A DNA stretch of 64,000 bases, from assembly GCF_018417595.1 (NCBI RefSeq), contig NZ_CP070982.1, forward strand, positions 4,019,001 through 4,083,000. Direction: 5' to 3'. Positions 1 through 64,000 of this stretch are shown piece by piece. Within the stretch, counting starts at the first letter, position 1; each line of letters opens with the position of its first letter. The stretch is from Pseudomonas entomophila (GTDB lineage: Bacteria > Pseudomonadota > Gammaproteobacteria > Pseudomonadales > Pseudomonadaceae). The notes beneath the pieces were generated by a model. The model had not been told where the DNA came from. It ran no database searches and saw only the letters and a program-made list of their open reading frames with translations. The position numbers and the translations under genes are program-made.

Positions 1-805
1 CCAGCGGCGCCTGCATCTGCGCTTTCCAGCGCTCGACATTGCGCTGCAGCACGGCCTCGGTCGCCCCGGAGATCGGCAATTCTGTCAGTTTTTTTGCCAG
101 TTGTCCGCGCAACCAACTGTCGTTGCAAGCCGAGTTGTGCGACACCGCCAGGTAAAGGCCTGGGCGGTCCACCGGCAGCCCCCGGGCGACCAGGTCATTA
201 CCCACCCCCAGGCTCTGGGCCATGGCCATGCCGGAGTATCGCCCCGCCAGCACATAGTCGACCTGGCCAAGCACCAGTTTCTGGAATGCCTGCGTGAGGT
301 TCTGCGCCGGCTCCAGCCTCAGCTGGGTCTTGGCAAACGCTTCGAATGCCGGCGTCAACCGAGCCTTTTCCGACAGACTTCCCTGGTAGCGGGCCAGATC
401 CGCCGGCCCCTCGAACGCAAGCGTCGCGTCATGCCGGGTCCATACCAGGTACTCGTTGAGCTGCAGCGCCGGGTGGATATAGTCCAATGCAGTCAGCTGG
501 GCGACCTGCATGGGGGTGTCGAGCAGCAGGTCCATGCGCCCACTGCGCACCTCCTCCAGCGCCTGGTCACGCCGACCGGCATGCAGCACCTCCACCTTCA
601 CCCCCAACTCGCTCGCCGCCTGGCGCAGCAGGTCGACGTTGGCGCCAATCAGGTGCTTCGGATCGTTCGGGTCCTGCCAGGAATAGGGCGGCGCATCCGG
701 GCTGCCCGTGGCCACCAGCCGCTCGCATTTGCCCACCGCCCACACCGAGGTCGACAGCAGTGCCAGCGCACAGGCCAGCATCCCCTTGCTCGAGCGCAAC
801 GCCAT
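1..805 (-). CDS. Periplasmic substrate-binding protein, SBP_bac_3 type (C-terminus outside window)
   Basis: About 268 residues are visible; the 3' end is cut by the window edge. The N-terminus is a Sec signal peptide (MALRSSKGMLACALALLSTS, cleavage probably after VWA). The mature part has the family-3 solute-binding fold seen in amino-acid ABC transporters and lytic enzymes: a first strand with GSPDAPPYSW, then GANVDLLRQAASELGVKVEV, then RSGRMDLLLDTPM. The start at 805 is supported by an AAGGAG ribosome site about 7 bases upstream. No permease or ATPase gene lies beside it, so it may be an orphan binding protein serving a distant transporter. The ligand cannot be told from sequence. Confidence 0.8.
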   Translation of the reverse strand, partial: MALRSSKGMLACALALLSTSVWAVGKCERLVATGSPDAPPYSWQDPNDPKHLIGANVDLLRQAASELGVKVEVLHAGRRDQALEEVRSGRMDLLLDTPMQVAQLTALDYIHPALQLNEYLVWTRHDATLAFEGPADLARYQGSLSEKARLTPAFEAFAKTQLRLEPAQNLTQAFQKLVLGQVDYVLAGRYSGMAMAQSLGVGNDLVARGLPVDRPGLYLAVSHNSACNDSWLRGQLAKKLTELPISGATEAVLQRNVERWKAQMQAPL

Positions 806-831
806 GCAACACTCCTTGCATCCATAAAAAA

Positions 832-868
832 AGCCCGGCCCTCAACAAGAGGGCCGGGCTTCTTTATA
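832..868. terminator. Bidirectional Rho-independent terminator
   Basis: A perfect 12-bp GC-rich stem (832-843 with 849-860, loop AACAA) has an A-run on the left and T-rich sequence on the right. On the minus strand it lies just past etfA and ends in a run of U, so it should terminate etfBA before the binding-protein gene. Confidence 0.85.
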
Positions 869-883
869 AGTGAAGCCGCCGGA

Positions 884-1813
884 TCAGACCAGCTTTTCCA
901 ACTCCGGAACCGCTTCGAACAGGTCGGCAACCAGGCCGTAGTCGGCCACCTGGAAGATCGGTGCCTCCTCGTCCTTGTTGATCGCAACGATCACTTTCGA
1001 GTCCTTCATACCGGCCAAGTGCTGGATTGCGCCGGAGATACCGACGGCGATGTACAGCTGCGGCGCAACGATCTTGCCGGTCTGGCCGACCTGCATGTCG
1101 TTCGGCACGAAGCCTGCGTCGACTGCGGCGCGCGAGGCACCGACGGCGGCGCCGAGCTTGTCGGCCAGGGCGTACAGGTGCTTGAAGTTGTCACCGTTGC
1201 CCATGCCGCGACCGCCGGAAACGACGATCTTGGCGGCGGTCAGCTCAGGGCGATCGGACTTGGCCAGCTCTTCGTTGACGAAGGCCGACTTGCCGGCGTC
1301 ATGAGCGGCAGCGACCGCTTCGACGGCGGCCGAGCCACCTTCGGCGGCCACGGCATCGAAGCCGGTGGTACGCACGGTGATGACCTTGACCGCGGCGCTC
1401 GATTGCACGGTGGCAATGGCGTTACCGGCGTAGATCGGGCGCTTGAAGGTGTCGGCGGATTCGACCGAGATGATCTCGGAAATCTGGTCGACGTCCAGCA
1501 GCGCGGCAACACGCGGCAGGATGTTCTTGCCGTTGGTGGTGGCCGGAGCCAGCACGTGGCTGTAACCCTTGGCCAGCTCGGTTACCAGCGGCGCGACGTT
1601 TTCCGGCAGGGCGTGGGCGTAGGCAGCGTTGTCCGCGACCAGCACCTTGGCCACGCCGGCGATCTTGGCGGCGGATTCGGCGACGCCACCGACGTTCTGG
1701 CCAGCGACCAGCACGTGCACATCACCACCAATCTTGGCGGCGGCAGCGACAGTGTTCAGGGTGGCCGGGGCTACGGCACCGTTTTCGTGTTCAGCGACAA
1801 CCAGGATAGTCAT
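884..1813 (-). CDS. etfA: Electron transfer flavoprotein subunit alpha
   Basis: This is the FAD-binding alpha subunit of ETF. It accepts electrons from acyl-CoA and other flavin dehydrogenases and passes them to ETF:ubiquinone oxidoreductase. The 309 residues match the family length. The C-terminal FAD domain has the ETF-alpha signature, with [20 protein letters not shown] followed by [15 protein letters not shown], and an upstream [12 protein letters not shown] motif. Its ATG directly follows the TAA of etfB (TAAATG), so the two are translationally coupled in one operon. A strong terminator follows. Confidence 0.97.
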
Positions 1814-2563
1814 TTAGATTACCTTCGCTTCGTTCTTCAGCTTCTCGACCAGTTCGGCCACCGACTTGACCTTGATACCCGCGCTGCGGGCGGCAGGCGC
1901 TTCGACCTTGAGGGTCTTGCTGGTGGAGGCGAGGGAAACGCCCAGCGCATCTGGAGTAACGGTCTCCAGCGGCTTCTTCTTGGCCTTCATGATGTTCGGC
2001 AGCGACGCGTAGCGTGGCTCGTTCAGGCGCAGGTCGGTGGTGACGATGGCTGGCAGGTTCAACGCAACGGTCTGCAGGCCGCCATCGATTTCACGGGTGA
2101 CGTTGACCTTGTCGCCGGCGACTTCGACCTTGGAGGCGAAGGTGCCTTGGGCGTAGCCGGTCAGCGCGGCCAACATCTGGCCGGTCTGGTTGTTGTCACT
2201 GTCGATGGCTTGCTTGCCGAGGATGACCAGCTGCGGCTGCTCTTTATCGACAACGGCTTTCAGCGCCTTGGCCACGGCCAGGGAGCTCAGCTCATCAGTG
2301 GCTTCGACCAGGATGGCGCGGTCGGCGCCCAGGGCCAGGGCGGTACGCAGTTGTTCCTGCGCGGCGGTCGGCCCGATGCTGACGACGACGATTTCGCTCG
2401 CCACGCCCTTTTCTTTCAGGCGGACGGCTTCTTCCACGGCGATTTCGCAGAAGGGGTTCATGGACATCTTGACGTTTGCAAGGTCAACGCCGGAGTTGTC
2501 CGCCTTGACGCGAACCTTGACGTTGTAGTCGACCACTCGTTTGACAGCTACAAGAACCTTCAT
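1814..2563 (-). CDS. etfB: Electron transfer flavoprotein subunit beta
   Basis: Beta subunit of ETF, 249 residues, the usual length. It starts [20 protein letters not shown] as in other proteobacterial EtfB, has the nucleotide-binding segment [20 protein letters not shown], and the ETF-beta signature around [21 protein letters not shown]. It is the first gene of the etfBA operon. The upstream 540-bp divergent region holds a PsrA-type operator, suggesting control by fatty-acid status. Confidence 0.97.
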
Positions 2564-2937
2564 GGATTCCTCGTTACTCTCCGGTGAAAAGAAGATCGCC
2601 TGGGGGCTGCCCGGCGAATGCGCGTGGGTACAAGGGCACCTCTAAAAACGTTCCGGGGCGGGAAAATTTCAAGTGACCGATCAGTCCTGTCACGACCTTG
2701 GATTCGAAAACCCTCGGGTCATTTTCTGTCGTGGCGTGTAGACTCCACTACAAAGCCTGATTCGGCCCGCAAACCCTGCTCCACGCCTGGTCTTTAGGGG
2801 TGCACCTGCGCCCGACGGTCAGCCTACGGCGAGCGTAAAAGCGCTCGTATCTTGACCGTAACACCCAATCCGGTCAATACGGCAAATTGGCCACCCTCCA
2901 GCCGCGTACCTTTGATTTTACTGGGCTCCGGCAAATT

Positions 2938-2951
2938 CAAACAAACGTTTG
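2938..2951. promoter_or_regulatory. PsrA-type operator
   Basis: The site reads CAAAC-N4-GTTTG, an exact fit to the PsrA consensus (G/C)AAAC-N2-4-GTTT(G/C). PsrA is a TetR regulator whose DNA binding responds to long-chain fatty acids, and in P. aeruginosa the etf genes are, from memory, among its targets. The site abuts the -35 of the ETF-QO promoter. The psrA gene itself is at 61685-62383. Confidence 0.75.
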
Positions 2952-2953
2952 TA

Positions 2954-2982
2954 TTGGACCCGTCAAGTGGTGTAGATATAAT
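2954..2982 (+). promoter_or_regulatory. Sigma-70 promoter of the ETF-QO gene
   Basis: TTGGAC (2954-2959) and TATAAT (2977-2982) are separated by 17 bp. The promoter sits about 120 bp before the GTG start and immediately downstream of the PsrA-type operator. Confidence 0.65.
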
Positions 2983-3105
2983 GCGCGGCCAAGACAAGAC
3001 GGTGTAGTCCGTCATCCACGAAGCTACAGCAGCCGCACGCCGTGCATGACCGTCAAGCACCCATAAGACAAGCAACAGCGATGAGCCTTGAGTAGGAGAG
3101 AACCA

Positions 3106-4770
3106 GTGGAACGCGAATACATGGAATTCGACGTGGTCATCGTCGGCGCAGGCCCGGCCGGCCTGTCCGCCGCCTGCCGCCTGAAGCAGAAGGCCGCCGA
3201 AGCCGGTAGCGAGATCAGCGTCTGCGTGGTCGAGAAAGGCTCCGAAGTCGGCGCCCACATCCTCTCCGGCGCGGTGTTCGAGCCCCGCGCCCTGAACGAG
3301 CTGTTCCCCGACTGGAAGGAACTCGGCGCGCCGCTGAACACCGAAGTTAAGCGCGACGACATCTATGTGCTCAAGGATGCCGGCAGCTCGACCAAGGTCC
3401 CCGACCTGTTCGTGCCCAAGACCATGCACAACCAGGGCAACTACATCATCTCCCTGGGTAACCTGTGCCGCTGGCTGGCCCAGCAGGCCGAGAACCTGGG
3501 CGTGGAGATCTACCCGGGTTTCGCCGCGCAAGAGGCGCTGTTCGATGAAAACGGCGTGGTCCGCGGCATCGTGACCGGCGACCTGGGCGTCGACCGCGAA
3601 GGCCACCCGAAGGATGGCCTGTACACCCCGGGCATGGAACTGCGTGCCAAGTACACCCTGTTCGCCGAAGGTTGCCGCGGCCATATCGGCAAGCAGCTGA
3701 TCAAGCGCTTCGACCTGGACAACGAATCCGACGTCCAGCACTACGGCATTGGCCTCAAGGAAATCTGGGAAATCGACCCGGCCAAGCACGAGCAAGGCCT
3801 GGTGGTGCACACCGCTGGCTGGCCGCTGGATGTGATGAGCAAGGACAACACCGGTGGTTCGTTCCTCTATCACCTGGAGAATAACCAGGTGGTGGTCGGC
3901 CTGATCGTCGACCTCTCGTACGCCAACCCGTACCTCTCGCCGTTCGACGAGTTCCAGCGCCTGAAGCACCACCCGGTGATGGCCCAGTACCTCGAAGGCG
4001 GCAAGCGCATCAGCTACGGCGCCCGCGCCATCTGCAAGGGCGGCTTCAACTCGCTGCCGAAGATGGTGTTCAATGGCGGCGCGCTGATCGGCTGCGACCT
4101 GGGCACCCTGAACTTCGCCAAGATCAAGGGCAGCCACACCGCGATGAAGTCCGGCATGCTCGCGGCCGAAGCCGTGGCCGATGCGCTGATCGCCGGCAGC
4201 GAGGGCGGTGATCAACTGAACGGCTATGTCAGTGCGTTCAAGGCCAGCTGGCTGCACGAGGAACTGTTCGCCAGCCGCAATTTCGGCCCGGCCATGCACA
4301 AGTTCGGCCCGCTGCTGGGCGCTGCGTTCAACTACGTCGACCAGAACTGGTTCGGCGGCAAGCTGCCGTTCACCCTGCACGACACCAAGCCGGACTACGC
4401 TTGCCTCAAGCTCGCCGCCGACTCGCAGAAGATCGACTACCCGAAACCAGACGGCAAGCTCAGCTTCGACAAGCTCAGCTCGGTGTTCCTCTCCAGCACC
4501 AACCATGAAGAGGAACAACCCTGCCACCTGAAGCTGACCGACCCGAACATCCCGATCGCCAGCAACCTGCCGCTGTACGACGAACCGGCGCAGCGCTACT
4601 GCCCGGCCGGCGTGTACGAGGTGGTCACCCAGGAAGACGGCAACAAGCGCTTCCAGATCAACGCGCAAAACTGCGTGCACTGCAAGACCTGCGACATCAA
4701 GGACCCGGCCCAGAACATCACCTGGGTCACCCCTGAAGGCGCCGGAGGGCCGAACTACCCGAACATGTAA
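3106..4770 (+). CDS. Electron transfer flavoprotein-ubiquinone oxidoreductase
   Basis: Membrane-associated FAD/4Fe-4S enzyme that oxidises reduced ETF and reduces ubiquinone, linking beta-oxidation and amino-acid catabolism to respiration. The 554 residues match the family. An N-terminal dinucleotide site (VVIVGAGPAGLSAACRLK) is followed by the ubiquinone/FAD domain. The C-terminus has the 4Fe-4S cluster cysteines (CPAGVYE, then NCVHCKTCDIKDP) and ends NITWVTPEGAGGPNYPNM as in other ETF-QO. I chose the GTG at 3106 because an AGGAG site lies 6-10 bases upstream and the protein then begins with the conserved EREYMEFDVV; a TTG 18 bases earlier is unlikely. Confidence 0.97.
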   Translation: MEREYMEFDVVIVGAGPAGLSAACRLKQKAAEAGSEISVCVVEKGSEVGAHILSGAVFEPRALNELFPDWKELGAPLNTEVKRDDIYVLKDAGSSTKVPDLFVPKTMHNQGNYIISLGNLCRWLAQQAENLGVEIYPGFAAQEALFDENGVVRGIVTGDLGVDREGHPKDGLYTPGMELRAKYTLFAEGCRGHIGKQLIKRFDLDNESDVQHYGIGLKEIWEIDPAKHEQGLVVHTAGWPLDVMSKDNTGGSFLYHLENNQVVVGLIVDLSYANPYLSPFDEFQRLKHHPVMAQYLEGGKRISYGARAICKGGFNSLPKMVFNGGALIGCDLGTLNFAKIKGSHTAMKSGMLAAEAVADALIAGSEGGDQLNGYVSAFKASWLHEELFASRNFGPAMHKFGPLLGAAFNYVDQNWFGGKLPFTLHDTKPDYACLKLAADSQKIDYPKPDGKLSFDKLSSVFLSSTNHEEEQPCHLKLTDPNIPIASNLPLYDEPAQRYCPAGVYEVVTQEDGNKRFQINAQNCVHCKTCDIKDPAQNITWVTPEGAGGPNYPNM

Positions 4771-4788
4771 GCCCTGCCCTTGCGGCAA

Positions 4789-4826
4789 GAAAAAGCCCCC
4801 TGGCCATGAGGCCCGGGGGCTTTTTC
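4789..4826 (+). terminator. Rho-independent terminator after ETF-QO
   Basis: The stem AAAAGCCCCC (4791-4800) pairs with GGGGGCTTTT (4815-4824) and is followed by more T. It lies between convergent genes and may serve both. Confidence 0.85.
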
Positions 4827-4860
4827 GTGTCTGCCTCAATGCACTACAGCCATTAACAAC

Positions 4861-6186
4861 TCATTTGTCACCACACAAGATCGGCATCGGTTCGGCACCA
4901 GACATCAGCGACTCCCGGCGCCCGAAATAGAGGGCCGTAAACAGCCCCACCACGCCCATTGCCAGACAAAAACCGACACACACCCACGGGCTCCACGGCA
5001 TCAGTGCAATCAACACCAGCGGCGTAATGCTCGCCCACAGCGCATAGGCGACGTTATAGGTGAAGGATATTCCCGACACCCGGATTTCAGCCGGGAACAA
5101 CCCGACCATCACCGACGGCACCACCCCCACCACGCCACAGGACAACCCAGCCAGGGCATAGGCCAGCCAGATCACGCCCCACTGCCCCACCAGGCTGGCA
5201 TAGAGCGCACCAACGCCCAGCGGCAGCAGCAAGCTGTAGATCATCAGCGCACGCCAGGCGCCGATACGGTCGACCAGCAAACCGGCCAGCACGCAACCGA
5301 TATTGAGAAAGACGATGCCCACGCTGCTTAAGGCGAAAGTGTGCCCAGCGCTCATGCCGAAACGCTGCTGCATCACCGTGGGCGTGATCACCACCAGCAC
5401 CACCACCGCCGACGTCAGCACGCAAGTGAGCAGTGCCGCGGGAATCAAGGACCGGCGATGCTCGCCCAGCACCGTGCGTAACGGGAACGCCACCGGACGC
5501 GCCTGACGCTCGCGCAGGGCCAGGAACACCGGTGTCTCGCTGAGCCAGCGGCGCAGCCAGACACCGATCACACCGAACACGCCCCCCAGCAGGAACGGAT
5601 AACGCCAGGCGTAATCGAGAATCTCCTGGGGCGTGTAGAGCTGCGCCAGCAAGGTTGCGGTCAGCGCCCCGAGCAGGTAGCCGAAGGTCAACCCGGCTTG
5701 CAGGAAGCCCAGCGCATAGCCACGCCGCCCAGCCGGAGCATGCTCGGCAACGAAGGTCCAGGCGCTGGGCACCTCGCCGCCCACGGCGGCCCCCTGGAGA
5801 ATACGCAGGGCCAGCAGGATCAGCGGCGCGGCGTAGCCGATGTCGGCGTAGGTCGGCATCACGCCGATCAGCAGGCAGGGCAGCGCCATCATCAGGATGC
5901 TCAGGCTGAACACCCGCTTGCGCCCCAGGTGGTCGGCGAAGTGGGCCATCAGGATCCCGCCCAGCGGCCGCGCCAGGTAGCCCGTGACGAAGATCCCGAA
6001 GCTCTGCAGCAGGCGTAGCCACTCCGGCATCTCGGGCGGGAAGAACAGCTGGCTGAGGGTCAGGGCGAAGAACACGAAGATGATGAAATCGTAGATTTCC
6101 AGGGCGCCGCCCAGCGCCGCCAGGCCCAAGGTCCGGTGGTCGCCGCGGCTGAACCGGGGCGCGCGGGCGGTATCGATGGCAGTCAT
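4861..6186 (-). CDS. MFS transporter, metabolite:H+ symporter type
   Basis: A 441-residue inner-membrane protein with about 12 hydrophobic segments. The MHS features are visible: an N-terminal LGGALEIYDFIIFVFFALTL segment, the loop 2-3 motif HFADHLGRKRVF, and RILQGAAVGGEVPSAWTFVA in helix 4-5. Family members carry dicarboxylates, shikimate, proline/betaine or similar metabolites with protons. The substrate cannot be assigned. It stands alone between the ETF-QO terminator and the pyoverdine block. Confidence 0.88.
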   Translation of the reverse strand: MTAIDTARAPRFSRGDHRTLGLAALGGALEIYDFIIFVFFALTLSQLFFPPEMPEWLRLLQSFGIFVTGYLARPLGGILMAHFADHLGRKRVFSLSILMMALPCLLIGVMPTYADIGYAAPLILLALRILQGAAVGGEVPSAWTFVAEHAPAGRRGYALGFLQAGLTFGYLLGALTATLLAQLYTPQEILDYAWRYPFLLGGVFGVIGVWLRRWLSETPVFLALRERQARPVAFPLRTVLGEHRRSLIPAALLTCVLTSAVVVLVVITPTVMQQRFGMSAGHTFALSSVGIVFLNIGCVLAGLLVDRIGAWRALMIYSLLLPLGVGALYASLVGQWGVIWLAYALAGLSCGVVGVVPSVMVGLFPAEIRVSGISFTYNVAYALWASITPLVLIALMPWSPWVCVGFCLAMGVVGLFTALYFGRRESLMSGAEPMPILCGDK

Positions 6187-6255
6187 GGCAGGTTCCGCAA
6201 CTTGGCAAAAGGCCAGAGGATAGCAAATGCCGAGGACGCGGGACCGCTTACGGGC

Positions 6256-6741
6256 TCAAGAAGAGCGGCTGAACACCGTCTGGGCGAAGTTCATCCGTCG
6301 CTTGGGGTAACCATTGCCGCCGGCCAGGCTCGGCGGCAATGGTATCTCACCGACCTTCAGCGGCATGTCGATGATCGCCATGAACGTCTCCATGGCCTGG
6401 TTGTCGGGCACCCCGGGCAGACTGACGCTCACGGCCTGGCGCTCGCCCACCGGCACGGCCGGGATCTTCAGCTTCAGGGAGTGGTAGAGCAAGGCATGCT
6501 GGATCTGCGCGCTGACCCGGCAGAAACGCGCCAGGTCGACTCCCGCGTGGCTGGCCAGCTCGATGTTGCCGACCAGCAGGTTGAACGGCTGCAGGGCACT
6601 GTGCACCAGACGCTGCAGGTCGTCGAAGCTCTCCACCGGGGCAATGCGGTAGTAGCCCAGGCCATTGAGCAGTTTTTCCAGCTGCAGCCGCTGGTCGGGG
6701 TGCTCATCCGCGATGAGGATGCGCAAGGTCTTGTTCGGCAT
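6256..6741 (-). CDS. Receiver-like protein without phospho-acceptor Asp
   Basis: A 161-residue stand-alone response-regulator-like domain with no output domain. The N-terminus RILIADEHPDQRLQLEKLL is a good beta1-alpha1 with the acidic pair. Where beta3 should carry the phosphorylated Asp the sequence is NLLVGNIEL, with Asn at about residue 59. The alpha5/beta5 region is weak, and a roughly 40-residue C-terminal tail has no known motif. It may act as a phosphorylation-independent adaptor or be decaying. The start at M (6741) gives the best match to receiver N-termini; a longer in-frame start at 6894 adds a low-quality extension. It lies downstream of the ECF sigma gene on the same strand. Confidence 0.6.
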   Translation of the reverse strand: MPNKTLRILIADEHPDQRLQLEKLLNGLGYYRIAPVESFDDLQRLVHSALQPFNLLVGNIELASHAGVDLARFCRVSAQIQHALLYHSLKLKIPAVPVGERQAVSVSLPGVPDNQAMETFMAIIDMPLKVGEIPLPPSLAGGNGYPKRRMNFAQTVFSRSS

Positions 6742-6912
6742 CGTCCGGGCCCAGGCAGCAAGGTTATGAATGAGGCTCCATGACCGAACTGCGCCCGTGA
6801 AGGCAAACGTCAGGCGCAGCGCCTGAGCGGGGTCTTTATTGATAGTTGTCTTGAAACATCCAGAAATCAAGTTGCCACTACAGGAAATTTTCACCCGCGC
6901 TTCACGGGGTAT

Positions 6913-7416
6913 TCAGGATTCCCAGAGGCGCATGCGCACGCGGCAGTGCTTCATGGCATTGACGATGTGCTTTTCCACCAGGCTGCGGGAAATGCCCAGG
7001 CGCTCGGCGATCTGCTGATGGGACAGGCCGTCGATCTTGCGCAGCAGGAAACTGTCGCGGCATTGCGCGCTCAACTCATTCAGGGCGCGCTGCATCAAGG
7101 CCATGCGCTGGTCGAGTTGCATGCCCTGTACCGGGGCCGGGCTGTGCCAGCGCTCGTCACTGTCGAGTATTTCCAGCGGCTCGGCCTGGCGGACCTGGTG
7201 CCGGCGATGACGATCGACCACCAGGTTCAGGGCCGTGCGGTAGAGAAAAGCGCGCGGATGTTCGATCTGCTCGCCTTCGCTACGCTCCAGCACCCGCAGG
7301 TAAGCGTCATGGGCGACATCCTCCGCAGCCTGGCGATTGCCCAGGCGTGCGGAAAGGAAACTCACCAATTCGCGATAGTAATGTTCCACGACGGCACCTG
7401 GCGTTCCCCCGCACAC
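6913..7416 (-). CDS. ECF sigma-70 factor, FecI/iron-starvation type
   Basis: A 167-residue sigma factor of the FecI family. Region 2 is visible as VEHYYRELVSFLSARLGNRQ then AEDVAHDAYLRVLER and HPRAFLYRTALNLVVDRHRR. Region 4 is NELSAQCRDSFLLRKIDGLS then QIAERLGISRSLVEKHIVNA. No anti-sigma regulator or TonB receptor gene lies beside it, unlike classical FecIRA sets. Upstream is a Fur-like site, and the neighbours are pyoverdine export genes with iron-starvation boxes, so a siderophore role is likely. The N-terminal start is uncertain: GTG at 7416 is used here, and an internal GTG at 7389 is also possible. Confidence 0.88.
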   Translation of the reverse strand: MCGGTPGAVVEHYYRELVSFLSARLGNRQAAEDVAHDAYLRVLERSEGEQIEHPRAFLYRTALNLVVDRHRRHQVRQAEPLEILDSDERWHSPAPVQGMQLDQRMALMQRALNELSAQCRDSFLLRKIDGLSHQQIAERLGISRSLVEKHIVNAMKHCRVRMRLWES

Positions 7417-7464
7417 GCACTGACCTGCAGGGCGCGGGTCTGGATGATATCAGCGTGCGATCTT

Positions 7465-7483
7465 ACAAATTATAATTATTCTC
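7465..7483 (-). promoter_or_regulatory. Candidate Fur box
   Basis: On the minus strand the 19-mer GAGAATAATTATAATTTGT matches 12 of 19 positions of the Fur consensus GATAATGATAATCATTATC. It lies in the only AT-rich stretch of the divergent region between the sigma gene and pvdR. Confidence 0.5.
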
Positions 7484-7513
7484 AGCAACACAGAGTTCAG
7501 CCACTACCGCCGT

Positions 7514-7537
7514 TAAATCGCCCTGCCTGGCATTCGT
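7514..7537 (+). promoter_or_regulatory. Iron-starvation (IS) box promoter of pvdRT-opmQ
   Basis: TAAAT (7514-7518), 16 bases, CGT (7535-7537): the exact spacing recognised by PvdS/PfrI-type iron-starvation sigma factors. It lies 64 bases before the pvdR start, and the same motif recurs upstream of pvdP and pvdH. Confidence 0.75.
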
Positions 7538-7601
7538 TTAACTGGCACCCCCGGGAACGCGCCCTGCCGTCCTCGGCCACTCCCTCCGGCTGGAAGTCCG
7601 C

Positions 7602-8777
7602 ATGACTCGCACATCCAATACTCGCCGCCTGGCCTATGCCACACTGGGCCTGCTTGGCCTGGGCAGCCTGCTGGCCTGGAAGGCCCTGCCCTTCGGCGGC
7701 GCCACCGTCAGCACCGTGCCGGTGACCCGCGCCGACATCGAGAGCAGCATCACGGCATTGGGCACCCTGCAACCCATGCGCTATGTCGATGTCGGCGCCC
7801 AGGCGTCCGGACAGATCCGCAAGTTGCATGCGCAAGCCGGCGATGAAGTGCGTCAGGGCCAACTGCTGGTCGAGATAGACCCCTCCACCCAGCAGGCCAA
7901 GCTGGATGCCGGGCGTTTCTCGATCGAAAACCTCAAGGCCCAGCTCGCCGAGCAACGCGCCCAGTTCGTCCTCGCCCAGCAGCAGTATCAGCGCCAGCAC
8001 GACCTGGCCGCCGCTGGCGCCACGCGCCAGGAAGACCTGCAGGCAGCCCAGGCCCAACTGAAAGTGACCCAGGCGCGTATCGACATGTACCAGGCCCAGA
8101 TCCGTCAGGCCCAAGCCAGCCTGCGCAGCGACGAGGCGGAGTTGGGCTACACCCGTATCTACGCCCCCATGGACGGTACCGTGGTGGCGGTGGATGCCCG
8201 CGAGGGGCAAACCCTCAATGCCCAGCAGCAGACACCGTTGATCCTGCGCATAGCCAAACTGTCGCCGATGACCGTCTGGGCCCAGGTCTCCGAGGCGGAC
8301 ATCGGCAAGGTCAAACCCGGCATGACCGCCTACTTCACCACCCTGGCCGGTGGCAAGCGGCGCTGGAGCAGCACCGTCAGGCAGATCCTGCCGATCCCGC
8401 CCAAGCCACTGGAGCAGTCCGGCCAGGGCAGCGGCAGCCCGGCCAGCGCCACGGCCGGCACCAGCGCCAGCAAGGTGGTGCAATACACCGTGCTGCTGGA
8501 TGTCGAGAACCCCGACGGCGCCCTGATGGCCGAGATGACCACCCAGGTGTTCTTCGTCGCCGGCCAGGCCAGCCAGGTGCTCAGCGCCCCGCTGGCGGCG
8601 CTCGACGAAACGCCCGGCAGCGAGCTGCGCCTGGCCCAGGTGCTCAACGCTGATGGCAAGGTCGAGGCGCGCCAGGTGCGCACCGGGCTGAGCGACCGGT
8701 TGCGCGTGCAGATCCTCGACGGCCTGCGCGAAGGCGAACGCCTGATCATCGGCGCGCCTATCGCCAGCGGAGGCTGA
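7602..8777 (+). CDS. pvdR: Pyoverdine efflux periplasmic adaptor PvdR (MacA family)
   Basis: Membrane-fusion subunit of the PvdRT-OpmQ tripartite pump, which recycles and secretes pyoverdine. The 391 residues hold one N-terminal membrane anchor ([17 protein letters not shown]), the lipoyl/barrel part ([37 protein letters not shown]), a long alpha-hairpin coiled coil at about residues 105-185, and the returning lipoyl half ([20 protein letters not shown]). It is followed after 1 base by pvdT and then opmQ, so the three form an operon. Homology alone would allow a macrolide MacA call; the iron-starvation box and pyoverdine neighbours support PvdR. Confidence 0.88.
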
Positions 8778-8778
8778 C

Positions 8779-10743
8779 ATGGGCGCGCCCCTGATCGAGC
8801 TGTGCGATATCCGCAAGGCGTACGGCGGTATCGATTCGCCCAAGGTGGAAGTGCTGCGCGGCATCAGCCTGAGCATCCACCCGGGCGAATTCGTCGCCAT
8901 CGTCGGCGCCTCGGGCTCCGGCAAGTCCACGCTGATGAACATCCTCGGCTGCCTCGACCGCCCCACGTCCGGCAGCTACCGTTTCGCCGGCCGCGATGTG
9001 GCGGAACTGGACAGCGACGAACTGGCCTGGCTGCGCCGCGAGGCGTTCGGTTTCGTGTTCCAGGGCTACCACTTGATCCCTTCGGGCTCGGCCCAGGAGA
9101 ACGTCGAGATGCCGGCGATCTATGCCGGCACGCCGCCCGCCGAGCGCCACGCCCGTGCCCTTGCCCTGCTCGACCGCCTGGGCCTGGCCAGTCGCACTGG
9201 CAACCGTCCGCACCAGCTTTCCGGCGGCCAGCAACAACGCGTGTCGATTGCCCGGGCCTTGATGAATGGCGGCCATATCATTCTTGCCGACGAACCCACC
9301 GGCGCCCTGGACAGCCATAGCGGGGCCGAGGTCATGGCCCTGCTCGACGAACTGGCCAGCCAGGGCCATGTGATCATCCTCATCACCCACGACCGTGAAG
9401 TGGCGGCGCGCGCGCAACGCATCATCGAGATCCGCGACGGCCTGATGGTCAGCGATTCGGCCGCCGCGCAACCTTCGCCGGCACAACCCGAACAACTGCA
9501 AGCCAATGACCTGCGCCAGCGCCTGGACCGCGGCGCCATCCTCAAGGGCGCCTGGAAAGGCGAGATGTTCGAGGCCCTGCAGGCGGCCTGGCGGGTCATG
9601 TGGATCAACCGCTTCCGTACTGCCCTGACGCTGCTCGGCATCATCATCGGCGTGGCTTCGGTGGTGGTCATGCTGGCAGTGGGTGAAGGCAGCAAGCGTC
9701 AGGTGATGGCGCAGATGGCGGCGTTCGGCTCCAACATCCTCTACCTCAACGGCAAACGTGCCACCGCCCAGGAACCCGGCGGCATCGTCACCCTCGACGA
9801 TGTCGCGGCGATCGGCGAACTGCCGCAAGTGCTGCATGTCATGCCGGTGATCGGCGGCCAGTTGATGGTACGCCAGGGCAACAGTAGCCAGAGGTTCTAT
9901 GTCGGCGGCAACAACACCTGGTTCCCCGCCATTTTCAATTGGCCGGTGGTCGAAGGCACATTCTTCAGCGAAGCCGACGAAGCCAGCGGCGCCGCGGTGG
10001 CCGTGATCGGTCAGAAGGTGCGCAGCAAGATGTTCGGCGAAGGCAGCAACCCGCTGGGGCAATACCTGCTGATTGGCAACGTGCCCTTCCAGGTGGTCGG
10101 TGTCCTCGCGGCCAAGGGCGCCAGCTCCGGCAGCGAGGACAGCGACGAGCGCATCGTCGTGCCCTACTCCGCCGCATCCATTCGCCTGTTTGGCAGCCAA
10201 GACCCGGAGTACGTGGCCATCGCCGCCATCGACTCGCGCCGGGTGAACGATACCGAGGCCGCCATCGACCGCCTGCTGCGCCAGCGCCACCAGGGCAAGC
10301 ACGATTTCGAACTGACCAACGACGCCGCGCTGATCCAGGCCGAGGCCCGCACCCAGAACAGCCTGTCGCTGATGCTCGGGGCGATCGCCGCGATCTCGCT
10401 GCTGGTCGGCGGCATCGGGGTGATGAACATCATGCTCATGACCGTGCGCGAACGCACCCGCGAGATCGGCATCCGCATGGCCACCGGCGCCCGCCAGCGC
10501 GACATCCTGCGCCAGTTCCTCACCGAGGCGGTGATGCTGTCGATGGTCGGCGGCGTCACCGGCATCGGCATCGCCCTGCTGGTCGGCGGCGGCTTGCTGC
10601 TGGCCGATATCGCCGTGGCCTTCGCCCTGCCCGCCATCCTCGGCGCCTTCGCCTGCGCGGTGATCACCGGCGTGGTGTTCGGCTTCATGCCGGCGCGCAA
10701 GGCCGCCCGCCTCGACCCGGTCAAAGCCCTTACCAGCGAATAA
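8779..10743 (+). CDS. pvdT: Pyoverdine efflux ABC transporter PvdT (MacB family)
   Basis: A 654-residue fused ATPase-permease of the inner membrane. The N-terminal ABC domain has Walker [10 protein letters not shown] (about residues 44-52), signature LSGGQQQR (about 148) and Walker [12 protein letters not shown]. Then come a membrane segment ([20 protein letters not shown]), a large periplasmic domain with the MacB fold, and three C-terminal helices of the FtsX type including [20 protein letters not shown]. Its start lies 1 base after the pvdR stop. Partner of PvdR and OpmQ. Confidence 0.9.
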
Positions 10744-10746
10744 CCC

Positions 10747-12150
10747 ATGACAATCCCCAGCCGTATCAGCCTGTTGAGCCTCAGCCTTTGCCTCGCCGCC
10801 TGCAGTACCCCGCCGCCACCTGCGGCGGGCATCGACGCACCACCCACCTGGCAAGGCATGACCGACCCGGCGCAGCCCTTGCCGGACCCGCAATGGTGGC
10901 AGGCGTTCGCCAGTACCGAGCTGGATCGCCTGGTCGAGCGTGCCCGTCAGAACAGCCACGACCTTGCCGCCGCGGCGGCACGGGTGCGCCAGGCCCAGGC
11001 CAGCGCAGTGATCGCCGGGGCGCCCTTGATGCCCGAAGTGAAGTCCGGCCTGGATGGCTCCCGCCAGCGCTTGCTGCGCGGCGAAGGCAACGACCAGCTC
11101 GATGCCAGCAGCCGCGAACGCACGAGTACCTCATTCGGCGTCCGCCTGAGTGCCAGTTACGAAATCGATTTCTGGGGTGGTCTGCGCGCCACCCGTGACA
11201 GTGCCCTGCGCAGTCTGGACGCCAGCCGCTTCGATCGCCAGGTCGTCGAGCTGACCCTGAGCGGTGCCGTAGCCGACAGCTACTTGCAGGGTTTGGCCCT
11301 GGAAGAGCAACTGCGTATTGCCCGCCTGAACCTGGAAAACGCCAAGGATGTGCTCGGGCTGGTGGAAGCCCGTGAGCGCTCAGGCTCGGCCACGCGCCTG
11401 GAGTTGGCTCAGCAACGTAGCCTGGTAGCCGCTCAAGAGCGACAGCTACCCCTGCTCGAACAGCGCCGACAGGACAACCGCGTCTCCCTGGCCACGCTGC
11501 TGGGCGATCCGGTGCAAGCCCTGCCCGCCAGCAACGAGACAATCGACGCACTGCGCTGGCCCGGCATCGGCAGCGGCGTACCCAGCGAGCTGCTCGGACG
11601 GCGCCCGGACATCGCCGCCGCCGAGTCGCGCCTGGCGGCGGCCAGCGCCAACGTCCAGGTGGCCAGGGCCGCCATGCTGCCGCGCCTGGTGCTGGGGGCG
11701 ACGCTGGGCAGTGGCGCGCGAACCTTCGCCAATCTTGGCGACAGCCCCTATTACACCCTCACCGCCGGGCTCACCGCGCCCATTTTCAACAATCGCCGAC
11801 TGAGCGCAGCCCGGGACCTGGCCCGCGCCGAACAGCAAGAGCTGCTGGAGAATTACCGGGCCAGCATCCTGGCGGGTTTCGCCGATGTGGAAAAGGCCCT
11901 GAACGCCATCAGTGGCGTGGAACGCCAGCGCCAATGGCAAGACCAGGAAGTGGAACAGGCGCGCCTGGCCTTCGACCTGGCGCAGCAACGCTATGCAGCC
12001 GGGGCCGAGACCCTGCTGACGGTCCTCGAGACCCAGCGCGCGCTGTACCTGGCGCAGGACCAGCAGGCGCAACTGCGCCTGGCGCGATTGCAGGGGAGCG
12101 TGGCGTTGTACAAGGCGCTGGGGGGCGGGTGGCAAGTGCCGAAGGCTTGA
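10747..12150 (+). CDS. opmQ: Outer-membrane efflux lipoprotein OpmQ (NodT family)
   Basis: A 467-residue TolC-like outer-membrane factor. The signal peptide ends in a lipobox (SLCLAACST), so it is lipid-anchored. The body has the two RND/NodT repeats: DPQWWQAFASTELDRLVERA, a conserved YEIDFWGGLRATRD, then LLGRRPDIAAAESRLAAASA and GLTAPIFNNRRLSAARDLAR. It starts 3 bases after pvdT and completes the PvdRT-OpmQ pump. An inverted pair of REP sequences follows. Confidence 0.9.
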   Translation: MTIPSRISLLSLSLCLAACSTPPPPAAGIDAPPTWQGMTDPAQPLPDPQWWQAFASTELDRLVERARQNSHDLAAAAARVRQAQASAVIAGAPLMPEVKSGLDGSRQRLLRGEGNDQLDASSRERTSTSFGVRLSASYEIDFWGGLRATRDSALRSLDASRFDRQVVELTLSGAVADSYLQGLALEEQLRIARLNLENAKDVLGLVEARERSGSATRLELAQQRSLVAAQERQLPLLEQRRQDNRVSLATLLGDPVQALPASNETIDALRWPGIGSGVPSELLGRRPDIAAAESRLAAASANVQVARAAMLPRLVLGATLGSGARTFANLGDSPYYTLTAGLTAPIFNNRRLSAARDLARAEQQELLENYRASILAGFADVEKALNAISGVERQRQWQDQEVEQARLAFDLAQQRYAAGAETLLTVLETQRALYLAQDQQAQLRLARLQGSVALYKALGGGWQVPKA

Positions 12151-12167
12151 AAGCCTGGCAGTGATCC

Positions 12168-12256
12168 TCTGCCGGAGCGGGCTTACCCGCCAAGAATACG
12201 ACGCGGTGCATGGCACCGGCCATGCCGGTGTTCGCGGGTAAACCCGCTCCCACAGG
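12168..12256. repeat. Inverted REP pair (REPIN)
   Basis: Two REP-type palindromes with the GCGGGTAAACCCGCTCC core face each other between the convergent opmQ and pvdP genes. The paired arms could also help end transcription. Confidence 0.7.
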
Positions 12257-12356
12257 CACTGCGCCAATTTCGGAATCAGTACTGTCCCTGTAGGCGCCGG
12301 GCCGGCACAGTCAATACGGCACAGCTCGAACAGCGTCAGCGGCCTGAAGGCCGCCC

Positions 12357-13979
12357 TCAGGAAACAATGTTCTTCAACGACAGGTGCCGCGCATACCACG
12401 GCCGCTGCGGCACCTTGCGCAGGAAGCCGTCGATCTTGTCGTCCTCGCCAAAGGTGATACGCAAAGCCAGCTTCATGGTCTCGACGTCCATCTCCACCGA
12501 CTTGCCCGGGCGCGTGCCGGGCTGGGTGCTGCAGCCATGGGTGTCCGGCCCCAGCCAGGGGTCGTCGACCTCCACCCAGCGCCCCAGCGCGAACCAGGGC
12601 ACGCCGTTGACGTCCTGCCTGCGCACCTGGCCGGGATGGTAGCGCTCGTGAGCACGGAACCAGTCGTCGATGCGGTCGTCGATCCAGCCATGGAAACCCC
12701 AGAACACCGGGTTGACGTGAGACGAGAACGGGTCGCCCAGGAAGTCATTCTCAGGCTCGAACCAGCGCGCGGCGAAGTCCGCCTGATCGCGGGCGAACGG
12801 CACGGGCGCGGCATTGTTCGGGTCGCGCGGCACCGACGCCCAGCACATGTGCAACCAGTCGTGCAGGGTCATCTCCAGCTCCGAACCGAAGGCCCCCAAT
12901 GACAGCTTCGACAGGTACACCGGGTCCTGGTACTGCGACTCCCAGACCTGGAAGTTGCCGCAAAAAGTCTCGCTGGCCTTGATTGCCGACACCCACTGGC
13001 CATAGGCATCGTCACCCGGCGCCTGCCAGGCCGGCGGCACGCAATAGCCATCGTGGTTGTCGTGGTAACGGGCAAAGCCTTGGCGATCGAACTCGACGTT
13101 CGGTTGCGGCAGCGGAAAGCGCGGCCAGGAAGGCAAATCCTGCAAGGTACGCGCGTACATCAGCATGTGCCGGTGCATGAACAGGAAGTCGATGCCGGAA
13201 CCGTTGCGGTGCTTGCGCGGGCCACGGGCGTCACGTTCGCGATCCCTTGGGCCGGGCTGCCAGCCCAGGCCGCGCAGGGCATTCTGTTTCTGCTCCGACA
13301 GGCGATGCCATTTGTCCCGGGTCGCGTGCCACAGCTGGTGGAACAGACGGTGTTCGGCGCCAATCACCCAGGCCTGCATCTGCGGGGTATAGACGAGCCG
13401 CTCGCGGGCCTCGGGAAACAGGCGCTTGACCGCGACGAAACGGTTGTCCAACAGGGGCATGGTCAGCGGGCGGTCCAGGCGCTGCAGGCGCCCGCTCAAG
13501 GTGCCCGTGCCCGCGTTGGCGAAACGGCCCCACACCTCGTCCAGGCTGGCCACGCATTCGTAGACCGAGCGGCCGCGCGTGTCGACCAGGCGCCAGCGCA
13601 CTTCACGCGAACTGGCGCCGACCAGGTCGCCCAGCACGCGGTAGGCGGGTTCCCCGTCACCACGCAAACGCTCACCGGTATCGACGTAACCGCGCAAGCC
13701 ACGCCCCTTGGTGGCCACATCGAAAAACACCTCCAGGCCCTCGGCGGGCAACCCCTCCATGCCGGCGTCGACGCCTTCGAGGCGCAGGTCCCAGACGCCA
13801 CGCAACCGATCCGCCAGCACCTGGCCGGAATAATCGGCCAGCTCGACGCTCGCCTCACCGGGTGTGACGATGTCGTCCTCCGGGTCATGGGTCAGCTTCT
13901 TGTGCGCGTAGTAGGCAGCCGTGCCGGTGGCGCCCGCCACGGCCAGGCCCGCGATGAATCCTCGTCGAGAAATTGTCAT
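12357..13979 (-). CDS. pvdP: Pyoverdine maturation tyrosinase PvdP
   Basis: A 540-residue periplasmic copper enzyme that oxidises the tyrosine-derived ring of ferribactin during pyoverdine chromophore formation. The N-terminus is a twin-arginine signal (MTISRRGFIAGLAVAGATGT), fitting export of a folded copper protein. The C-terminal half is tyrosinase-like with several His-rich segments that can ligate two coppers: HRLFHQLWHATRDKWHRL, FMHRHMLMY, HDWLHMCWAS and FWGFHGWIDDRIDDWFRAH. The length matches known PvdP. It is transcribed alone from an iron-starvation box on the minus strand. Confidence 0.92.
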   Translation of the reverse strand: MTISRRGFIAGLAVAGATGTAAYYAHKKLTHDPEDDIVTPGEASVELADYSGQVLADRLRGVWDLRLEGVDAGMEGLPAEGLEVFFDVATKGRGLRGYVDTGERLRGDGEPAYRVLGDLVGASSREVRWRLVDTRGRSVYECVASLDEVWGRFANAGTGTLSGRLQRLDRPLTMPLLDNRFVAVKRLFPEARERLVYTPQMQAWVIGAEHRLFHQLWHATRDKWHRLSEQKQNALRGLGWQPGPRDRERDARGPRKHRNGSGIDFLFMHRHMLMYARTLQDLPSWPRFPLPQPNVEFDRQGFARYHDNHDGYCVPPAWQAPGDDAYGQWVSAIKASETFCGNFQVWESQYQDPVYLSKLSLGAFGSELEMTLHDWLHMCWASVPRDPNNAAPVPFARDQADFAARWFEPENDFLGDPFSSHVNPVFWGFHGWIDDRIDDWFRAHERYHPGQVRRQDVNGVPWFALGRWVEVDDPWLGPDTHGCSTQPGTRPGKSVEMDVETMKLALRITFGEDDKIDGFLRKVPQRPWYARHLSLKNIVS

Positions 13980-14027
13980 TGCGCCTCAGTCCATTCCCGC
14001 CATGCTGCGGTGTCTATCCAAGCTAGG

Positions 14028-14051
14028 ACGTAGGCTGGGGCTGAAAATTTA
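14028..14051 (-). promoter_or_regulatory. Iron-starvation (IS) box promoter of pvdP
   Basis: On the minus strand GCTAAAT is followed by 16 bases and CGT, ending 49 bases before the pvdP start. Same motif and spacing as at pvdR and pvdH. Confidence 0.8.
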
Positions 14052-14127
14052 GCGCCCGCCGGGCAAGCCTAATTCAAGCCCGCGCGGACTCGTCTGATCA
14101 GTACCCCCTACCAACAGAGGTACGACC

Positions 14128-15060
14128 ATGACCTCCCTGCTCTCCCGGTTGATTCGCCCCACCAAGGCGACCCCCTACCGGATCTTCGATATCGACGTGA
14201 AAGCCATCGAGCCGCTGAGCCCTTCAATGTGCCGTTTCGTCTTCGGCGGCCCGGAGGTGGCGCACATGCACACCCTGGCCCCGGACCAGCGCATCAAATT
14301 GTTCTTCCCAACGCCCGCCGGGCAACCGCCACGCCTGCCCAAGGACGGCCAATGGCAGCAGGCGCGTCGCGACCTTGCCCCTCAGGACACACCCCCCATG
14401 CGCACCTACACCATCCGCGACCTGCGCCGTGAAGCCTGCGAGGTGGACGTGGATTTCGTGCTGCATGGCGTGAACGGGCCGGCGTCGGCCTGGGCGACCC
14501 GGGCCAAGGTCGGCGACCGGCTGCAGATGGTCGCGCCGAACCTGGCCTATACCGAAGATCCGGGGGGTTACGAATGGAAGCCACCACGCAGCGCCCAACG
14601 TATCCTGCTGATTGGCGACGAAACCGCCCTGCCGGCCATCGCCGGCATCCTCGAGCACCTGGCGCAGGACGCCGCCGACCTGCCCGTGGAAGCGTTCATC
14701 GAGGTGCCCCTGGAAGAGGACTGCCTTGCCCTGCGACACAGCCCCGCCACTCGCCTGCACTGGCTACCCCGGGACCTGCTGCGCTGCGCGCACGGCCACG
14801 GCATGCAGCATGCCGTGCGTGAACTGGCCAGCCTGCCCGTCATCCGCGCCAGCGCATCGGTGGAACTGGAGGATGTGGACATCGACCAGCGCATACTCTG
14901 GGAACTGGCGAGTGGCGAGAGTGGCGACTTCTACGCCTGGGTCGCCGGCGAGTCGGCGACGGTGATGGACATTCGTCGGTTCCTGATCAAGGAGCGCGGG
15001 CTACCCCGAGAAAACCTGACATTGATGGGCTACTGGCGCGACGGCCGCACATTCGATTGA
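14128..15060 (+). CDS. Siderophore-interacting protein (NAD(P)H-dependent ferric-siderophore reductase)
   Basis: A 310-residue cytoplasmic flavoprotein of the SIP/ViuB family, which reduces ferric siderophores to release iron. The FAD-binding barrel is shown by RTYTIRDLRREACEVDVDFV followed by GVNGPASAWA. The NAD(P)H domain is shown by ILLIGDETALPAIAGILEHL, and the C-terminal family motif is DFYAWVAGESATVMDIRRFL. It starts divergently from pvdP with an AGAGG ribosome site. I see no iron-starvation box in its own orientation, so its promoter may differ from pvdP's. Confidence 0.9.
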   Translation: MTSLLSRLIRPTKATPYRIFDIDVKAIEPLSPSMCRFVFGGPEVAHMHTLAPDQRIKLFFPTPAGQPPRLPKDGQWQQARRDLAPQDTPPMRTYTIRDLRREACEVDVDFVLHGVNGPASAWATRAKVGDRLQMVAPNLAYTEDPGGYEWKPPRSAQRILLIGDETALPAIAGILEHLAQDAADLPVEAFIEVPLEEDCLALRHSPATRLHWLPRDLLRCAHGHGMQHAVRELASLPVIRASASVELEDVDIDQRILWELASGESGDFYAWVAGESATVMDIRRFLIKERGLPRENLTLMGYWRDGRTFD

Positions 15061-15070
15061 TGCGCCGCTT

Positions 15071-15102
15071 CCTGTAGGGGCCAGCTTGCTGGCTCCTACA
15101 GG
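15071..15102. repeat. Palindromic REP hairpin between convergent genes
   Basis: A near-perfect hairpin with arms CCTGTAGG...CCTACAGG and inner GGCCAGC/GCTGGC lies between the siderophore reductase and pvdH. It is placed to act as a transcript end on both strands. Confidence 0.65.
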
Positions 15103-15117
15103 GTGGGGTGCGCGGCG

Positions 15118-16512
15118 TCAGTTGACCGCGGCGGCCACGGCCTCGGCGAATCGCCCGGCGACCTCGTCGATCTGCTCGGCACTGATGATCAGCGGCGGCA
15201 GGAAACGCACCACCGCGCCATGCCGGCCGCCCAACTCGAGAATCAAACCACGGCGCAGGCATTCACGCTGCACCTTGGGCGCCAGGACCCGGCAAGCCGG
15301 TGGATGGCCCAGGGCATCGACCTCGCCCTCCGGGTCGACCAGCTCGACACCCAGCATCAACCCACGCCCACGGATATCCCCCAACTGCGAGTAATCCCGC
15401 TGCAGACGCAGCAGGTGCCCACGCAGGCGCTGCCCCATGGCTTCGGCATGCTCGCAGAGGCGGTGTTCGACCAGGTAGCCCATCACTGCCGACCCCGCCG
15501 CCATGGCCATCTGGTTACCCCGGAAAGTACCCGCATGGGCACCCGGCGACCATTTATCGAGCCAGTCGCGGTAGACCATCACCGCCAGCGGCAGGCTGCC
15601 ACCGATGGCCTTGGACAAGGTGACCACATCCGGCACGATCCCGGCGTGCTCGAAGGCAAACATCTTGCCGGTACGGGCGAAACCGCTCTGAATCTCGTCG
15701 ACGATCAGCGCCACGCCGGCCTGCTCGGTGATCCGACGCAGGCCACGCAGCCACTCGATGTCGGCCGGGATCACCCCGCCCTCGCCCTGCACCACCTCGA
15801 CGATCACCGCCGCCGGCAAGGCCACGCCGGCCTCAGGGTCATTCAGCAGGTTCTCCAGGTAGTGCAGGTTGGCGCGCACGCCAGCCTCGCCACCCAGGCC
15901 GAACGGGCAACGGTAGTCGTAGGGGTAAGGCAGGAACTGCACGCCATTGCTCAGCAGCGCACCCAGCGGCTTCTTCGGCCCCAGGCTGCCCATCAGGCTC
16001 AGGGCGCCCTGGGTCATGCCGTGGTAGCCGCCCTGGAACGCCAGTACCGTGCTGCGCCCGGTGGCGGTGCGCACCAGCTTGAGCGCCGCTTCCACGGCAT
16101 CGGTGCCGGTGGGGCCGCAGAACTGGATCTTCGCCTCGCGGCGCAGCGCCTCGGGCAGCAGGCCGAACAGGTCCTGGACGAACTGATCCTTGACCGGCGT
16201 GGTCAGGTCCAGCGTGTGCAGGGGCAGCTCATCGGCCAGCACGCGCTGGATTGCCTCGACCACTACGGGATGGTTGTGGCCCAAGGCCAGGGTGCCGGCA
16301 CCCGCCAGGCAGTCGATGAACTGCCGGCCCTCGACATCCTCCACGTGAATGCCACGGGCACGCTTGAGCGCCAGCGGGATGCGTCGCGGGTAGCTGCGGG
16401 CGTTGGACTCTTGTTGCTGCTGGCGCAGCAGCAGCGGCGAGTCCGCGAATTCGTACAGGGCCTGCGGCGCACAGGCCGGCAGCGCCTGGGCAAGGCTGGA
16501 AACGGTCGACAT
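15118..16512 (-). CDS. pvdH: L-2,4-diaminobutyrate:2-oxoglutarate aminotransferase PvdH
   Basis: PLP-dependent class-III aminotransferase that makes diaminobutyrate from aspartate semialdehyde for the pyoverdine peptide. The 464 residues contain CGPTGTDAVEAALKLVRTAT (cofactor phosphate site), IVDEIQSGFARTGKMFAFEH (PLP Asp), and the PLP lysine in VTLSKAIGGSLPLAV. I chose the ATG at 16512 because GAGGA lies about 9 bases upstream; an upstream in-frame start at 16584 lacks a site. An iron-starvation box lies about 83 bases before the start, grouping it with pvdR and pvdP. Confidence 0.92.
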   Translation of the reverse strand: MSTVSSLAQALPACAPQALYEFADSPLLLRQQQQESNARSYPRRIPLALKRARGIHVEDVEGRQFIDCLAGAGTLALGHNHPVVVEAIQRVLADELPLHTLDLTTPVKDQFVQDLFGLLPEALRREAKIQFCGPTGTDAVEAALKLVRTATGRSTVLAFQGGYHGMTQGALSLMGSLGPKKPLGALLSNGVQFLPYPYDYRCPFGLGGEAGVRANLHYLENLLNDPEAGVALPAAVIVEVVQGEGGVIPADIEWLRGLRRITEQAGVALIVDEIQSGFARTGKMFAFEHAGIVPDVVTLSKAIGGSLPLAVMVYRDWLDKWSPGAHAGTFRGNQMAMAAGSAVMGYLVEHRLCEHAEAMGQRLRGHLLRLQRDYSQLGDIRGRGLMLGVELVDPEGEVDALGHPPACRVLAPKVQRECLRRGLILELGGRHGAVVRFLPPLIISAEQIDEVAGRFAEAVAAAVN

Positions 16513-16594
16513 CGGAAAAGTCCTCGCAAGCAAGCGAAAGTGCCCGCCACGCGCCCTGTAACCGGATGTGTGTCGGGTGGTCATCGCTTGGAAA

Positions 16595-16618
16595 ACGCTT
16601 CAGCGAGGGAAGGATTTA
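16595..16618 (-). promoter_or_regulatory. Iron-starvation (IS) box promoter of pvdH
   Basis: On the minus strand GCTAAAT, 16 bases, CGT. Third exact copy of the PvdS-type motif in this block. Confidence 0.8.
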
Positions 16619-16719
16619 GCGGCTGGTGTGGTATTTGTGATGGCTGCGCAGCGCTGACTCAACAATCATGCCAAGCCCGCTCCCACGAACTTTTCCTGGC
16701 CAGAGCCATGCATGCACAC

Positions 16720-18042
16720 TCAAGCGCCCGAACGCGCTGGCACCTGCAACCTCACCCGCAAACCATCGGCCTGGCTGTCGAAACGCAGGCTTCCCGCACA
16801 ACGTTGGACGATCGCCTGGACAATCGCCAACCCCAACCCACACCCACCACTCTGGCCATTGCGCCAGAAGCGCTCGGTCAGGTGCTGCAGGTCCTCCTGC
16901 GCAATCCCCGGCCCATGGTCGCGCACCAGGAAGTCCACCTGCCCGTCCAGTGCCTGCACCTCCAGCTCCACCGCCGCATCACCACCATGGCGCAGGGCGT
17001 TGTCCAGCAGGTTGCGCAAGGCCGCCACCGCCAGTGGCGCCGGCATCCCGAGGTAGACCTTGGCGGCATCCTCCGGCAAGCGCAGGAGGATGCGCCGGTT
17101 GTCGCCCCCACCGGCATCCTGGATCGCCTGTAGCGCCACTTGCTCGGCGCTGCACTGCACGCCGTCGTCGAACGACAGGCTGCCCTCGACGCGCGCCAAC
17201 ATCAGCAACTGCTCCAGCGTACGGTGCATCCGGTCAGTGCCCTGCTCGGCATGCTCCAAGGCCTGCTCGCGCACCGCGCCGTCGGTCATCCGCGCCACCT
17301 GCAGGTGGGTCTTGATCGCGGTCAGCGGGCTGCGCAGCTCGTGAGCGGCGTCGTCGGTGAGCCGGCGCTCGCGCTCGATGGTCTGGGCGATACGCAGAAA
17401 CAGCTGGTTCTGGGTATCGAGCAACGGTTGCAGCTCGCTGGGCAGGCCGGCCACCTGCAACGGCTCGACACTGTCGGCGCGCCGCCTGCGCAAGGCGTCG
17501 CGCATGCGGTTGAGCGGTTCGAGGCCCTTGCCCAGGCCGATCCACAGCAACCCCAGGCTACCCAGCAGCGCCATCAGCACCGGCGCCGACGCCGCCAGCA
17601 GGATCGACTGGTTCAGCGCCTCGCGCTCCTGGTGGCGGTCGGCAGTGGTGATACGCACATCGCCATGGTTGTAGGTGAAAGTGCGCCACGAGGCACCGTC
17701 GATGGTCTGGTCGCGGAAGCCGCTGCGCTGGTCGTCCATCGTGCCGTCATGCTTGTGGTTGCTGGCCAGGATCTCGCCGCGCAGCGAGCTCACCTGGCAG
17801 GCCATGCCATCCGGCACGCTGAACTGGTCCGCGGAGAAGTGCGCGTCCTGCCCCTTGGCCGTCAATGGCTGCGGCAACTGGTCGATCAGTCCGGCGACCA
17901 TGCGTGCCGACGCCACCAGGCGCTGATCGAGGGAGAACATCATCTGCTGACGCAGGTCGCGCAGCATCCACGCCGCCGCCAGCACCCAGATGACGATGAA
18001 GGCGCTACCCAGGATCAGCGACAGGCGAACGCGCAAGCTCAC
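16720..18042 (-). CDS. Two-component sensor histidine kinase (PmrB/QseC-like)
   Basis: A 440-residue inner-membrane kinase. TM1 is at about residues 7-24 (LILGSAFIVIWVLAAAWML), followed by a periplasmic domain of roughly 130 residues and TM2 around ILLAASAPVLMALLGSLGLL. The catalytic core has the H-box DAAHELRSPLTAIKTHL, N-box LRNLLDNALRHGGD, DHGPGI and GCGLGLAIVQAIV. The GTG start overlaps the stop of the upstream regulator gene (GTGA), so the pair is translationally coupled. The signal is unknown, and neighbouring pyoverdine genes do not prove a link to iron. Confidence 0.9.
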   Translation of the reverse strand: MSLRVRLSLILGSAFIVIWVLAAAWMLRDLRQQMMFSLDQRLVASARMVAGLIDQLPQPLTAKGQDAHFSADQFSVPDGMACQVSSLRGEILASNHKHDGTMDDQRSGFRDQTIDGASWRTFTYNHGDVRITTADRHQEREALNQSILLAASAPVLMALLGSLGLLWIGLGKGLEPLNRMRDALRRRRADSVEPLQVAGLPSELQPLLDTQNQLFLRIAQTIERERRLTDDAAHELRSPLTAIKTHLQVARMTDGAVREQALEHAEQGTDRMHRTLEQLLMLARVEGSLSFDDGVQCSAEQVALQAIQDAGGGDNRRILLRLPEDAAKVYLGMPAPLAVAALRNLLDNALRHGGDAAVELEVQALDGQVDFLVRDHGPGIAQEDLQHLTERFWRNGQSGGCGLGLAIVQAIVQRCAGSLRFDSQADGLRVRLQVPARSGA

Positions 18043-18722
18043 GACGACGCCTCCTGCGGCGCCTGCGCCGGCCCCAGGCGATAGCCCAGGCCACGCACGG
18101 TCTCGACAATGCCGTTGCCCAGCTTGCGGCGCAGATGGTGGATATGCACGTTGAGGGCGTTGCTTTCGACCTCGTCGCTGAAGCCGTACACGCAATCTTT
18201 CAACTGCTCACTGGACAACACCCGCCCCGGGTTCTGCAGCAGCGCCTGGAGCAACGCCTGCTCGCGACGCGACAAGTCCACCGGCGCGCCGGCCAGGGTC
18301 GCTACACAGCTGCTCGGGTCGTAGCACAGCGGCCCATGCTCGATCACGTTGACCGCCCGCCCCGCCACCCGCCGCAGCAGGGTGTGCAGGCGCGCCGCCA
18401 GTTCGCGCAGGTCGAACGGTTTGAGCAGGTAATCGTCGGCTCCCGCCTGCAAGCCATCGACCCGGTCGGTGACCGCGTCGCGCGCGGTCAGCACCAGCAC
18501 CGGCAGCGTTTCGCCCTGCTGGCGCAGGCGGCGCAACAGTTTCAGGCCATCTTCGTCGGGCAGCCCCAGGTCGAGGATCATCACGTCGAACTGCGCAGCC
18601 TGGAGCATCTGCCGCGCCTGCGACGCGCTCGCCACCCGGTCCACGGTCAGGCCCTGGGCCGAGAGCCCGGCGCAGATGCCGCTGGCGATCAGGTCGTCGT
18701 CCTCGCAGAGCAGAACGTGCAT
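18039..18722 (-). CDS. Two-component response regulator, OmpR family (QseB/PmrA-like)
   Basis: A 227-residue regulator. The receiver has the acidic triad in LLCEDDDLIASGI, phospho-acceptor Asp in VMILDLGLPDEDGLKLL and Lys in DYLLKPFDLRELAARL. The winged helix ends EVESNALNVHIHHLRRKLGN, GIVETVRGLGYRLG. The start at 18722 is supported by AGGAG 8 bases upstream. It is the first gene of the operon with the kinase at 16720-18042. Confidence 0.92.
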   Translation of the reverse strand: MHVLLCEDDDLIASGICAGLSAQGLTVDRVASASQARQMLQAAQFDVMILDLGLPDEDGLKLLRRLRQQGETLPVLVLTARDAVTDRVDGLQAGADDYLLKPFDLRELAARLHTLLRRVAGRAVNVIEHGPLCYDPSSCVATLAGAPVDLSRREQALLQALLQNPGRVLSSEQLKDCVYGFSDEVESNALNVHIHHLRRKLGNGIVETVRGLGYRLGPAQAPQEASS

Positions 18723-18851
18723 GGGGAAGTCTCCTGGGGTGGGGAAGCTGGCATTGCACAGGATGGTGATTAAGGGGGGATTATGACCCTTGGCGCGGGT
18801 TTCGTCGTGGGGTGCCGTATTGGCGGGCTGTAGCCTTGCAGCACTGTTGGG

Positions 18852-19008
18852 ATCGAGCGCCGCTACGCGCCGCATCGCGGATGAATCCGCTCCTACACAC
18901 AGGGCATGATTGTCCGCCTTGTTGGCACGACGCTATATTTCGAGCTGGCAACCCTGGCCTGTAGGAGCGGATTCATCCGCGATGCGCCGCACAGCGGCGC
19001 TCAATCTC
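18852..19008. repeat. REPIN: inverted pair of REP sequences
   Basis: Two REP arms with the core CGCGGATGAATCCGCTCCTAC lie in opposite orientation (about 18852-18898 and 18959-19008), separated by roughly 60 bp. They fill most of the 351-bp gap between the response regulator and the GFA-family gene; nothing else is evident there. Confidence 0.8.
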
Positions 19009-19073
19009 AACCGCGCTACAACCCCTTCGTCGAGCCCCTCGCAAGCACCAGGCTCAAGGCTGGAAATGATCAA

Positions 19074-19454
19074 ATGAACGATACCTACCAAGGCAGCTGC
19101 CTGTGCACGGCGGTACGCTATGAATTGCAGACCGCGCCAAAGGCGGTCAGCCATTGCCATTGCAGCCAGTGCCGCAAGGGACATGGTGCGCTGTTCGCCA
19201 CTTACGGCAGCGTGCCTCGCGGTGCACTGCGAATACTGGAAGGGGCTGACTGCCTCACCGAATACCCCTCTTCCGAATCGGTACTGCGCACCTTCTGCGC
19301 ACGATGCGGCTCATCCTTGTTCTGGTCGCGCTCACAGGGCGAGTTCACCGACTGGGTTTCCATCGCGTTGGCTACGCTCGATACGCCCTTCACCCCAGAA
19401 AAGCACAAACACATTCATCTCGACTCAGCGGTTCACTGGTACCCACACACCTGA
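19074..19454 (+). CDS. GFA / CENP-V family zinc protein
   Basis: A 126-residue protein of the glutathione-dependent formaldehyde-activating (GFA) fold. The zinc-binding cysteines are clear: GSCLCTAVRYEL, SHCHCSQCRKGHG and FCARCGSSLFW. Most family members are small cytosolic proteins without proven formaldehyde activity, so a specific reaction should not be assumed. The start at 19074 gives the standard N-terminus; the ribosome site (GGAAATG) is weak. Confidence 0.85.
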   Translation: MNDTYQGSCLCTAVRYELQTAPKAVSHCHCSQCRKGHGALFATYGSVPRGALRILEGADCLTEYPSSESVLRTFCARCGSSLFWSRSQGEFTDWVSIALATLDTPFTPEKHKHIHLDSAVHWYPHT

Positions 19455-19483
19455 GTGCAAATCACCGGACAAGGATGAACGAC

Positions 19484-20044
19484 ATGGTTTCGCTGACCCA
19501 CGCGCGCGTATTGGACATCGCACTGGAAAACGCCACCAATCGCGCATTGCTCGCGCTGCTGCCCACACTGGACCTGCCCAACTGCATGCTAACGGCAGGC
19601 TGCCTGTTCCAGACGTTCTGGAACGTCCGCTCGGGCCGAGCGGCCGAATGGGGCATCAAGGACTACGACATCGCCTATTTCGATGAAGACCTGTCGTGGG
19701 AAGCCGAGGACCGGGTGATCGCCCGGGTGCGTGACGCTTGCGAGCACCTTGGGGTCAATGTGGAAGTGCGCAACCAGGCCAGGGTTCATCTCTGGTATGA
19801 AGCCAAGTTCGGGGCGCACTATCCGCCGTTGCAGTCGGTGACCGAGGGGATAGACCGCTACCTCATCTGCTCCACTTGCCTGGGCGTGGAAGTCGGCACG
19901 GGTGAGCTGTACAGCACCTATGGCCTCGAAGACCTGCAAGACGACGTGCTGAGAATGAATGCCCGGAACCCGCAGCCGGTGCTGTTCAGGCGCAAGGCCG
20001 ACAGCTATCGGGAGCGGTGGCCTTGGTTGAAGGTCGCTGGCTAG
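19484..20044 (+). CDS. Nucleotidyltransferase family protein (DUF925 type)
   Basis: About 186 residues, resembling the NTP_transf_6/DUF925 family. The active-site-like stretch is WGIKDYDIAYFDEDLSWEAE, and family motifs continue in EVRNQARVHLWYEAKFG and STYGLEDLQDDVLRMNARNP. The ATG at 19484 has AAGGA 8 bases upstream and is preferred over ATG 19475. It overlaps the 3' end of the convergent Nudix gene by 4 bases. Substrate unknown. Confidence 0.75.
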   Translation: MVSLTHARVLDIALENATNRALLALLPTLDLPNCMLTAGCLFQTFWNVRSGRAAEWGIKDYDIAYFDEDLSWEAEDRVIARVRDACEHLGVNVEVRNQARVHLWYEAKFGAHYPPLQSVTEGIDRYLICSTCLGVEVGTGELYSTYGLEDLQDDVLRMNARNPQPVLFRRKADSYRERWPWLKVAG

Positions 20045-20448
20045 GCGAGTGCCTGGTGTAGATGGGCCAGCGCTCGCTGAAAGACTGGGTGACAGTCCGC
20101 GTAGGGCAACTGATCGAGTGGAGCCCAGAAAAACTCGAACACGTGGCCATGGTCGTCCAGGGTCTGGTGAGACCAATGCTCAGGCAGTGCCGCTTGCACC
20201 TGGCACAGGTGGAACGACCAGACCTGATCAAGGTGTCCGGATGCCCAGCAACCCAAGTCATCCTTGATCGTTGCGCCATGGATACCCGACTCCTCCGCCA
20301 ATTCGCGCAAAGCCGCCTCACGCGGTGCTTCGCCCTGTTCGATGGTGCCTTTCACCAGCTGCACCCCGGCCAAGGGGTGGCGAAACAGAAGGATTAGCGG
20401 CTGCGGCGTGGATGAGAGCACTACGGCACAGGCCTTGGCTGGCAGCAT
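20041..20448 (-). CDS. Nudix hydrolase
   Basis: A 135-residue single-domain Nudix protein. The Nudix box is complete: GTIEQGEAPREAALRELAEE followed by SGI (GX5EX7REUXEEXGU), at about residues 34-56. It starts MLPAKACAVVL with the usual first strand. The nucleotide-diphosphate substrate cannot be inferred. Confidence 0.88.
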   Translation of the reverse strand: MLPAKACAVVLSSTPQPLILLFRHPLAGVQLVKGTIEQGEAPREAALRELAEESGIHGATIKDDLGCWASGHLDQVWSFHLCQVQAALPEHWSHQTLDDHGHVFEFFWAPLDQLPYADCHPVFQRALAHLHQALA

Positions 20449-20619
20449 GGCGATGTCCTTTTCGGGGATGACGGCTGGTTATCTTACCGTTGCAGGCCGT
20501 AGCGAAGACTCCCCACGTGAAGTGACCACGGTTTAAGTGGCGAAAATCAGATTTCACCGCTTCCTTGTAGTCCATTTCCCAAACATACTGCTGCGGCCTT
20601 TTTTCCGTTGCGACCTCCC
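20449..20619. other. Intergenic stretch entering the left direct repeat
   Basis: No gene is seen. The duplicated segment begins near 20538, at TGGCGAAAATCAGA. Confidence 0.5.
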
Positions 20620-20839
20620 AGGCAGGGCTCTAGTCTCGGCGAGTCGCTGGTGTTCAGCGACCGGCTTTGACAGGCCGCGACGGTATTAAGCATGCGGCTA
20701 GCCCTTGATGGCGGCTGTACGTGCGGGCACGCTCGCGTGCGCCGGAACTTTGCTTATTCCGCCGGTCTGTCAACCCGCGTACAGCTGCCACCCTTCTGTT
20801 TGACAGCAGACAGGTGGCAGCCCTCAAAGGAATAAGAAG
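20620..20839 (+). ncRNA. Candidate structured leader RNA upstream of DUF6124 gene (copy A)
   Basis: The leader can form a hairpin TCGCTG/CAGCGA (20644-20660) and a 12-bp stem GGCGGCTGTACG (20710-20721) with CGTACAGCTGCC (20778-20789), enclosing a GCACGC/GCGTGC hairpin. The 3' arm can instead pair as GCTGCCACC (20784-20792) with GGTGGCAGC (20813-20821), just before the AAAGGA ribosome site. The two pairings exclude each other, as in an attenuator or riboswitch. Copy B keeps the main stems with compensating changes. I do not recognise a named RNA family. Confidence 0.5.
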
Positions 20840-21085
20840 ATGCTAAAGATCGTCCCCGATCCACCCCACAACCACCACTCCCTCGAAGACACCATCATCC
20901 GGGCCACGGAGTACGCTCTCTGCGCGCAGACCGTGGCGCATCAGGCTGTTCTGCTGCATCCCAAGTCGCCCGTGTCGATTCTGGTCATGGCCGCGATGCA
21001 TGAAATGGAGGCGCTGCGGGTGCTGCTCGAATCGGCGTTGATTCAGGTGCAGATGCCGCAGGTGGAGCCTCGCACGTTGCATTAA
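20840..21085 (+). CDS. DUF6124 family protein (copy A)
   Basis: An 81-residue protein resembling the DUF6124 family of small Pseudomonas proteins: a conserved basic/proline start (MLKIVPDPP), then two amphipathic helices (EDTIIRATEYALCAQTVAHQ; VSILVMAAMHEMEALRVLLE). Function unknown. The start is fixed by AAAGGA 10 bases upstream. It follows a structured leader and precedes a DUF3077 gene. A nearly identical copy is at 30215-30460. Confidence 0.75.
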   Translation: MLKIVPDPPHNHHSLEDTIIRATEYALCAQTVAHQAVLLHPKSPVSILVMAAMHEMEALRVLLESALIQVQMPQVEPRTLH

Positions 21086-21119
21086 GGTGTTAGCCATAGG
21101 TTGCCTGGGCTGGCCTCAT

Positions 21120-21145
21120 CGCCGGCAAGCCGGCTCCCACAGGGG
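21120..21145. repeat. Single REP element
   Basis: The palindromic core GCCGGCAAGCCGGCTCC sits between the DUF6124 and DUF3077 genes. The corresponding spacer in copy B carries an inverted pair instead. Confidence 0.6.
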
Positions 21146-21233
21146 ATCGGCGTGGCTGCGCGGCAGATGCTGTGTAGCTGATTGCTGGACTACCTGCTCG
21201 CCCAGGCACCGATCATTTCAGGGAGATTGAGCC

Positions 21234-21503
21234 ATGAGCACAGACGACACCACGCCCCACACCACCGTGGGCAAGACCAAGTTCTACCAGGGTGAAAAGC
21301 ATACCGACCCGCTGTTCTGCATCGAACCCGGCATCCCTTGCCAGCACGCACGGGAACAGGCTTCGGAATTGATGGGCTGCGTGTGCGACCTGACCATCAC
21401 CGGGATCATGGAGGAAAAGCCTCAGCTGATCTGGGCATCGTATTACCTGAGCGCGCTGGCCAAGGCGCTGATGGATGATGCGGAGTTGGGGATGAAGCAT
21501 TAA
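21234..21503 (+). CDS. DUF3077 family protein (copy A)
   Basis: An 89-residue protein matching the DUF3077 pattern: GKTKFYQGEKHTDPLFCIEP, then CQHAREQASELMGCVCDLTI and a C-terminal helix ASYYLSALAKALMDDAELGM. Function unknown. An AGGGAGA ribosome site precedes the ATG. Copy B (30599-30868) differs by one residue (Glu/Asp at about position 67). Confidence 0.78.
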   Translation: MSTDDTTPHTTVGKTKFYQGEKHTDPLFCIEPGIPCQHAREQASELMGCVCDLTITGIMEEKPQLIWASYYLSALAKALMDDAELGMKH

Positions 21504-21551
21504 GGCGTTGTTTTTTCGAGGCGTTTGACGAAAGGGTTGCAGCGCCTGGGA

Positions 21552-21769
21552 GATCGAGCGCCGCCCGCGCGGCGCATCGCGGATGAATCCGCTCCTACAT
21601 CGGTTGCAACGTGCCGCATCTGTCAGGCCATAGTTGCCTGCCTTGGCGCCAGCCGAAAAATCGCGTCGTACAAACAAGGCGAACAACCATGGCCTATCAG
21701 GCATAGGCACGTTGCAACAAATGTAGGAGCGGATTCATCCGCGATGCGCCGCGCGGGCGGCGCTCGATC
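21552..21769. repeat. Long REPIN with 49-bp perfect inverted arms (copy A)
   Basis: Arms 21552-21600 and 21721-21769 are perfect reverse complements. Pairing continues inside through GTTGCAACGTGC/GCACGTTGCAAC. The element fills most of the 464-bp gap between the DUF3077 gene and the dusA fragment and could form a large cruciform. Confidence 0.85.
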
Positions 21770-21967
21770 TTGAATGCGGTGCATGGCTACCGCCCTGCAC
21801 CTGGCTGCCAACACACGATCAAAAACACTTCACCCCCGGCCGGCACCTTAATCGCCAATCGGACCGGACGAATCCCACCATGCTTGGTAAACTGGCGCCC
21901 ATCAACCTATCCATCGCCTGCCAGCGGGACCCGCCGCCTGGCTTCGCTGAGTTCGTGCCCCAGACAT

Positions 21968-22066
21968 ATGCAATCTCAAGCCGCTTCCTCCTTGCGCCCC
22001 GAGCCATCCCGCCGCTTCAGCGTTGCGCCGATGATGGATTGGGCGGGTACTTCTATCAGCCTTTGA
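21968..22066 (+). pseudogene. dusA: dusA 5' fragment (left island junction)
   Basis: The first 25 codons of tRNA-dihydrouridine synthase A, identical to intact dusA at 31333, run up to VAPMMDW. At 22042 the frame enters island sequence and stops after seven foreign codons. This marks the left junction of the inserted island. Confidence 0.9.
22025..22042 (+). mobile_element. Candidate attachment site, left (in dusA)
   Basis: An 18-bp sequence GCGCCGATGATGGATTGG is shared with 31390-31407 at the exact end of homology. The conserved start of dusA is a known target of a class of tyrosine recombinases. Direct evidence of site-specific recombination is lacking, since identity extends 1.5 kb to the left. 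Confidence 0.55.
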
Positions 22067-22381
22067 TTTCCGCGTAATCTCTAGCGCCATAAATCCATCC
22101 GTACCAATTTTTTACCAACCAAATCTTTTGACGACAGTCATAAAAGCCCCAGTGTCGCCTTGGCTCTGCTAGACACTCTATGCTGCATCGATCACGGCCT
22201 GGCGAGTTCGATCCTTCATGGTAGCCGGCACAAAAGACATCGCTTTTTGATCGGCCGGTCAATCAAACATCATGGGTCGAAAGCTCATATCCAGGCCTGC
22301 GGTGGTTTTTGGCGTGTGCCGATGGCGCACATGCAGGGCACTGTGCCACTATTCGGGTAACGAATGAAGAAGAGGTCTGTG
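22067..22381. other. Left end of island, no recognised gene
   Basis: About 315 bp. A minus-strand open frame of 68 codons (22056-22262) is the only candidate; I see no family motif in it. The promoter of the nuclease gene should lie here, but no convincing -10/-35 pair was found. Confidence 0.4.
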
Positions 22382-24181
22382 ATGAAGCTCTCTGGAATCC
22401 GTATCAGAAATTATCGAACCATTGCCAATGAGCAGACGGTGGATTTGAGTCGTGGAATGACTTTAGTGGGGCCAAACAACGCTGGTAAAACTAATATTTT
22501 AACAGCTATAAAAATGTTGTTTACCGGCTATGAAAACGTACATGCCTATTCCCGAGAGCATGATCTTACCTTCGGTGAACGTTCCGGACAAACAAGCCTC
22601 GTGGGTGTCTTCACCGGCGACAGTGCCGGTAAAGATAAGGCGATTTATGACTTACTCGCCGAACTGAAAGGAATGCTACAAGCGGAGGGAGCTGCAGAAT
22701 ACGTCAACGACAACGAGATCCACCTCTACCTTACCTTCACTACAACTTCCAATCCATCATATCGATTCTTCCCCAACTCCAAACGCCCTACGGATGCCAG
22801 TGGCAAATCTGCTTTCTCACGCAAAGAACGGGATCTAGTGCAAAAGCTATTAGCCAGCTTTGTATGCCATTATGTTCCATCAAACAAGTCATTTGAAAAT
22901 ATTTATCAAGAACCTCTCACCCCCTTCATCAAAAAACACGTTTCCAAATCACTAGAAAACAAAGTTAAAGAAATCGAAAACAGTTTGGCAACCACCGCCT
23001 CCAGCTTGACATCAGCGCTCAAAGACTGTGGACTTCCGGATATTTCCGTTCGTTTCGACATGCCCAACAAAGCTCTCACAGACTTACTAAGCGGCTTCGA
23101 GTTTAAACTGCGCGACCCCAATGAAACATCTGTATTCAAAAAAGGAGTTGGCATTCAGTCAACAGCAATTTTGTCTTCATTCGACTGGATCACTCAGCAA
23201 GAAGTAGATGGCGGACTGGAGGTTATCTGGCTCATTGAAGAGCCTGAGGCATTTTTACACCCCACACTCAATACTGTCTGCAAACGACTCTTAGCGAGAC
23301 TGCAATCCAGAAGCCTTGTAGTTATCACCACACACTCACTTAGTTTCGTCCCGCAAAACCCGGCCCTTACGGCGGGCGTGACACGGTCCGACGGTAACAA
23401 ATCATTGATTTCCAAATATAAAACCTATAGAGAATCAACTGAAGCCATCCGCAAGTCCATCGGCGTAAAATTCTCAGACTTCTTCAATCTTGGCCAATTA
23501 AATGTACTACTGGAAGGTCCTTCAGACAGGGAGTACCTTGAATGGATCTTGAAAATACTGGACCCAGCCGACTACCCTCTATCTCATCTACGGTCAAGTG
23601 AATGCCATTATTTAGACTATGGCGGCGTAACTCACTTAGCTGGATTTCTTCGGGCCACCTGGGAGTTCATCAGAAGTGAGACCTGTGTAGTATCTGTCTT
23701 TGACGGGGATCCTGCGGGAGAGCGGGAGCGAAGAAACTTACAACAGTATTTTGGCCAGAAAGATATCCCATTCCAGCCGAACGACGACTTCATATCTGTA
23801 CGCAAGGGCTTTCCAATCGAGGCTTTGTTCCCAGACAGCTGGATCAGCAAATGTAAAACAGCCCATCCAAATTGGTTCTCTGACTTCTCAGTAGATGTTT
23901 CAGGCGAGCTGGAAGCCTTCGAATTAAAAGACGGCTCCAAAAAGAGCTTTGCGGCATTCGTAAAGGATTTGGCCAATAAAGCCGAGAACTTAGAATGGGC
24001 TAAAAGATGGATCGACGTCTGCAACGCCCTCGATAACGCCTTAAGAAATAAAAAGATCAAACTTTCACTAAGTGAGGGAGCAATAGAACTAGCTGACCTT
24101 ACTGAGGACACAGAGCCGCTGAACGAGAATGATATCGACATCGATGCCGCGAAGAATACTGAACCCGTTGCGATCGCCTAG
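22382..24181 (+). CDS. OLD-family ATP-dependent nuclease (ABC ATPase + TOPRIM, GajA-like)
   Basis: A 599-residue protein with the OLD architecture. The ABC-type ATPase comes first: Walker A VGPNNAGKTN (about residues 29-38), a signature-like KKGVGIQST (about 253), Walker B VIWLIEEPEAFLHP (about 280) and switch His in TTHSLSF. The C-terminal TOPRIM nuclease domain has the acidic residues LLEGPSDREYLEWIL (about 376) and VSVFDGDPAGER (about 438). OLD-like proteins include phage P2 Old and Gabija GajA, so antiphage DNA cleavage is a fair inference. No UvrD-like GajB partner is adjacent; the next gene is a small membrane protein. I chose ATG 22382 because AGAGG lies 6 bases upstream. Confidence 0.85.
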   Translation: MKLSGIRIRNYRTIANEQTVDLSRGMTLVGPNNAGKTNILTAIKMLFTGYENVHAYSREHDLTFGERSGQTSLVGVFTGDSAGKDKAIYDLLAELKGMLQAEGAAEYVNDNEIHLYLTFTTTSNPSYRFFPNSKRPTDASGKSAFSRKERDLVQKLLASFVCHYVPSNKSFENIYQEPLTPFIKKHVSKSLENKVKEIENSLATTASSLTSALKDCGLPDISVRFDMPNKALTDLLSGFEFKLRDPNETSVFKKGVGIQSTAILSSFDWITQQEVDGGLEVIWLIEEPEAFLHPTLNTVCKRLLARLQSRSLVVITTHSLSFVPQNPALTAGVTRSDGNKSLISKYKTYRESTEAIRKSIGVKFSDFFNLGQLNVLLEGPSDREYLEWILKILDPADYPLSHLRSSECHYLDYGGVTHLAGFLRATWEFIRSETCVVSVFDGDPAGERERRNLQQYFGQKDIPFQPNDDFISVRKGFPIEALFPDSWISKCKTAHPNWFSDFSVDVSGELEAFELKDGSKKSFAAFVKDLANKAENLEWAKRWIDVCNALDNALRNKKIKLSLSEGAIELADLTEDTEPLNENDIDIDAAKNTEPVAIA

Positions 24182-24221
24182 TTTCGGCCGAGCCTTCGAC
24201 GCTGCCATTTAGCCTAGGGGG

Positions 24222-24929
24222 ATGAATTTTAAACCATGCGCGATAATCATATTCATTATAACCATAGCAGCCGACATAATAATGGACATCGAATCTTTTC
24301 AGCAATGCCTGACCTACATAAAATCCAACAATGCAGCAAAACCTATAATTGAGACATTGCTCCCTTACGGGAGTGCGCTAGCAGGAGTTATTATTGGCTT
24401 TTTATTAAATCAAACGCGAGATTGGTGGAAAGATCGAAACTCGCTAAAAAATAAGAAAAAATGCATTAGCGAAGACGTCCATCGAGCTCGGCACTCAATG
24501 CAGCTTGCCATCAAAGAATGCGTCAGCATTTTAAACATTCTTATCATAAAAAAACTTCCTTCCGGCCACAATTTTCCGACAGGTTTCAAAACCCCTTTGC
24601 TAGAGGAATACTTTCCAGCCATTGCGCACACATACAGCGTTCAAGACAGATACTTTTTGAAAGAACTCGACACACACACCAACCACCTAGAGCGTCTTAC
24701 AAAAGAATTATCACCAGACAAAGGCGTCTTCGGTTTTTCCCTTACCACCTTAGAAATCCTAAACACTTGTGCAACTATGATAGGGATGTGCGACCTTTTA
24801 CTAGGCGAGCAAAATCGAGACAACTTACCTGCCCTACTAACATCGCTCGGGCATAATAATGATGACTTATTAGTCATTGAGATAATGTCTGAAAATGCCG
24901 AACAAAATAACGACAAACTCAAACTCTAA
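24222..24929 (+). CDS. Two-TM protein of unknown function, partner gene of the OLD-like nuclease
   Basis: 235 residues, not recognised. An N-terminal hydrophobic helix (CAIIIFIITIAADIIM) and a second one at about residues 50-66 (YGSALAGVIIGFLLN) are followed by a basic stop-transfer stretch and a 160-residue helical domain predicted cytosolic. It starts 40 bases after the nuclease stop in the same direction and shares its AT-rich codon use, so the two are probably co-transcribed. The GGGG site abuts the ATG, so the start is uncertain; ATG 24282 would remove the first helix. Membrane partners are common in abortive-infection pairs, but that role is inference. Confidence 0.65.
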   Translation: MNFKPCAIIIFIITIAADIIMDIESFQQCLTYIKSNNAAKPIIETLLPYGSALAGVIIGFLLNQTRDWWKDRNSLKNKKKCISEDVHRARHSMQLAIKECVSILNILIIKKLPSGHNFPTGFKTPLLEEYFPAIAHTYSVQDRYFLKELDTHTNHLERLTKELSPDKGVFGFSLTTLEILNTCATMIGMCDLLLGEQNRDNLPALLTSLGHNNDDLLVIEIMSENAEQNNDKLKL

Positions 24930-25026
24930 TAACCAGCTCGTTTCTGTTGGGACCACAGTTTAAAAGATGGCTGGGCATACAATGGTGTGCGACTCGCCCC
25001 AATTCTGCGCCAGTCGCCGCGAGCGT

Positions 25027-26208
25027 TCAGCTCGCGGATACGATCCAAAGTTGGTCGACCCGCGTCGTGTAGGACTGACTCATCATCTCCCGACGCATCC
25101 CCCAATAGGGGGTGCGGGGGACGCTCCCTGCCCGCACCGTTCCCCTGCCATACCGGTCGTTGATCTCATCAAGCACCGACATCAGCCGGCAACTAGTCAC
25201 CGGCTGGGTCACCGCGAACAGGTCGTCGGTGAACTCACCAGGCTGCCGCAGATCGAGTAGCAACACCTCGGCCTTGCTGTATCGGTAACCGGACTGGTAG
25301 ACACGCTCCACAGCCTCAGTTGCCGCCCGAGTCAGTAGCAAGGTGTCGTTGGTGGGATACGGCAGGTCGACCAGCGCACCTTTGGCAAAGTGCAGCTCGT
25401 TAGGGTTGAACATGCCGGTGCGGATCGACACTCGCATCCGCTTGCACAACGAGCCCTGGGCTCGCAGCTTTTCGGCTGCCCTGCCCGTGTAGGTGGCCAC
25501 TGCCTGCTTGATCGGCGTCAGCTCCGTCAGGCGCTTGCCGAACATCCGGCTGCAGCAGATCTCCTGCTTCGGTGGATCTGCCTCATCCAGTTCAAGGCAT
25601 GGCGTGCCGGCAAGTTCACGGGCGGTCTTCTCTACCACCACACTGAACTTGTCGCGCAGCATCCTCGGATCAGCCTTGGCCAGCTCCATCGCCGTGCGAA
25701 TGCCCATGGCTTCCAGGTGCGCCGTCATCCGCCGGCCGATGCCCCACACCTCTTTCACCTCGGTGTTACGCAGCACCCAGTCGCGCTTGAAGTCATCTGT
25801 GATGTCGACCACACCGCCAGTCTGCGCCTGCAAGCGCTTTGCGGTGTGGTTGGCGAGCTTCGCCAGGGTTTTGGTGCGGGCGATCCCGACACCAACAGGA
25901 ATGCCCGTGCAGCGCAGTACTTTGGCGCGCACATCCCGGCCGAGCTGGGAGAGGCTGCCCGTCATGCCGGTGAGATCGGCGAAGCACTCATCGATCGAAT
26001 AGACCTCGGCCGCCGGCACCATCGATTCGATCAGTGACATGACCCGCTCGCTCATGTCGCCATACAGCGCGTAGTTCGACGAGAAGGCCACAATGCCATG
26101 CCGGCGAAGTTTTTCCTTCGCCTGAAAGTAGGGCTCCCCCATCCTCACGAACGGCTTCGCATCGTACGACCTGGCGATCACACAGCCGTCTGAATATCTG
26201 AATGACAC
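25027..26208 (-). pseudogene. umuC: umuC, 5'-truncated (DNA polymerase V catalytic subunit remnant)
   Basis: About 393 codons of a Y-family translesion polymerase. Homology starts abruptly at SDGCVIARSYDAKPFVRMGE and runs to a normal C-terminus (VPRTPYWGMRREMMSQSYTT). The N-terminal 25-30 residues, including the catalytic Asp of the VDxNSFYAS motif, are missing; upstream codons are unrelated and quickly reach a stop. The second catalytic motif YSIDECFADL is intact. No umuD lies upstream. Without the first metal-binding Asp it should lack polymerase activity. Higher G+C than its island neighbours suggests a different origin. Confidence 0.85.
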
Positions 26209-26290
26209 TAACAGTTAGCGCCCTGTAAATCATTGATTTATAGATAAATTATCTATCTAACAGTTTTTAAGATTTTAGTATCGACGATAC
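26208..26290. repeat. Cluster of four short perfect palindromes
   Basis: Four odd-length palindromes occur in 83 bp: CTAACAGTTAG (26208-26218), TAAATCATTGATTTA (26226-26240), GATAAATTATC (26243-26253) and GTATCGACGATAC (26278-26290). They begin exactly at the break in umuC. They could be operator half-sites, a recombination or resolution site, or the scar of a lost element. Confidence 0.5.
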
Positions 26291-26335
26291 CGTCTAGGTG
26301 ACGCGCTCGAAGGAATAAGAGCTCGCGCAATGTTT

Positions 26336-26473
26336 CTACAGGTGGGTAGCAGACGCCTGCCAACCCGCGTCCCTGTCGCACGGATCATTCTTCACCATCT
26401 CTAGAGAAATGCCCGCCCAAGCAACGTTCACATATGCAGGCGCCTCGAAATCGGCTTCAATAGCATTGATGGC
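26336..26473 (-). other. Possible gene remnant, 45 codons
   Basis: An open minus-strand segment lies between two stops, with protein-like composition (EAPAYVNVAWAGISLEMVKN). It has no start codon or ribosome site, and I cannot name a family. The rest of the 339-bp gap between umuC and the PHP-ATPase holds the palindrome cluster. Confidence 0.25.
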
Positions 26474-26547
26474 TCAATGCTACCCGCACTGTAAGTAGAA
26501 AAAACAGCCAAACTCGAAAGCTTGCAACTCTAAATGGATGATTTGAA

Positions 26548-29451
26548 GTGAATAAGACTTACCCAAAAGGATCGGAATGGCGCAAATGGGATCTTCACGT
26601 GCACACCCCTGCCTCTGTGCTCAGAAATGAATTTGGCCAAGACTGGGACAGATATGTAACCGAACTCTTCACGCGAGCTATTGCATCCGGAGTTAGCGCA
26701 ATTGGTGTTACCGATTATTATCTACCAGAAGGGTACAAGATTCTTAGACAGAATTATTTAGACAACCCTGAAAAGATGCAGGAACTTTTTGATACCCAAA
26801 CTCTTCTTGCCATTAACGAAATCAAAGTATTTCCCAATATAGAGTTCCGAATTAACAAATTGGTTATTGGCAAAGAAGCCGATCTTTCCTGGAATCGAAA
26901 GGTCAACTACCACGTTCTATTATCCGATGAAATACCTGTAGAAAAAATTGAAAGCGATTTCATTTCGCAGATCCAGATTTTTTTCAATGCTACCGTTGGC
27001 AGCCAAATTGAGCGCCGTCCACTTACAAGATCTAATCTTGAAGAACTGGGTCAGCGTTTGATTGCAGAACACCCACCATTCGCAACAAGTGGTAGCGCAT
27101 TATTCGTTGGAATGATGTGCGCATCTGTAGATGAAGATGAAATTTCGAGACTTCTTAATCAGAATGCTTTTTTTAGAGAAAGGTACCTGACAGCTCTTCC
27201 GTGCGACGAAGACCTTAGCGATGTCAACTGGAACTCACAGGGACACAATTTACGCAAAAACCTTATAAAACAGGCCCACTTCATATTTTCGTCAAATCAA
27301 AAAACCGCAGCATTCTTTCTTGGCGGCAAAGAAAAAACTTCCTTCATAAAAGAGTTTGGAGCAATTAAAGCTTGTTTATGGGGCTCCGACGCACATAAAT
27401 GGGATGAGCTATTCAACCCCGCCAAAAATAGACATACATGGATCAAAGGTGATTTAACTTTTTCAGGCTTAAAACAGGTGATTTACGATCCTAGCTCAAG
27501 GGTTGCGATACAAGAGCTCTCACCGCAGCAAAAAAGCCCGTACCAGACCATTGAAAAAGTTCGCTTCATAAACAATGGACAGCAAAAGCTATTTAACGAG
27601 GAATGGCAAGAACTCAATCCGGATCTGAATACGATAATAGGAGGGAAATCTTCCGGCAAATCTTTATTACTCTATCATATTGCCAAAGCGGTAAATGCAG
27701 AAGAAGTTGACAGTAAAATACAGTTAGCTAAGGCGTCGACTTACACGGGATTACCGTCTCTTGACTTTGAAGTGCACTGGTCTAACGGCGATGTTAGCCG
27801 GCTTTCAGAAACCTCAGAAAAAAAGCCCATAACATATATACCTCAGCTCTATATTAACCATCTCGCCGAGGAAGATGGAAGATCCCAGCTCAACACGCTA
27901 GTGCAGGACATACTTCTACAAAACTCAACATTTCAACATTTTTCTGAAAACCAAGAAAGAAAAATAGTTACAACCAACAAAGATATAAATCAAAAGATCG
28001 ACTCTTTTTTTGAGCTTAGAGCCAAGTACAGCTCTCTAAATAAGGAGGCAGAGGCAATTGGAACGCGACCTGCTATTACGGCCGAGATTGAAAGATTGCA
28101 AACTGAAATTAAAACTTTGCGCGAAAAATCCGGCTTCTCCGATTTAGAGGAGCAGAAATACAAGCGTCTTTCGACTCGCAAATCAAGCCTTGATAAGCGG
28201 GAAGCTATTATTTCCAAAATTGAGACTGGGTGTCAGCAGATAACCGCTTCTGTCACGAGTAGATTTAATGCCCAAATCGAAACCCTTAAAGACTCAATAC
28301 TTGCTGATATAGATCTGCCAAGCGAGTCAACCTTTGCAAGCAATGCCCTGGACTCTTTAGAGCGAAAACTATTGTGCACAGTTGAAAACTTTAAGCAAGA
28401 ACTATCTCACAGCATTCAAAACACACCAGCATTAAATATAAAAATAGCAACTGAATCCCGCGAGATCGACAAAGCGCTTCAACCTCTTTTAATTAAAATT
28501 ACTGACCAAGCAACACTTGACCTTGCAACCAAAAAGCTAAAAGCAGAGGAAGCAAAGCTAAAACAGCTAGATGATATTGCCGAGAAACAAACATCAATAA
28601 AAACACAAGGGTTAGATTGCAAGCAAGAGCTAACCAATCTATACACCCAACTTATACAAACCTATTACGATTATGCTAAAGAAACCTCAAAGCCGGATTA
28701 TCAATTTGAAGACGACATTGCGGTATCAGCAGAAGTCATGCTGAACGAGGATAAATTCAACGAGTTCTCCCTGCTATTTGATCGGCGCGGTAATATGAGC
28801 ACTTTATTAGGTGATCTGCTACTACCCACGGGCGAGCTAAACTTCAATATCGAAACCCATGCAGAACGCATCACAAATACACACTCTACCTATATCAAAA
28901 AGATCAATATTCCCGCGACTCGCAAAGGCATAGAAGACATTGAAGTAATTAGAAAGCTTTATAGCGATTGCTTTTATATAAACTATGTTGTTCATTATAA
29001 AAGCGATGATATCGCAACCATGTCACCAGGCAAACGTGGATTGGTGCTATTAAATTTGATTTTACACTTAAGCAACGCATCACATCCAATTCTTATCGAC
29101 CAACCAGAAGATAACTTAGATAACAGAACTATTTACGACCAACTGAAAGATTTTATCAGGCAGAAAAAAAGAAAACGCCAAATAATTATGGTCACTCACA
29201 ACGCGAACCTAGTGGTAGCAGCTGATGCGGAGTGCGTAATTGTAGCGAACCAAGCAGGCCAACAATCGGATACCACTGTAGACAACTATCGATTCGAATA
29301 TTTCAGTGGAAGCTTAGAGTGCTCTTATGAGGCACCGCTGACAGGCGGCCCATTGAGATCTCAGGGCATCCGCCAGCATGTATGCGAGATCCTTGAAGGC
29401 GGAGTTACGGCCTTCAAGGAACGGGAACTAAAGTATGGCTTTAAAATTTAG
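26548..29451 (+). CDS. TrlF-like PHP-domain / ABC-type ATPase
   Basis: A 967-residue protein. The N-terminal PHP phosphoesterase domain opens with KWDLHVHTPAS (metal-binding HxH, about residues 17-21) and continues with GVTDYYLPEG and the metal-site segment LWGSDAHKWDEL. An SMC-like ATPase follows: Walker A IIGGKSSGKSLLLYH (about 364), a long helical coiled-coil middle (about 470-720), signature MSPGKRGLVLLN (about 825), Walker B PILIDQPEDNLDN (about 848) and VTHNANLVV. This fusion is the TrlF architecture; related PHP-ATPases occur in phage-defence loci. Start is GTG 26548. It appears to stand alone as a one-gene unit. Confidence 0.82.
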   Translation: MNKTYPKGSEWRKWDLHVHTPASVLRNEFGQDWDRYVTELFTRAIASGVSAIGVTDYYLPEGYKILRQNYLDNPEKMQELFDTQTLLAINEIKVFPNIEFRINKLVIGKEADLSWNRKVNYHVLLSDEIPVEKIESDFISQIQIFFNATVGSQIERRPLTRSNLEELGQRLIAEHPPFATSGSALFVGMMCASVDEDEISRLLNQNAFFRERYLTALPCDEDLSDVNWNSQGHNLRKNLIKQAHFIFSSNQKTAAFFLGGKEKTSFIKEFGAIKACLWGSDAHKWDELFNPAKNRHTWIKGDLTFSGLKQVIYDPSSRVAIQELSPQQKSPYQTIEKVRFINNGQQKLFNEEWQELNPDLNTIIGGKSSGKSLLLYHIAKAVNAEEVDSKIQLAKASTYTGLPSLDFEVHWSNGDVSRLSETSEKKPITYIPQLYINHLAEEDGRSQLNTLVQDILLQNSTFQHFSENQERKIVTTNKDINQKIDSFFELRAKYSSLNKEAEAIGTRPAITAEIERLQTEIKTLREKSGFSDLEEQKYKRLSTRKSSLDKREAIISKIETGCQQITASVTSRFNAQIETLKDSILADIDLPSESTFASNALDSLERKLLCTVENFKQELSHSIQNTPALNIKIATESREIDKALQPLLIKITDQATLDLATKKLKAEEAKLKQLDDIAEKQTSIKTQGLDCKQELTNLYTQLIQTYYDYAKETSKPDYQFEDDIAVSAEVMLNEDKFNEFSLLFDRRGNMSTLLGDLLLPTGELNFNIETHAERITNTHSTYIKKINIPATRKGIEDIEVIRKLYSDCFYINYVVHYKSDDIATMSPGKRGLVLLNLILHLSNASHPILIDQPEDNLDNRTIYDQLKDFIRQKKRKRQIIMVTHNANLVVAADAECVIVANQAGQQSDTTVDNYRFEYFSGSLECSYEAPLTGGPLRSQGIRQHVCEILEGGVTAFKERELKYGFKI

Positions 29452-29560
29452 CTATTATCAAATAAGGCGTGAAGAATTTTTCTTTAGCTTTGTCTGATCG
29501 CAGATCTGTTAAGTTGATTTAACAAACGAAAAAAATAAAAAGGAAGGACAACACTCTCAA

Positions 29561-29589
29561 TCAGGGGCCTTTCCGTTAGGGGGCCCTGA
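29561..29589. terminator. Hairpin between PHP-ATPase and Rz remnant
   Basis: TCAGGGGCC pairs with GGGGCCCTGA around an 11-nt loop (29561-29589). It could end transcription of the convergent flanking genes, though the T-tract is poor. Confidence 0.4.
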
Positions 29590-29602
29590 CTTCGGTACCT
29601 CT

Positions 29603-29875
29603 TTACAAGCGGGTCACTTCACACACGTAGGCCTGGCAGGCCTTCAGCGCGATCACTGCTCAATCACCTTCATCGGTGATGGCGACAATTCGCCGAGCAT
29701 GCGCTGGGTCAAGTTGGGCGCATACGGCTCCATCCACCAAGCCTCCGGTGTCGGCAGGCGTTCGCACCCCACTGTCATCACCCGAGGCGGCAACGGTTCC
29801 GGCATCGAGTAGGACTGACAACCGCAGATCAGCAGTAGCCAGCCGGTCGCGCAGGCGACACTGCGCGCTGAAACA
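29603..29875 (-). pseudogene. Phage i-spanin (Rz) C-terminal remnant
   Basis: Reading RLRDRLATADLRLSVLLDAG, then LVDGAVCAQLDPAHARRIVA and ITDEGD, an in-frame TGA (29660-29662), then AVIALKACQAYVCEVTRL and TAA. This is the typical C-terminus of Rz from Pseudomonas prophages, with one premature stop and no N-terminal membrane anchor. It shows that a prophage once occupied this dusA site. Confidence 0.75.
29653..29850 (-). pseudogene. Overlapping phage o-spanin (Rz1-like lipoprotein) remnant
   Basis: Out of frame with Rz, the same DNA encodes GWLLLICGCQSYSMPEPLPP, then RVMTVGCERLPTPEAWWMEP and YAPNLTQRMLGELSPSP: a lipobox (LLICGC), a proline-rich stretch and the conserved tail of Rz1-like proteins. 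The nested Rz/Rz1 arrangement is diagnostic of tailed phages. No good start codon remains. Confidence 0.65.
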
Positions 29876-29989
29876 TCATTGATTTCCTCCCAAGACGCTC
29901 ACTCGCCTCTGGCGAAAATCAGACTTAACCGCTTCCTTGTAGTCCATTTCCCAAACATACTGCTGCCGCCTTTTTTCCGTTGCGGTCGC

Positions 29990-30214
29990 CCTGGTGGGGC
30001 TCTAGTCTCGGCCTGTCGTTGCACATCAACGATACAGCTTTGACAGGCTGTGACGGCAAATTGCATGCAGCTAAACCTTTATGGCAGCTGTACGTGCGGG
30101 CACGCTTGCGTGCGCCGGAACTTTGCAATTTCCGCCGGTCTGTCAACCCACGTACAGCTGCCACCCTACCGTTTGACAGCAGGCAGGTGGCCGCACCACC
30201 AAAGGGAAGTTGCT
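29990..30214 (+). ncRNA. Candidate structured leader RNA upstream of DUF6124 gene (copy B)
   Basis: Same fold as copy A with compensating changes: first hairpin TCGTTG/CAACGA instead of TCGCTG/CAGCGA; CAGC/GCTG instead of CGGC/GCCG in the second; and GGCAGCTGTACG (30083-30094) pairing with CGTACAGCTGCC (30151-30162), where an A-T pair replaces the G-U of copy A. The alternative pairing of GCTGCCACC (30157-30165) with GGTGGCCGC (30186-30194) has one mismatch. Paired changes over an otherwise divergent leader argue for selection on RNA structure. Confidence 0.5.
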
Positions 30215-30460
30215 ATGTTAAAGATCGTCCCCGATCCACCCCACAACCACCACTCCCTCGAAGACACCATCATTCAGGCCACGGAGTACGCCCTGTGCGC
30301 GCAGACCGTGGCGCATCAGGCTGTTCTACTGCATCCCAAGTCGCCCGTGTCGATTCTGGTCATGGCCGCGATGCATGAAATGGAGGCGCTGCGAGTGCTG
30401 CTCGAATCGGCGTTGATTCAGGTGCAGATACCGCAGGTGGAGCCTCGCACGTTGCATTAA
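30215..30460 (+). CDS. DUF6124 family protein (copy B)
   Basis: 81 residues, differing from copy A at two positions (Gln for Arg at about 21; Ile for Met near the end). Same helices and unknown function. Its leader is diverged while the protein is conserved, so both copies may be functional. Preceded by the ribosome site AAGGGAAG. Confidence 0.75.
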   Translation: MLKIVPDPPHNHHSLEDTIIQATEYALCAQTVAHQAVLLHPKSPVSILVMAAMHEMEALRVLLESALIQVQIPQVEPRTLH

Positions 30461-30496
30461 GCCGGTATGTCGTGAGTTGCCTGGCGGGCCCTGTTC

Positions 30497-30563
30497 GCCG
30501 GCAAGCCGGCTCCAACAAGGGGCGCGAATCGCCTGTAGGAGCCGGCTTGCCGGCGAATGGGCC
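30497..30563. repeat. Inverted REP pair
   Basis: Two REP cores (GCCGGCAAGCCGGCTCC and its reverse complement) flank a short spacer between the DUF6124 and DUF3077 genes of copy B. Copy A has only one. Confidence 0.7.
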
Positions 30564-30598
30564 AGGCCAGGCACCCAGCACTTCAGGGAGATTGAGTC

Positions 30599-30868
30599 AT
30601 GAGCACAGACGACACCACGCCCCACACCACCGTGGGCAAGACCAAGTTCTACCAGGGTGAAAAGCATACCGACCCGCTGTTCTGCATCGAACCCGGCATC
30701 CCTTGCCAGCACGCACGGGAACAGGCTTCGGAGTTGATGGGCTGCGTGTGCGACCTGACCATCACCGGGATCATGGAGGACAAGCCTCAGCTGATCTGGG
30801 CATCGTATTACCTCAGCGCGCTGGCCAAGGCGCTGATGGATGATGCGGAGTTGGGGATGAAGCATTAA
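30599..30868 (+). CDS. DUF3077 family protein (copy B)
   Basis: 89 residues, one conservative difference from copy A. Same AGGGAGA ribosome site. It sits directly before the REPIN and intact dusA. Confidence 0.78.
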   Translation: MSTDDTTPHTTVGKTKFYQGEKHTDPLFCIEPGIPCQHAREQASELMGCVCDLTITGIMEDKPQLIWASYYLSALAKALMDDAELGMKH

Positions 30869-30916
30869 GGCGTTGTTTTTTCGAGGTGTTTGACGAAAGG
30901 GTTGCAGCGCCTGGGA

Positions 30917-31134
30917 GATCGAGCGCCGCCCGCGCGGCGCATCGCGGATGAATCCGCTCCTACATCGGTTGCAACGTGCCGCATCTGTCAGGCCATAGTT
31001 GCCTGCCTTGGCGCCAGCCGAAAAATCGCGTCGTACAAACAAGGCGAACAACCATGGCCTATCAGGCATAGGCACGTTGCAACAAATGTAGGAGCGGATT
31101 CATCCGCGATGCGCCGCGCGGGCGGCGCTCGATC
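30917..31134. repeat. Long REPIN with 49-bp perfect inverted arms (copy B)
   Basis: Arms 30917-30965 and 31086-31134, the same element as at 21552-21769. It fills the gap between the DUF3077 gene and dusA. Confidence 0.85.
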
Positions 31135-31332
31135 TTGAATGCGGTGCATGGCTACCGCCCTGCACCTGGCTGCCAACACACGATCAAAAACACTTCCCCC
31201 CCGGCCGGCACCTTAATCGCCAATCGGACCGGACGAATCCCACCATGCTTGGTAAACTGGCGCCCATCAACCTATCCATCGCCTGCCAGCGGGACCCGCC
31301 GCCTGGCTTCGCTGAGTTCGTGCCCCAGACAT

Positions 31333-32334
31333 ATGCAATCTCAAGCCGCTTCCTCCTTGCGCCCCGAGCCATCCCGCCGCTTCAGCGTTGCGCCGATGAT
31401 GGATTGGACAGACCGCCACTGCCGCTTCTTCCTGCGTCTGCTCTCCAAACACGCCCTGCTCTACACCGAGATGGTCACCACCGGCGCCCTGCTGCACAAC
31501 GACGCCCACCGTTTCCTGCGCCACGACGACAGCGAGCACCCGCTGGCCCTGCAACTGGGTGGCAGCGTGCCAGCGGACCTGGCGGCCTGCGCGCGCATGG
31601 CTGAAGAAGCCGGCTACGATGAGGTCAACCTCAACGTCGGCTGCCCCAGCGACCGGGTGCAGAACAACATGATCGGCGCCTGCCTGATGGGCCACCCGGC
31701 GCTGGTGGCCGATTGCGTCAAGGCGATGCAGGACGCCGTGAGCATTCCGGTGACGGTCAAGCACCGCATCGGCATCAACGGCCGCGACAGCTACGCCGAA
31801 CTGTGCGACTTCGTCGGCCAGGTGCGCGACGCGGGCTGTCGCAGCTTCACCGTGCATGCGCGCATCGCCATTCTCGAAGGGCTGTCGCCCAAGGAGAACC
31901 GCGAGATCCCACCACTGCGCTATGACGTGGCGGCGCAACTGAAGACGGACTTCCCGGACCTGGAGCTGGTGCTCAATGGCGGGATCAAGACCCTCGAGGA
32001 GTGCCGCACGCACCTGGAAACCTTCGATGGCGTGATGCTGGGGCGCGAGGCGTATCACAACCCCTACCTGCTGGCCGAGGTCGACCAGCAGTTGTTCGGC
32101 AGCAGCGAGCCGGTGATCAGCCGCGCCGAAGCGATGGCCAAGCTGCGCCCGTATATCGTCGCGCATATGGAAAGCGGCGGCGCTATGCATCACATTACCC
32201 GGCATATCCTTGGCCTGGGCCAGGGCTTCCCAGGTGCTCGGCGCTTCCGTCAGCTGTTGTCGGCGGACATCCACAAGACCGACACGCCGTTGGCAGTGCT
32301 GGACCAGGCCGCAGAGCTGCTGCAGGGGCGCTGA
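31333..32334 (+). CDS. dusA: tRNA-dihydrouridine(20/20a) synthase DusA
   Basis: A 333-residue FMN enzyme that reduces U20/U20a of tRNAs to dihydrouridine. Conserved blocks: FSVAPMMDWTDRHCRFFLRL, EVNLNVGCPSDRVQ with the catalytic Cys, VTVKHRIGIN, SFTVHARIAILEGLSPKENR, NGGI and MLGREAYHNPYLLAEVD. The start at 31333 gives a full-length protein. Codons 1-25 lie inside the direct repeat, so the 5' end may have been restored from incoming DNA at insertion. The gene looks intact and functional. Confidence 0.95.
   Translation: MQSQAASSLRPEPSRRFSVAPMMDWTDRHCRFFLRLLSKHALLYTEMVTTGALLHNDAHRFLRHDDSEHPLALQLGGSVPADLAACARMAEEAGYDEVNLNVGCPSDRVQNNMIGACLMGHPALVADCVKAMQDAVSIPVTVKHRIGINGRDSYAELCDFVGQVRDAGCRSFTVHARIAILEGLSPKENREIPPLRYDVAAQLKTDFPDLELVLNGGIKTLEECRTHLETFDGVMLGREAYHNPYLLAEVDQQLFGSSEPVISRAEAMAKLRPYIVAHMESGGAMHHITRHILGLGQGFPGARRFRQLLSADIHKTDTPLAVLDQAAELLQGR
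31390..31407 (+). mobile_element. Candidate attachment site, right (in intact dusA)
   Basis: Same 18-bp core as at 22025-22042, spanning codons 20-25 (APMMDW) of dusA. Confidence 0.55.
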
Positions 32335-32378
32335 GCCTGGCCCCTACCGGTGCAATACCGACTTGAGGCAGGCGCAGG

Positions 32379-32456
32379 CCCTGTAGGAGCGGGTTTACCC
32401 GCGAATACGGTGGTGCGGCCACCGACGTATTCGCGGGTAAACCCGCTCCTACAGGG
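32379..32456. repeat. REPIN with 31-bp perfect arms
   Basis: Arms 32379-32409 and 32426-32456 are exact reverse complements containing the GCGGGTAAACCCGCTCCTACAGG unit. It lies between dusA and tal. Confidence 0.85.
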
Positions 32457-32633
32457 GCCAGTAAACTCAGTGCCTGTGTGTGTCCATCGAGCATTGGGTG
32501 ACCTCGCGGGGAACCTGCGCCGCGCATTCGACTCGAACCCTCACCTTCCACGCAGCCCCACACGCGTCAGGCCCGTTGCCGGGCCGCCGGGGCTCGGGTA
32601 ATGTCGAGTCATTGCACAGGACAGAGCACGCCC

Positions 32634-33560
32634 ATGACCTCCAAGCTGGAACAACTCAAGCAGTTCACCACCGTGGTCGCCGACACCGGCGACCTGGACG
32701 CCATCACCCGCCTCAAGCCGGTCGACGCCACCACCAACCCGTCGCTGCTGCTCAAGGCCGCCGCCATCCCGGGCTACGCCGACCTGCTCAAGCAGGTCAA
32801 GGCCGATAGCAAAGGCAATGTCGACCTAGCCTGCGACAAGTTCGCGGTGGCGGTGGGTGCGGGCATTCTCAAGGCTATTCCTGGCCGGATTTCCACCGAA
32901 GTGGATGCGCGCCTGTCGTTCGACGAACCGGCGCTGCTGAAAAAAGCCCGCCAACTGATCGAGCTGTACGAAGCCGCTGGGATCAAGCGCGATCGCGTAC
33001 TGATCAAGCTGGCCTCCACCTGGGAAGGCATCCGCGCCGCCGAGAAGCTGGAAAAGGAAGGCATCCAGACCAACCTCACCCTGCTGTTCTCCTTCGCCCA
33101 GGCCCAGGCCTGCGCCGATGCCGGGGTGTTCCTGATCTCGCCATTCGTAGGGCGTATCTACGACTGGTACAAGAAGAGCACCGGCAAGGACTACGTCGGC
33201 GCCGAAGACCCGGGCGTGCAGTCGGTCACGCGCATCTACGACTACTACAAGACCAACGGCTACAACACCGTGGTCATGGGCGCGAGCTTCCGCAACATCG
33301 GCCAGATCGAACAACTGGCCGGCTGCGACCGCCTGACCATCAGCCCCGAGCTGCTGGTGCAGCTGTCTGACGACCAGGGCGAATTGCCACGCATCCTCAA
33401 GCCGGGCAATGCCGGTGAAGCCAAGCAACAGTTGAACGAAAACCAGTTCCGCTGGGCGATGAACGAGGACGCCATGGCCACCGAGAAGCTGGCCGAGGGT
33501 ATTCGCCAGTTCGCTCGGGACCAGGAGAAACTCGAAGCCTTGATGGCCGACAAAGCCTGA
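32634..33560 (+). CDS. tal: Transaldolase
   Basis: A 308-residue class-I transaldolase (TalB type) of the non-oxidative pentose phosphate pathway. Seen: [20 protein letters not shown] at residues 28-47, the Schiff-base lysine in [40 protein letters not shown] and [10 protein letters not shown]. It is a single gene with a terminator-like hairpin downstream. Confidence 0.96.
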
Positions 33561-33579
33561 TACATATTTGGGTTGATCG

Positions 33580-33616
33580 ACGGGCGGTAAATGCAGAGCA
33601 TTTCCCGCCCGTTTTC
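33580..33616 (+). terminator. Rho-independent terminator after tal
   Basis: ACGGGCGG...CCGCCCGT with an inner ATGC/GCAT pairing, followed by TTTTCC. Confidence 0.75.
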
Positions 33617-33662
33617 CGTTGGGGTGGCCAATGACGCCACACCCAATAAAGCCGAGCCTTAG

Positions 33663-35513
33663 ATGACTCTCAGTGCCACCCTCCCTCTTGTCCTCGCCGG
33701 CCCCGTACTTCGCCGCCTGGAACCCCAGCGCCTGGCCATCTGGCTGGTGGGCTCGCAACCGTTGCGCCCAGAATTCATCCTCGAACATGAGGGCATCATC
33801 GCCAATATAGGCATTGAAGTGATCCCAGTCGGCACGCACGCCTTCATCCACCTGCTGGATATCCACTTCGACAACCCACTGCCCAGCAACACAACCCTCG
33901 AATACGACCTGCGCCTGGACAACGGCCAAGGTATCGCCGACTGGGCAGCGCACCTTCTCTACCCCGGCGCCAGCCGCCCCAGCTTCGTGCTGCGCGACCG
34001 CCTCGACCAACTGCTCCACGGGTCCTGCCGCAAACCCCATCACCCGGCCGCCGACGGCCTGCTCTGCGCCGACCGCCTGCTTTTGGCGGGACCGCGCCCC
34101 GAAGAGCGCCCGGCCCTGCTGCTGATGACCGGCGACCAGGTCTACGCTGATGACGTTGCCGGCCCCATGCTGCGTGCCATCCACGCGCTGATCGAGCGCC
34201 TGGGCCTGTCCGACGAGACGTTGGATGGCGCCTTGGTAGACAGTGGTGCCGCGCTCTACCGCCATCCGGCCTGTTATTACCACCGCGCCGACCTGCTGCC
34301 GGCCCAGGAAAGCAACGAAACCCTGCGTGAACGCTTCTTCGGCGGCAAGCGCAAGCCGATCTTCTCCTCCAGCAACGCCGACAACCACCTGGTGACCTTC
34401 GCCGAAGTCATGGCCATGTACCTACTGGTCTGGTCGCCCGTACCTTGGGCGCTGGTGCATTTGGACATGCCGCCCGGCCTGACCGACAAGCACCAGGCCC
34501 GCTATTGCGATGAGCTGCCGCCGATCGAGGCTTTCCGCGGAGGGCTCGGACAGGTGGCACGCGTAATGGCCCACCTGCCCTGCCTGATGATCTTCGACGA
34601 CCACGACATCACCGACGACTGGAACCTGTCGGCGCAATGGGAACAGACGGCCTACGTCCACCCGTTCTCCCGGCGTATCATTGGCAACGCGCTGCTGGGT
34701 TACCTGCTGTGCCAGGGCTGGGGCAACGACCCGGATGGCTGCGCAGCGCTGGTCGGGCGGTGCCGGCAGTTGGACGAGGCGCGGGACGAACTGATCGGCG
34801 AACTGCTGCGCTTCCAGGGCTGGCAATACGCGCTGCCCACGGAGCCGCCACTGCTGGTACTGGACACGCGTACCCGGCGCTGGCGCAGCGAAAACAGCCT
34901 GCAGAAGCCCTCCGGCCTGCTCGACTGGGAAGCCCTGTGCGAACTGCAACAGGCGCTGCTGGACCACCCTTCGGCGATCATTGTGTCACCGGCACCAATC
35001 TTTGGGGTCAAGCTGATCGAGACCGTGCAGCGCGTCTTCAGCGCGCTGGGCTACCCGCTGCTGGTGGATGCCGAGAACTGGATGGCCCATCGCGGCGCGG
35101 CGCAGGTCATCCTCAATATTTTCCGCCACTCGCGCACGCCGGGGCATTACGTGATCCTCTCCGGGGACGTGCATTACTCGTTTGTCTATGAGGTGCTGAT
35201 CCGCCATCGCCAGCGCAGCCCGCACCTCTGGCAGGTGACCAGCAGCGGCATCAAGAACGAGTTTCCCCGTCGCCTGCTGGATGTGCTGGATCGGCTCAAC
35301 CGCTGGCTGTACGCACCACGCTCGCCACTCAACTGGTTCACCCAGCGTCGGCAGATGGAGGTGGTGCCGCGCACGCCCAGCCATAGCAAGGCGGGTGAGC
35401 GCCTGTGGAACAGCGCGGGGCTGGGGTGGGTGTTCTTCGATGGAGAGGGACGGCCGGAACGGGTGTATCAGCTGAATGCCGATGGGCGTGAGACAACCGA
35501 GTTTGCTCGGTGA
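33663..35513 (+). CDS. PhoD-like metallophosphatase
   Basis: A 616-residue protein of the PhoD-like/calcineurin fold. Metal-site motifs are LLMTGDQVYADDVAGPM (about residue 155), LMIFDDHDITDDWN (about 309) and LSGDVHYSFVYEV (about 500). It has no signal peptide, unlike secreted Bacillus PhoD, so it is likely cytosolic and may act on other phosphoesters. The first 115 residues form a separate N-terminal beta-rich domain. Substrate not assigned. Confidence 0.8.
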   Translation: MTLSATLPLVLAGPVLRRLEPQRLAIWLVGSQPLRPEFILEHEGIIANIGIEVIPVGTHAFIHLLDIHFDNPLPSNTTLEYDLRLDNGQGIADWAAHLLYPGASRPSFVLRDRLDQLLHGSCRKPHHPAADGLLCADRLLLAGPRPEERPALLLMTGDQVYADDVAGPMLRAIHALIERLGLSDETLDGALVDSGAALYRHPACYYHRADLLPAQESNETLRERFFGGKRKPIFSSSNADNHLVTFAEVMAMYLLVWSPVPWALVHLDMPPGLTDKHQARYCDELPPIEAFRGGLGQVARVMAHLPCLMIFDDHDITDDWNLSAQWEQTAYVHPFSRRIIGNALLGYLLCQGWGNDPDGCAALVGRCRQLDEARDELIGELLRFQGWQYALPTEPPLLVLDTRTRRWRSENSLQKPSGLLDWEALCELQQALLDHPSAIIVSPAPIFGVKLIETVQRVFSALGYPLLVDAENWMAHRGAAQVILNIFRHSRTPGHYVILSGDVHYSFVYEVLIRHRQRSPHLWQVTSSGIKNEFPRRLLDVLDRLNRWLYAPRSPLNWFTQRRQMEVVPRTPSHSKAGERLWNSAGLGWVFFDGEGRPERVYQLNADGRETTEFAR

Positions 35514-35550
35514 TTGTGCGCTGATGACTAGGGCTTGCATGGCACTACTG

Positions 35551-35582
35551 GGCCAATCGCGGGTAAACCCGCTCCTACAGGA
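35551..35582. repeat. Single REP element
   Basis: GCGGGTAAACCCGCTCCTACAGG lies between the convergent PhoD-like and hsbA genes. Confidence 0.65.
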
Positions 35583-35628
35583 TTTTTACCGGCCTGTAGA
35601 GCGGCGTAATACGCGCAAATTGCAAAGG

Positions 35629-36111
35629 TCAGGAACGCTCTAGCGCGCTCACCAGGTCATGGAAGGCTTCGCGGTTGGAGTCGTTCAGCCCCATCAGGAT
35701 CTTGTGCGCCTCCAGCACCTTGGAGCGCACCACGTTCTCGTCCTGATCTTGCGATGGCAGGTCGGTCAGGCACTCCGGGCAGGGTATCGGGCGGTCGACG
35801 ATGTTGAACACCTGGTCGAAACCCATCGACTGCAGCAACCGGGAAATGTCCGGGTTGGTGGTGACCACGGTCGGCAGCAGGCCGACCTTCTGCCGGGACA
35901 GGATCGACAGCTTGGCCAGCAGGCCCAGCGTGGTGCTGTCGATGCTTTCGGTCTCTGTCAGGTCGATGACGATGGCCGAGAAGTTCAGCGCGGTGAAAAT
36001 CTTCTCAATCGTCGCATCCAGCGCCGAACACAGGGTCAGGCGCACTTCACCGACAAATTTCAGAACGAAGGTCCCGCTCTGTTCGGCGAACTGGATTCTA
36101 CCGGTACTCAT
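35629..36111 (-). CDS. hsbA: STAS-domain anti-anti-sigma factor HsbA
   Basis: A 160-residue protein with an N-terminal STAS domain (GRIQFAEQSGTFVLKFVGEV; IVIDLTETESIDSTTLGLLA, with the phosphorylatable Ser after ESID) and a C-terminal tail of about 55 residues. In P. aeruginosa HsbA switches between the anti-sigma FlgM and the diguanylate cyclase HsbD, controlling swimming versus biofilm. Its start overlaps the hsbR stop by 4 bases. The phosphotransfer gene hptB, adjacent in P. aeruginosa, is not seen here. Confidence 0.85.
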   Translation of the reverse strand: MSTGRIQFAEQSGTFVLKFVGEVRLTLCSALDATIEKIFTALNFSAIVIDLTETESIDSTTLGLLAKLSILSRQKVGLLPTVVTTNPDISRLLQSMGFDQVFNIVDRPIPCPECLTDLPSQDQDENVVRSKVLEAHKILMGLNDSNREAFHDLVSALERS

Positions 36112-37292
36112 TCAAGGTTCCTGCTCAACACCAATAGGGCGATATCATCCGGCATCTCCCCAAGCGTAGCCAATTCGAAACGTTGGCGCAGCCCTTCCAG
36201 GCTGCCCCCTGCTTCCTTGACGATCTCCGGCAAGGACGCTTCCTTATCTTTGAGTGTGCCCCCCGGCAAAAGGTCCAGAATGCCATCGGACATCAGGGTG
36301 AGGCTGAACTGCGGTGGTAGCTCCAGCACCTGGTCCTGGTAACTGGCCTCGTCAAACAGCCCCACCGGCAGGCCGCGGCCTTCCAGATAGCGGGCCTGGC
36401 CTGGGGTGTACAGCACCGGCAACGGCAAATGGCCGCCAACGCTGTAGGTGAGCAGGCCGGTGTCCTCGTCGATGACGCCACCGACCATGGTCACATGCTT
36501 GCCCAGCTTGCAGTTGATCAGCCCACGGTTGATGTGGCTGAGTACCTGCGAAGGCTTGAACTCGCGCATCTTGCCGCTGCGCTTGATTTCGAACAGCAGG
36601 CGCGTGGTCATGAACTTGAGCAGAACGGTAACGAACGCCGAGGATGCACCATGGCCGGACACGTCCGCCAGGTAGAAGGCGATGCGCCGCTCATCCACGC
36701 GGAAGTAGTCGGCAAAATCACCCGACAGGTACAACGATGGGATGATCTGGTGCTCGAACGCGTACTCACCGGCCTTCCAGGGGCTTTCCGGCAGCATGTT
36801 CATCTGCACCTGGCGCCCGGCATTCTGGTCCTCCTGCAGCAGGTGCAAGCTGGCTTCGAGTTCTCGGTTGGCCGCCTCGAGTTTGTCACGATAGCGCTGG
36901 TTCTCAAGTACCAGGCGCGAACGGTCGAGCGCGCGGCGCACCGAATGCTCCAGCACGGCCAGGTCTTCCAGGGGCTTGATCAGGTAGTCCGCGGCGCCAA
37001 GGCGCAAGGCTTCCACCGCGTCGCTCATGACACCGGCACCGGACACCACGATCACCGGCAACTGCGGCGCGCGCTCGCTGACCCGGCGGATAAGCTCGAG
37101 GCCGCCCATCTGCGGCATGCGCAGATCGCAGATCACGAGGTCGGGCTGGTGTTCTTCGAAGACCTGGAGCCCCTGCTGGCCGTTGGCGGCCTGGAGGACG
37201 CTGAAACCGCTGTCTTCCAGATAGGCGGCGAGGCTGGCACGGACCACGTCGTCGTCATCGATGATCAGCAGCGTTGCACTGGTTTTCTGCAT
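36108..37292 (-). CDS. hsbR: Response regulator with PP2C/SpoIIE phosphatase output, HsbR
   Basis: 394 residues. An N-terminal receiver has the acidic pair LLIIDDDDVVRASL, phospho-acceptor in PDLVICDLRMPQMGGLELI and Lys in ADYLIKPLEDLAVLE. A linking coiled coil (about residues 135-175) precedes the PP2C-like domain with FADYFRVDERRIAFYLADVS, GHGASSAFVTVLLK and LMSDGILDLLPGG. Phosphorylated HsbR is known to dephosphorylate HsbA. It is first of a two-gene overlapping operon. Confidence 0.88.
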   Translation of the reverse strand: MQKTSATLLIIDDDDVVRASLAAYLEDSGFSVLQAANGQQGLQVFEEHQPDLVICDLRMPQMGGLELIRRVSERAPQLPVIVVSGAGVMSDAVEALRLGAADYLIKPLEDLAVLEHSVRRALDRSRLVLENQRYRDKLEAANRELEASLHLLQEDQNAGRQVQMNMLPESPWKAGEYAFEHQIIPSLYLSGDFADYFRVDERRIAFYLADVSGHGASSAFVTVLLKFMTTRLLFEIKRSGKMREFKPSQVLSHINRGLINCKLGKHVTMVGGVIDEDTGLLTYSVGGHLPLPVLYTPGQARYLEGRGLPVGLFDEASYQDQVLELPPQFSLTLMSDGILDLLPGGTLKDKEASLPEIVKEAGGSLEGLRQRFELATLGEMPDDIALLVLSRNLE

Positions 37293-37423
37293 GTGGGCGA
37301 ACGGCGCCAGATTTGGGTTGGCGTAGCGGCTGCGGATACCCCGTCAGACACTACTGGAATGCTCTCTAGCCACTCTCTATTTGAGTTGTAGGACAAGAAG
37401 ACTGGTCCGGCAAATAGCAGAGG

Positions 37424-37506
37424 TGCCCTGTAAGGCGCTGACGGTACTCCCATCCGCCTGGCGTTTCAAGCGTGGGAAGGTAGACTTCCCTGCACTTTAC
37501 AGGGCA
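37424..37506. ncRNA. Candidate structured RNA or leader upstream of PilZ gene
   Basis: Arms TGCCCTGTAAG (37424-37434) and CTTTACAGGGCA (37495-37506) enclose an inner stem (TCCCA...TGGGA, CGC...GCG). The fold ends 56 bases before the PilZ start. I cannot assign a family, and it could be a divergent-region hairpin without function. Confidence 0.3.
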
Positions 37507-37562
37507 AATCACCTGGCGTTATAAGAAAGCCGACCCGTGCGATCCGATGAAAGGAAGCAGCC

Positions 37563-37862
37563 ATGTCCCAGCCCCCCGTGAACTACAGCGAAAAACGCGA
37601 TTTCATCCGCATGCGCATCGACACCGAGGTCAGCCTGCTGCATGCCGGCCAGGTGATCGCCGCCGTTTGCCTCGACCTGTCCAGCAGCGGCATGCAGGTG
37701 CAGGCCCCGCAGCGGTTCCAGGTGGGCGATTGCCTCGAGGTGCGCATCGACTCCGACCACCCTGCACTCAAGGGCCTGCATGCCAGCACCGAGGTGGTGT
37801 GGATCGCCGACCAGCCTGGCGGCGAGCAGAAGCTCGGCCTGCGCATCCTGGCCATGCACTGA
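37563..37862 (+). CDS. Single-domain PilZ protein (c-di-GMP receptor)
   Basis: A 99-residue PilZ domain. The two c-di-GMP motifs are present: RDFIRMR (RxxxR) at about residues 13-19 and DLSSSGMQ ((D/N)xSxxG) at about 40-47. The start has a GAAAGGAAG site. Its position beside hsbRA, whose output includes a diguanylate cyclase, is suggestive but not proof of a link. Confidence 0.88.
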   Translation: MSQPPVNYSEKRDFIRMRIDTEVSLLHAGQVIAAVCLDLSSSGMQVQAPQRFQVGDCLEVRIDSDHPALKGLHASTEVVWIADQPGGEQKLGLRILAMH

Positions 37863-37884
37863 CCTCGACTGTGTCACAGGATGA

Positions 37885-37912
37885 AAAAAGGCGACCCGAA
37901 GGTCGCCTTTTT
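37885..37912. terminator. Bidirectional terminator between PilZ gene and mlaA
   Basis: AAAAAGGCGACC (37885-37896), loop CGAA, GGTCGCCTTTTT (37901-37912): a perfect 12-bp stem with A and T runs. Confidence 0.92.
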
Positions 37913-37926
37913 CACATCCAGCCGAA

Positions 37927-38634
37927 TCAGAAGTCGTCTTCGACCGCACCGTCCTTGACCTTGAACTCGCGGTTCTGCAGGTAGGCGTTGCGCAGGAAGA
38001 TGTACTTGTCACCCTGGATCAGCTTTTCAGCCTGCAGCAGGCTGGCGCGGGTGTCGATCACGTCCAGGGCGAAGATCGAGTTGCGCGTGGGTACGTGGTC
38101 GATGTAACGGTAGGGTTCGGTGTAGGTGTCCGGGTACTTGGCCAAGCCGTCACGCACGGTGCTCGGCCCCAGCAGCGGGATGACCACATACGGGCCGCTG
38201 GGTACGCCCCAGTAACCGAGGGTCTGGCCGAAGTCCTCGTCATTGCGCTGCAGGCCCATCTTGGTGCCGACGTCGAAGAAGCCGCCGAGGCCGAAGGTGG
38301 TGTTGACGATCAGGCGCGCGGTGTCGACACCGGCGGCATGCGGCTTGAGCTGCAGCACGTCGTTGGCCAGGTTGGTGACATCACCCAGGTTGCGGAAGAT
38401 GTTGTGGATGCCGTCCTCGAGGAACTGCGGCGTCACAGCCTGGTAACCCTTGGCCAGCGGCTTGAGGGCATAGGTGTCCAGTGCATCGTTGAACTTGAAG
38501 ATCGGTCGGTTGACCGCCTCCCAAGGGTCTTCCTCTGTGGCCGCCTGAGTAGCCGCCACAGGCGCCAGCAACAAGCTGGCGCAGACACAGGCCTGGGTGA
38601 TTCGCTCGATCACTCCGGCACCGATCCTACGCAT
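37927..38634 (-). CDS. mlaA: Outer-membrane phospholipid retrograde transport protein MlaA (VacJ)
   Basis: A 235-residue MlaA family protein, which removes phospholipids from the outer leaflet of the outer membrane with porins. Family blocks: DPWEAVNRPIFKFNDALDTY, LGDVTNLANDVLQLKPHAAG, GFFDVGTKMGLQRNDEDFGQ, TLGYWGVPSGPYVVIPLLGP and YTEPYRYIDHV. The signal peptide ends AATQA with no lipobox Cys next to the mature start, unlike the E. coli lipoprotein. The start at 38634 has GGAGA 7-11 bases upstream. Confidence 0.92.
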   Translation of the reverse strand: MRRIGAGVIERITQACVCASLLLAPVAATQAATEEDPWEAVNRPIFKFNDALDTYALKPLAKGYQAVTPQFLEDGIHNIFRNLGDVTNLANDVLQLKPHAAGVDTARLIVNTTFGLGGFFDVGTKMGLQRNDEDFGQTLGYWGVPSGPYVVIPLLGPSTVRDGLAKYPDTYTEPYRYIDHVPTRNSIFALDVIDTRASLLQAEKLIQGDKYIFLRNAYLQNREFKVKDGAVEDDF

Positions 38635-38823
38635 AGATGTTTCTCCATCTGATTTCACGGCGGCAACGGCCTTTGGCGCGCTGCTGAACAAGACGCCAGT
38701 ATAATGGCTTGCTGGCTTAGGGATAGTCTTACATATCTCTGTCAAGATTTTGTGAACAAGTGTCACCGTCATCGGGTGGTAATAAAGCCGGGATAGCCTG
38801 CGGACTATTTCAGGGAAGTTGCC

Positions 38824-39387
38824 ATGCAAGACGCCCCCGCCTTCACCGCCGTGTTGTTCGGATTGCGCGGCTGCCTGGTCCAGAGTTCGGATGGCAACCA
38901 CTTGCCCGCGCCCGGCGCACTGGACTCCCTCGAGCGCCTGCGTAAACAGCAAGTACCTTGCATCTGGCTCGACGAGCTCAATGCCGCTCAAGGCCGGCAG
39001 CTCACCCGCGTACTCCCCGACTGGTTGCCTGGCCATGCGGTCAACGGGGGCACCTGGCCGGCGCCCGACGCTTGCTGGCAAGCGCTGATGGCCCTGGAAA
39101 GCCAACGGCTGGAAGGTTGCGTTCTGGTCAGCGGCGAACCGCTGTTGCTGCAATCGGCGCTCAACGCAGGCCTGTGGACTGTCGGCCTGGCGGCTTGCAG
39201 CCCTTCGTGCGACCTGAGCTCCAGCCAATGGCAGGGTATGACGCGGAAAGAACAGGAACTGGCCCGCGGCAAGGCCACCCTCGCACTGTTCGGCATGGGT
39301 GTGCATTCAGTCATCGACCACCTTGAGGCGCTCGACACCTGCCTGGCTGATATCGCCCAACGCCGGCACAAGGGCGAGAAACCCTGA
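38824..39387 (+). CDS. HAD-like protein with degenerate catalytic motifs
   Basis: A 187-residue protein with the fold pattern of small HAD phosphatases, but motif I reads VLFGLRGCLVQ where active enzymes have LFDLDGTLVD, so both catalytic Asp are lost. Motif IV is GEPLLLQSALNAGLWTVGLA instead of GDxxxDIxAAxxAGM. It is therefore probably a non-enzymatic binding or scaffold protein. Start ATG with GGGAAG 6 bases upstream. Confidence 0.7.
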   Translation: MQDAPAFTAVLFGLRGCLVQSSDGNHLPAPGALDSLERLRKQQVPCIWLDELNAAQGRQLTRVLPDWLPGHAVNGGTWPAPDACWQALMALESQRLEGCVLVSGEPLLLQSALNAGLWTVGLAACSPSCDLSSSQWQGMTRKEQELARGKATLALFGMGVHSVIDHLEALDTCLADIAQRRHKGEKP

Positions 39388-39510
39388 TACGCCACAGTTG
39401 ATGCGAGTCATGCAAAGCACCGGCAGGTGGATTACGCTAGAAGGCAGGCAAGAACCTTTGGCGCTTCACCGAGGTCCATGCCTTGCCAAGCCATTGATGG
39501 AGTATGAACA

Positions 39511-39774
39511 ATGCCTGCCCGCGAACTGCAAGAGCAACTCGATAGCCTGCGCGAGCAACTGGACCGCAATCCACCGCTCTCGCTGGAAGAGCGCGACCAC
39601 CTGCACGAACTGATGCAGCAGATCGAAGCCCAGATCAAGCTCGAAGAAGCCACCCAGGACAACAACGTCGTCGATGGCGTGAACCTGGCCATCGAACGCT
39701 TCGAAGCCGAACACCCCGACCTGACCGCCACCCTGCGCAGCATTGTCAATTCGCTGCACAGCATGGGTATATGA
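39511..39774 (+). CDS. DUF4404 family protein
   Basis: An 87-residue, highly charged helical protein: RELQEQLDSLREQLDRNPPL, SLEERDHLHELMQQIEAQIK, then an AxxRFEAEHPDLTATLRSIV type tail. It fits the DUF4404 pattern. Likely a coiled-coil; function unknown. Confidence 0.8.
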   Translation: MPARELQEQLDSLREQLDRNPPLSLEERDHLHELMQQIEAQIKLEEATQDNNVVDGVNLAIERFEAEHPDLTATLRSIVNSLHSMGI

Positions 39775-39824
39775 ACCCCTGCAACACCATCGGGGCCGTA
39801 ACTCGGCCCCAATTGCCTTATGTC

Positions 39825-40655
39825 CTACTGACGAACCAGGCGCAGGTTCTCAGGGCTGATCACCCGGGTGCTGCGGTAGGGGTTGATGTCCAACCCGCCA
39901 CGCCGTACATAGCGCGCATATACCGTCAAGTATTCCGGTTGCAGCAGCTTTTTCAGGTCCAGGTAGATGCGCTCCACGCACTGCTCGTGGAAATCAGCGT
40001 GCTGACGGAAGCTGATCAGATAAGTCAAAAGGCTGGCATGGTCCAGCGCGCGCCCCTTGTACTCGACCACCACGCTACCCCAGTCCGGCTGGCCGGTGAC
40101 CGGGCAATTGGACTTGAGCAAGTGGCTGTGGACCGTCTCTTCCACCACGCGCTCGGTCGAGCAACGCAGCAGCTCGGGTTTTGGCTGCTCGTAGTTATCG
40201 ATTGCCACGTCCAGCGCGTCGATGCACTGCCCCGGCAAGGCGGTGACACCTTGAGCCTCGATATCGGCCAGGGTGCTGACCTTGACCGCCACCGGCTTGC
40301 CCGCAGCGGTGGAAAGATCCTTCACCAGGCACGCCTGCAACTGAGCCACCGACTCGAACTTCGTCTGGTTCAGCGAGTTGAGGTACAGCTTGAACGACTT
40401 GGACTCGATGATGTTCGGCGAATCGCACGGGATGGCGAATTCACCAATGGCCACCACCGGCTTGCCCGATGGCAGCAGCCAGGACAGCTCGAAGCAGTTC
40501 CAGTAATCCACGCCCTGCCAGGGCAAGGCGTCACCGCTGACACCCAACTCGGCCCACTTGGCCAGGCGTGGAATCGGGAACAGCAGCGAGGGCGTGTAGG
40601 TGGCGATATATTCGCTGGACTTGCCCAGCGGAGAGTGTTCGGCGGCGGGATGCAT
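39825..40655 (-). CDS. queF: NADPH-dependent 7-cyano-7-deazaguanine reductase QueF
   Basis: A 276-residue long-form (YqcD-type) QueF that reduces preQ0 to preQ1 in queuosine biosynthesis. The QueF motif [17 protein letters not shown] lies in the N-terminal half; the catalytic Cys is in [17 protein letters not shown], with the downstream Asp/His in [18 protein letters not shown]. Single gene. Confidence 0.95.
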
Positions 40656-40723
40656 GGAAACTGACCTGAGGGTTCGAAATTGCCCCTAGTCTACCGGTTT
40701 TGCACCCCGCCTTGGGGCTCTTG

Positions 40724-41242
40724 TCACTCGATGGTCAGCGGCCCGACCATACCGGCCTGGTAGTGACCGGGTACGTTGCAGGCAAACTCGATGGGGGCAG
40801 ACTTGCGGAAGGTCCAGGTCAGCTCGGCGCGCTGCCCAGGCTGGACCAGCACGGTGTTGCCTGCCCCATGGCCATGCCCCCCCATGTTCATCTGGCTGTG
40901 ATCCATCTGACCATGGTCCATGCCCTCATGGTTCATGCCTGTGGTGAACATCTTGCCCTGCATGGCCACCATCTCCTTCTGGTGCTCGGCATGCATGGCC
41001 TTGTCACCCAGATTGAACTCGTGGGGCAGCTTACCTTCGTTGATCAGCACGAAACGCACGGTTTCGCCGGCCTTGACCTTCAGGCTCTTGGGCTCGAAGG
41101 CGATGTCCTTGAGCACCACCTCGACGGTGCGGCTGGCCTTGGCCGCTGGAGCCGGCTCACCGAAGGCGAAGTTCTTCGACTCGTCGGCGAAGGTGGGCAG
41201 GCTGAACAGCGCGAGCGCGGCAGCGACAAACAGGTGTTTCAT
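40724..41242 (-). CDS. Periplasmic cupredoxin-like copper protein
   Basis: 172 residues with a Sec signal peptide (MKHLFVAAALALFSLPTFA). The cupredoxin domain has type-1 copper ligands in LPHEFNLG and FACNVPGHYQAGMVG. Between them is a Met/His-rich insert (MNHEGMDHGQMDHSQMNMGG and GHGHG) typical of copper buffering proteins. It is divergent from a copper-type two-component system, with a Cus-box-like palindrome between. The start has CGGAG 8 bases upstream. Confidence 0.88.
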   Translation of the reverse strand: MKHLFVAAALALFSLPTFADESKNFAFGEPAPAAKASRTVEVVLKDIAFEPKSLKVKAGETVRFVLINEGKLPHEFNLGDKAMHAEHQKEMVAMQGKMFTTGMNHEGMDHGQMDHSQMNMGGHGHGAGNTVLVQPGQRAELTWTFRKSAPIEFACNVPGHYQAGMVGPLTIE

Positions 41243-41316
41243 GAGTGGCTCCGAAAGGTGCGGGGAGAATATGGCCATTCTCGAAAAGGCTGGCTGGCAG
41301 CTGGCTGACGAGGAGA

Positions 41317-41330
41317 TTACAACTTTGTCA
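41317..41330. promoter_or_regulatory. CopR/CusR-type copper box
   Basis: TTACAA-CT-TTGTCA is an inverted repeat one base off the CusR-type box TGACAA-N2-TTGTCA. It is placed 75 bases upstream of the cupredoxin gene, in the region divergent from the regulator gene. Confidence 0.55.
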
Positions 41331-41376
41331 GCTTCGGCGAGGCGGCGGATCGTCACGTATGATTTCAGGCATCGCC

Positions 41377-41453
41377 CTTGTAGGGGCGGGCTCACCCGCG
41401 AATGCTGCCGTGAATGCTCCTGCGTTTTCGCGGATGAATCCGCTCCTACAAGG
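41377..41453. repeat. Inverted REP pair
   Basis: Two diverged REP arms lie just upstream of the copper-type regulator gene. Confidence 0.65.
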
Positions 41454-41484
41454 CTCGCGTGAACCTCTGGAACTGTGAAAGCCC

Positions 41485-42165
41485 ATGAAACTACTGATCG
41501 TCGAAGACCAGGCCAAGACCGGCCAATACTTGCGCCAGGGCCTGAGCGAGGCCGGTTTCGCCACGGAACTGGCCACCGACGGCGATACGGGCCAGCACCT
41601 GGCACTGACCGGTGACCACGACCTGCTGATCCTCGACGTGATGCTGCCGGGGCGCAACGGCTGGCAGATTCTCCAGGCCGTGCGCCAGGCCGGCCTGGAC
41701 ACGCCCGTGCTGTTTCTCACCGCCCGCGACGCCGTCGAGGACCGCGTGCATGGCCTGGAGCTGGGTGCCGACGACTACCTGGTCAAACCCTTCGCCTTTT
41801 CCGAACTGCTGGCACGGGTGCGCAGCCTGCTGCGCCGCGGCGCCAACGCCAGCCAGGACACCAGCCTGGCGCTCGCCGACCTGCGCCTGGACCTGATCCG
41901 CCGCCGCGCCGAGCGCACCGGCCAGCGCATCGACCTGACCGCCAAGGAATTCGCCCTGCTGGAACTGTTATTGCGTCGCCAGGGCGAAGTACTGCCCAAG
42001 TCGCTGATCGCCTCGCAAGTGTGGGACATGAACTTCGACAGCGATACCAACGTGATCGAAGTAGCCATCCGCCGCCTGCGCCTGAAGATCGACGACAACC
42101 ATCCGACCAAGTTGATTCATACAGTGCGTGGCATGGGTTACGTGCTCGAGGAGCGTCAGGATTGA
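41485..42165 (+). CDS. copR: Heavy-metal (copper-type) response regulator, CopR/CusR family
   Basis: A 226-residue OmpR-type regulator. Receiver: [20 protein letters not shown], phospho-acceptor in [17 protein letters not shown], Lys in [20 protein letters not shown]. Winged helix: ESxxWDMNF-type [20 protein letters not shown] and GMGYVLEE. The [14 protein letters not shown] and [14 protein letters not shown] motifs mark the CopR/CusR/CzcR clade. Copper is favoured by the adjacent cupredoxin and box. It overlaps the kinase gene by one base (TGATG). Confidence 0.85.
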
Positions 42166-43514
42166 TGCGCCGCCTGTCCCTCGGCGGCCGCCTGGCCCTG
42201 CTGTTCGCCGCCTGTACCGCCACCGTGTCGCTGAGCGCCGGCCTGCTGTTCAACCGCGCCAGCGAACGCCACTTCATCGAGCTCGACCAGCAACTGCTCA
42301 GTGGCCGCCTGTCACTGATGCGCAGCCTGCTCGATGGCATCACCAGCCCAGGGCAGTTGGGCACGCGCCTGCCTGAACTGCGCAACGAACTCAGCCACCA
42401 GTCCGACCTGGCCCTGCGTGTACGTGGCGTCGATGGCAGCACTTGGTTCGACAGCCGTATCGACCTGCCGGACGACCCGCGTCAATTCGGCCTGGCTACC
42501 CTGCACGCGGGCGGCGTCGACTATCGCAGCCTGAGCGTCCCGCTCAGCGAAAACCAACCTGGGTCACCGCAGCTCACCCTGTTCCTCGACATCACCCACC
42601 ATCAACACTTCCTCCAGGGCATGCAGCGCCTGATCTGGCTCACCGTTGGCTTGTCTGCCGTGGCCACCGCGCTGCTGGGCGCCTGGGCCGCACGCCGGGG
42701 GCTGAAGCCACTGCGACGGATGGGCAAGGTCGCCGCCAGTGTCAACGCCCGCTCGCTGACCACCCGCCTGCCGGTGGCGCAGATGCCCGAGGAACTGGCG
42801 GAGCTGGCCAGCACGGTCAATGCCATGCTGCAGCGCCTGGACGACGCCTTCCAGCGCCTGTCGGCGTTTTCCGCCGATATCGCCCACGAGCTGCGCACAC
42901 CGCTGTCCAACCTGCTCACCCACACCCAGGTCACCCTCACCCGCCCGCGCAGCCTCGAGGAATACCGCGAGGCCCTGCATGGCAACCTGGAGGAACTGCA
43001 GTGGATGGCCCAGTTGGTCAACGACATGCTTTACCTGGCCAAGGCCGACCACGGCCTGCTGATGCCCAATCGCCAGCCACTGGACCTGGCCGTGGAGGTC
43101 GATGCGCTGCTGGAATATTACGCACCGCTGGCCGAGGACGCCGAGGTGCGGCTGTCGCGCCAGGGCGAGGCGCATACCGAAGGGGATCGGCACATGCTGC
43201 GCCGGGCGCTTTCCAACCTGCTGGACAATGCCTTGCGCTTCACGCCGGCCGGTGGCGAGATCCACGTGACACTGGAACAAGGATTGCGCATCAGTGTGGC
43301 CAACACCGGGCCGGCCATTGCCCCGCATCTCATGGAGCGACTGTTCGACCGATTCTATCGGGCAGATCCGGCTCGCCAGAAAGGCAGCAGCGAACATGCC
43401 GGACTGGGGCTGGCGATCACCCGCTCGATCGTGCAGGCGCACGGAGGACGTATTCGGGCGGAAAGTGAAAGTGGGTGGACGCGCTTTGTGATCGACATTC
43501 CCCAGGATCACTGA
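42165..43514 (+). CDS. copS: Heavy-metal sensor histidine kinase, CopS/CusS family
   Basis: A 449-residue kinase. TM1 at about residues 8-27 (LALLFAACTATVSLSAGLLF), periplasmic domain of about 130 residues, TM2 (LIWLTVGLSAVATALLGAWA), HAMP, then H-box FSADIAHELRTPLSNLLTHT, N-box LSNLLDNALRFTPA and GLGLAITRSIVQAHGG. The heavy-metal sensor family match and pairing with copR support a periplasmic copper signal. Start ATG overlaps the copR stop. Confidence 0.85.
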   Translation: MRRLSLGGRLALLFAACTATVSLSAGLLFNRASERHFIELDQQLLSGRLSLMRSLLDGITSPGQLGTRLPELRNELSHQSDLALRVRGVDGSTWFDSRIDLPDDPRQFGLATLHAGGVDYRSLSVPLSENQPGSPQLTLFLDITHHQHFLQGMQRLIWLTVGLSAVATALLGAWAARRGLKPLRRMGKVAASVNARSLTTRLPVAQMPEELAELASTVNAMLQRLDDAFQRLSAFSADIAHELRTPLSNLLTHTQVTLTRPRSLEEYREALHGNLEELQWMAQLVNDMLYLAKADHGLLMPNRQPLDLAVEVDALLEYYAPLAEDAEVRLSRQGEAHTEGDRHMLRRALSNLLDNALRFTPAGGEIHVTLEQGLRISVANTGPAIAPHLMERLFDRFYRADPARQKGSSEHAGLGLAITRSIVQAHGGRIRAESESGWTRFVIDIPQDH

Positions 43515-43519
43515 AAGCC

Positions 43520-43594
43520 ATCGCGGGGCAAGCCCGCGCCCACGCCAGCCCCCGTTATCAGGATTTTGGCGTGGGAGCGGGCTTGCCCCGCGAT
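43520..43594. repeat. REPIN
   Basis: Inverted arms (ATCGCGGGGCAAGCCCGCGC... and complement) lie between the convergent copS and lolE genes. Confidence 0.8.
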
Positions 43595-43608
43595 TGCGAT
43601 CAGAAGCG

Positions 43609-44853
43609 TTACTCGTAGCGCAGGGCCATCGCCGGCTCGATCTGCGAGGCCCGATAGGCCGGGTAGATGGTTGCCAGGAAGCTCATCACCAACCCCGCCA
43701 CGCAGATGATCGCCACATCGCCCCACTGCAATTCGGACGGCAAGCTGCTGATGAAGTAGATGTCGGACGTGAAGATGTGCTGGCCACTGACCCGCTCGAT
43801 CCAGCCGACGATGGCGCTGACGTTGAACGCCGCGATCACCCCCAATACGCCGCCGATCAGCGTACCGACGATACCGATCAGGCTACCCTGGACCATGAAC
43901 GTGCCCATGATCTGCGCCGGCGTGGCGCCGATGGTGCGCAGGATGGCGATGTCCGCACCCTTGTCGTTCACCACCATCACCAGGGTGGCGATGATGTTGA
44001 ACGCCGCCACCGCGATGATCATCAGCAGCAGCAGGCCGATCATGGTCTTTTCCATCTTCATGGCGCTGAACAGGCTGCCCTGGGTGTGCGACCAGTCATC
44101 GGCGCGGTAGCCCTCGCCCAGGCCGGCGGCGATGGCCTTCGACACCTGTGGCGCGGCATACAGGTCTTGCAGCTTCAGGCGCACGCCCTGCACCTGGCCC
44201 GGCGCCCAGCGCTGCATCTCGCCAGCATCGGCGACATGGATATAGGCCTGAGAGCCATCCAGCTCGGCACCGACCTTGAAGATGCCGACCACAGTCAAAC
44301 GCTGCATGCGTGGGGTGATGCCGCCTGGTTCCTTGCTGATCTCGGGGACGATCAGGGTCAACTTGTCGCCAGTGTTCAGCCGGAAGCGCCGGGCCGTCAG
44401 CTCGCCGATGACCACGCCGTACTCGCCAGGCACCAGGTCCTGCAAGCTACCTTGGACGATATGCTGGGTGACGATTGAAACCTTGCCCTCTTCGGCCGGG
44501 TCGATACCCGCCACCTGGATCGGCTGCATGGCGCCTTTATACGACAGCATGCCCTCCAGCTCGGTGAGCGGCGCGGCGGCGATCACCGCCGGGTTGCCCT
44601 CGGCGGCGCTGGCCACCTTGCGCCAGTCGTCCAGCGGCTGCACGCCGAGGATGCTGGCATGGGGCACCAGGCCCAGCACGCGCGAGCTCATCTCGCGCTG
44701 GAAGCCGTTCATCACCGACAGCACCACGATCATCGCCAGCACGCCAAGCGACAGGCCGATCATCGAGGTCATGGAGATGAACGAGATGAAGTGGTTGCGG
44801 CGCTTGGCACGGGTGTAGCGAGCACCGATGAACAAGGGCAAGGGTCTGAACAT
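43609..44853 (-). CDS. lolE: Lipoprotein-releasing ABC transporter permease LolE (LolC/E family)
   Basis: A 414-residue inner-membrane permease that with LolC and LolD extracts lipoproteins from the inner membrane. TM1 follows RRNHFISFISMTSMIGLSLG; a periplasmic domain of about 200 residues and three C-terminal TMs with [20 protein letters not shown] then [14 protein letters not shown] follow. Start taken at ATG 44853 (MFRPLPLFIGARYTRAK), as in the LolC paralogue; a GTG 12 bases earlier is possible. Last gene of the lolCDE operon. Confidence 0.9.
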   Translation of the reverse strand: MFRPLPLFIGARYTRAKRRNHFISFISMTSMIGLSLGVLAMIVVLSVMNGFQREMSSRVLGLVPHASILGVQPLDDWRKVASAAEGNPAVIAAAPLTELEGMLSYKGAMQPIQVAGIDPAEEGKVSIVTQHIVQGSLQDLVPGEYGVVIGELTARRFRLNTGDKLTLIVPEISKEPGGITPRMQRLTVVGIFKVGAELDGSQAYIHVADAGEMQRWAPGQVQGVRLKLQDLYAAPQVSKAIAAGLGEGYRADDWSHTQGSLFSAMKMEKTMIGLLLLMIIAVAAFNIIATLVMVVNDKGADIAILRTIGATPAQIMGTFMVQGSLIGIVGTLIGGVLGVIAAFNVSAIVGWIERVSGQHIFTSDIYFISSLPSELQWGDVAIICVAGLVMSFLATIYPAYRASQIEPAMALRYE

Positions 44854-44916
44854 GGACGGCAACACCTAAGAAGAAAGTGAACCGGGGCGCGCTTCACGGC
44901 GCCCCGCGCAAGCGAC

Positions 44917-45600
44917 TCAGATCGCCACCAGGTGCCCGTCTTCCAGACGCAGCACACGGTCCATCTGGCGCGCCAGGTTGAGGTCGTGGGTGACCACCAG
45001 GAACGCAGTCTGCGAGTGGCTGGACAGCTCCCGCATCAGTTCCTGGATGCCCTGGGCGGTGTGGTGGTCGAGGTTGCCAGTGGGCTCGTCGAGCATCACC
45101 AGGCCCGGGCGGTTGACCAGAGCGCGGGCGATGGCCACGCGCTGACGCTCACCGCCGGACAGTTCGGCTGGCTTGTGATTCAGGCGGTGGCCCAGGCCGA
45201 CCCGCTTGAGCAGCGCCTCGGCGCGCTCGCGGGCCTCTGGAATAGGTGTCTTGCCGATCAGCAGGGGCATGCAGGCGTTCTCCAGGGCGGTGAACTCCGG
45301 CAGCAGGTGGTGGAACTGGTAGACGAAGCCCAGCGCGCGGTTGCGCAGCAGCCCACGCGCCCGCTCGCCCAGCGCCGACAACTCTTCACCGGCCAGCCAG
45401 ACGCTGCCTTGGGTTGGTGTATCGAGGCCACCCAGCAGGTTGAGCAAGGTACTCTTGCCCGAGCCGGAGCTGCCGACGATGGCCACCCGCTCGCCCGGTT
45501 GCAGCTCCAGGTTCAAGCCGGACAGCACCTGCACCGATTCCGGGCCCTCTTCGTAGCTCTTGCCCAGGTTGCGGCAACTCAACACGGCTTTATCACTCAT
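44917..45600 (-). CDS. lolD: Lipoprotein-releasing ABC transporter ATPase LolD
   Basis: A 227-residue ATPase: Walker [10 protein letters not shown] (about residues 42-50), the LolD-specific [17 protein letters not shown], signature LSGGERQR, Walker [13 protein letters not shown] and switch His VVTHD. The first 15 bases upstream encode an alternative start MSESR overlapping the lolC stop; MSDKAV is chosen by comparison with known LolD. Middle gene of the operon. Confidence 0.95.
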
Positions 45601-45607
45601 GCGCGAC

Positions 45608-46858
45608 TCACTCATAACGTAGCGCCTCTGCAGGCTGGGTGCGCGAGGCGCGCCAGGCCGGGTACAGGGTGGCGAAGAAACTCAGGACCAGCGCCGCGCC
45701 GCAGACCATCCACACGTCCTGGGCCTGGAGCTGCGAGGGCAGGTAATCGATGAAATACACATCGGCGTTGAGGAACTTGTGCCCGATCAACGTCTCGATG
45801 CCGGCGATCGCCGCACTCACGTTGAGCGCGCCGAAAATGCCCAGCACCGCGCCGACCAGGGTGCCGACCACACCGATCACCGTGCCCTGGACCATGAAGA
45901 TGGCCATGATCTGCGCGGGGGTCGCGCCCAGGGTGCGGAGGATGGCGATGTCGCCACGCTTGTCGTTGACCACCATCACCAGGGTGGAAATGATGTTGAA
46001 CGCCGCCACCGCCACGATCAGCAGCAACAGCAGGCCAATCATGGATTTCTCCATGCGGATCGCCTGGTACAGGTTGCCGTGGGTGCGGGTCCAGTCACGT
46101 GGATAGAACTGCTGCTCGCCCAGCTGCTGGGCGATGTCCCAGGCCGCGCGCGGCGCCTGGAACAGGTCGTCGAACTTCAGGCGCAGGCCCTGGACTTGAT
46201 CCGCTTTCCAGCGGTGCAGGCGCGACAGGTCGGAGAGGTTGGTCAACCCAAGATAGCCGTCGATCTCGCCGGCACCGACGTGGAAGGTGCCGACCACGGT
46301 GAAGCGCTTCATGCGCGGGAACATGCCGGCCGGGGTGACGCTCACCTCGGGGGCGACGAAGGTCAGCTTGTCGCCGATGCCCACGCCCAGCTTCTGCGCG
46401 GCCTTGTCGCCGATCATGATGCCCCACTCGCCCGGCGCCAGCTTGTCGAGGCTGCCTTCGAGCACGAACTTGTCGATGATCGACACCTCGCGCTCACGGG
46501 CCGGGTCGACGCCGTTGAGCAGCACCTTCTGCACCTTGCCCTCGTGCGTCAGCAAACCCTGCATCTGGGTGAATGGCGCGACCGCCAGCACCTGCGGATT
46601 CTGCTTTACTTTAGAGGCAAGGGCCTGCCAGTCATCGATGGGCTGGCCGGTTTCCAGGGTGGCATGAGGGATCATCCCCAGCACGCGGGTACGCATCTCG
46701 TGGTCGAAACCGTTCATCACCGAGAGCACCACGATCATCACCACCACGCCCAGGGCGAGGCCGATCATCGAGGTGAGCGAAATGAACGAGACGAAGTGAT
46801 TGCGACGCTTGGCACGGGTGTAGCGCGTACCAATGAATACGAAAAGAGGTCTGAACAT
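45608..46858 (-). CDS. lolC: Lipoprotein-releasing ABC transporter permease LolC
   Basis: A 416-residue paralogue of LolE, starting [20 protein letters not shown]. Same layout: TM1, periplasmic domain, three C-terminal TMs with [20 protein letters not shown] then [13 protein letters not shown]. LolC carries the LolA-docking hook in E. coli; the C/E assignment here rests on gene order (permease, ATPase, permease). First gene of the operon. Confidence 0.9.
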
Positions 46859-46951
46859 GTCGGGGCTTGTTCGGATGAAAGGGAACGTCCTTGTGGCGAG
46901 GCGCCTACGGCGGCTTTACACTCGGACAACCGCCGTAACCTTGGGTTCGCC

Positions 46952-47536
46952 ATGACGACATTAGACGAAGAAGATCGCCGCGAATACTACCGCATCGAAG
47001 ATCGGATCGCACTTCAAATCAGCCCCCTTAGCGCGGCCGAAGCCCTTGAAACAGAACTGTTGCAAGATGATTCACCGTTGTTCAACCTGCTCAGCGAACT
47101 GCACCTGTCCGACTTCGAGTCGCAGCACCTGCTGCGCCAGTTGAGCGAGAAGGACCGCACCCTGGCCGCGTTCCTGCGCGCCCAGAACAAACGCCTCGAC
47201 CTGCTCAGCGCGGTCGTCGCGCAAACATTGATTGGCGAGATCGGCCAGCCACAACCGGTGATCATCTCCGAGGGTGGCATCGAGTTCGCCCAGGCGCAGA
47301 AAATCGCCCCGGGCACCCGCGTGAAAGTGAAGATGGTGCTGATGCCCCGCGCTCACGGCCTGCTGCTGCGTGGCCGGGTCACCCACTGCGACCGGCGCCC
47401 CGACGGCGACTACGAGGTCGGCACCGAATTCATCGACATGACCGACGCCCAGCGCCAACTGCTGGCCCGCTACATCCTGCAGCGCCAACAGCAGCAACGG
47501 CGCCAGGCCCTGGAACAGAACGACCCCGCCTCCTGA
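46952..47536 (+). CDS. PilZ-domain protein with N-terminal helical extension
   Basis: 194 residues. The N-terminus RREYYRIEDRIAL carries the RxxxR motif. A helical region of about 80 residues (LHLSDFESQHLLRQLSEKDR) follows, and the PilZ barrel resumes at about residue 100 with ISEGGIEF as a variant second motif and YEVGTEFIDM. The split arrangement matches YcgR-like pseudomonad PilZ proteins. Divergent from lolC, followed by a GDPD gene 29 bases on, probably the same transcript. Confidence 0.8.
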   Translation: MTTLDEEDRREYYRIEDRIALQISPLSAAEALETELLQDDSPLFNLLSELHLSDFESQHLLRQLSEKDRTLAAFLRAQNKRLDLLSAVVAQTLIGEIGQPQPVIISEGGIEFAQAQKIAPGTRVKVKMVLMPRAHGLLLRGRVTHCDRRPDGDYEVGTEFIDMTDAQRQLLARYILQRQQQQRRQALEQNDPAS

Positions 47537-47565
47537 GCCTCACCCTCTGATTTGAAGGAACGAAC

Positions 47566-48288
47566 GTGACCCTTATCTACGGCCACCGCGGCGCCAAGGG
47601 CGAAGCGCCCGAGAATACCCTGAACAGCTTCCGCCAGTGCCTGTCGCACGGCGTGAACCGCTGCGAACTCGACCTGCACCTGTCGGCCGACAACGAGCTG
47701 ATGGTCATCCACGACCCGACCCTCAAGCGCACCACCGGCCGACGCGGCAAGGTGGCCGAGCGCACCGCGGATGAACTGGTCAGCTACGACGCACGCAAGG
47801 GCGGCCCGGGGCATGTGCAGCCCTGCCCTATCCCACGCCTTGAGGAACTGTTCGAGAAATGCGCCTTCGAGCACTGGCAGCTGGAGGTCAAGAGCGCCTC
47901 GCGCACCCGCGCCGCCAGCACCGTGCTGGCAATCCGCGAACTGGCCCAGCAATACGGCCTGCTGGACAAGGTCACCATCACCTCCAGCTCACGGGAAGTG
48001 CTGGGTGCCGCCCTGGAGCTGGTGCCGGATGTCGCCCGCGGCCTGGTCGCCGAATACGCCTGGCTCGACCCACTGAAAGTGGCGCAGAACTATGAGTGCC
48101 AGATGCTGGTGCTGAACTGGACACTGTGCACCCCCGAGCGCCTGATCAAGGCGCAGCGCCAGGGGCTGCACGTGTCGGTGTGGACGGTCAACGAGCCGGC
48201 ACTGATGCGCCGGCTCGCCGACTTTGGCGTGGACAGCCTGATTACAGACTTTCCCGGTTTGGCCAAGACCACCCTCGGGCAGGGCTGA
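47566..48288 (+). CDS. Glycerophosphodiester phosphodiesterase
   Basis: A 240-residue cytosolic GDPD enzyme that releases glycerol-3-phosphate from deacylated phospholipids. Motifs: IYGHRGAKGEAPENTLNSF (catalytic His, Arg), CELDLHLSADNELMVIHDPT (metal Glu/Asp and second His), LEVKS and ITDFPG. No signal peptide, so it is UgpQ-like rather than GlpQ-like. GTG start with GAAGGAA 5 bases upstream. Confidence 0.92.
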   Translation: MTLIYGHRGAKGEAPENTLNSFRQCLSHGVNRCELDLHLSADNELMVIHDPTLKRTTGRRGKVAERTADELVSYDARKGGPGHVQPCPIPRLEELFEKCAFEHWQLEVKSASRTRAASTVLAIRELAQQYGLLDKVTITSSSREVLGAALELVPDVARGLVAEYAWLDPLKVAQNYECQMLVLNWTLCTPERLIKAQRQGLHVSVWTVNEPALMRRLADFGVDSLITDFPGLAKTTLGQG

Positions 48289-48299
48289 AATCGGTCTCC

Positions 48300-48324
48300 C
48301 CGACCGGCTCAGGCCACCGGTCGG
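48300..48324. terminator. Hairpin between convergent GDPD and sthA genes
   Basis: CCGACCGG pairs with CCGGTCGG around a 9-nt loop. There is no strong T-tract. Confidence 0.5.
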
Positions 48325-48330
48325 AGCCGC

Positions 48331-49725
48331 TCAAAAAAGCCGGTTCAAACCATCATAGGCAGCTACCCGATAGGCTTCGGCCATGGTCGGGTAGTTGAAC
48401 GTGGTGTTGACGAAGTACTTCAGGTTGTTCTGCTCACCCGGCTGGTTCATGATCGCCTGGCCGATGTGGACGATCTCCGAGGCCTGGTAACCAAAGCAGT
48501 GCACGCCCAGGATCTCCAGGGTTTCGCGGTGGAACAGGATCTTCAGCATACCCTGCGGCTCGCCGGCGATCTGCGCCCGCGCCATGCTCTTGAAGAAGGC
48601 CTTGCCCACTTCGTATGGCACCTTGGCTTGCGTCAGTTCCTGCTCGTTCTTGCCGATCGAGCTGATCTCCGGAATGGTGTAGATGCCGGTGGGCACGTCA
48701 TCGACGAAGCGCCAGCTGCCGTTGTCGACGATGCTGCCGGCCGCCGAGCGACCCTGGTCGTGGGCAGCACTGGCCAGGCTCGGCCAGCCGATCACGTCAC
48801 CGGCACCGTAGATGTTCGGCACGCTGGTGCGGTAGGCCTGGTCCACTTCGATCTGGCCACGGCTGTTGACCTTGATGCCAATGTTCTCCAGGCCCAGCTT
48901 GTCGGTGTTGCCGGTACGGCCATTGCACCACAGCAGGGCGTCGGCCTTGATCTTCTTGCCCGATTTCAGGTGCAGCACCACACCGTTGTCCAGCCCCTCG
49001 ACCCGCTCGTACTCCTCGTTGTGGCGCACGGTGATGTTGTTGTTGCTGAAGTGGTAGCTCAGCGCCTGGGAGATCTCCGAATCCAGGAAGCTCAGCAACT
49101 GGCCGCGGTTGTCGACAAGCTCCACCAGCACGCCCAGGCCACTGAAGATCGAGGCATATTCGCAACCGATCACCCCAGCACCGTAGACGATCAGCTTGCG
49201 TGGAGTGTGGCTGAGGCTGAGGATGGTGTCGCTGTCGTAGACGCGCGGGTGGTGGAAGTCGATGTCGGCCGGGCGATACGGGCGCGAACCGGTGGCGATG
49301 ATGATGTGCTTGGCCACCAGTTTTTCGACCACGCCGTTGGGGCAGACCACTTCGACGGTCTGCTCGTCGGCGAAGCTGCCGGTGCCGAAGAACACGTCGA
49401 CCCGGTTGCGCGCGTAGTAGCCGGTACGCGAGGCGACCTGCTTGCTGATGACCTTCTCGGCGCTCTTGAGCACGTCGGGGAAGGAGAACCAGCGCGGCTC
49501 ACCGATGGCGCGGAACATCGGGTTGGTGTTGAACTGCATGATCTGCCGCACCGAGTGACGCAGTGCCTTGGACGGGATGGTGCCAAGATGGGTGCAGTTG
49601 CCGCCAACCTGGCGACGGCTGTCGACCATCGCCACCTTGCGCCCTGCTTTGGCGGCGTTCATTGCCGCGCCTTCTCCGGCCGGGCCGGAACCCAGCACCA
49701 CTACGTCGTAGTTGTAGACAGCCAT
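48331..49725 (-). CDS. sthA: Soluble pyridine nucleotide transhydrogenase
   Basis: A 464-residue FAD enzyme that balances NADPH and NADH. FAD site [20 protein letters not shown] at residues 8-27; NAD site [19 protein letters not shown]-terminal FAD contact [18 protein letters not shown]. The disulfide position of related reductases reads [20 protein letters not shown]: only one Cys remains, as expected for SthA. Start chosen at 49725 by a GAAGGAG site. Confidence 0.96.
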
Positions 49726-49928
49726 GCGTACTCCTTCAGAACTGGCCCGCCGGCCGGATGGCCGCGGGGCGCGATCATGTCGCCGGGGCGCCATGAGAAA
49801 ATTCGGGTGCAGTCTAATCAAGCGTGAACGCCGCGCACATTAACCCTTGGTCGCGTCGTAGGCCACTGTTGCCTGCACTACATGTGGTTTCACCGGGTCC
49901 GTGGTGGCGATCATCCGTGCCTTGCCTT

Positions 49929-50927
49929 TCATTCGCCTTTCAACGCCCTGTCGAACGCAGGCGTGGAACGGGAGACGAAGCCACCTTCGGCCCGGGTCAC
50001 CAGCACCGCTGCCAGATCATGGGCGACGGCGAAGTCCCAGCCGCGCTCTGGCCCGAGGATCAGCAGCAACGTCGAGTAACCGTCTGCCTGGAGCGCTGAA
50101 ACGTCGAGCACCGTCACTGCCGCCAGGTCATGTTCGACCGGGCGCCCCAGACGGGCATCGAAGGTGTGCGAATAGCGCCGGCCATTGTCCTCGAAATAGT
50201 GGCGATAGTCACCCGAGGTCGACACCGCCAGCCCCTGCACCGGAATGACCTGGCGGGCGATCTGGCGATCCTCGCGCGGCAGTTCCAGCGCCACTCGCCA
50301 GGGACTGCCGTCGGGCTTGCGGCCGACCGCCTTGAGTTCGCCGGTGGCTTCGGCCAGGAAGCTGTCGATGCCCATGGCCAGCAGGCGTTCGGCGATCAGG
50401 TCGACGGCATGGCCGGCGGCGATGCTGTTGAAGTCCAACTCGACCGGGGCGTCCTTGCACAGTGTGCCCGCCTCTATGCGTAAATGCTGGTAGCCCACCC
50501 GCTGGCGGGCGCGGGCCAGCGCCCGGGGTTCCGGCACCTGCATCTCCCGCGACTGCGGCCCGAAGCCCCAGAGATCGAGCAGCGGCTCGACGGTAAGGTC
50601 GTATGCCCCCTGGCTCTGCTCGGCGAGCAGTTGGCCGAAGGTGACCAGTTCGCGCAGGTCATTGTCGATGGGCAGGCACTGGTTGGCCGGCAGTTGGTTG
50701 AAGTGGCTGACGGTGGAGTCGCCGCGATAGGTGGAGTAATGCGCATCGATGGTCTGGAGGATACTCTCGACCGCAGCTTGCACCTGCTCGGGCGCGGGGC
50801 CACCAGGCTGGCGGACGTACTGGATGCTGTAGCTGCTGCCCATGGTCGGGCCGCCGAAGCGCTCGAGGGTGGGGCCTTGGTCGCAGGCGGCGAGGATCAT
50901 GAAGGTGAACAGGAGAACCGTACGCAA
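49929..50927 (-). CDS. apbE: FAD:protein FMN transferase ApbE (lipoprotein)
   Basis: About 332 residues. It covalently attaches FMN to threonines of exported flavoproteins such as NqrBC/RnfG. The N-terminus is a lipobox signal (TVLLFTFMILAAC). Family motifs: GPTMGSSYSIQYV, STYRGDSTVSHFN, YDLTVEPLLDLWGFGP, ELDFNSIAAGHAVDLIAERL, ATGELKAVG and YSHTFDARLGRPV. The start is uncertain: TTG at 50927 puts the lipobox at the right distance, but the ribosome site is poor. A perfect REP hairpin lies just upstream. Confidence 0.9.
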   Translation of the reverse strand: MRTVLLFTFMILAACDQGPTLERFGGPTMGSSYSIQYVRQPGGPAPEQVQAAVESILQTIDAHYSTYRGDSTVSHFNQLPANQCLPIDNDLRELVTFGQLLAEQSQGAYDLTVEPLLDLWGFGPQSREMQVPEPRALARARQRVGYQHLRIEAGTLCKDAPVELDFNSIAAGHAVDLIAERLLAMGIDSFLAEATGELKAVGRKPDGSPWRVALELPREDRQIARQVIPVQGLAVSTSGDYRHYFEDNGRRYSHTFDARLGRPVEHDLAAVTVLDVSALQADGYSTLLLILGPERGWDFAVAHDLAAVLVTRAEGGFVSRSTPAFDRALKGE

Positions 50928-50954
50928 ATTCGAGTTCTCGGCTGGCTGCACCGA

Positions 50955-50982
50955 CCTCTTCGCGGGTATACCCGCGAAGAGG
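50955..50982. repeat. REP hairpin
   Basis: CCTCTTCGCGGG-TATA-CCCGCGAAGAGG, a perfect palindrome between gap and apbE. Confidence 0.8.
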
Positions 50983-51013
50983 CCGGCACAGGCAACACAA
51001 TGGCCGGACAAAA

Positions 51014-51039
51014 AAACGGGAACCCGAAGGTTCCCGTTT
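51014..51039 (-). terminator. Rho-independent terminator after gap
   Basis: The stem AAACGGGAACC/GGTTCCCGTTT with loop CGAA is followed on the minus strand by a run of T. Confidence 0.88.
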
Positions 51040-51060
51040 CTTCAACACATTACAAGCGAA

Positions 51061-52509
51061 TCAGCGTGGAAACGCTGGCGGGTTCACACCGGCCATCTCT
51101 TCCATCACGCGAACGACCTGGCAGCTGTAGCCGAACTCGTTGTCGTACCAGACATACAGGACGACACGGTTGTCGTTGCAGATGGTCGCCTCGGCGTCGA
51201 CCACACCGGCGTGGCGCGAACCCACGAAGTCGGTCGAAACCACTTCCTGGGAGCTGACGTAGTCGATCTGCTTGTGCAGTTCCGAGTGCATGGCGGTCTG
51301 GCGCAGGTACTCGTTGATTTCGTCGCGGTTGGTGGCCTTTTCCAGGTTCAGGTTGAGAATGGCCATCGACACGTTCGGTGTCGGTACGCGGATCGCGTTG
51401 CCGGTCAACTTGCCCTTGAGCACTGGCAGTGCCTTGGCGGCGGCGGTGGCAGCACCGGTCTCGGTGATGACCATGTTCAATGGCGCGGCGCGGCCACGAC
51501 GGCTGCCCTTGTGGAAGTTGTCGATCAGGTTCTGGTCGTTGGTGAACGAGTGAACGGTTTCGACGTGGCCGTTGATGATGCCGTACTTGTCGTTGACAGC
51601 CTTGAGCACCGGCACGATGGCGTTGGTGGTGCAGGAGGCGGCCGAGACGATCTTGTCGTCGGCGGTGATGTCACCGTGGTTGATGCCGTGCACGATGTTC
51701 TTCAGCGCGCCCTTGCCAGGTGCGGTGAGGATCACGCGGGCGGCGCCTGGGCAGGCCAGGTGCTGGCCGAGGCCGTCGGCGTCACGCCATACACCGGTGT
51801 TGTCGACGATCAGGGCATCGTTGATGCCGTACTGGGTGTAGTCGACTTCGCTCGGGCTCTTGGCGTAGATCACCTGGATCAGGTTGCCATTGGCGGTGAT
51901 GGTGTTGTTTGCCTCGTCGATGACGATGGTGCCGTCGAACGGACCGTGTACCGAGTCACGACGCAGCAGGCTGGCGCGCTTGGTCAGGTCGTTCTCGGCA
52001 CCCTTGCGCACGACGATGGCGCGCAGGCGCAGGCCGTCGCCACCACCGGTCTTCTCGATCAGGATGCGCGCCAGCAGGCGGCCGATGCGGCCGAAGCCGT
52101 ACAGGACGACGTCGGTGCCCTTGCGTGCGGAAGCGTTCTGCTGACCCACCACGTCGGCCAGTTCGTCACGGACGAACTGTTCAGCGCTGCGGCCATTGCC
52201 TTCGGCCTTGAACTTGTTGGCCAGCTTGCCCAGGTCGACCGAAGCGGCGCCCAGTTTCAGCTCGCTCATGGCTTTGAGCAGGGGGAACGTCTCGTGGACG
52301 GACAGCTCGGTCTCGTCGGCCTGGCGGTGACGGGCAAAGCGGTGGGCTTTGAGAATCGAGATAACCGAACGGTTGATCAGGCTGCGGCCATAGATCGAGC
52401 TCACCACGTTGTTGTTGCGGTAGAGCTGACCGATAAGCGGGATCATCGCTTCAGCCAGGGCTTCACGGTCGATCCACTCACCAAGACACTGGTCGGGCTT
52501 CTGAGTCAC
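51061..52509 (-). CDS. gap: Glyceraldehyde-3-phosphate dehydrogenase, long form
   Basis: 482 residues, about 150 longer than classical GAPDH because of an N-terminal helical extension (CLGEWIDREALAEAMIPLIG and following). The core starts at DVVLYGFGRIGRLLARILIE; the catalytic Cys is in SAASCTTNAIVPVLKAVNDK, then HSFTNDQNLID and WYDNEFGYSCQVVRVM. This long type is usual beside mfd in pseudomonads. GTG 52509 is preferred, with GGAAGG 5 bases upstream; ATG 52524 is the alternative. Confidence 0.9.
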   Translation of the reverse strand: MTQKPDQCLGEWIDREALAEAMIPLIGQLYRNNNVVSSIYGRSLINRSVISILKAHRFARHRQADETELSVHETFPLLKAMSELKLGAASVDLGKLANKFKAEGNGRSAEQFVRDELADVVGQQNASARKGTDVVLYGFGRIGRLLARILIEKTGGGDGLRLRAIVVRKGAENDLTKRASLLRRDSVHGPFDGTIVIDEANNTITANGNLIQVIYAKSPSEVDYTQYGINDALIVDNTGVWRDADGLGQHLACPGAARVILTAPGKGALKNIVHGINHGDITADDKIVSAASCTTNAIVPVLKAVNDKYGIINGHVETVHSFTNDQNLIDNFHKGSRRGRAAPLNMVITETGAATAAAKALPVLKGKLTGNAIRVPTPNVSMAILNLNLEKATNRDEINEYLRQTAMHSELHKQIDYVSSQEVVSTDFVGSRHAGVVDAEATICNDNRVVLYVWYDNEFGYSCQVVRVMEEMAGVNPPAFPR

Positions 52510-52691
52510 GGTAACCTTCCACATGTAGGGGAACAAAAAAGGGGCTACATTATGACGCCCCTCGGCGTATCGGGCAATGAGCGCCTGTCGTCGACCGCAA
52601 CACCCGTCGCCCTGCCCTTTCGAGCCTGACAGCGAGCCCGGTCACCGGTACAATCGACCTCTTTGCCGCAACGCTTGGAGCCCGATCTCCC

Positions 52692-56141
<3,450 letters not shown>

Positions 56142-56150
56142 GGAAGCTCC

Positions 56151-56711
56151 ATGCGTGCCATTCGTAGCCTGACCCTGTTGCTGGCGCTGCTCGCGCCAGC
56201 CGCGTTCGCCGCAGGCCCCTATCAGGTCGAAATGATCCTCGTACGGCAGAACGCCGTACCGGCCGTGACCAGCCCATTCGCCCCGGAAAACTGGAGCAAC
56301 GGTGCCCCGCGCCTGGAAAAAGCCGCCGAACGCCCAACGGCGCTGGATGACGAGATCACCCGCCTGCAGGCTACCCCGAGCTACACCGTGCTGCTGCACA
56401 AGGCCTGGCAACAGGACGGTGACAAGATCGCCCTGGGCGCTGGCGAAGAACAGTTCGGCCACTTCCCCATCGAAGGCAACTTGAGTATCGGCGAAGACCG
56501 CTTCATCAGTGTCGAAGCCAACCTCTGGGTCAACGAACTGGACGGCAATGGCAGCGTACTGCGCAGCGAGCAGTTCAAGCAGAGCAACAGCAACATGAAG
56601 GCCGGGCAACTGACCTTCCTCGATGGCGGGCACCTGGCCGTGCTGCTCAAGGTCACACCTGCCGGCATGCGCAAGATGCCGCTGCCGGACCCGGAGATGA
56701 TGGAGCAGTGA
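56151..56711 (+). CDS. CsiV-family periplasmic protein
   Basis: 186 residues with a signal peptide (MRAIRSLTLLLALLAPAAFA). It resembles the CsiV (peptidoglycan-binding outer-membrane partner) family: GPYQVEMILVRQNAVPAV, YTVLLHKAWQQ and MRKMPLPDPEMMEQ. It starts 9 bases after mfd and ends 1 base before the helicase start, so the three genes are probably one operon. Function in Pseudomonas is unproven. Confidence 0.78.
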   Translation: MRAIRSLTLLLALLAPAAFAAGPYQVEMILVRQNAVPAVTSPFAPENWSNGAPRLEKAAERPTALDDEITRLQATPSYTVLLHKAWQQDGDKIALGAGEEQFGHFPIEGNLSIGEDRFISVEANLWVNELDGNGSVLRSEQFKQSNSNMKAGQLTFLDGGHLAVLLKVTPAGMRKMPLPDPEMMEQ

Positions 56712-56712
56712 G

Positions 56713-59700
56713 GTGAGCGACGGTGATGTGCTGCAATTGCTCAGGGAGCATCCCGACTGGGTTGACCACATCGATGCCGGTGCCCTGACCCGCGGACGCG
56801 CCTATGCCGCCCAGGGCCACTCCCGGACCCTGTCACTGCACGGCAATACCGCCGAGGCGATCTGCCAGGGTTCGGGAGGCCAGCGCTACCACCAAACCAT
56901 CCACCTGATACTCAACGGCGCCGACCTGCGCGTGTTCGGAAAATGCAGCTGCCCCGTCGGCATCAATTGCAAACACTGCATGGCGGCGCTGTTCCACCTG
57001 CTGGACAACGCAAGCGATCTGCAAGCGCCGCTGCCCCAGGAGCAGGCTGCACTGTCCTTGCCACCCGATCTCGACCAATGGGTCGAGGCACTCGAGGCGC
57101 CAGCCCTTCCCACCGCTCACCGTGAACCGGTGCGCAAAGGCCCAGCCATTTACTTTCGAATCCAGAGCGACCACGAGCATTACCGACTGGAAGCCGTCAA
57201 AGGCACCCGGCAAGCGGACGGCAACTTGAAATTCAGCCGGGTGACAGCGCTGCCCGAACTGATCTACTACACCCCACGCTACGTCACGGAAGATGATGTT
57301 CGACTGCTGCGCCTGATCGATACCTGTAGCCGGGGGGCACTCCCCGTGGTGAAACTGGAGGGCAAACAAGGCGCGGAACTGCTGGGCTACGCCCTGGCCA
57401 GCGGCAAGCTGCTGTACGAGCAGGAACAAACACCCCTGGTTTGCGGGCCAGCTCTGCATGCTGAGTTCCGCTGGGTCAGGCTGGACAGCGGCAGTTACCA
57501 AGGCGCTTGGCACCATGAAGGCCAGGTTGCGCTGCAGGTAGTCCCCACCGACCCGTTGTTCTATGTGGACCCACGCAATCATCACCTCGGCAAGTTGCTG
57601 CACGACCTCGACCCCTTCATTGCCCACCAGCTTGCGCGGGCGCCCCTGGTACCCGAACACCTGATTGTCCCCTTGAGTCATCGATTGAACGCCTTGAACC
57701 GCCAAGTCCCCACCCCAACCGCCGTCAGCAGCGAGCAGATCGAAAGCATCGCCCCCCGCGGGCGACTGACCCTCGGCAGCCTCGAGTTCAGCGCCTACAC
57801 GCCCAAGACCGGGCGCATGCAGCGCCAGATGCAGCACCGCGCCGCCCTGTCGTTCGACTACGACGGCCTGCGTGCCAGCAGCAGTGACGACAAACCACTG
57901 ACGCGCCTGGTGGGCAGCACCAGCCAGCGCATCCGCCGCCAGCCCCAGGCTGAACAGGCGCTGCGCAAGGTGCTGCGCGACTTCGGCTTCAAGCCCGCCA
58001 CCCGCCAGAGCAAGGCCCTGCCCGACAGCGCTGGCGAGATGCACCAGCTACCCGATGACGAAGCCTGGCTGCGCTTCGCCCGCGAAGGCCTGCCGCGCCT
58101 TCGCGACGCAGGCTGGACAATCGACGTGCACCGCGACTTCGCCTTCAACCTGCACGAGGTCGATGACTGGTACGCCACCATCGAGGAGGCGCCGGGGCAC
58201 GAATGGTTCGACCTGGAGCTGGGCATCGTCGTCGATGGCCAACGCCACAGCCTGCTGCCCATCGTCCTGCAATTGCTGCGCGCCAGCCCGGAGCTGCTGC
58301 GCCCCAGCGAGCTGGCCCGGCGCAGCGACGACGAGCACCTGCTGATCGACCTCAACCGCGCTCGCCAGGACAGCCCGGCGCTGCGCGTCGCCCTGCCCTA
58401 TGGCCGTATCAAGGCTGTGATGAACACCCTCGGCGAGCTCTATCTGCATGAAGACGCCGTCGGCCCCAGCCTGCGCCTGGAGCGCGCCGACGCCGCGCGC
58501 CTGAACGACATCGAACACCTGCCCCTGCAGTGGGAAGGCGGCACCCATGTTCGCGACCTCGGCCGACGCCTGCGTGACGCCCGCGACCTGCAGGTCGCCC
58601 CGCCCACAGGCCTGAACGCCACGCTGCGCCCCTACCAGCAACAAGGCCTGAACTGGCTGCAGGCCCTGCGTGAAATGGGCACCGGCGGCATCCTCGGCGA
58701 TGACATGGGCCTAGGCAAGACCCTGCAGACCCTCGCCCACCTGCTGCTGGAAAAACAGGCCGGACGCCTGACCAGCCCGGCATTGGCCGTGATGCCCACC
58801 AGCCTGGTGCCCAACTGGCTCGACGAAGCCCAGCGCTTCGCCCCCGACCTGCGCGTATTGGCCCTGCACGGGCCGGGACGCAGCAAGCACTTCGCGGCAC
58901 TGGGCGAATACGACCTGGTGCTGACCACCTACGCCCTCGCCCCCCGCGACCTCGAACACCTCAAGGCGCAGCCCTGGCACCTGCTGGTGCTGGACGAGGC
59001 GCAGAACATCAAGAGCAGCACCAGCAAGGCCGCCCAGGCCGTGCGCGAGCTGCAGGCCAACCAGCGTCTGTGCCTGACCGGCACGCCCATGGAAAACAAC
59101 CTGGGCGAGCTGTGGTCGATCTTCCACTTCCTGATGCCCGGCTGGCTGGGTGACAGCAAGCGCTTCACCCAGGACTACCGCACCCCGATCGAGCGCCATG
59201 GCGATACGGAACGCATGGCCCATCTGGCCAGCCGTATCCGCCCGTTCCTGCTGCGCCGCACCAAGGAGCAGGTGGCGACCGAGCTGCCGGCCAAGACCGA
59301 GATGATCCATTGGGTGGAGCTCAGCGACGCACAACGCGACACTTATGAGGCGGTGCGGGTGGCGATGGACAAGAAGGTCCGCGAAGAGATCGCGCGCAGC
59401 GGCGCGGCACGCAGCCAGATCGTCATCCTCGACGCCCTGCTCAAGCTGCGCCAGGTCTGCTGTGACCTGCGCCTGGTCAAGGGTACCGAGATCAAGGGCA
59501 CATTCGCCGACAAGGGCAAGCTTGGCAGCCTGCTGGAGATGCTCGAAGAACTGCTGAGCGAGGGGCGCAAGGTGCTGCTGTTCTCGCAGTTCACCTCGAT
59601 GCTGGCGCTGATCGAGTTCGAGCTGGAGAAGCGCGGCATCCGCTACAGCCTGCTGACCGGCGACACCCGCGACCGTCGCGCGCCGGTGCAGCAGTTCCAG

Positions 59701-60039
59701 AATGGCGAAAGCGATGTGTTCCTGATCAGCCTCAAGGCGGGAGGCACCGGCCTGAACCTGACCGCCGCCGACACCGTCATCCACTACGACCCCTGGTGGA
59801 ACCCGGCCAGCGAGAACCAGGCCACCGACCGTGCCTACCGCATCGGCCAGGACAAGCCTGTGTTCGTGTTCAAGCTGATCACCCGGGGCACGGTGGAAGA
59901 GAAGATCCAGCTGCTGCAACAGGAGAAGGCGGCACTGGCCGCCGGCTTGCTCGATGGCGGGCAGACTGGGCAGTGGAGGATGGGGGACGAGGAGATCGAA
60001 GCGCTGTTCGCGCCGTTGCCGGGCAAGCGCGGGCGCTAG
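56713..60039 (+). CDS. SWIM zinc-finger SNF2-family helicase-like ATPase
   Basis: A 1108-residue protein. The N-terminal SWIM finger is FGKCSCPVGINCKHCMAALF (about residues 76-95), a long middle region of about 500 residues follows, then a SNF2 motor: motif I GILGDDMGLGKTLQTLAHLL (about 656), motif II VLDEAQNIKS, motif III LCLTGTPMENNLGELWSIF, and motif VI ENQATDRAYRIGQDKPVFVF. It translocates on DNA or remodels protein-DNA complexes; the SWIM domain probably binds nucleic acid. GTG start overlapping the preceding gene's ribosome region. Confidence 0.92.
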   Translation: MSDGDVLQLLREHPDWVDHIDAGALTRGRAYAAQGHSRTLSLHGNTAEAICQGSGGQRYHQTIHLILNGADLRVFGKCSCPVGINCKHCMAALFHLLDNASDLQAPLPQEQAALSLPPDLDQWVEALEAPALPTAHREPVRKGPAIYFRIQSDHEHYRLEAVKGTRQADGNLKFSRVTALPELIYYTPRYVTEDDVRLLRLIDTCSRGALPVVKLEGKQGAELLGYALASGKLLYEQEQTPLVCGPALHAEFRWVRLDSGSYQGAWHHEGQVALQVVPTDPLFYVDPRNHHLGKLLHDLDPFIAHQLARAPLVPEHLIVPLSHRLNALNRQVPTPTAVSSEQIESIAPRGRLTLGSLEFSAYTPKTGRMQRQMQHRAALSFDYDGLRASSSDDKPLTRLVGSTSQRIRRQPQAEQALRKVLRDFGFKPATRQSKALPDSAGEMHQLPDDEAWLRFAREGLPRLRDAGWTIDVHRDFAFNLHEVDDWYATIEEAPGHEWFDLELGIVVDGQRHSLLPIVLQLLRASPELLRPSELARRSDDEHLLIDLNRARQDSPALRVALPYGRIKAVMNTLGELYLHEDAVGPSLRLERADAARLNDIEHLPLQWEGGTHVRDLGRRLRDARDLQVAPPTGLNATLRPYQQQGLNWLQALREMGTGGILGDDMGLGKTLQTLAHLLLEKQAGRLTSPALAVMPTSLVPNWLDEAQRFAPDLRVLALHGPGRSKHFAALGEYDLVLTTYALAPRDLEHLKAQPWHLLVLDEAQNIKSSTSKAAQAVRELQANQRLCLTGTPMENNLGELWSIFHFLMPGWLGDSKRFTQDYRTPIERHGDTERMAHLASRIRPFLLRRTKEQVATELPAKTEMIHWVELSDAQRDTYEAVRVAMDKKVREEIARSGAARSQIVILDALLKLRQVCCDLRLVKGTEIKGTFADKGKLGSLLEMLEELLSEGRKVLLFSQFTSMLALIEFELEKRGIRYSLLTGDTRDRRAPVQQFQNGESDVFLISLKAGGTGLNLTAADTVIHYDPWWNPASENQATDRAYRIGQDKPVFVFKLITRGTVEEKIQLLQQEKAALAAGLLDGGQTGQWRMGDEEIEALFAPLPGKRGR

Positions 60040-60049
60040 AGCGCGATGC

Positions 60050-60082
60050 TGGCCTCTTCGCGGGTACGCCCGCCGGAGGCCA
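60050..60082. repeat. Hairpin between convergent helicase and nagZ genes
   Basis: TGGCCTC pairs with GAGGCCA around a REP-like core (GCGGGTACGCCCGC). Confidence 0.6.
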
Positions 60083-60099
60083 GAGAGGCATACCTCAGA

Positions 60100-61110
60100 T
60101 CAATCGATCAACTGCGCATCCTTCAACGCCCCCAGCGCCTCCAGCCAGCGCGGCTGCTGGCGGTAGTCGGTACGGGCGAAGCCCTGCCCGCGCATCCGCG
60201 CGATCCGCGGCGACGGCTTGACCTTCATGCGCTGCGCCGCGCTCAGCGCCAGCTCCGCCGCAGCCCGGTCGTTGCACACCAGGCCCATGTCGCAACCGGC
60301 GCTCAACGCCGCCTCGATGCGGCTGGCGGCATCCCCCACCACATGGGCGCCGGCCATGGACAGGTCATCGCTGAAGATCACCCCGTCGAAGCCCAGCTCG
60401 CCGCGCAGGATTTCCTGCAACCAGCGACGGGAGAAACCGGCCGGCTGGTTGTCGACCTGCGGGTAGATGACATGGGCCGGCATCACCGCCGCCAGCTGGC
60501 CACTCAAGCGCGTGAACGGCACCAGGTCGGCCACGCGCAGCTGCTCAAGGCTGCGCTCATCCACCGGGATGGCCACATGGGAGTCGGCCTCGGCCCAGCC
60601 GTGCCCCGGAAAATGCTTACCGCAGGCCGCCATGCCAGCAGCGTTCATGCCACGAATGAAGGCACCCGCCAGCTGCGTGGCACGCTCGGGATCACCTTCG
60701 AAGGCACGGCTGCCAACCACCGCGCTGCGCTGGTGGTCGAGATCCAGCACCGGGGCGAAACTCAGGTCCAGGCCGACCGCCAGCACCTCGGTCGCCATCA
60801 GCCAGCCGCATTGCTCGGCCAGGTACTCGGCATTGGCGTTGTCGGCGATCGCGCGCATGGCCGGCAGGCGCACGAAGCCCTCGCGCAGGCGCTGCACCCG
60901 CCCACCTTCCTGATCGACGGCGAGGATGAGGTCGGGGCGAATGGCACGGATCGACGCGCACAGCTCGCGCACCTGGCGCGGGCTGTCGATGTTGCGGGCA
61001 AAGATGATCAGGCCGGCCACTTCGGGCTGGCGCAACAGGTGCCGGTCTTCGGCAGTCAGCCATTTACCGGCGATGTCCACCATCAGAGAGCCTTGCAGGC
61101 TGACAGTCAT
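60100..61110 (-). CDS. nagZ: Beta-N-acetylhexosaminidase NagZ
   Basis: A 336-residue cytosolic family-3 glycoside hydrolase that removes GlcNAc from 1,6-anhydro-muropeptides in cell-wall recycling and so influences AmpC induction. Motifs: LAVDQEGGRVQRLREGFVRL, LSFAPVLDLDHQRSAVVGSR and the catalytic His-Asp loop GKHFPGHGWAEADSHVAIP, with the nucleophile Asp in VIFSDDLSMAGAH. Start at 61110 is the ATG of MTVSLQGSLMVD. Confidence 0.95.
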   Translation of the reverse strand: MTVSLQGSLMVDIAGKWLTAEDRHLLRQPEVAGLIIFARNIDSPRQVRELCASIRAIRPDLILAVDQEGGRVQRLREGFVRLPAMRAIADNANAEYLAEQCGWLMATEVLAVGLDLSFAPVLDLDHQRSAVVGSRAFEGDPERATQLAGAFIRGMNAAGMAACGKHFPGHGWAEADSHVAIPVDERSLEQLRVADLVPFTRLSGQLAAVMPAHVIYPQVDNQPAGFSRRWLQEILRGELGFDGVIFSDDLSMAGAHVVGDAASRIEAALSAGCDMGLVCNDRAAAELALSAAQRMKVKPSPRIARMRGQGFARTDYRQQPRWLEALGALKDAQLID

Positions 61111-61120
61111 AGCGAGTCCT

Positions 61121-61645
61121 TCATTGAAGATCCAGGGAGGCCCAGTGCGGGCAGGCAGCCTCGTCAATCCGCACACGGCAGCCGGCCGGCACGCGATCGA
61201 ACAGGTCAAGCAGGTCGGTGTTGCGCAGGCGCACACAACCATGGGACAGCGGGATACCCATAGGTTCAGTGTCGGGTGTGCCATGCAGGTAGATGTAGCG
61301 GCGGAAGGTGTCGACTTCACCGAGGCGGTTGATGCCCAGCTCGCAGCCACCGAGCCAGAGAATGCGGCTGAGGATCCAGTCGCGCCCCGGATACTGCGCG
61401 TGCAGTGCCGGCGACCAGACTTCGCCGGTCCAGCGTCGCCCGCAAAGGACCGCGCCCCTCGGCAGGCCCGCGCCAATCTTCGCACGCACCCGGTGCAGGC
61501 CTCGCGGCGTGCAACCGGAGCCGCTCAGTTCCCCCGCACCATTGCGCGCCGAAGAGATCGGCAGGCGCAAATGCAGCGTCCCATGGCTAAAGCCATAGAG
61601 GCACTGGTCGGCGAGGGATATGTGCAGGAAATCGAGGTCGAGCAT
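61121..61645 (-). CDS. L,D-transpeptidase (YkuD) family protein
   Basis: 174 residues with the YkuD catalytic signature YIYLHGTPDTEPMGIPLSHG followed by CVRLRNTDLLDLFDRVPAG (His, Ser-His-Gly-Cys). It has no clear signal peptide, so export or a cytosolic role is uncertain. It starts upstream of nagZ on the same strand with a 10-base gap, suggesting co-transcription of two wall-recycling functions. Confidence 0.85.
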   Translation of the reverse strand: MLDLDFLHISLADQCLYGFSHGTLHLRLPISSARNGAGELSGSGCTPRGLHRVRAKIGAGLPRGAVLCGRRWTGEVWSPALHAQYPGRDWILSRILWLGGCELGINRLGEVDTFRRYIYLHGTPDTEPMGIPLSHGCVRLRNTDLLDLFDRVPAGCRVRIDEAACPHWASLDLQ

Positions 61646-61684
61646 GGGCGCTAGCTTAGCCGAAGCGCCCTCCTGCGCCCAGTG

Positions 61685-62383
61685 TCAGGCCTTGGCGGAT
61701 GCGCCGCTCTTGCTTCGCGGCCGCAGTTGCGCGGCGGACATGGCCTCGTCGGTAACCCCCGTGTCGGCACGCATGCCGGCAGCCAGGAACGGCACCATCA
61801 GGCGCATGACCTGCTCGATCGAGGTATTGATACCGAAATCGGTTTCGGCGATGGCGCGCAGGGCCTTGATCCCGGACATGCTGAATGCCGCGGCCCCCAG
61901 CATGAAGTGCACGCGCCAGAACAACTCCAGCGGAGGGATGCGCGGGGCGGCTTCGTGGACCAGCAGCATGTAGCGGCGGAACACCTTGCCGTACATGTCC
62001 TCCAGGTAGCGGCGCAAGTGGCCCTGGCTCTGGCTGAATGCCAACCCCAGCAGGCGCATGAAGATGGACAGGTCGTTGTTGCTGCGCGGCTGTACGGCGA
62101 GCGCCTGCTCGACCAGCATTTCCAGCAACTCTTCGAGCGAAGCCTTCTGCTGCGCCTGGCGGCGATCCAGTTCACGCTCGAGGCTGGCGCAGAAAGGGCC
62201 GAGAAAACGCGAGAAGACTGCCTGGATCAGGGCCTTCTTCGAGCCGAAGTGATAGTTCACCGCCGCCAGGTTGACCCCAGCCTTGCTGGTGATCAGCCGC
62301 AACGAGGTTTCCGCGAACCCGCGCTCCGCGAACAGCTGCTCCGCCGCATCGAGGATACGTTCGACGGTTTCCGACTGGGCCAT
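61685..62383 (-). CDS. psrA: Fatty-acid-responsive TetR regulator PsrA
   Basis: A 232-residue TetR-family regulator. The N-terminal HTH is RILDAAEQLFAERGFAETSL, RLITSKAGVNLAAVNYHFGS, KKALIQAVF, and the long helical C-terminus binds fatty acids. PsrA represses beta-oxidation and etf genes and activates rpoS in Pseudomonas. Location next to lexA-sulA and the sequence match known psrA. The start has GGAG 8 bases upstream. A PsrA box in its own promoter indicates autorepression. Confidence 0.93.
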   Translation of the reverse strand: MAQSETVERILDAAEQLFAERGFAETSLRLITSKAGVNLAAVNYHFGSKKALIQAVFSRFLGPFCASLERELDRRQAQQKASLEELLEMLVEQALAVQPRSNNDLSIFMRLLGLAFSQSQGHLRRYLEDMYGKVFRRYMLLVHEAAPRIPPLELFWRVHFMLGAAAFSMSGIKALRAIAETDFGINTSIEQVMRLMVPFLAAGMRADTGVTDEAMSAAQLRPRSKSGASAKA

Positions 62384-62411
62384 GACTACTCCACCTGACA
62401 AACAGTTGTTT

Positions 62412-62425
62412 GAAACATACGTTTC
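62412..62425. promoter_or_regulatory. PsrA operator (autoregulatory)
   Basis: GAAAC-ATAC-GTTTC, a perfect-spacing PsrA site 29 bases upstream of psrA. Same architecture as the site at 2938-2951. Confidence 0.85.
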
Positions 62426-62475
62426 AGGCCTGCCGATGTCAAGGCTCGGTGACCGGGCGGTCGCCATTTAAAAGC

Positions 62476-62550
62476 GCCAAGCCGCAAGCTGCAAGCGACA
62501 AGATGCGCCCGACGCACACTGCTTCTTGCAGCTTGTAGCTTGCAGCTGGC
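62476..62550. repeat. Imperfect inverted repeat (AAGCTGCAAG type)
   Basis: The arms around GCCAAGCCGCAAGCTGCAAG and CTTGCAGCTTGTAGCTTGCA can form a long imperfect hairpin between the psrA and lexA promoters. Confidence 0.6.
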
Positions 62551-62556
62551 TTCTTA

Positions 62557-62591
62557 CTGTATATAATCCCAGTCACTGTATAAAAAGACAG
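62557..62591 (+). promoter_or_regulatory. Tandem LexA (SOS) boxes
   Basis: Box 1 CTGT-N8-CCAG (62557-62572, one mismatch) and box 2 CTGT-N8-ACAG (62576-62591, exact) lie 11-46 bases before the lexA start. Autorepression and joint control of lexA-sulA follow. Confidence 0.9.
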
Positions 62592-62602
62592 AGCCCTCGC
62601 CC

Positions 62603-63211
62603 ATGCTGAAACTGACGCCACGCCAAGCCGAGATTCTGGCTTTCATCAAACGCTGCCTCGAAGACAACGGCTTCCCCCCGACCCGCGCGGAGATCGCCCA
62701 GGAGCTGGGCTTCAAGTCGCCCAACGCCGCCGAGGAACACCTCAAGGCCCTGGCGCGCAAGGGTGCCATCGAGATGACCCCCGGCGCCTCGCGCGGCATT
62801 CGCATCCCCGGCCTCGAAGCAAAGGCCGAGGACAACGGCCTCCCCATCATTGGCCGGGTCGCTGCCGGCGCACCGATCCTCGCCGAACAGCACATCGAGG
62901 AATCCTGCAATATCAACCCGGCCTTCTTCCATCCGCGCGCCGACTACCTTCTTCGTGTGCACGGCATGAGCATGAAGGACATCGGCATCTTCGACGGCGA
63001 CCTGCTGGCCGTGCACACCACCCGCGAAGCCCGCAACGGCCAGGTGGTCGTGGCCCGCATCGGCGACGAAGTCACCGTCAAGCGCTTCAAGCGTGAAGGC
63101 AGCAAGGTCTGGCTGATTGCCGAAAACCCCGAATTCGCCCCCATCGAAGTCGACCTGAAGGAACAGGAGCTGGTGATCGAGGGCTTGAGCGTCGGCGTAC
63201 TTCGCCGCTGA
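62603..63211 (+). CDS. lexA: SOS repressor LexA
   Basis: 202 residues, typical length. The N-terminal winged helix is [20 protein letters not shown] then [20 protein letters not shown]. The self-cleavage bond is Ala-Gly in [10 protein letters not shown]; the catalytic Ser is in [12 protein letters not shown] and the Lys in [10 protein letters not shown]. Two SOS boxes precede it and sulA follows after 13 bases. Confidence 0.97.
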
Positions 63212-63224
63212 ACCAGGAGGCGTC

Positions 63225-63701
63225 ATGCAGCCGTTCATCCAAGCTCCCCTGCAAGCCCAGTTGCCGCTGTTCGAGGCCTTTCTTGCCCAGCCGGTACTAC
63301 CAGGCCTCAAGGCCAGTGAACAGCCACGCAAGAGCTCCCAGCCCGAACTGTTCAGTGAACTGGCGTTGCGTGGCGCGCCTGGGCACTGCCAGAGCCTGTT
63401 GGCCCCCGTCCTGCGGGAGCTCAGCGAGGAAGACGAAACCCGCTGGCTGACCCTCATCGCGCCACCCGGCAACGTCACCCAGGCCTGGCTGCGCGAGGCA
63501 GGCCTGAACCGTGAACGCATTCTGCTGTTGCAGCCCGGTGGCAACCAGAGCGCCCTGCAGCTCGCCTGCGAGGCATTGCGACTAGGGCGTAGCCATACGG
63601 TCGTCAGCTGGCTGGGTAACCTCAACAACAGCACCCGACAGCAATTGCTGCGCGCCGCCGTCACCGGAAACGCACAAAGCCTGAACATCCGCCTCGGCTG
63701 A
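63225..63701 (+). CDS. sulA: SOS cell-division inhibitor SulA
   Basis: A 158-residue SulA/SfiA that binds FtsZ during the SOS response. Family features: SELALRGAPGHCQSLLAPVL, WLTLIAPPGNVTQAWLREAG and a C-terminal RecA-like half LGRSHTVVSWLGNLN. It forms an operon with lexA; AGGAGG lies 5 bases upstream. Confidence 0.93.
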   Translation: MQPFIQAPLQAQLPLFEAFLAQPVLPGLKASEQPRKSSQPELFSELALRGAPGHCQSLLAPVLRELSEEDETRWLTLIAPPGNVTQAWLREAGLNRERILLLQPGGNQSALQLACEALRLGRSHTVVSWLGNLNNSTRQQLLRAAVTGNAQSLNIRLG

Positions 63702-63713
63702 TGTTCAGGCTTT
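63676..63713. terminator. 13-bp perfect hairpin over the sulA stop
   Basis: AAAGCCTGAACAT (63676-63688) pairs with ATGTTCAGGCTTT (63701-63713). The left arm codes for the last residues of SulA. It can serve both converging transcripts. Confidence 0.65.
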
Positions 63714-63737
63714 GCCTGTCAAACGCTTGCCAGCGGG

Positions 63738-63971
63738 TCAATGAAGAACCCGCGCCCCCTCGTCACGCTCGAAGTCGCCCTCGACCAGCTTGCCGGCCAT
63801 CTGCACACCCACACTGAGCATGGCCTTGGCCACTTCCACATGCTGTCCTTGCAGAAATGCCTTGGCATCCTCGGAGAAATCCAGGGTTACCAGGGAACCC
63901 TCATCCTCGGCACGGCGCAGCTCGATCCGGCCATCAGGCAACTCGACAATTTCTAGGAAGGACGTTGACAT
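63738..63971 (-). CDS. Small conserved hypothetical protein
   Basis: 77 residues, acidic: MSTSFLEIVELPDGRIELRR, DEGSLVTLDFSEDAKAFLQG, VEVAKAMLSVGVQMAGKLVE. The same type of protein lies downstream of sulA in other pseudomonads. No function known. ATG 63971 gives the compact form; an in-frame start 18 bases earlier is less likely. Confidence 0.7.
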   Translation of the reverse strand: MSTSFLEIVELPDGRIELRRAEDEGSLVTLDFSEDAKAFLQGQHVEVAKAMLSVGVQMAGKLVEGDFERDEGARVLH

Positions 63972-64000
63972 ATAGGGCCTGCTTTTCACGAAAGGCCGGC

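Follow-up and report, generated by a model that had tools for sequence, protein, structure and literature searches.

The defence-type island at the 5′ end of dusA in Pseudomonas entomophila, located within the 64,000-nucleotide stretch of DNA analysed here (the window), is probably, at somewhat better than even confidence, the relic of a dusA island or prophage whose right end has been replaced by captured host flanking DNA, leaving OLD-like and TrlF-like genes trapped in the chromosome. The first-pass annotation had described two direct 1.5-kb copies of one segment with a common end inside the first 25 dusA codons, and alignment of the left (L) and right (R) copies confirms this duplication (1513 columns, 92.3% identity). 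The repeats and their surroundings comprise:

20041–20448, minus strand: NUDIX gene (PF00293) of the chromosomal left flank, which is conserved in genome G127
20538–22042, plus strand: L copy, consisting of leader, 81-aa ORF, DUF3077 ORF, REP pair, dusA upstream region and the first 25 dusA codons (truncated)
20840–21085, plus strand: 81-aa ORF of L, without Pfam match
21234–21503, plus strand: DUF3077 ORF of L (PF11275, E 2.1e-15)
29910–31407, plus strand: R copy, occupying the place of the integrase and own dusA start in integrase-bearing elements
30215–30460, plus strand: 81-aa ORF of R
30599–30868, plus strand: DUF3077 ORF of R
31333–32334, plus strand: intact dusA with host-type N-terminus (PF01207)

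Both copies end at the same base, with the dusA start at 31333 and the R end at 31407 enclosing exactly 25 codons, MQSQAASSLRPEPSRRFSVAPMMDW. The repeat is a mosaic in which near-identical 3′ ends contrast with diverged leaders: identity is 83.4% (83–86%) in the leader, 96.7% in the 81-aa ORF, 69.3% in the intergenic stretch, 98.9% in the DUF3077 ORF, 99.6% in the REP region, 99.5% in the dusA upstream region and 100% in the dusA 5′ end, and the final 529 bases share 527 identical positions with two differences. Leaders that differ by 14–17% beside near-identical 3′ ends speak against a single recent copying, unless later conversion or two source strains are invoked. An assembly artefact joining two alleles, conceivable insofar as the data come from a single assembly, is extremely unlikely: the sequence lies on one 5.96-Mb contig and L and R differ at many places along their length, which argues against a simple mis-join, and a comparable two-copy layout exists in genome G102.

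The long repeat had been read as host flanking sequence carried by the element, and this stands as the best interpretation, but most of the repeat is a multicopy gene-pair cassette (the 81-aa ORF, which we take to be DUF6124, and the DUF3077 ORF) that converts between loci. About ten full or partial copies are present in the genome, and repeat positions 1–1233 also match further loci there, the best third copy being 93% identical at C1:3947875. By contrast, when the 272 bp at 21771–22042 were searched over 398 genomes, the two dusA copies were their sole matches in this genome. The L intergenic stretch agrees with the C1:3947875 copy at every position (148/148); the nearest relative of the R leader is G174_C12 (94.9%) and that of the L leader is G025_C33 (86.8%). 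Given these different nearest relatives and the conversion between loci, dating the insertion from L/R divergence was rejected. In L and R alike, the 81-aa ORF is closer to one group of cassettes located elsewhere than dusA in relatives (94–98% identity) than to their dusA-linked cassettes (84–87%), so only the dusA upstream part, and not the gene pair, is clearly host DNA of the dusA locus. At the named dusA loci (at least 80 of 582), the dusA upstream part was without match among the matches listed, in which cassette parts appeared only weakly, in L104 (90 bp of leader at 74%) and L111 (66–71%, about 5 kb from dusA).

Such a cassette raises the question of whether L and R are unrelated insertions homogenised by gene conversion, with no connection to the island. 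The copy number of about ten and the 148/148 match would fit this explanation, yet it is very unlikely, as the 272 bp specific to dusA are present in both copies, each of which terminates at the att core, and the presence of both island borders there is hardly due to chance. A further, quite doubtful proposal is that the gene pair with its 300-bp leader serves as a dispersed homology anchor whose borders are hotspots for AT-rich defence or immunity genes, islands between two anchors being exchanged between loci or strains by ordinary recombination after the integrase has gone; if it were true, defence genes would be shuffled without an integrase.

The two ends of the element are marked by the following features:

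22007–22042, plus strand: left att core, 36 bp, identical to 31372–31407
22043–22363, plus strand: left end of the element, with the arm-like motif GTACCA 58 bp beyond the core, at 22101
29625–29897, minus strand: Rz-like phage spanin gene, surviving as a remnant immediately to the left of R (BLAST match 29625–29866, extended to 29897 by eye)
31372–31407, plus strand: right att core, 36 bp

The precise insertion site claimed earlier is borne out, as both repeat copies end at a known core: the 36 bp at the repeat end are those used by dusA-specific islands in many Pseudomonas, where they mark second matches. The flanking cores (36/36 identical) are embedded in the 1.5-kb repeat, and the island begins directly after the left one. 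From 22043 onwards the sequence resembles the left end of dusA elements; GTACCA occurs 58–59 bp past the core in 16 of the 26 loci surveyed (window included) and the exact motif is missing in eight, G102 among them, while a second left-end motif near 69 bp is altered in the window. Together, the known core and this left end suggest that the original entry was probably site-specific at the 36-bp core, the integrase end disappearing later or in the course of capture.

An ancient tandem duplication of the cassette and dusA 5′ end could instead have come first, with the element entering the core of the left (pseudo) copy and later losing its right end and core. This order of events seems unlikely. 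It would accommodate the deep divergence between the leaders and a dusA upstream remnant in genome G174 (80 bp at 90%, about 90 bp left of the cassette). However, that remnant could equally be an island deleted to almost nothing, a third core would have to be lost (at the threshold used, the window holds only two), and over their final 529 bases L and R show just the two differences noted above.

At the right end, the earlier statement that no integrase is visible held up: none of the genome's nine PF00589 matches is located in the island, and tblastn with two dusA integrases gave no match there at E values up to 10. A divergent integrase in the 7.9-kb spacer, for which a profile search had been proposed, was rejected on the same two empty searches. 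The Rz piece is 86.8% identical to positions 7936–8177 of G025, where the matching gene corresponds to phrog_2466 (Rz-like spanin) and the element also carries a tail gene and an integrase. The dusA start on the right is of host type, beginning MQSQAA in the window and MHSQAA in G102, G199 and G174, whereas integrase-bearing G345 and G057 have starts of another type, containing SKPETTRPEP and SKPQTTRPEP, respectively. The dusA upstream region is also of host type, and the element-supplied dusA 5′ end is missing. In the sequence, a break within the Rz gene abuts a copy of host-type dusA upstream DNA, so that the long repeat represents host flank rather than an attachment site.

Comparison with other genomes indicates that this arrangement is not unique, since G102 and G199 have related ones and G044 and G394 shorter versions. 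G102 repeats this layout: a cassette and core, then an element containing an Rz piece, then a further cassette, core and dusA; the content (1.85 kb) is unrelated, as if one right end circulates. It could thus be argued that the Rz piece, cassette and dusA start already formed the right end of a complete mobile unit when it arrived, and that an integrase supplied in trans inserted this unit at the core. This explanation is considered improbable: no element of such form with an integrase was found among the loci examined, and the distance from Rz to cassette differs between the window (about 12–43 bp, by where the Rz match ends) and G102 (about 285 bp), so the junctions may be separate. The proposed comparison with an empty dusA locus was run on G127, the nearest genome found (flanks 91–96%; window positions 12353–20487 matched at 91.4%). 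Its locus has one partial, R-like copy, no L copy and a different 3.36-kb insert, so that it is no intact empty site. The related-genome sample of 194 gave five matching genomes at E ≤ 1e-20, one of them the genome itself, and no new closer relative appeared.

A survey of dusA loci places the missing integrase in context. Twenty-nine loci were tried, and 26 were kept after G019, G037 and G067 had been dropped because the search found no core on one side. An integrase lies within 3.5 kb of the right core in 20 of the 26 (counting a partial match in G094 and matches in pieces in G072 and G157); in 17 of these the match begins 70–118 bp from the core end, and in G057, G345 and G025 the integrase reads away from dusA. 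Left-right repeats longer than 100 bp, a threshold set after the data had been seen, occur in five of the six integrase-less loci (the window, G102, G199, G044 and G394, but not G041, where the search covered the outer stretches only) and in four of the 20 integrase-bearing ones (G026, G192, G256 and G072). In three of the latter four, an integrase 5′ fragment is present in the left copy, so the repeat there is integrase DNA of an older element, as, from its position, the G072 repeat probably is too. The repeats in G199, G044 and G394 are short (about 100–175 bp), and those of G044 and G394 appear to be of host type from their mutual match and the lack of an integrase. Host-type repeats above 100 bp are accordingly judged to be present in 5/6 loci without and 0/20 with an integrase, in a sample that is small, non-random (drawn from among the matches listed) and phylogenetically dependent.

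The spacer between the repeats (22043–29909; 7,867 bp) had been described as AT-rich, which is correct overall (46.8% GC versus 62.1% in the window) but not uniformly so, as the umuC piece reaches 61.6% and the Rz piece 61.5% GC. Its main genes are:

22364–24181, plus strand: 605-aa OLD-family-like ATPase/nuclease (AAA_15; PADLOC Old, 105.7 bits; sequence match to solved OLD and GajA chains)
24222–24929, plus strand: 235-aa protein, function unassigned (three relatives found in the protein database)
25027–26208, minus strand: UmuC without about its first 30 residues (NF002955, 429 bits, cut-off 431, profile 33–420 of 422)
26548–29451, plus strand: 967-aa TrlF-family AAA-like ATPase (NF045780, 606.5 bits, cut-off 350)

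These family matches agree with the defence-type cargo suggested previously, the putative OLD-like and TrlF-like proteins being its candidates. The 605-aa protein has an AAA_15-type ATPase domain with OLD/GajA similarity; in its C-terminal half, a motif-like LLEGPSDREYLEW and SVFDGDPAGE were read by eye against the TOPRIM motif, and the Pfam scan gave no TOPRIM match. A Gabija pair was rejected as the cargo because there is no GajB-like gene: a scan of the four main island ORFs for helicases found no GajB-like UvrD helicase beside the OLD-like gene. In the genus sample, the OLD-like protein occurs in nine of 397 other genomes (E ≤ 1e-60; 38–46%) and the TrlF-like protein in one (E ≤ 1e-150; G335, 93%), so the cargo gives few clues to the donor. 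The OLD-like protein matched three of 50,697 phage records (24–26% identity) and three IMG/VR loci at 37%; the 235-aa protein had no match in IMG/VR. On plasmids, the TrlF-like protein has matches in 1073 of 72,556 records; 170 of these contain a match with coverage of at least 80%, in every case but one below 60% identity.

The preferred reading of a dusA relic with a replaced right end can be set out as follows. A former dusA-specific prophage or genomic island would have entered at the 36-bp core, as the core and left end indicate, and its left and middle parts would remain, while the right end with the integrase and element-supplied dusA start would have gone and the break in Rz been joined to a host-type copy of the dusA upstream DNA. 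One possible route resembles specialised transduction: an aberrant excision would yield a circle of the host left flank and the left portion of the element, and this circle would re-enter at dusA by one crossover in the common flank. Alternatively, DNA carrying an intact dusA start would have overwritten the right end in place, with its anchor in dusA/core and an illegitimate join at Rz. By either route, the host start and promoter region would be restored to dusA, and no integrase of their own would be left to mobilise the OLD-like and TrlF-like genes; recombination between L and R is predicted still to release the cargo as a circle of about 9.37 kb. The first-pass annotation had named a circle entering by single crossover and an earlier capture of flanking genes; both would fit, as would a one-sided repair in place, which yields the same structure.

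If correct, this reading would offer a concrete route to the fixation of mobile islands, in which the target's host start returns, the integrase is lost and the defence genes stay, with long host repeats around the stranded genes still permitting recombination. It would also warn that long flanking repeats are not necessarily attachment sites. Given that insertions at dusA are frequent in Pseudomonas, the idea is testable across many genomes. Among the literature matches listed, titles and abstract starts revealed no paper on long repeats or integrase-less relics at dusA, which is no proof of absence.

Among known systems, specialised-transducing integration of the lambda dgal type proceeds through homology in captured host flank. 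A circle of host flank and partial prophage entering by one crossover would give exactly such a duplication. The cargo resembles OLD/GajA nucleases and TrlF ATPases by HMM and by similarity to solved OLD/GajA chains, but unlike in GajA-GajB systems, the OLD-like gene lacks a neighbouring GajB-like helicase. For dusA-associated integrase islands and prophages, Farrugia et al. (2015, PMC4482086) report a 21-bp consensus, with sites of 26–28 bp. The present island shares their insertion point in the dusA 5′ end, a core at both ends, variable cargo and a similar left end, and differs in having no integrase adjoining dusA, a host-type dusA start and a 1.5-kb repeat. Homology-facilitated illegitimate recombination, with displacement arrays, has been proposed for type VI secretion system (T6SS) effector-immunity genes in Vibrio (Kirchberger et al. 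2017, PMC5361080). In that model, homology likewise anchors one end, an illegitimate join forms at the other and the displaced older segment stays alongside, although it concerns Vibrio T6SS genes rather than integrase ends at dusA.

Around the dusA island, the two direct 1.5-kb copies described in the first-pass annotation proved real: the left copy (20538-22042) and the right copy (29910-31407), which runs into an intact dusA, align at 92.3% identity over 1513 columns on a single 5.96-Mb contig. Their common end does fall, as that annotation had placed it, within dusA, after codon 25. Most of the repeat is a cassette, in which a leader some 300 bp long is followed by an 81-aa ORF for which no family was found in Pfam, and an ORF of Pfam family DUF3077. 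Identity between the copies is uneven, with 527 of 529 positions identical at the dusA end, 83.4% in the leader and 69.3% in one intergenic stretch. The dusA-specific part comprises 272 bp (21771-22042), whose own-genome matches, in a search of 398 genomes, were confined to the two dusA copies; among the matches listed, those extending into this dusA upstream part came from 8 of the 397 other genomes.

A dusA query was matched in all 99 genus genomes, the own genome included, although in G025 and G077 only by its upstream/core part; the dusA body was unmatched in both (L150 and L166 on G025:C31), even though both genomes are given as 100% complete. Many genomes contained a second match near query positions 237-272, as far as about 94 kb from dusA, corresponding to 36 bp that end exactly at 31407. 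This segment, present at 22007-22042 and 31372-31407, is the core at which the dusA-specific islands described by Farrugia et al. 2015 (PMC4482086) insert. In G391 (L165, 12228), G288 (L167, 1472) and G025 (L150, 13021), a variant of the core was observed that ends in ATGGATCGG and continues with GTCGATTAA or ATCGATTAA; it has no dusA after it and is perhaps the end of another element in tandem.

Loci with two cores were compared; 29 were tried, three (G019, G037 and G067) were dropped because one of their sides yielded no core, and 26 were kept. The motif GTACCA lies 58-59 bp beyond the left core in 16 of these, 13 of which also carry it at 69-70 bp; two have it at 69 bp only, and eight, including G102, have no exact copy. 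In the window, alignment showed the first GTACCA present and the second altered. Together, core and left end point to entry of an element at the core.

At the right end, an integrase was present within 3.5 kb of the core in 20 of the 26 loci (partial in G094, in pieces in G072 and G157), with the match starting 70-118 bp from the core end in 17 of the 20 and the gene pointing away from dusA in G057, G345 and G025. The six loci with none in this interval were the window, G102, G199, G044, G394 and G041. The earlier statement that no integrase is visible holds: none of the nine integrase-domain matches of the own genome falls in the island, and the integrases of G345 and G025, used as tblastn queries, returned nothing from it at E up to 10. 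The stretch 29625-29897 is a fragment of a gene that has a full-length relative, an Rz-like spanin, in G025; the right copy begins about 12 bp further on (43 bp by BLAST end). The junction of this Rz piece with host-type DNA is directly visible in the sequence. The window dusA begins MQSQAA..., which is the host type (compare MHSQAA... in G102, G199 and G174), and differs from the starts in the integrase-bearing loci G345 (...SKPETTRPEP) and G057 (...SKPQTTRPEP); that of G127 reads MHPNATSS....

Left-right repeats longer than 100 bp occurred in five of the six loci without an integrase versus four of the 20 with one. Repeats of the former group were judged to be host-type dusA upstream DNA; for G044 and G394 this assignment is probable, because the 200 bp upstream on the right are colinear between the two loci (87.6%) and the stretches searched there showed no integrase. 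In three of the four integrase-bearing repeat loci (G026, G192 and G256), an integrase 5' fragment lies inside the left copy, and the repeat is that of an older element in tandem. The same origin is likely for G072, since its repeat, 138 bp long, extends beyond the point at which integrase genes begin. The Fisher value obtained from the survey (1.4e-4) was entered with 18 integrase-bearing loci and serves only as a rough guide, given non-random loci, related genomes and a threshold set after the data.

Relatives at the dusA locus vary considerably. In G127, the nearest among those found, the left flank is matched up to 20487 and is followed by 3.36 kb of other DNA, including a 707-aa ORF that presumably resembles an acyltransferase; its cassette with dusA is single, 5'-truncated and R-like. 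In G102, two copies enclose 1.85 kb of other DNA; the right copy lacks DUF3077 and has an Rz piece to its left. In G199, the dusA upstream part is shortened in the left copy and is all that is present on the right, and the island between them holds a 581-aa AIPR/AbiU-like gene and umuC. G174 has one full copy and, about 90 bp to the left of it, a remnant of 80 bp, and G025 has a left copy and an integrase-bearing element, with no dusA body found on the stretches read.

Repeat positions 1-1233 match further own-genome loci, the best at C1:3947875 (93%) and three others at 76-83%, making about ten cassette loci with partial copies; in five relatives the number of matches ranged from 2 to 13 (E<=1e-60), some being pieces of one copy. 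The closest relatives of the repeat vary from segment to segment: the left intergenic stretch is identical to the C1:3947875 copy (148/148) versus 69.3% to the right copy, and the right stretch is closer to G127 (85.9% vs 71.0%). Because of this shifting affinity and the 148-bp identity, cassette copies are read as converting between loci, and left-right differences therefore give no age. In addition, both window copies have an 81-aa ORF closer to one group of relatives' non-dusA cassettes (94-98%) than to their dusA-linked ones (84-87%); given these affinities, the dusA upstream part alone is clearly host DNA of the dusA locus.

Regions from five genomes (the own one, G127, G025, G174 and G102) provided 19 non-dusA cassettes, after L260, L263 and a second L261 piece, all from the own genome, had been left out for leader matches <200 bp; 12 of the 19 adjoin a 1-kb bin of <=52% GC. 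Such bins were commoner beside the cassette (13/37 adjoining vs 8/88 at 4-7 kb; window 20538-21503 plus L255-L274). A helicase-DUF2290 pair (PADLOC models; L255:6908-9767) adjoins the C1:3947875 cassette, and its relative is cargo in the integrase-bearing G345 dusA element (L154:10918-13768; 69.6% nucleotide identity). The Pfam scan gave no family for seven of seven other adjoining ORFs (L256, L258, L264, L265, L266, L272 and L274). The cassette could act as an anchor through which defence cargo is swapped; it is just as likely that genes of this sort collect at variable sites.

The island itself carries the following genes:
22364-24181, OLD-like gene (family match)
24222-24929, gene with three relatives found, one in P. 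soli
25027-26208, UmuC without its N-terminus (429 bits vs a cut-off of 431)
26548-29451, TrlF-family gene (family profile match)
Protein-database relatives of the OLD-like protein reach 90% identity, one of 88% being named for P. protegens. Family membership is what suggests defence activity for these genes. The TrlF gene of G335 likewise abuts a umuC 5' fragment (26009-29599 vs L251:1344-4941, 89.4% over 3.6 kb), as though the TrlF module used umuC as an insertion site of its own.

We regard it as reasonably probable that the island is the relic of a dusA element whose right end was replaced by host flank, a confidence reduced by the cassette affinities of the 81-aa ORF and by the loci without the left-end motif. 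The order and route of joining would be either an aberrant circle carrying host flank that re-entered through one crossover, or one-sided repair in place; both yield the observed structure, and we make no firm choice between them. The return of the host-type dusA start may point to selection for dusA expression. As described by Farrugia et al. 2015 (PMC4482086), dusA-specific islands are flanked by repeats with a 21-bp consensus, carry their integrase next to dusA and provide that gene with a new 5' end, whereas the window island lacks the integrase and leads into a dusA with a host-type start.
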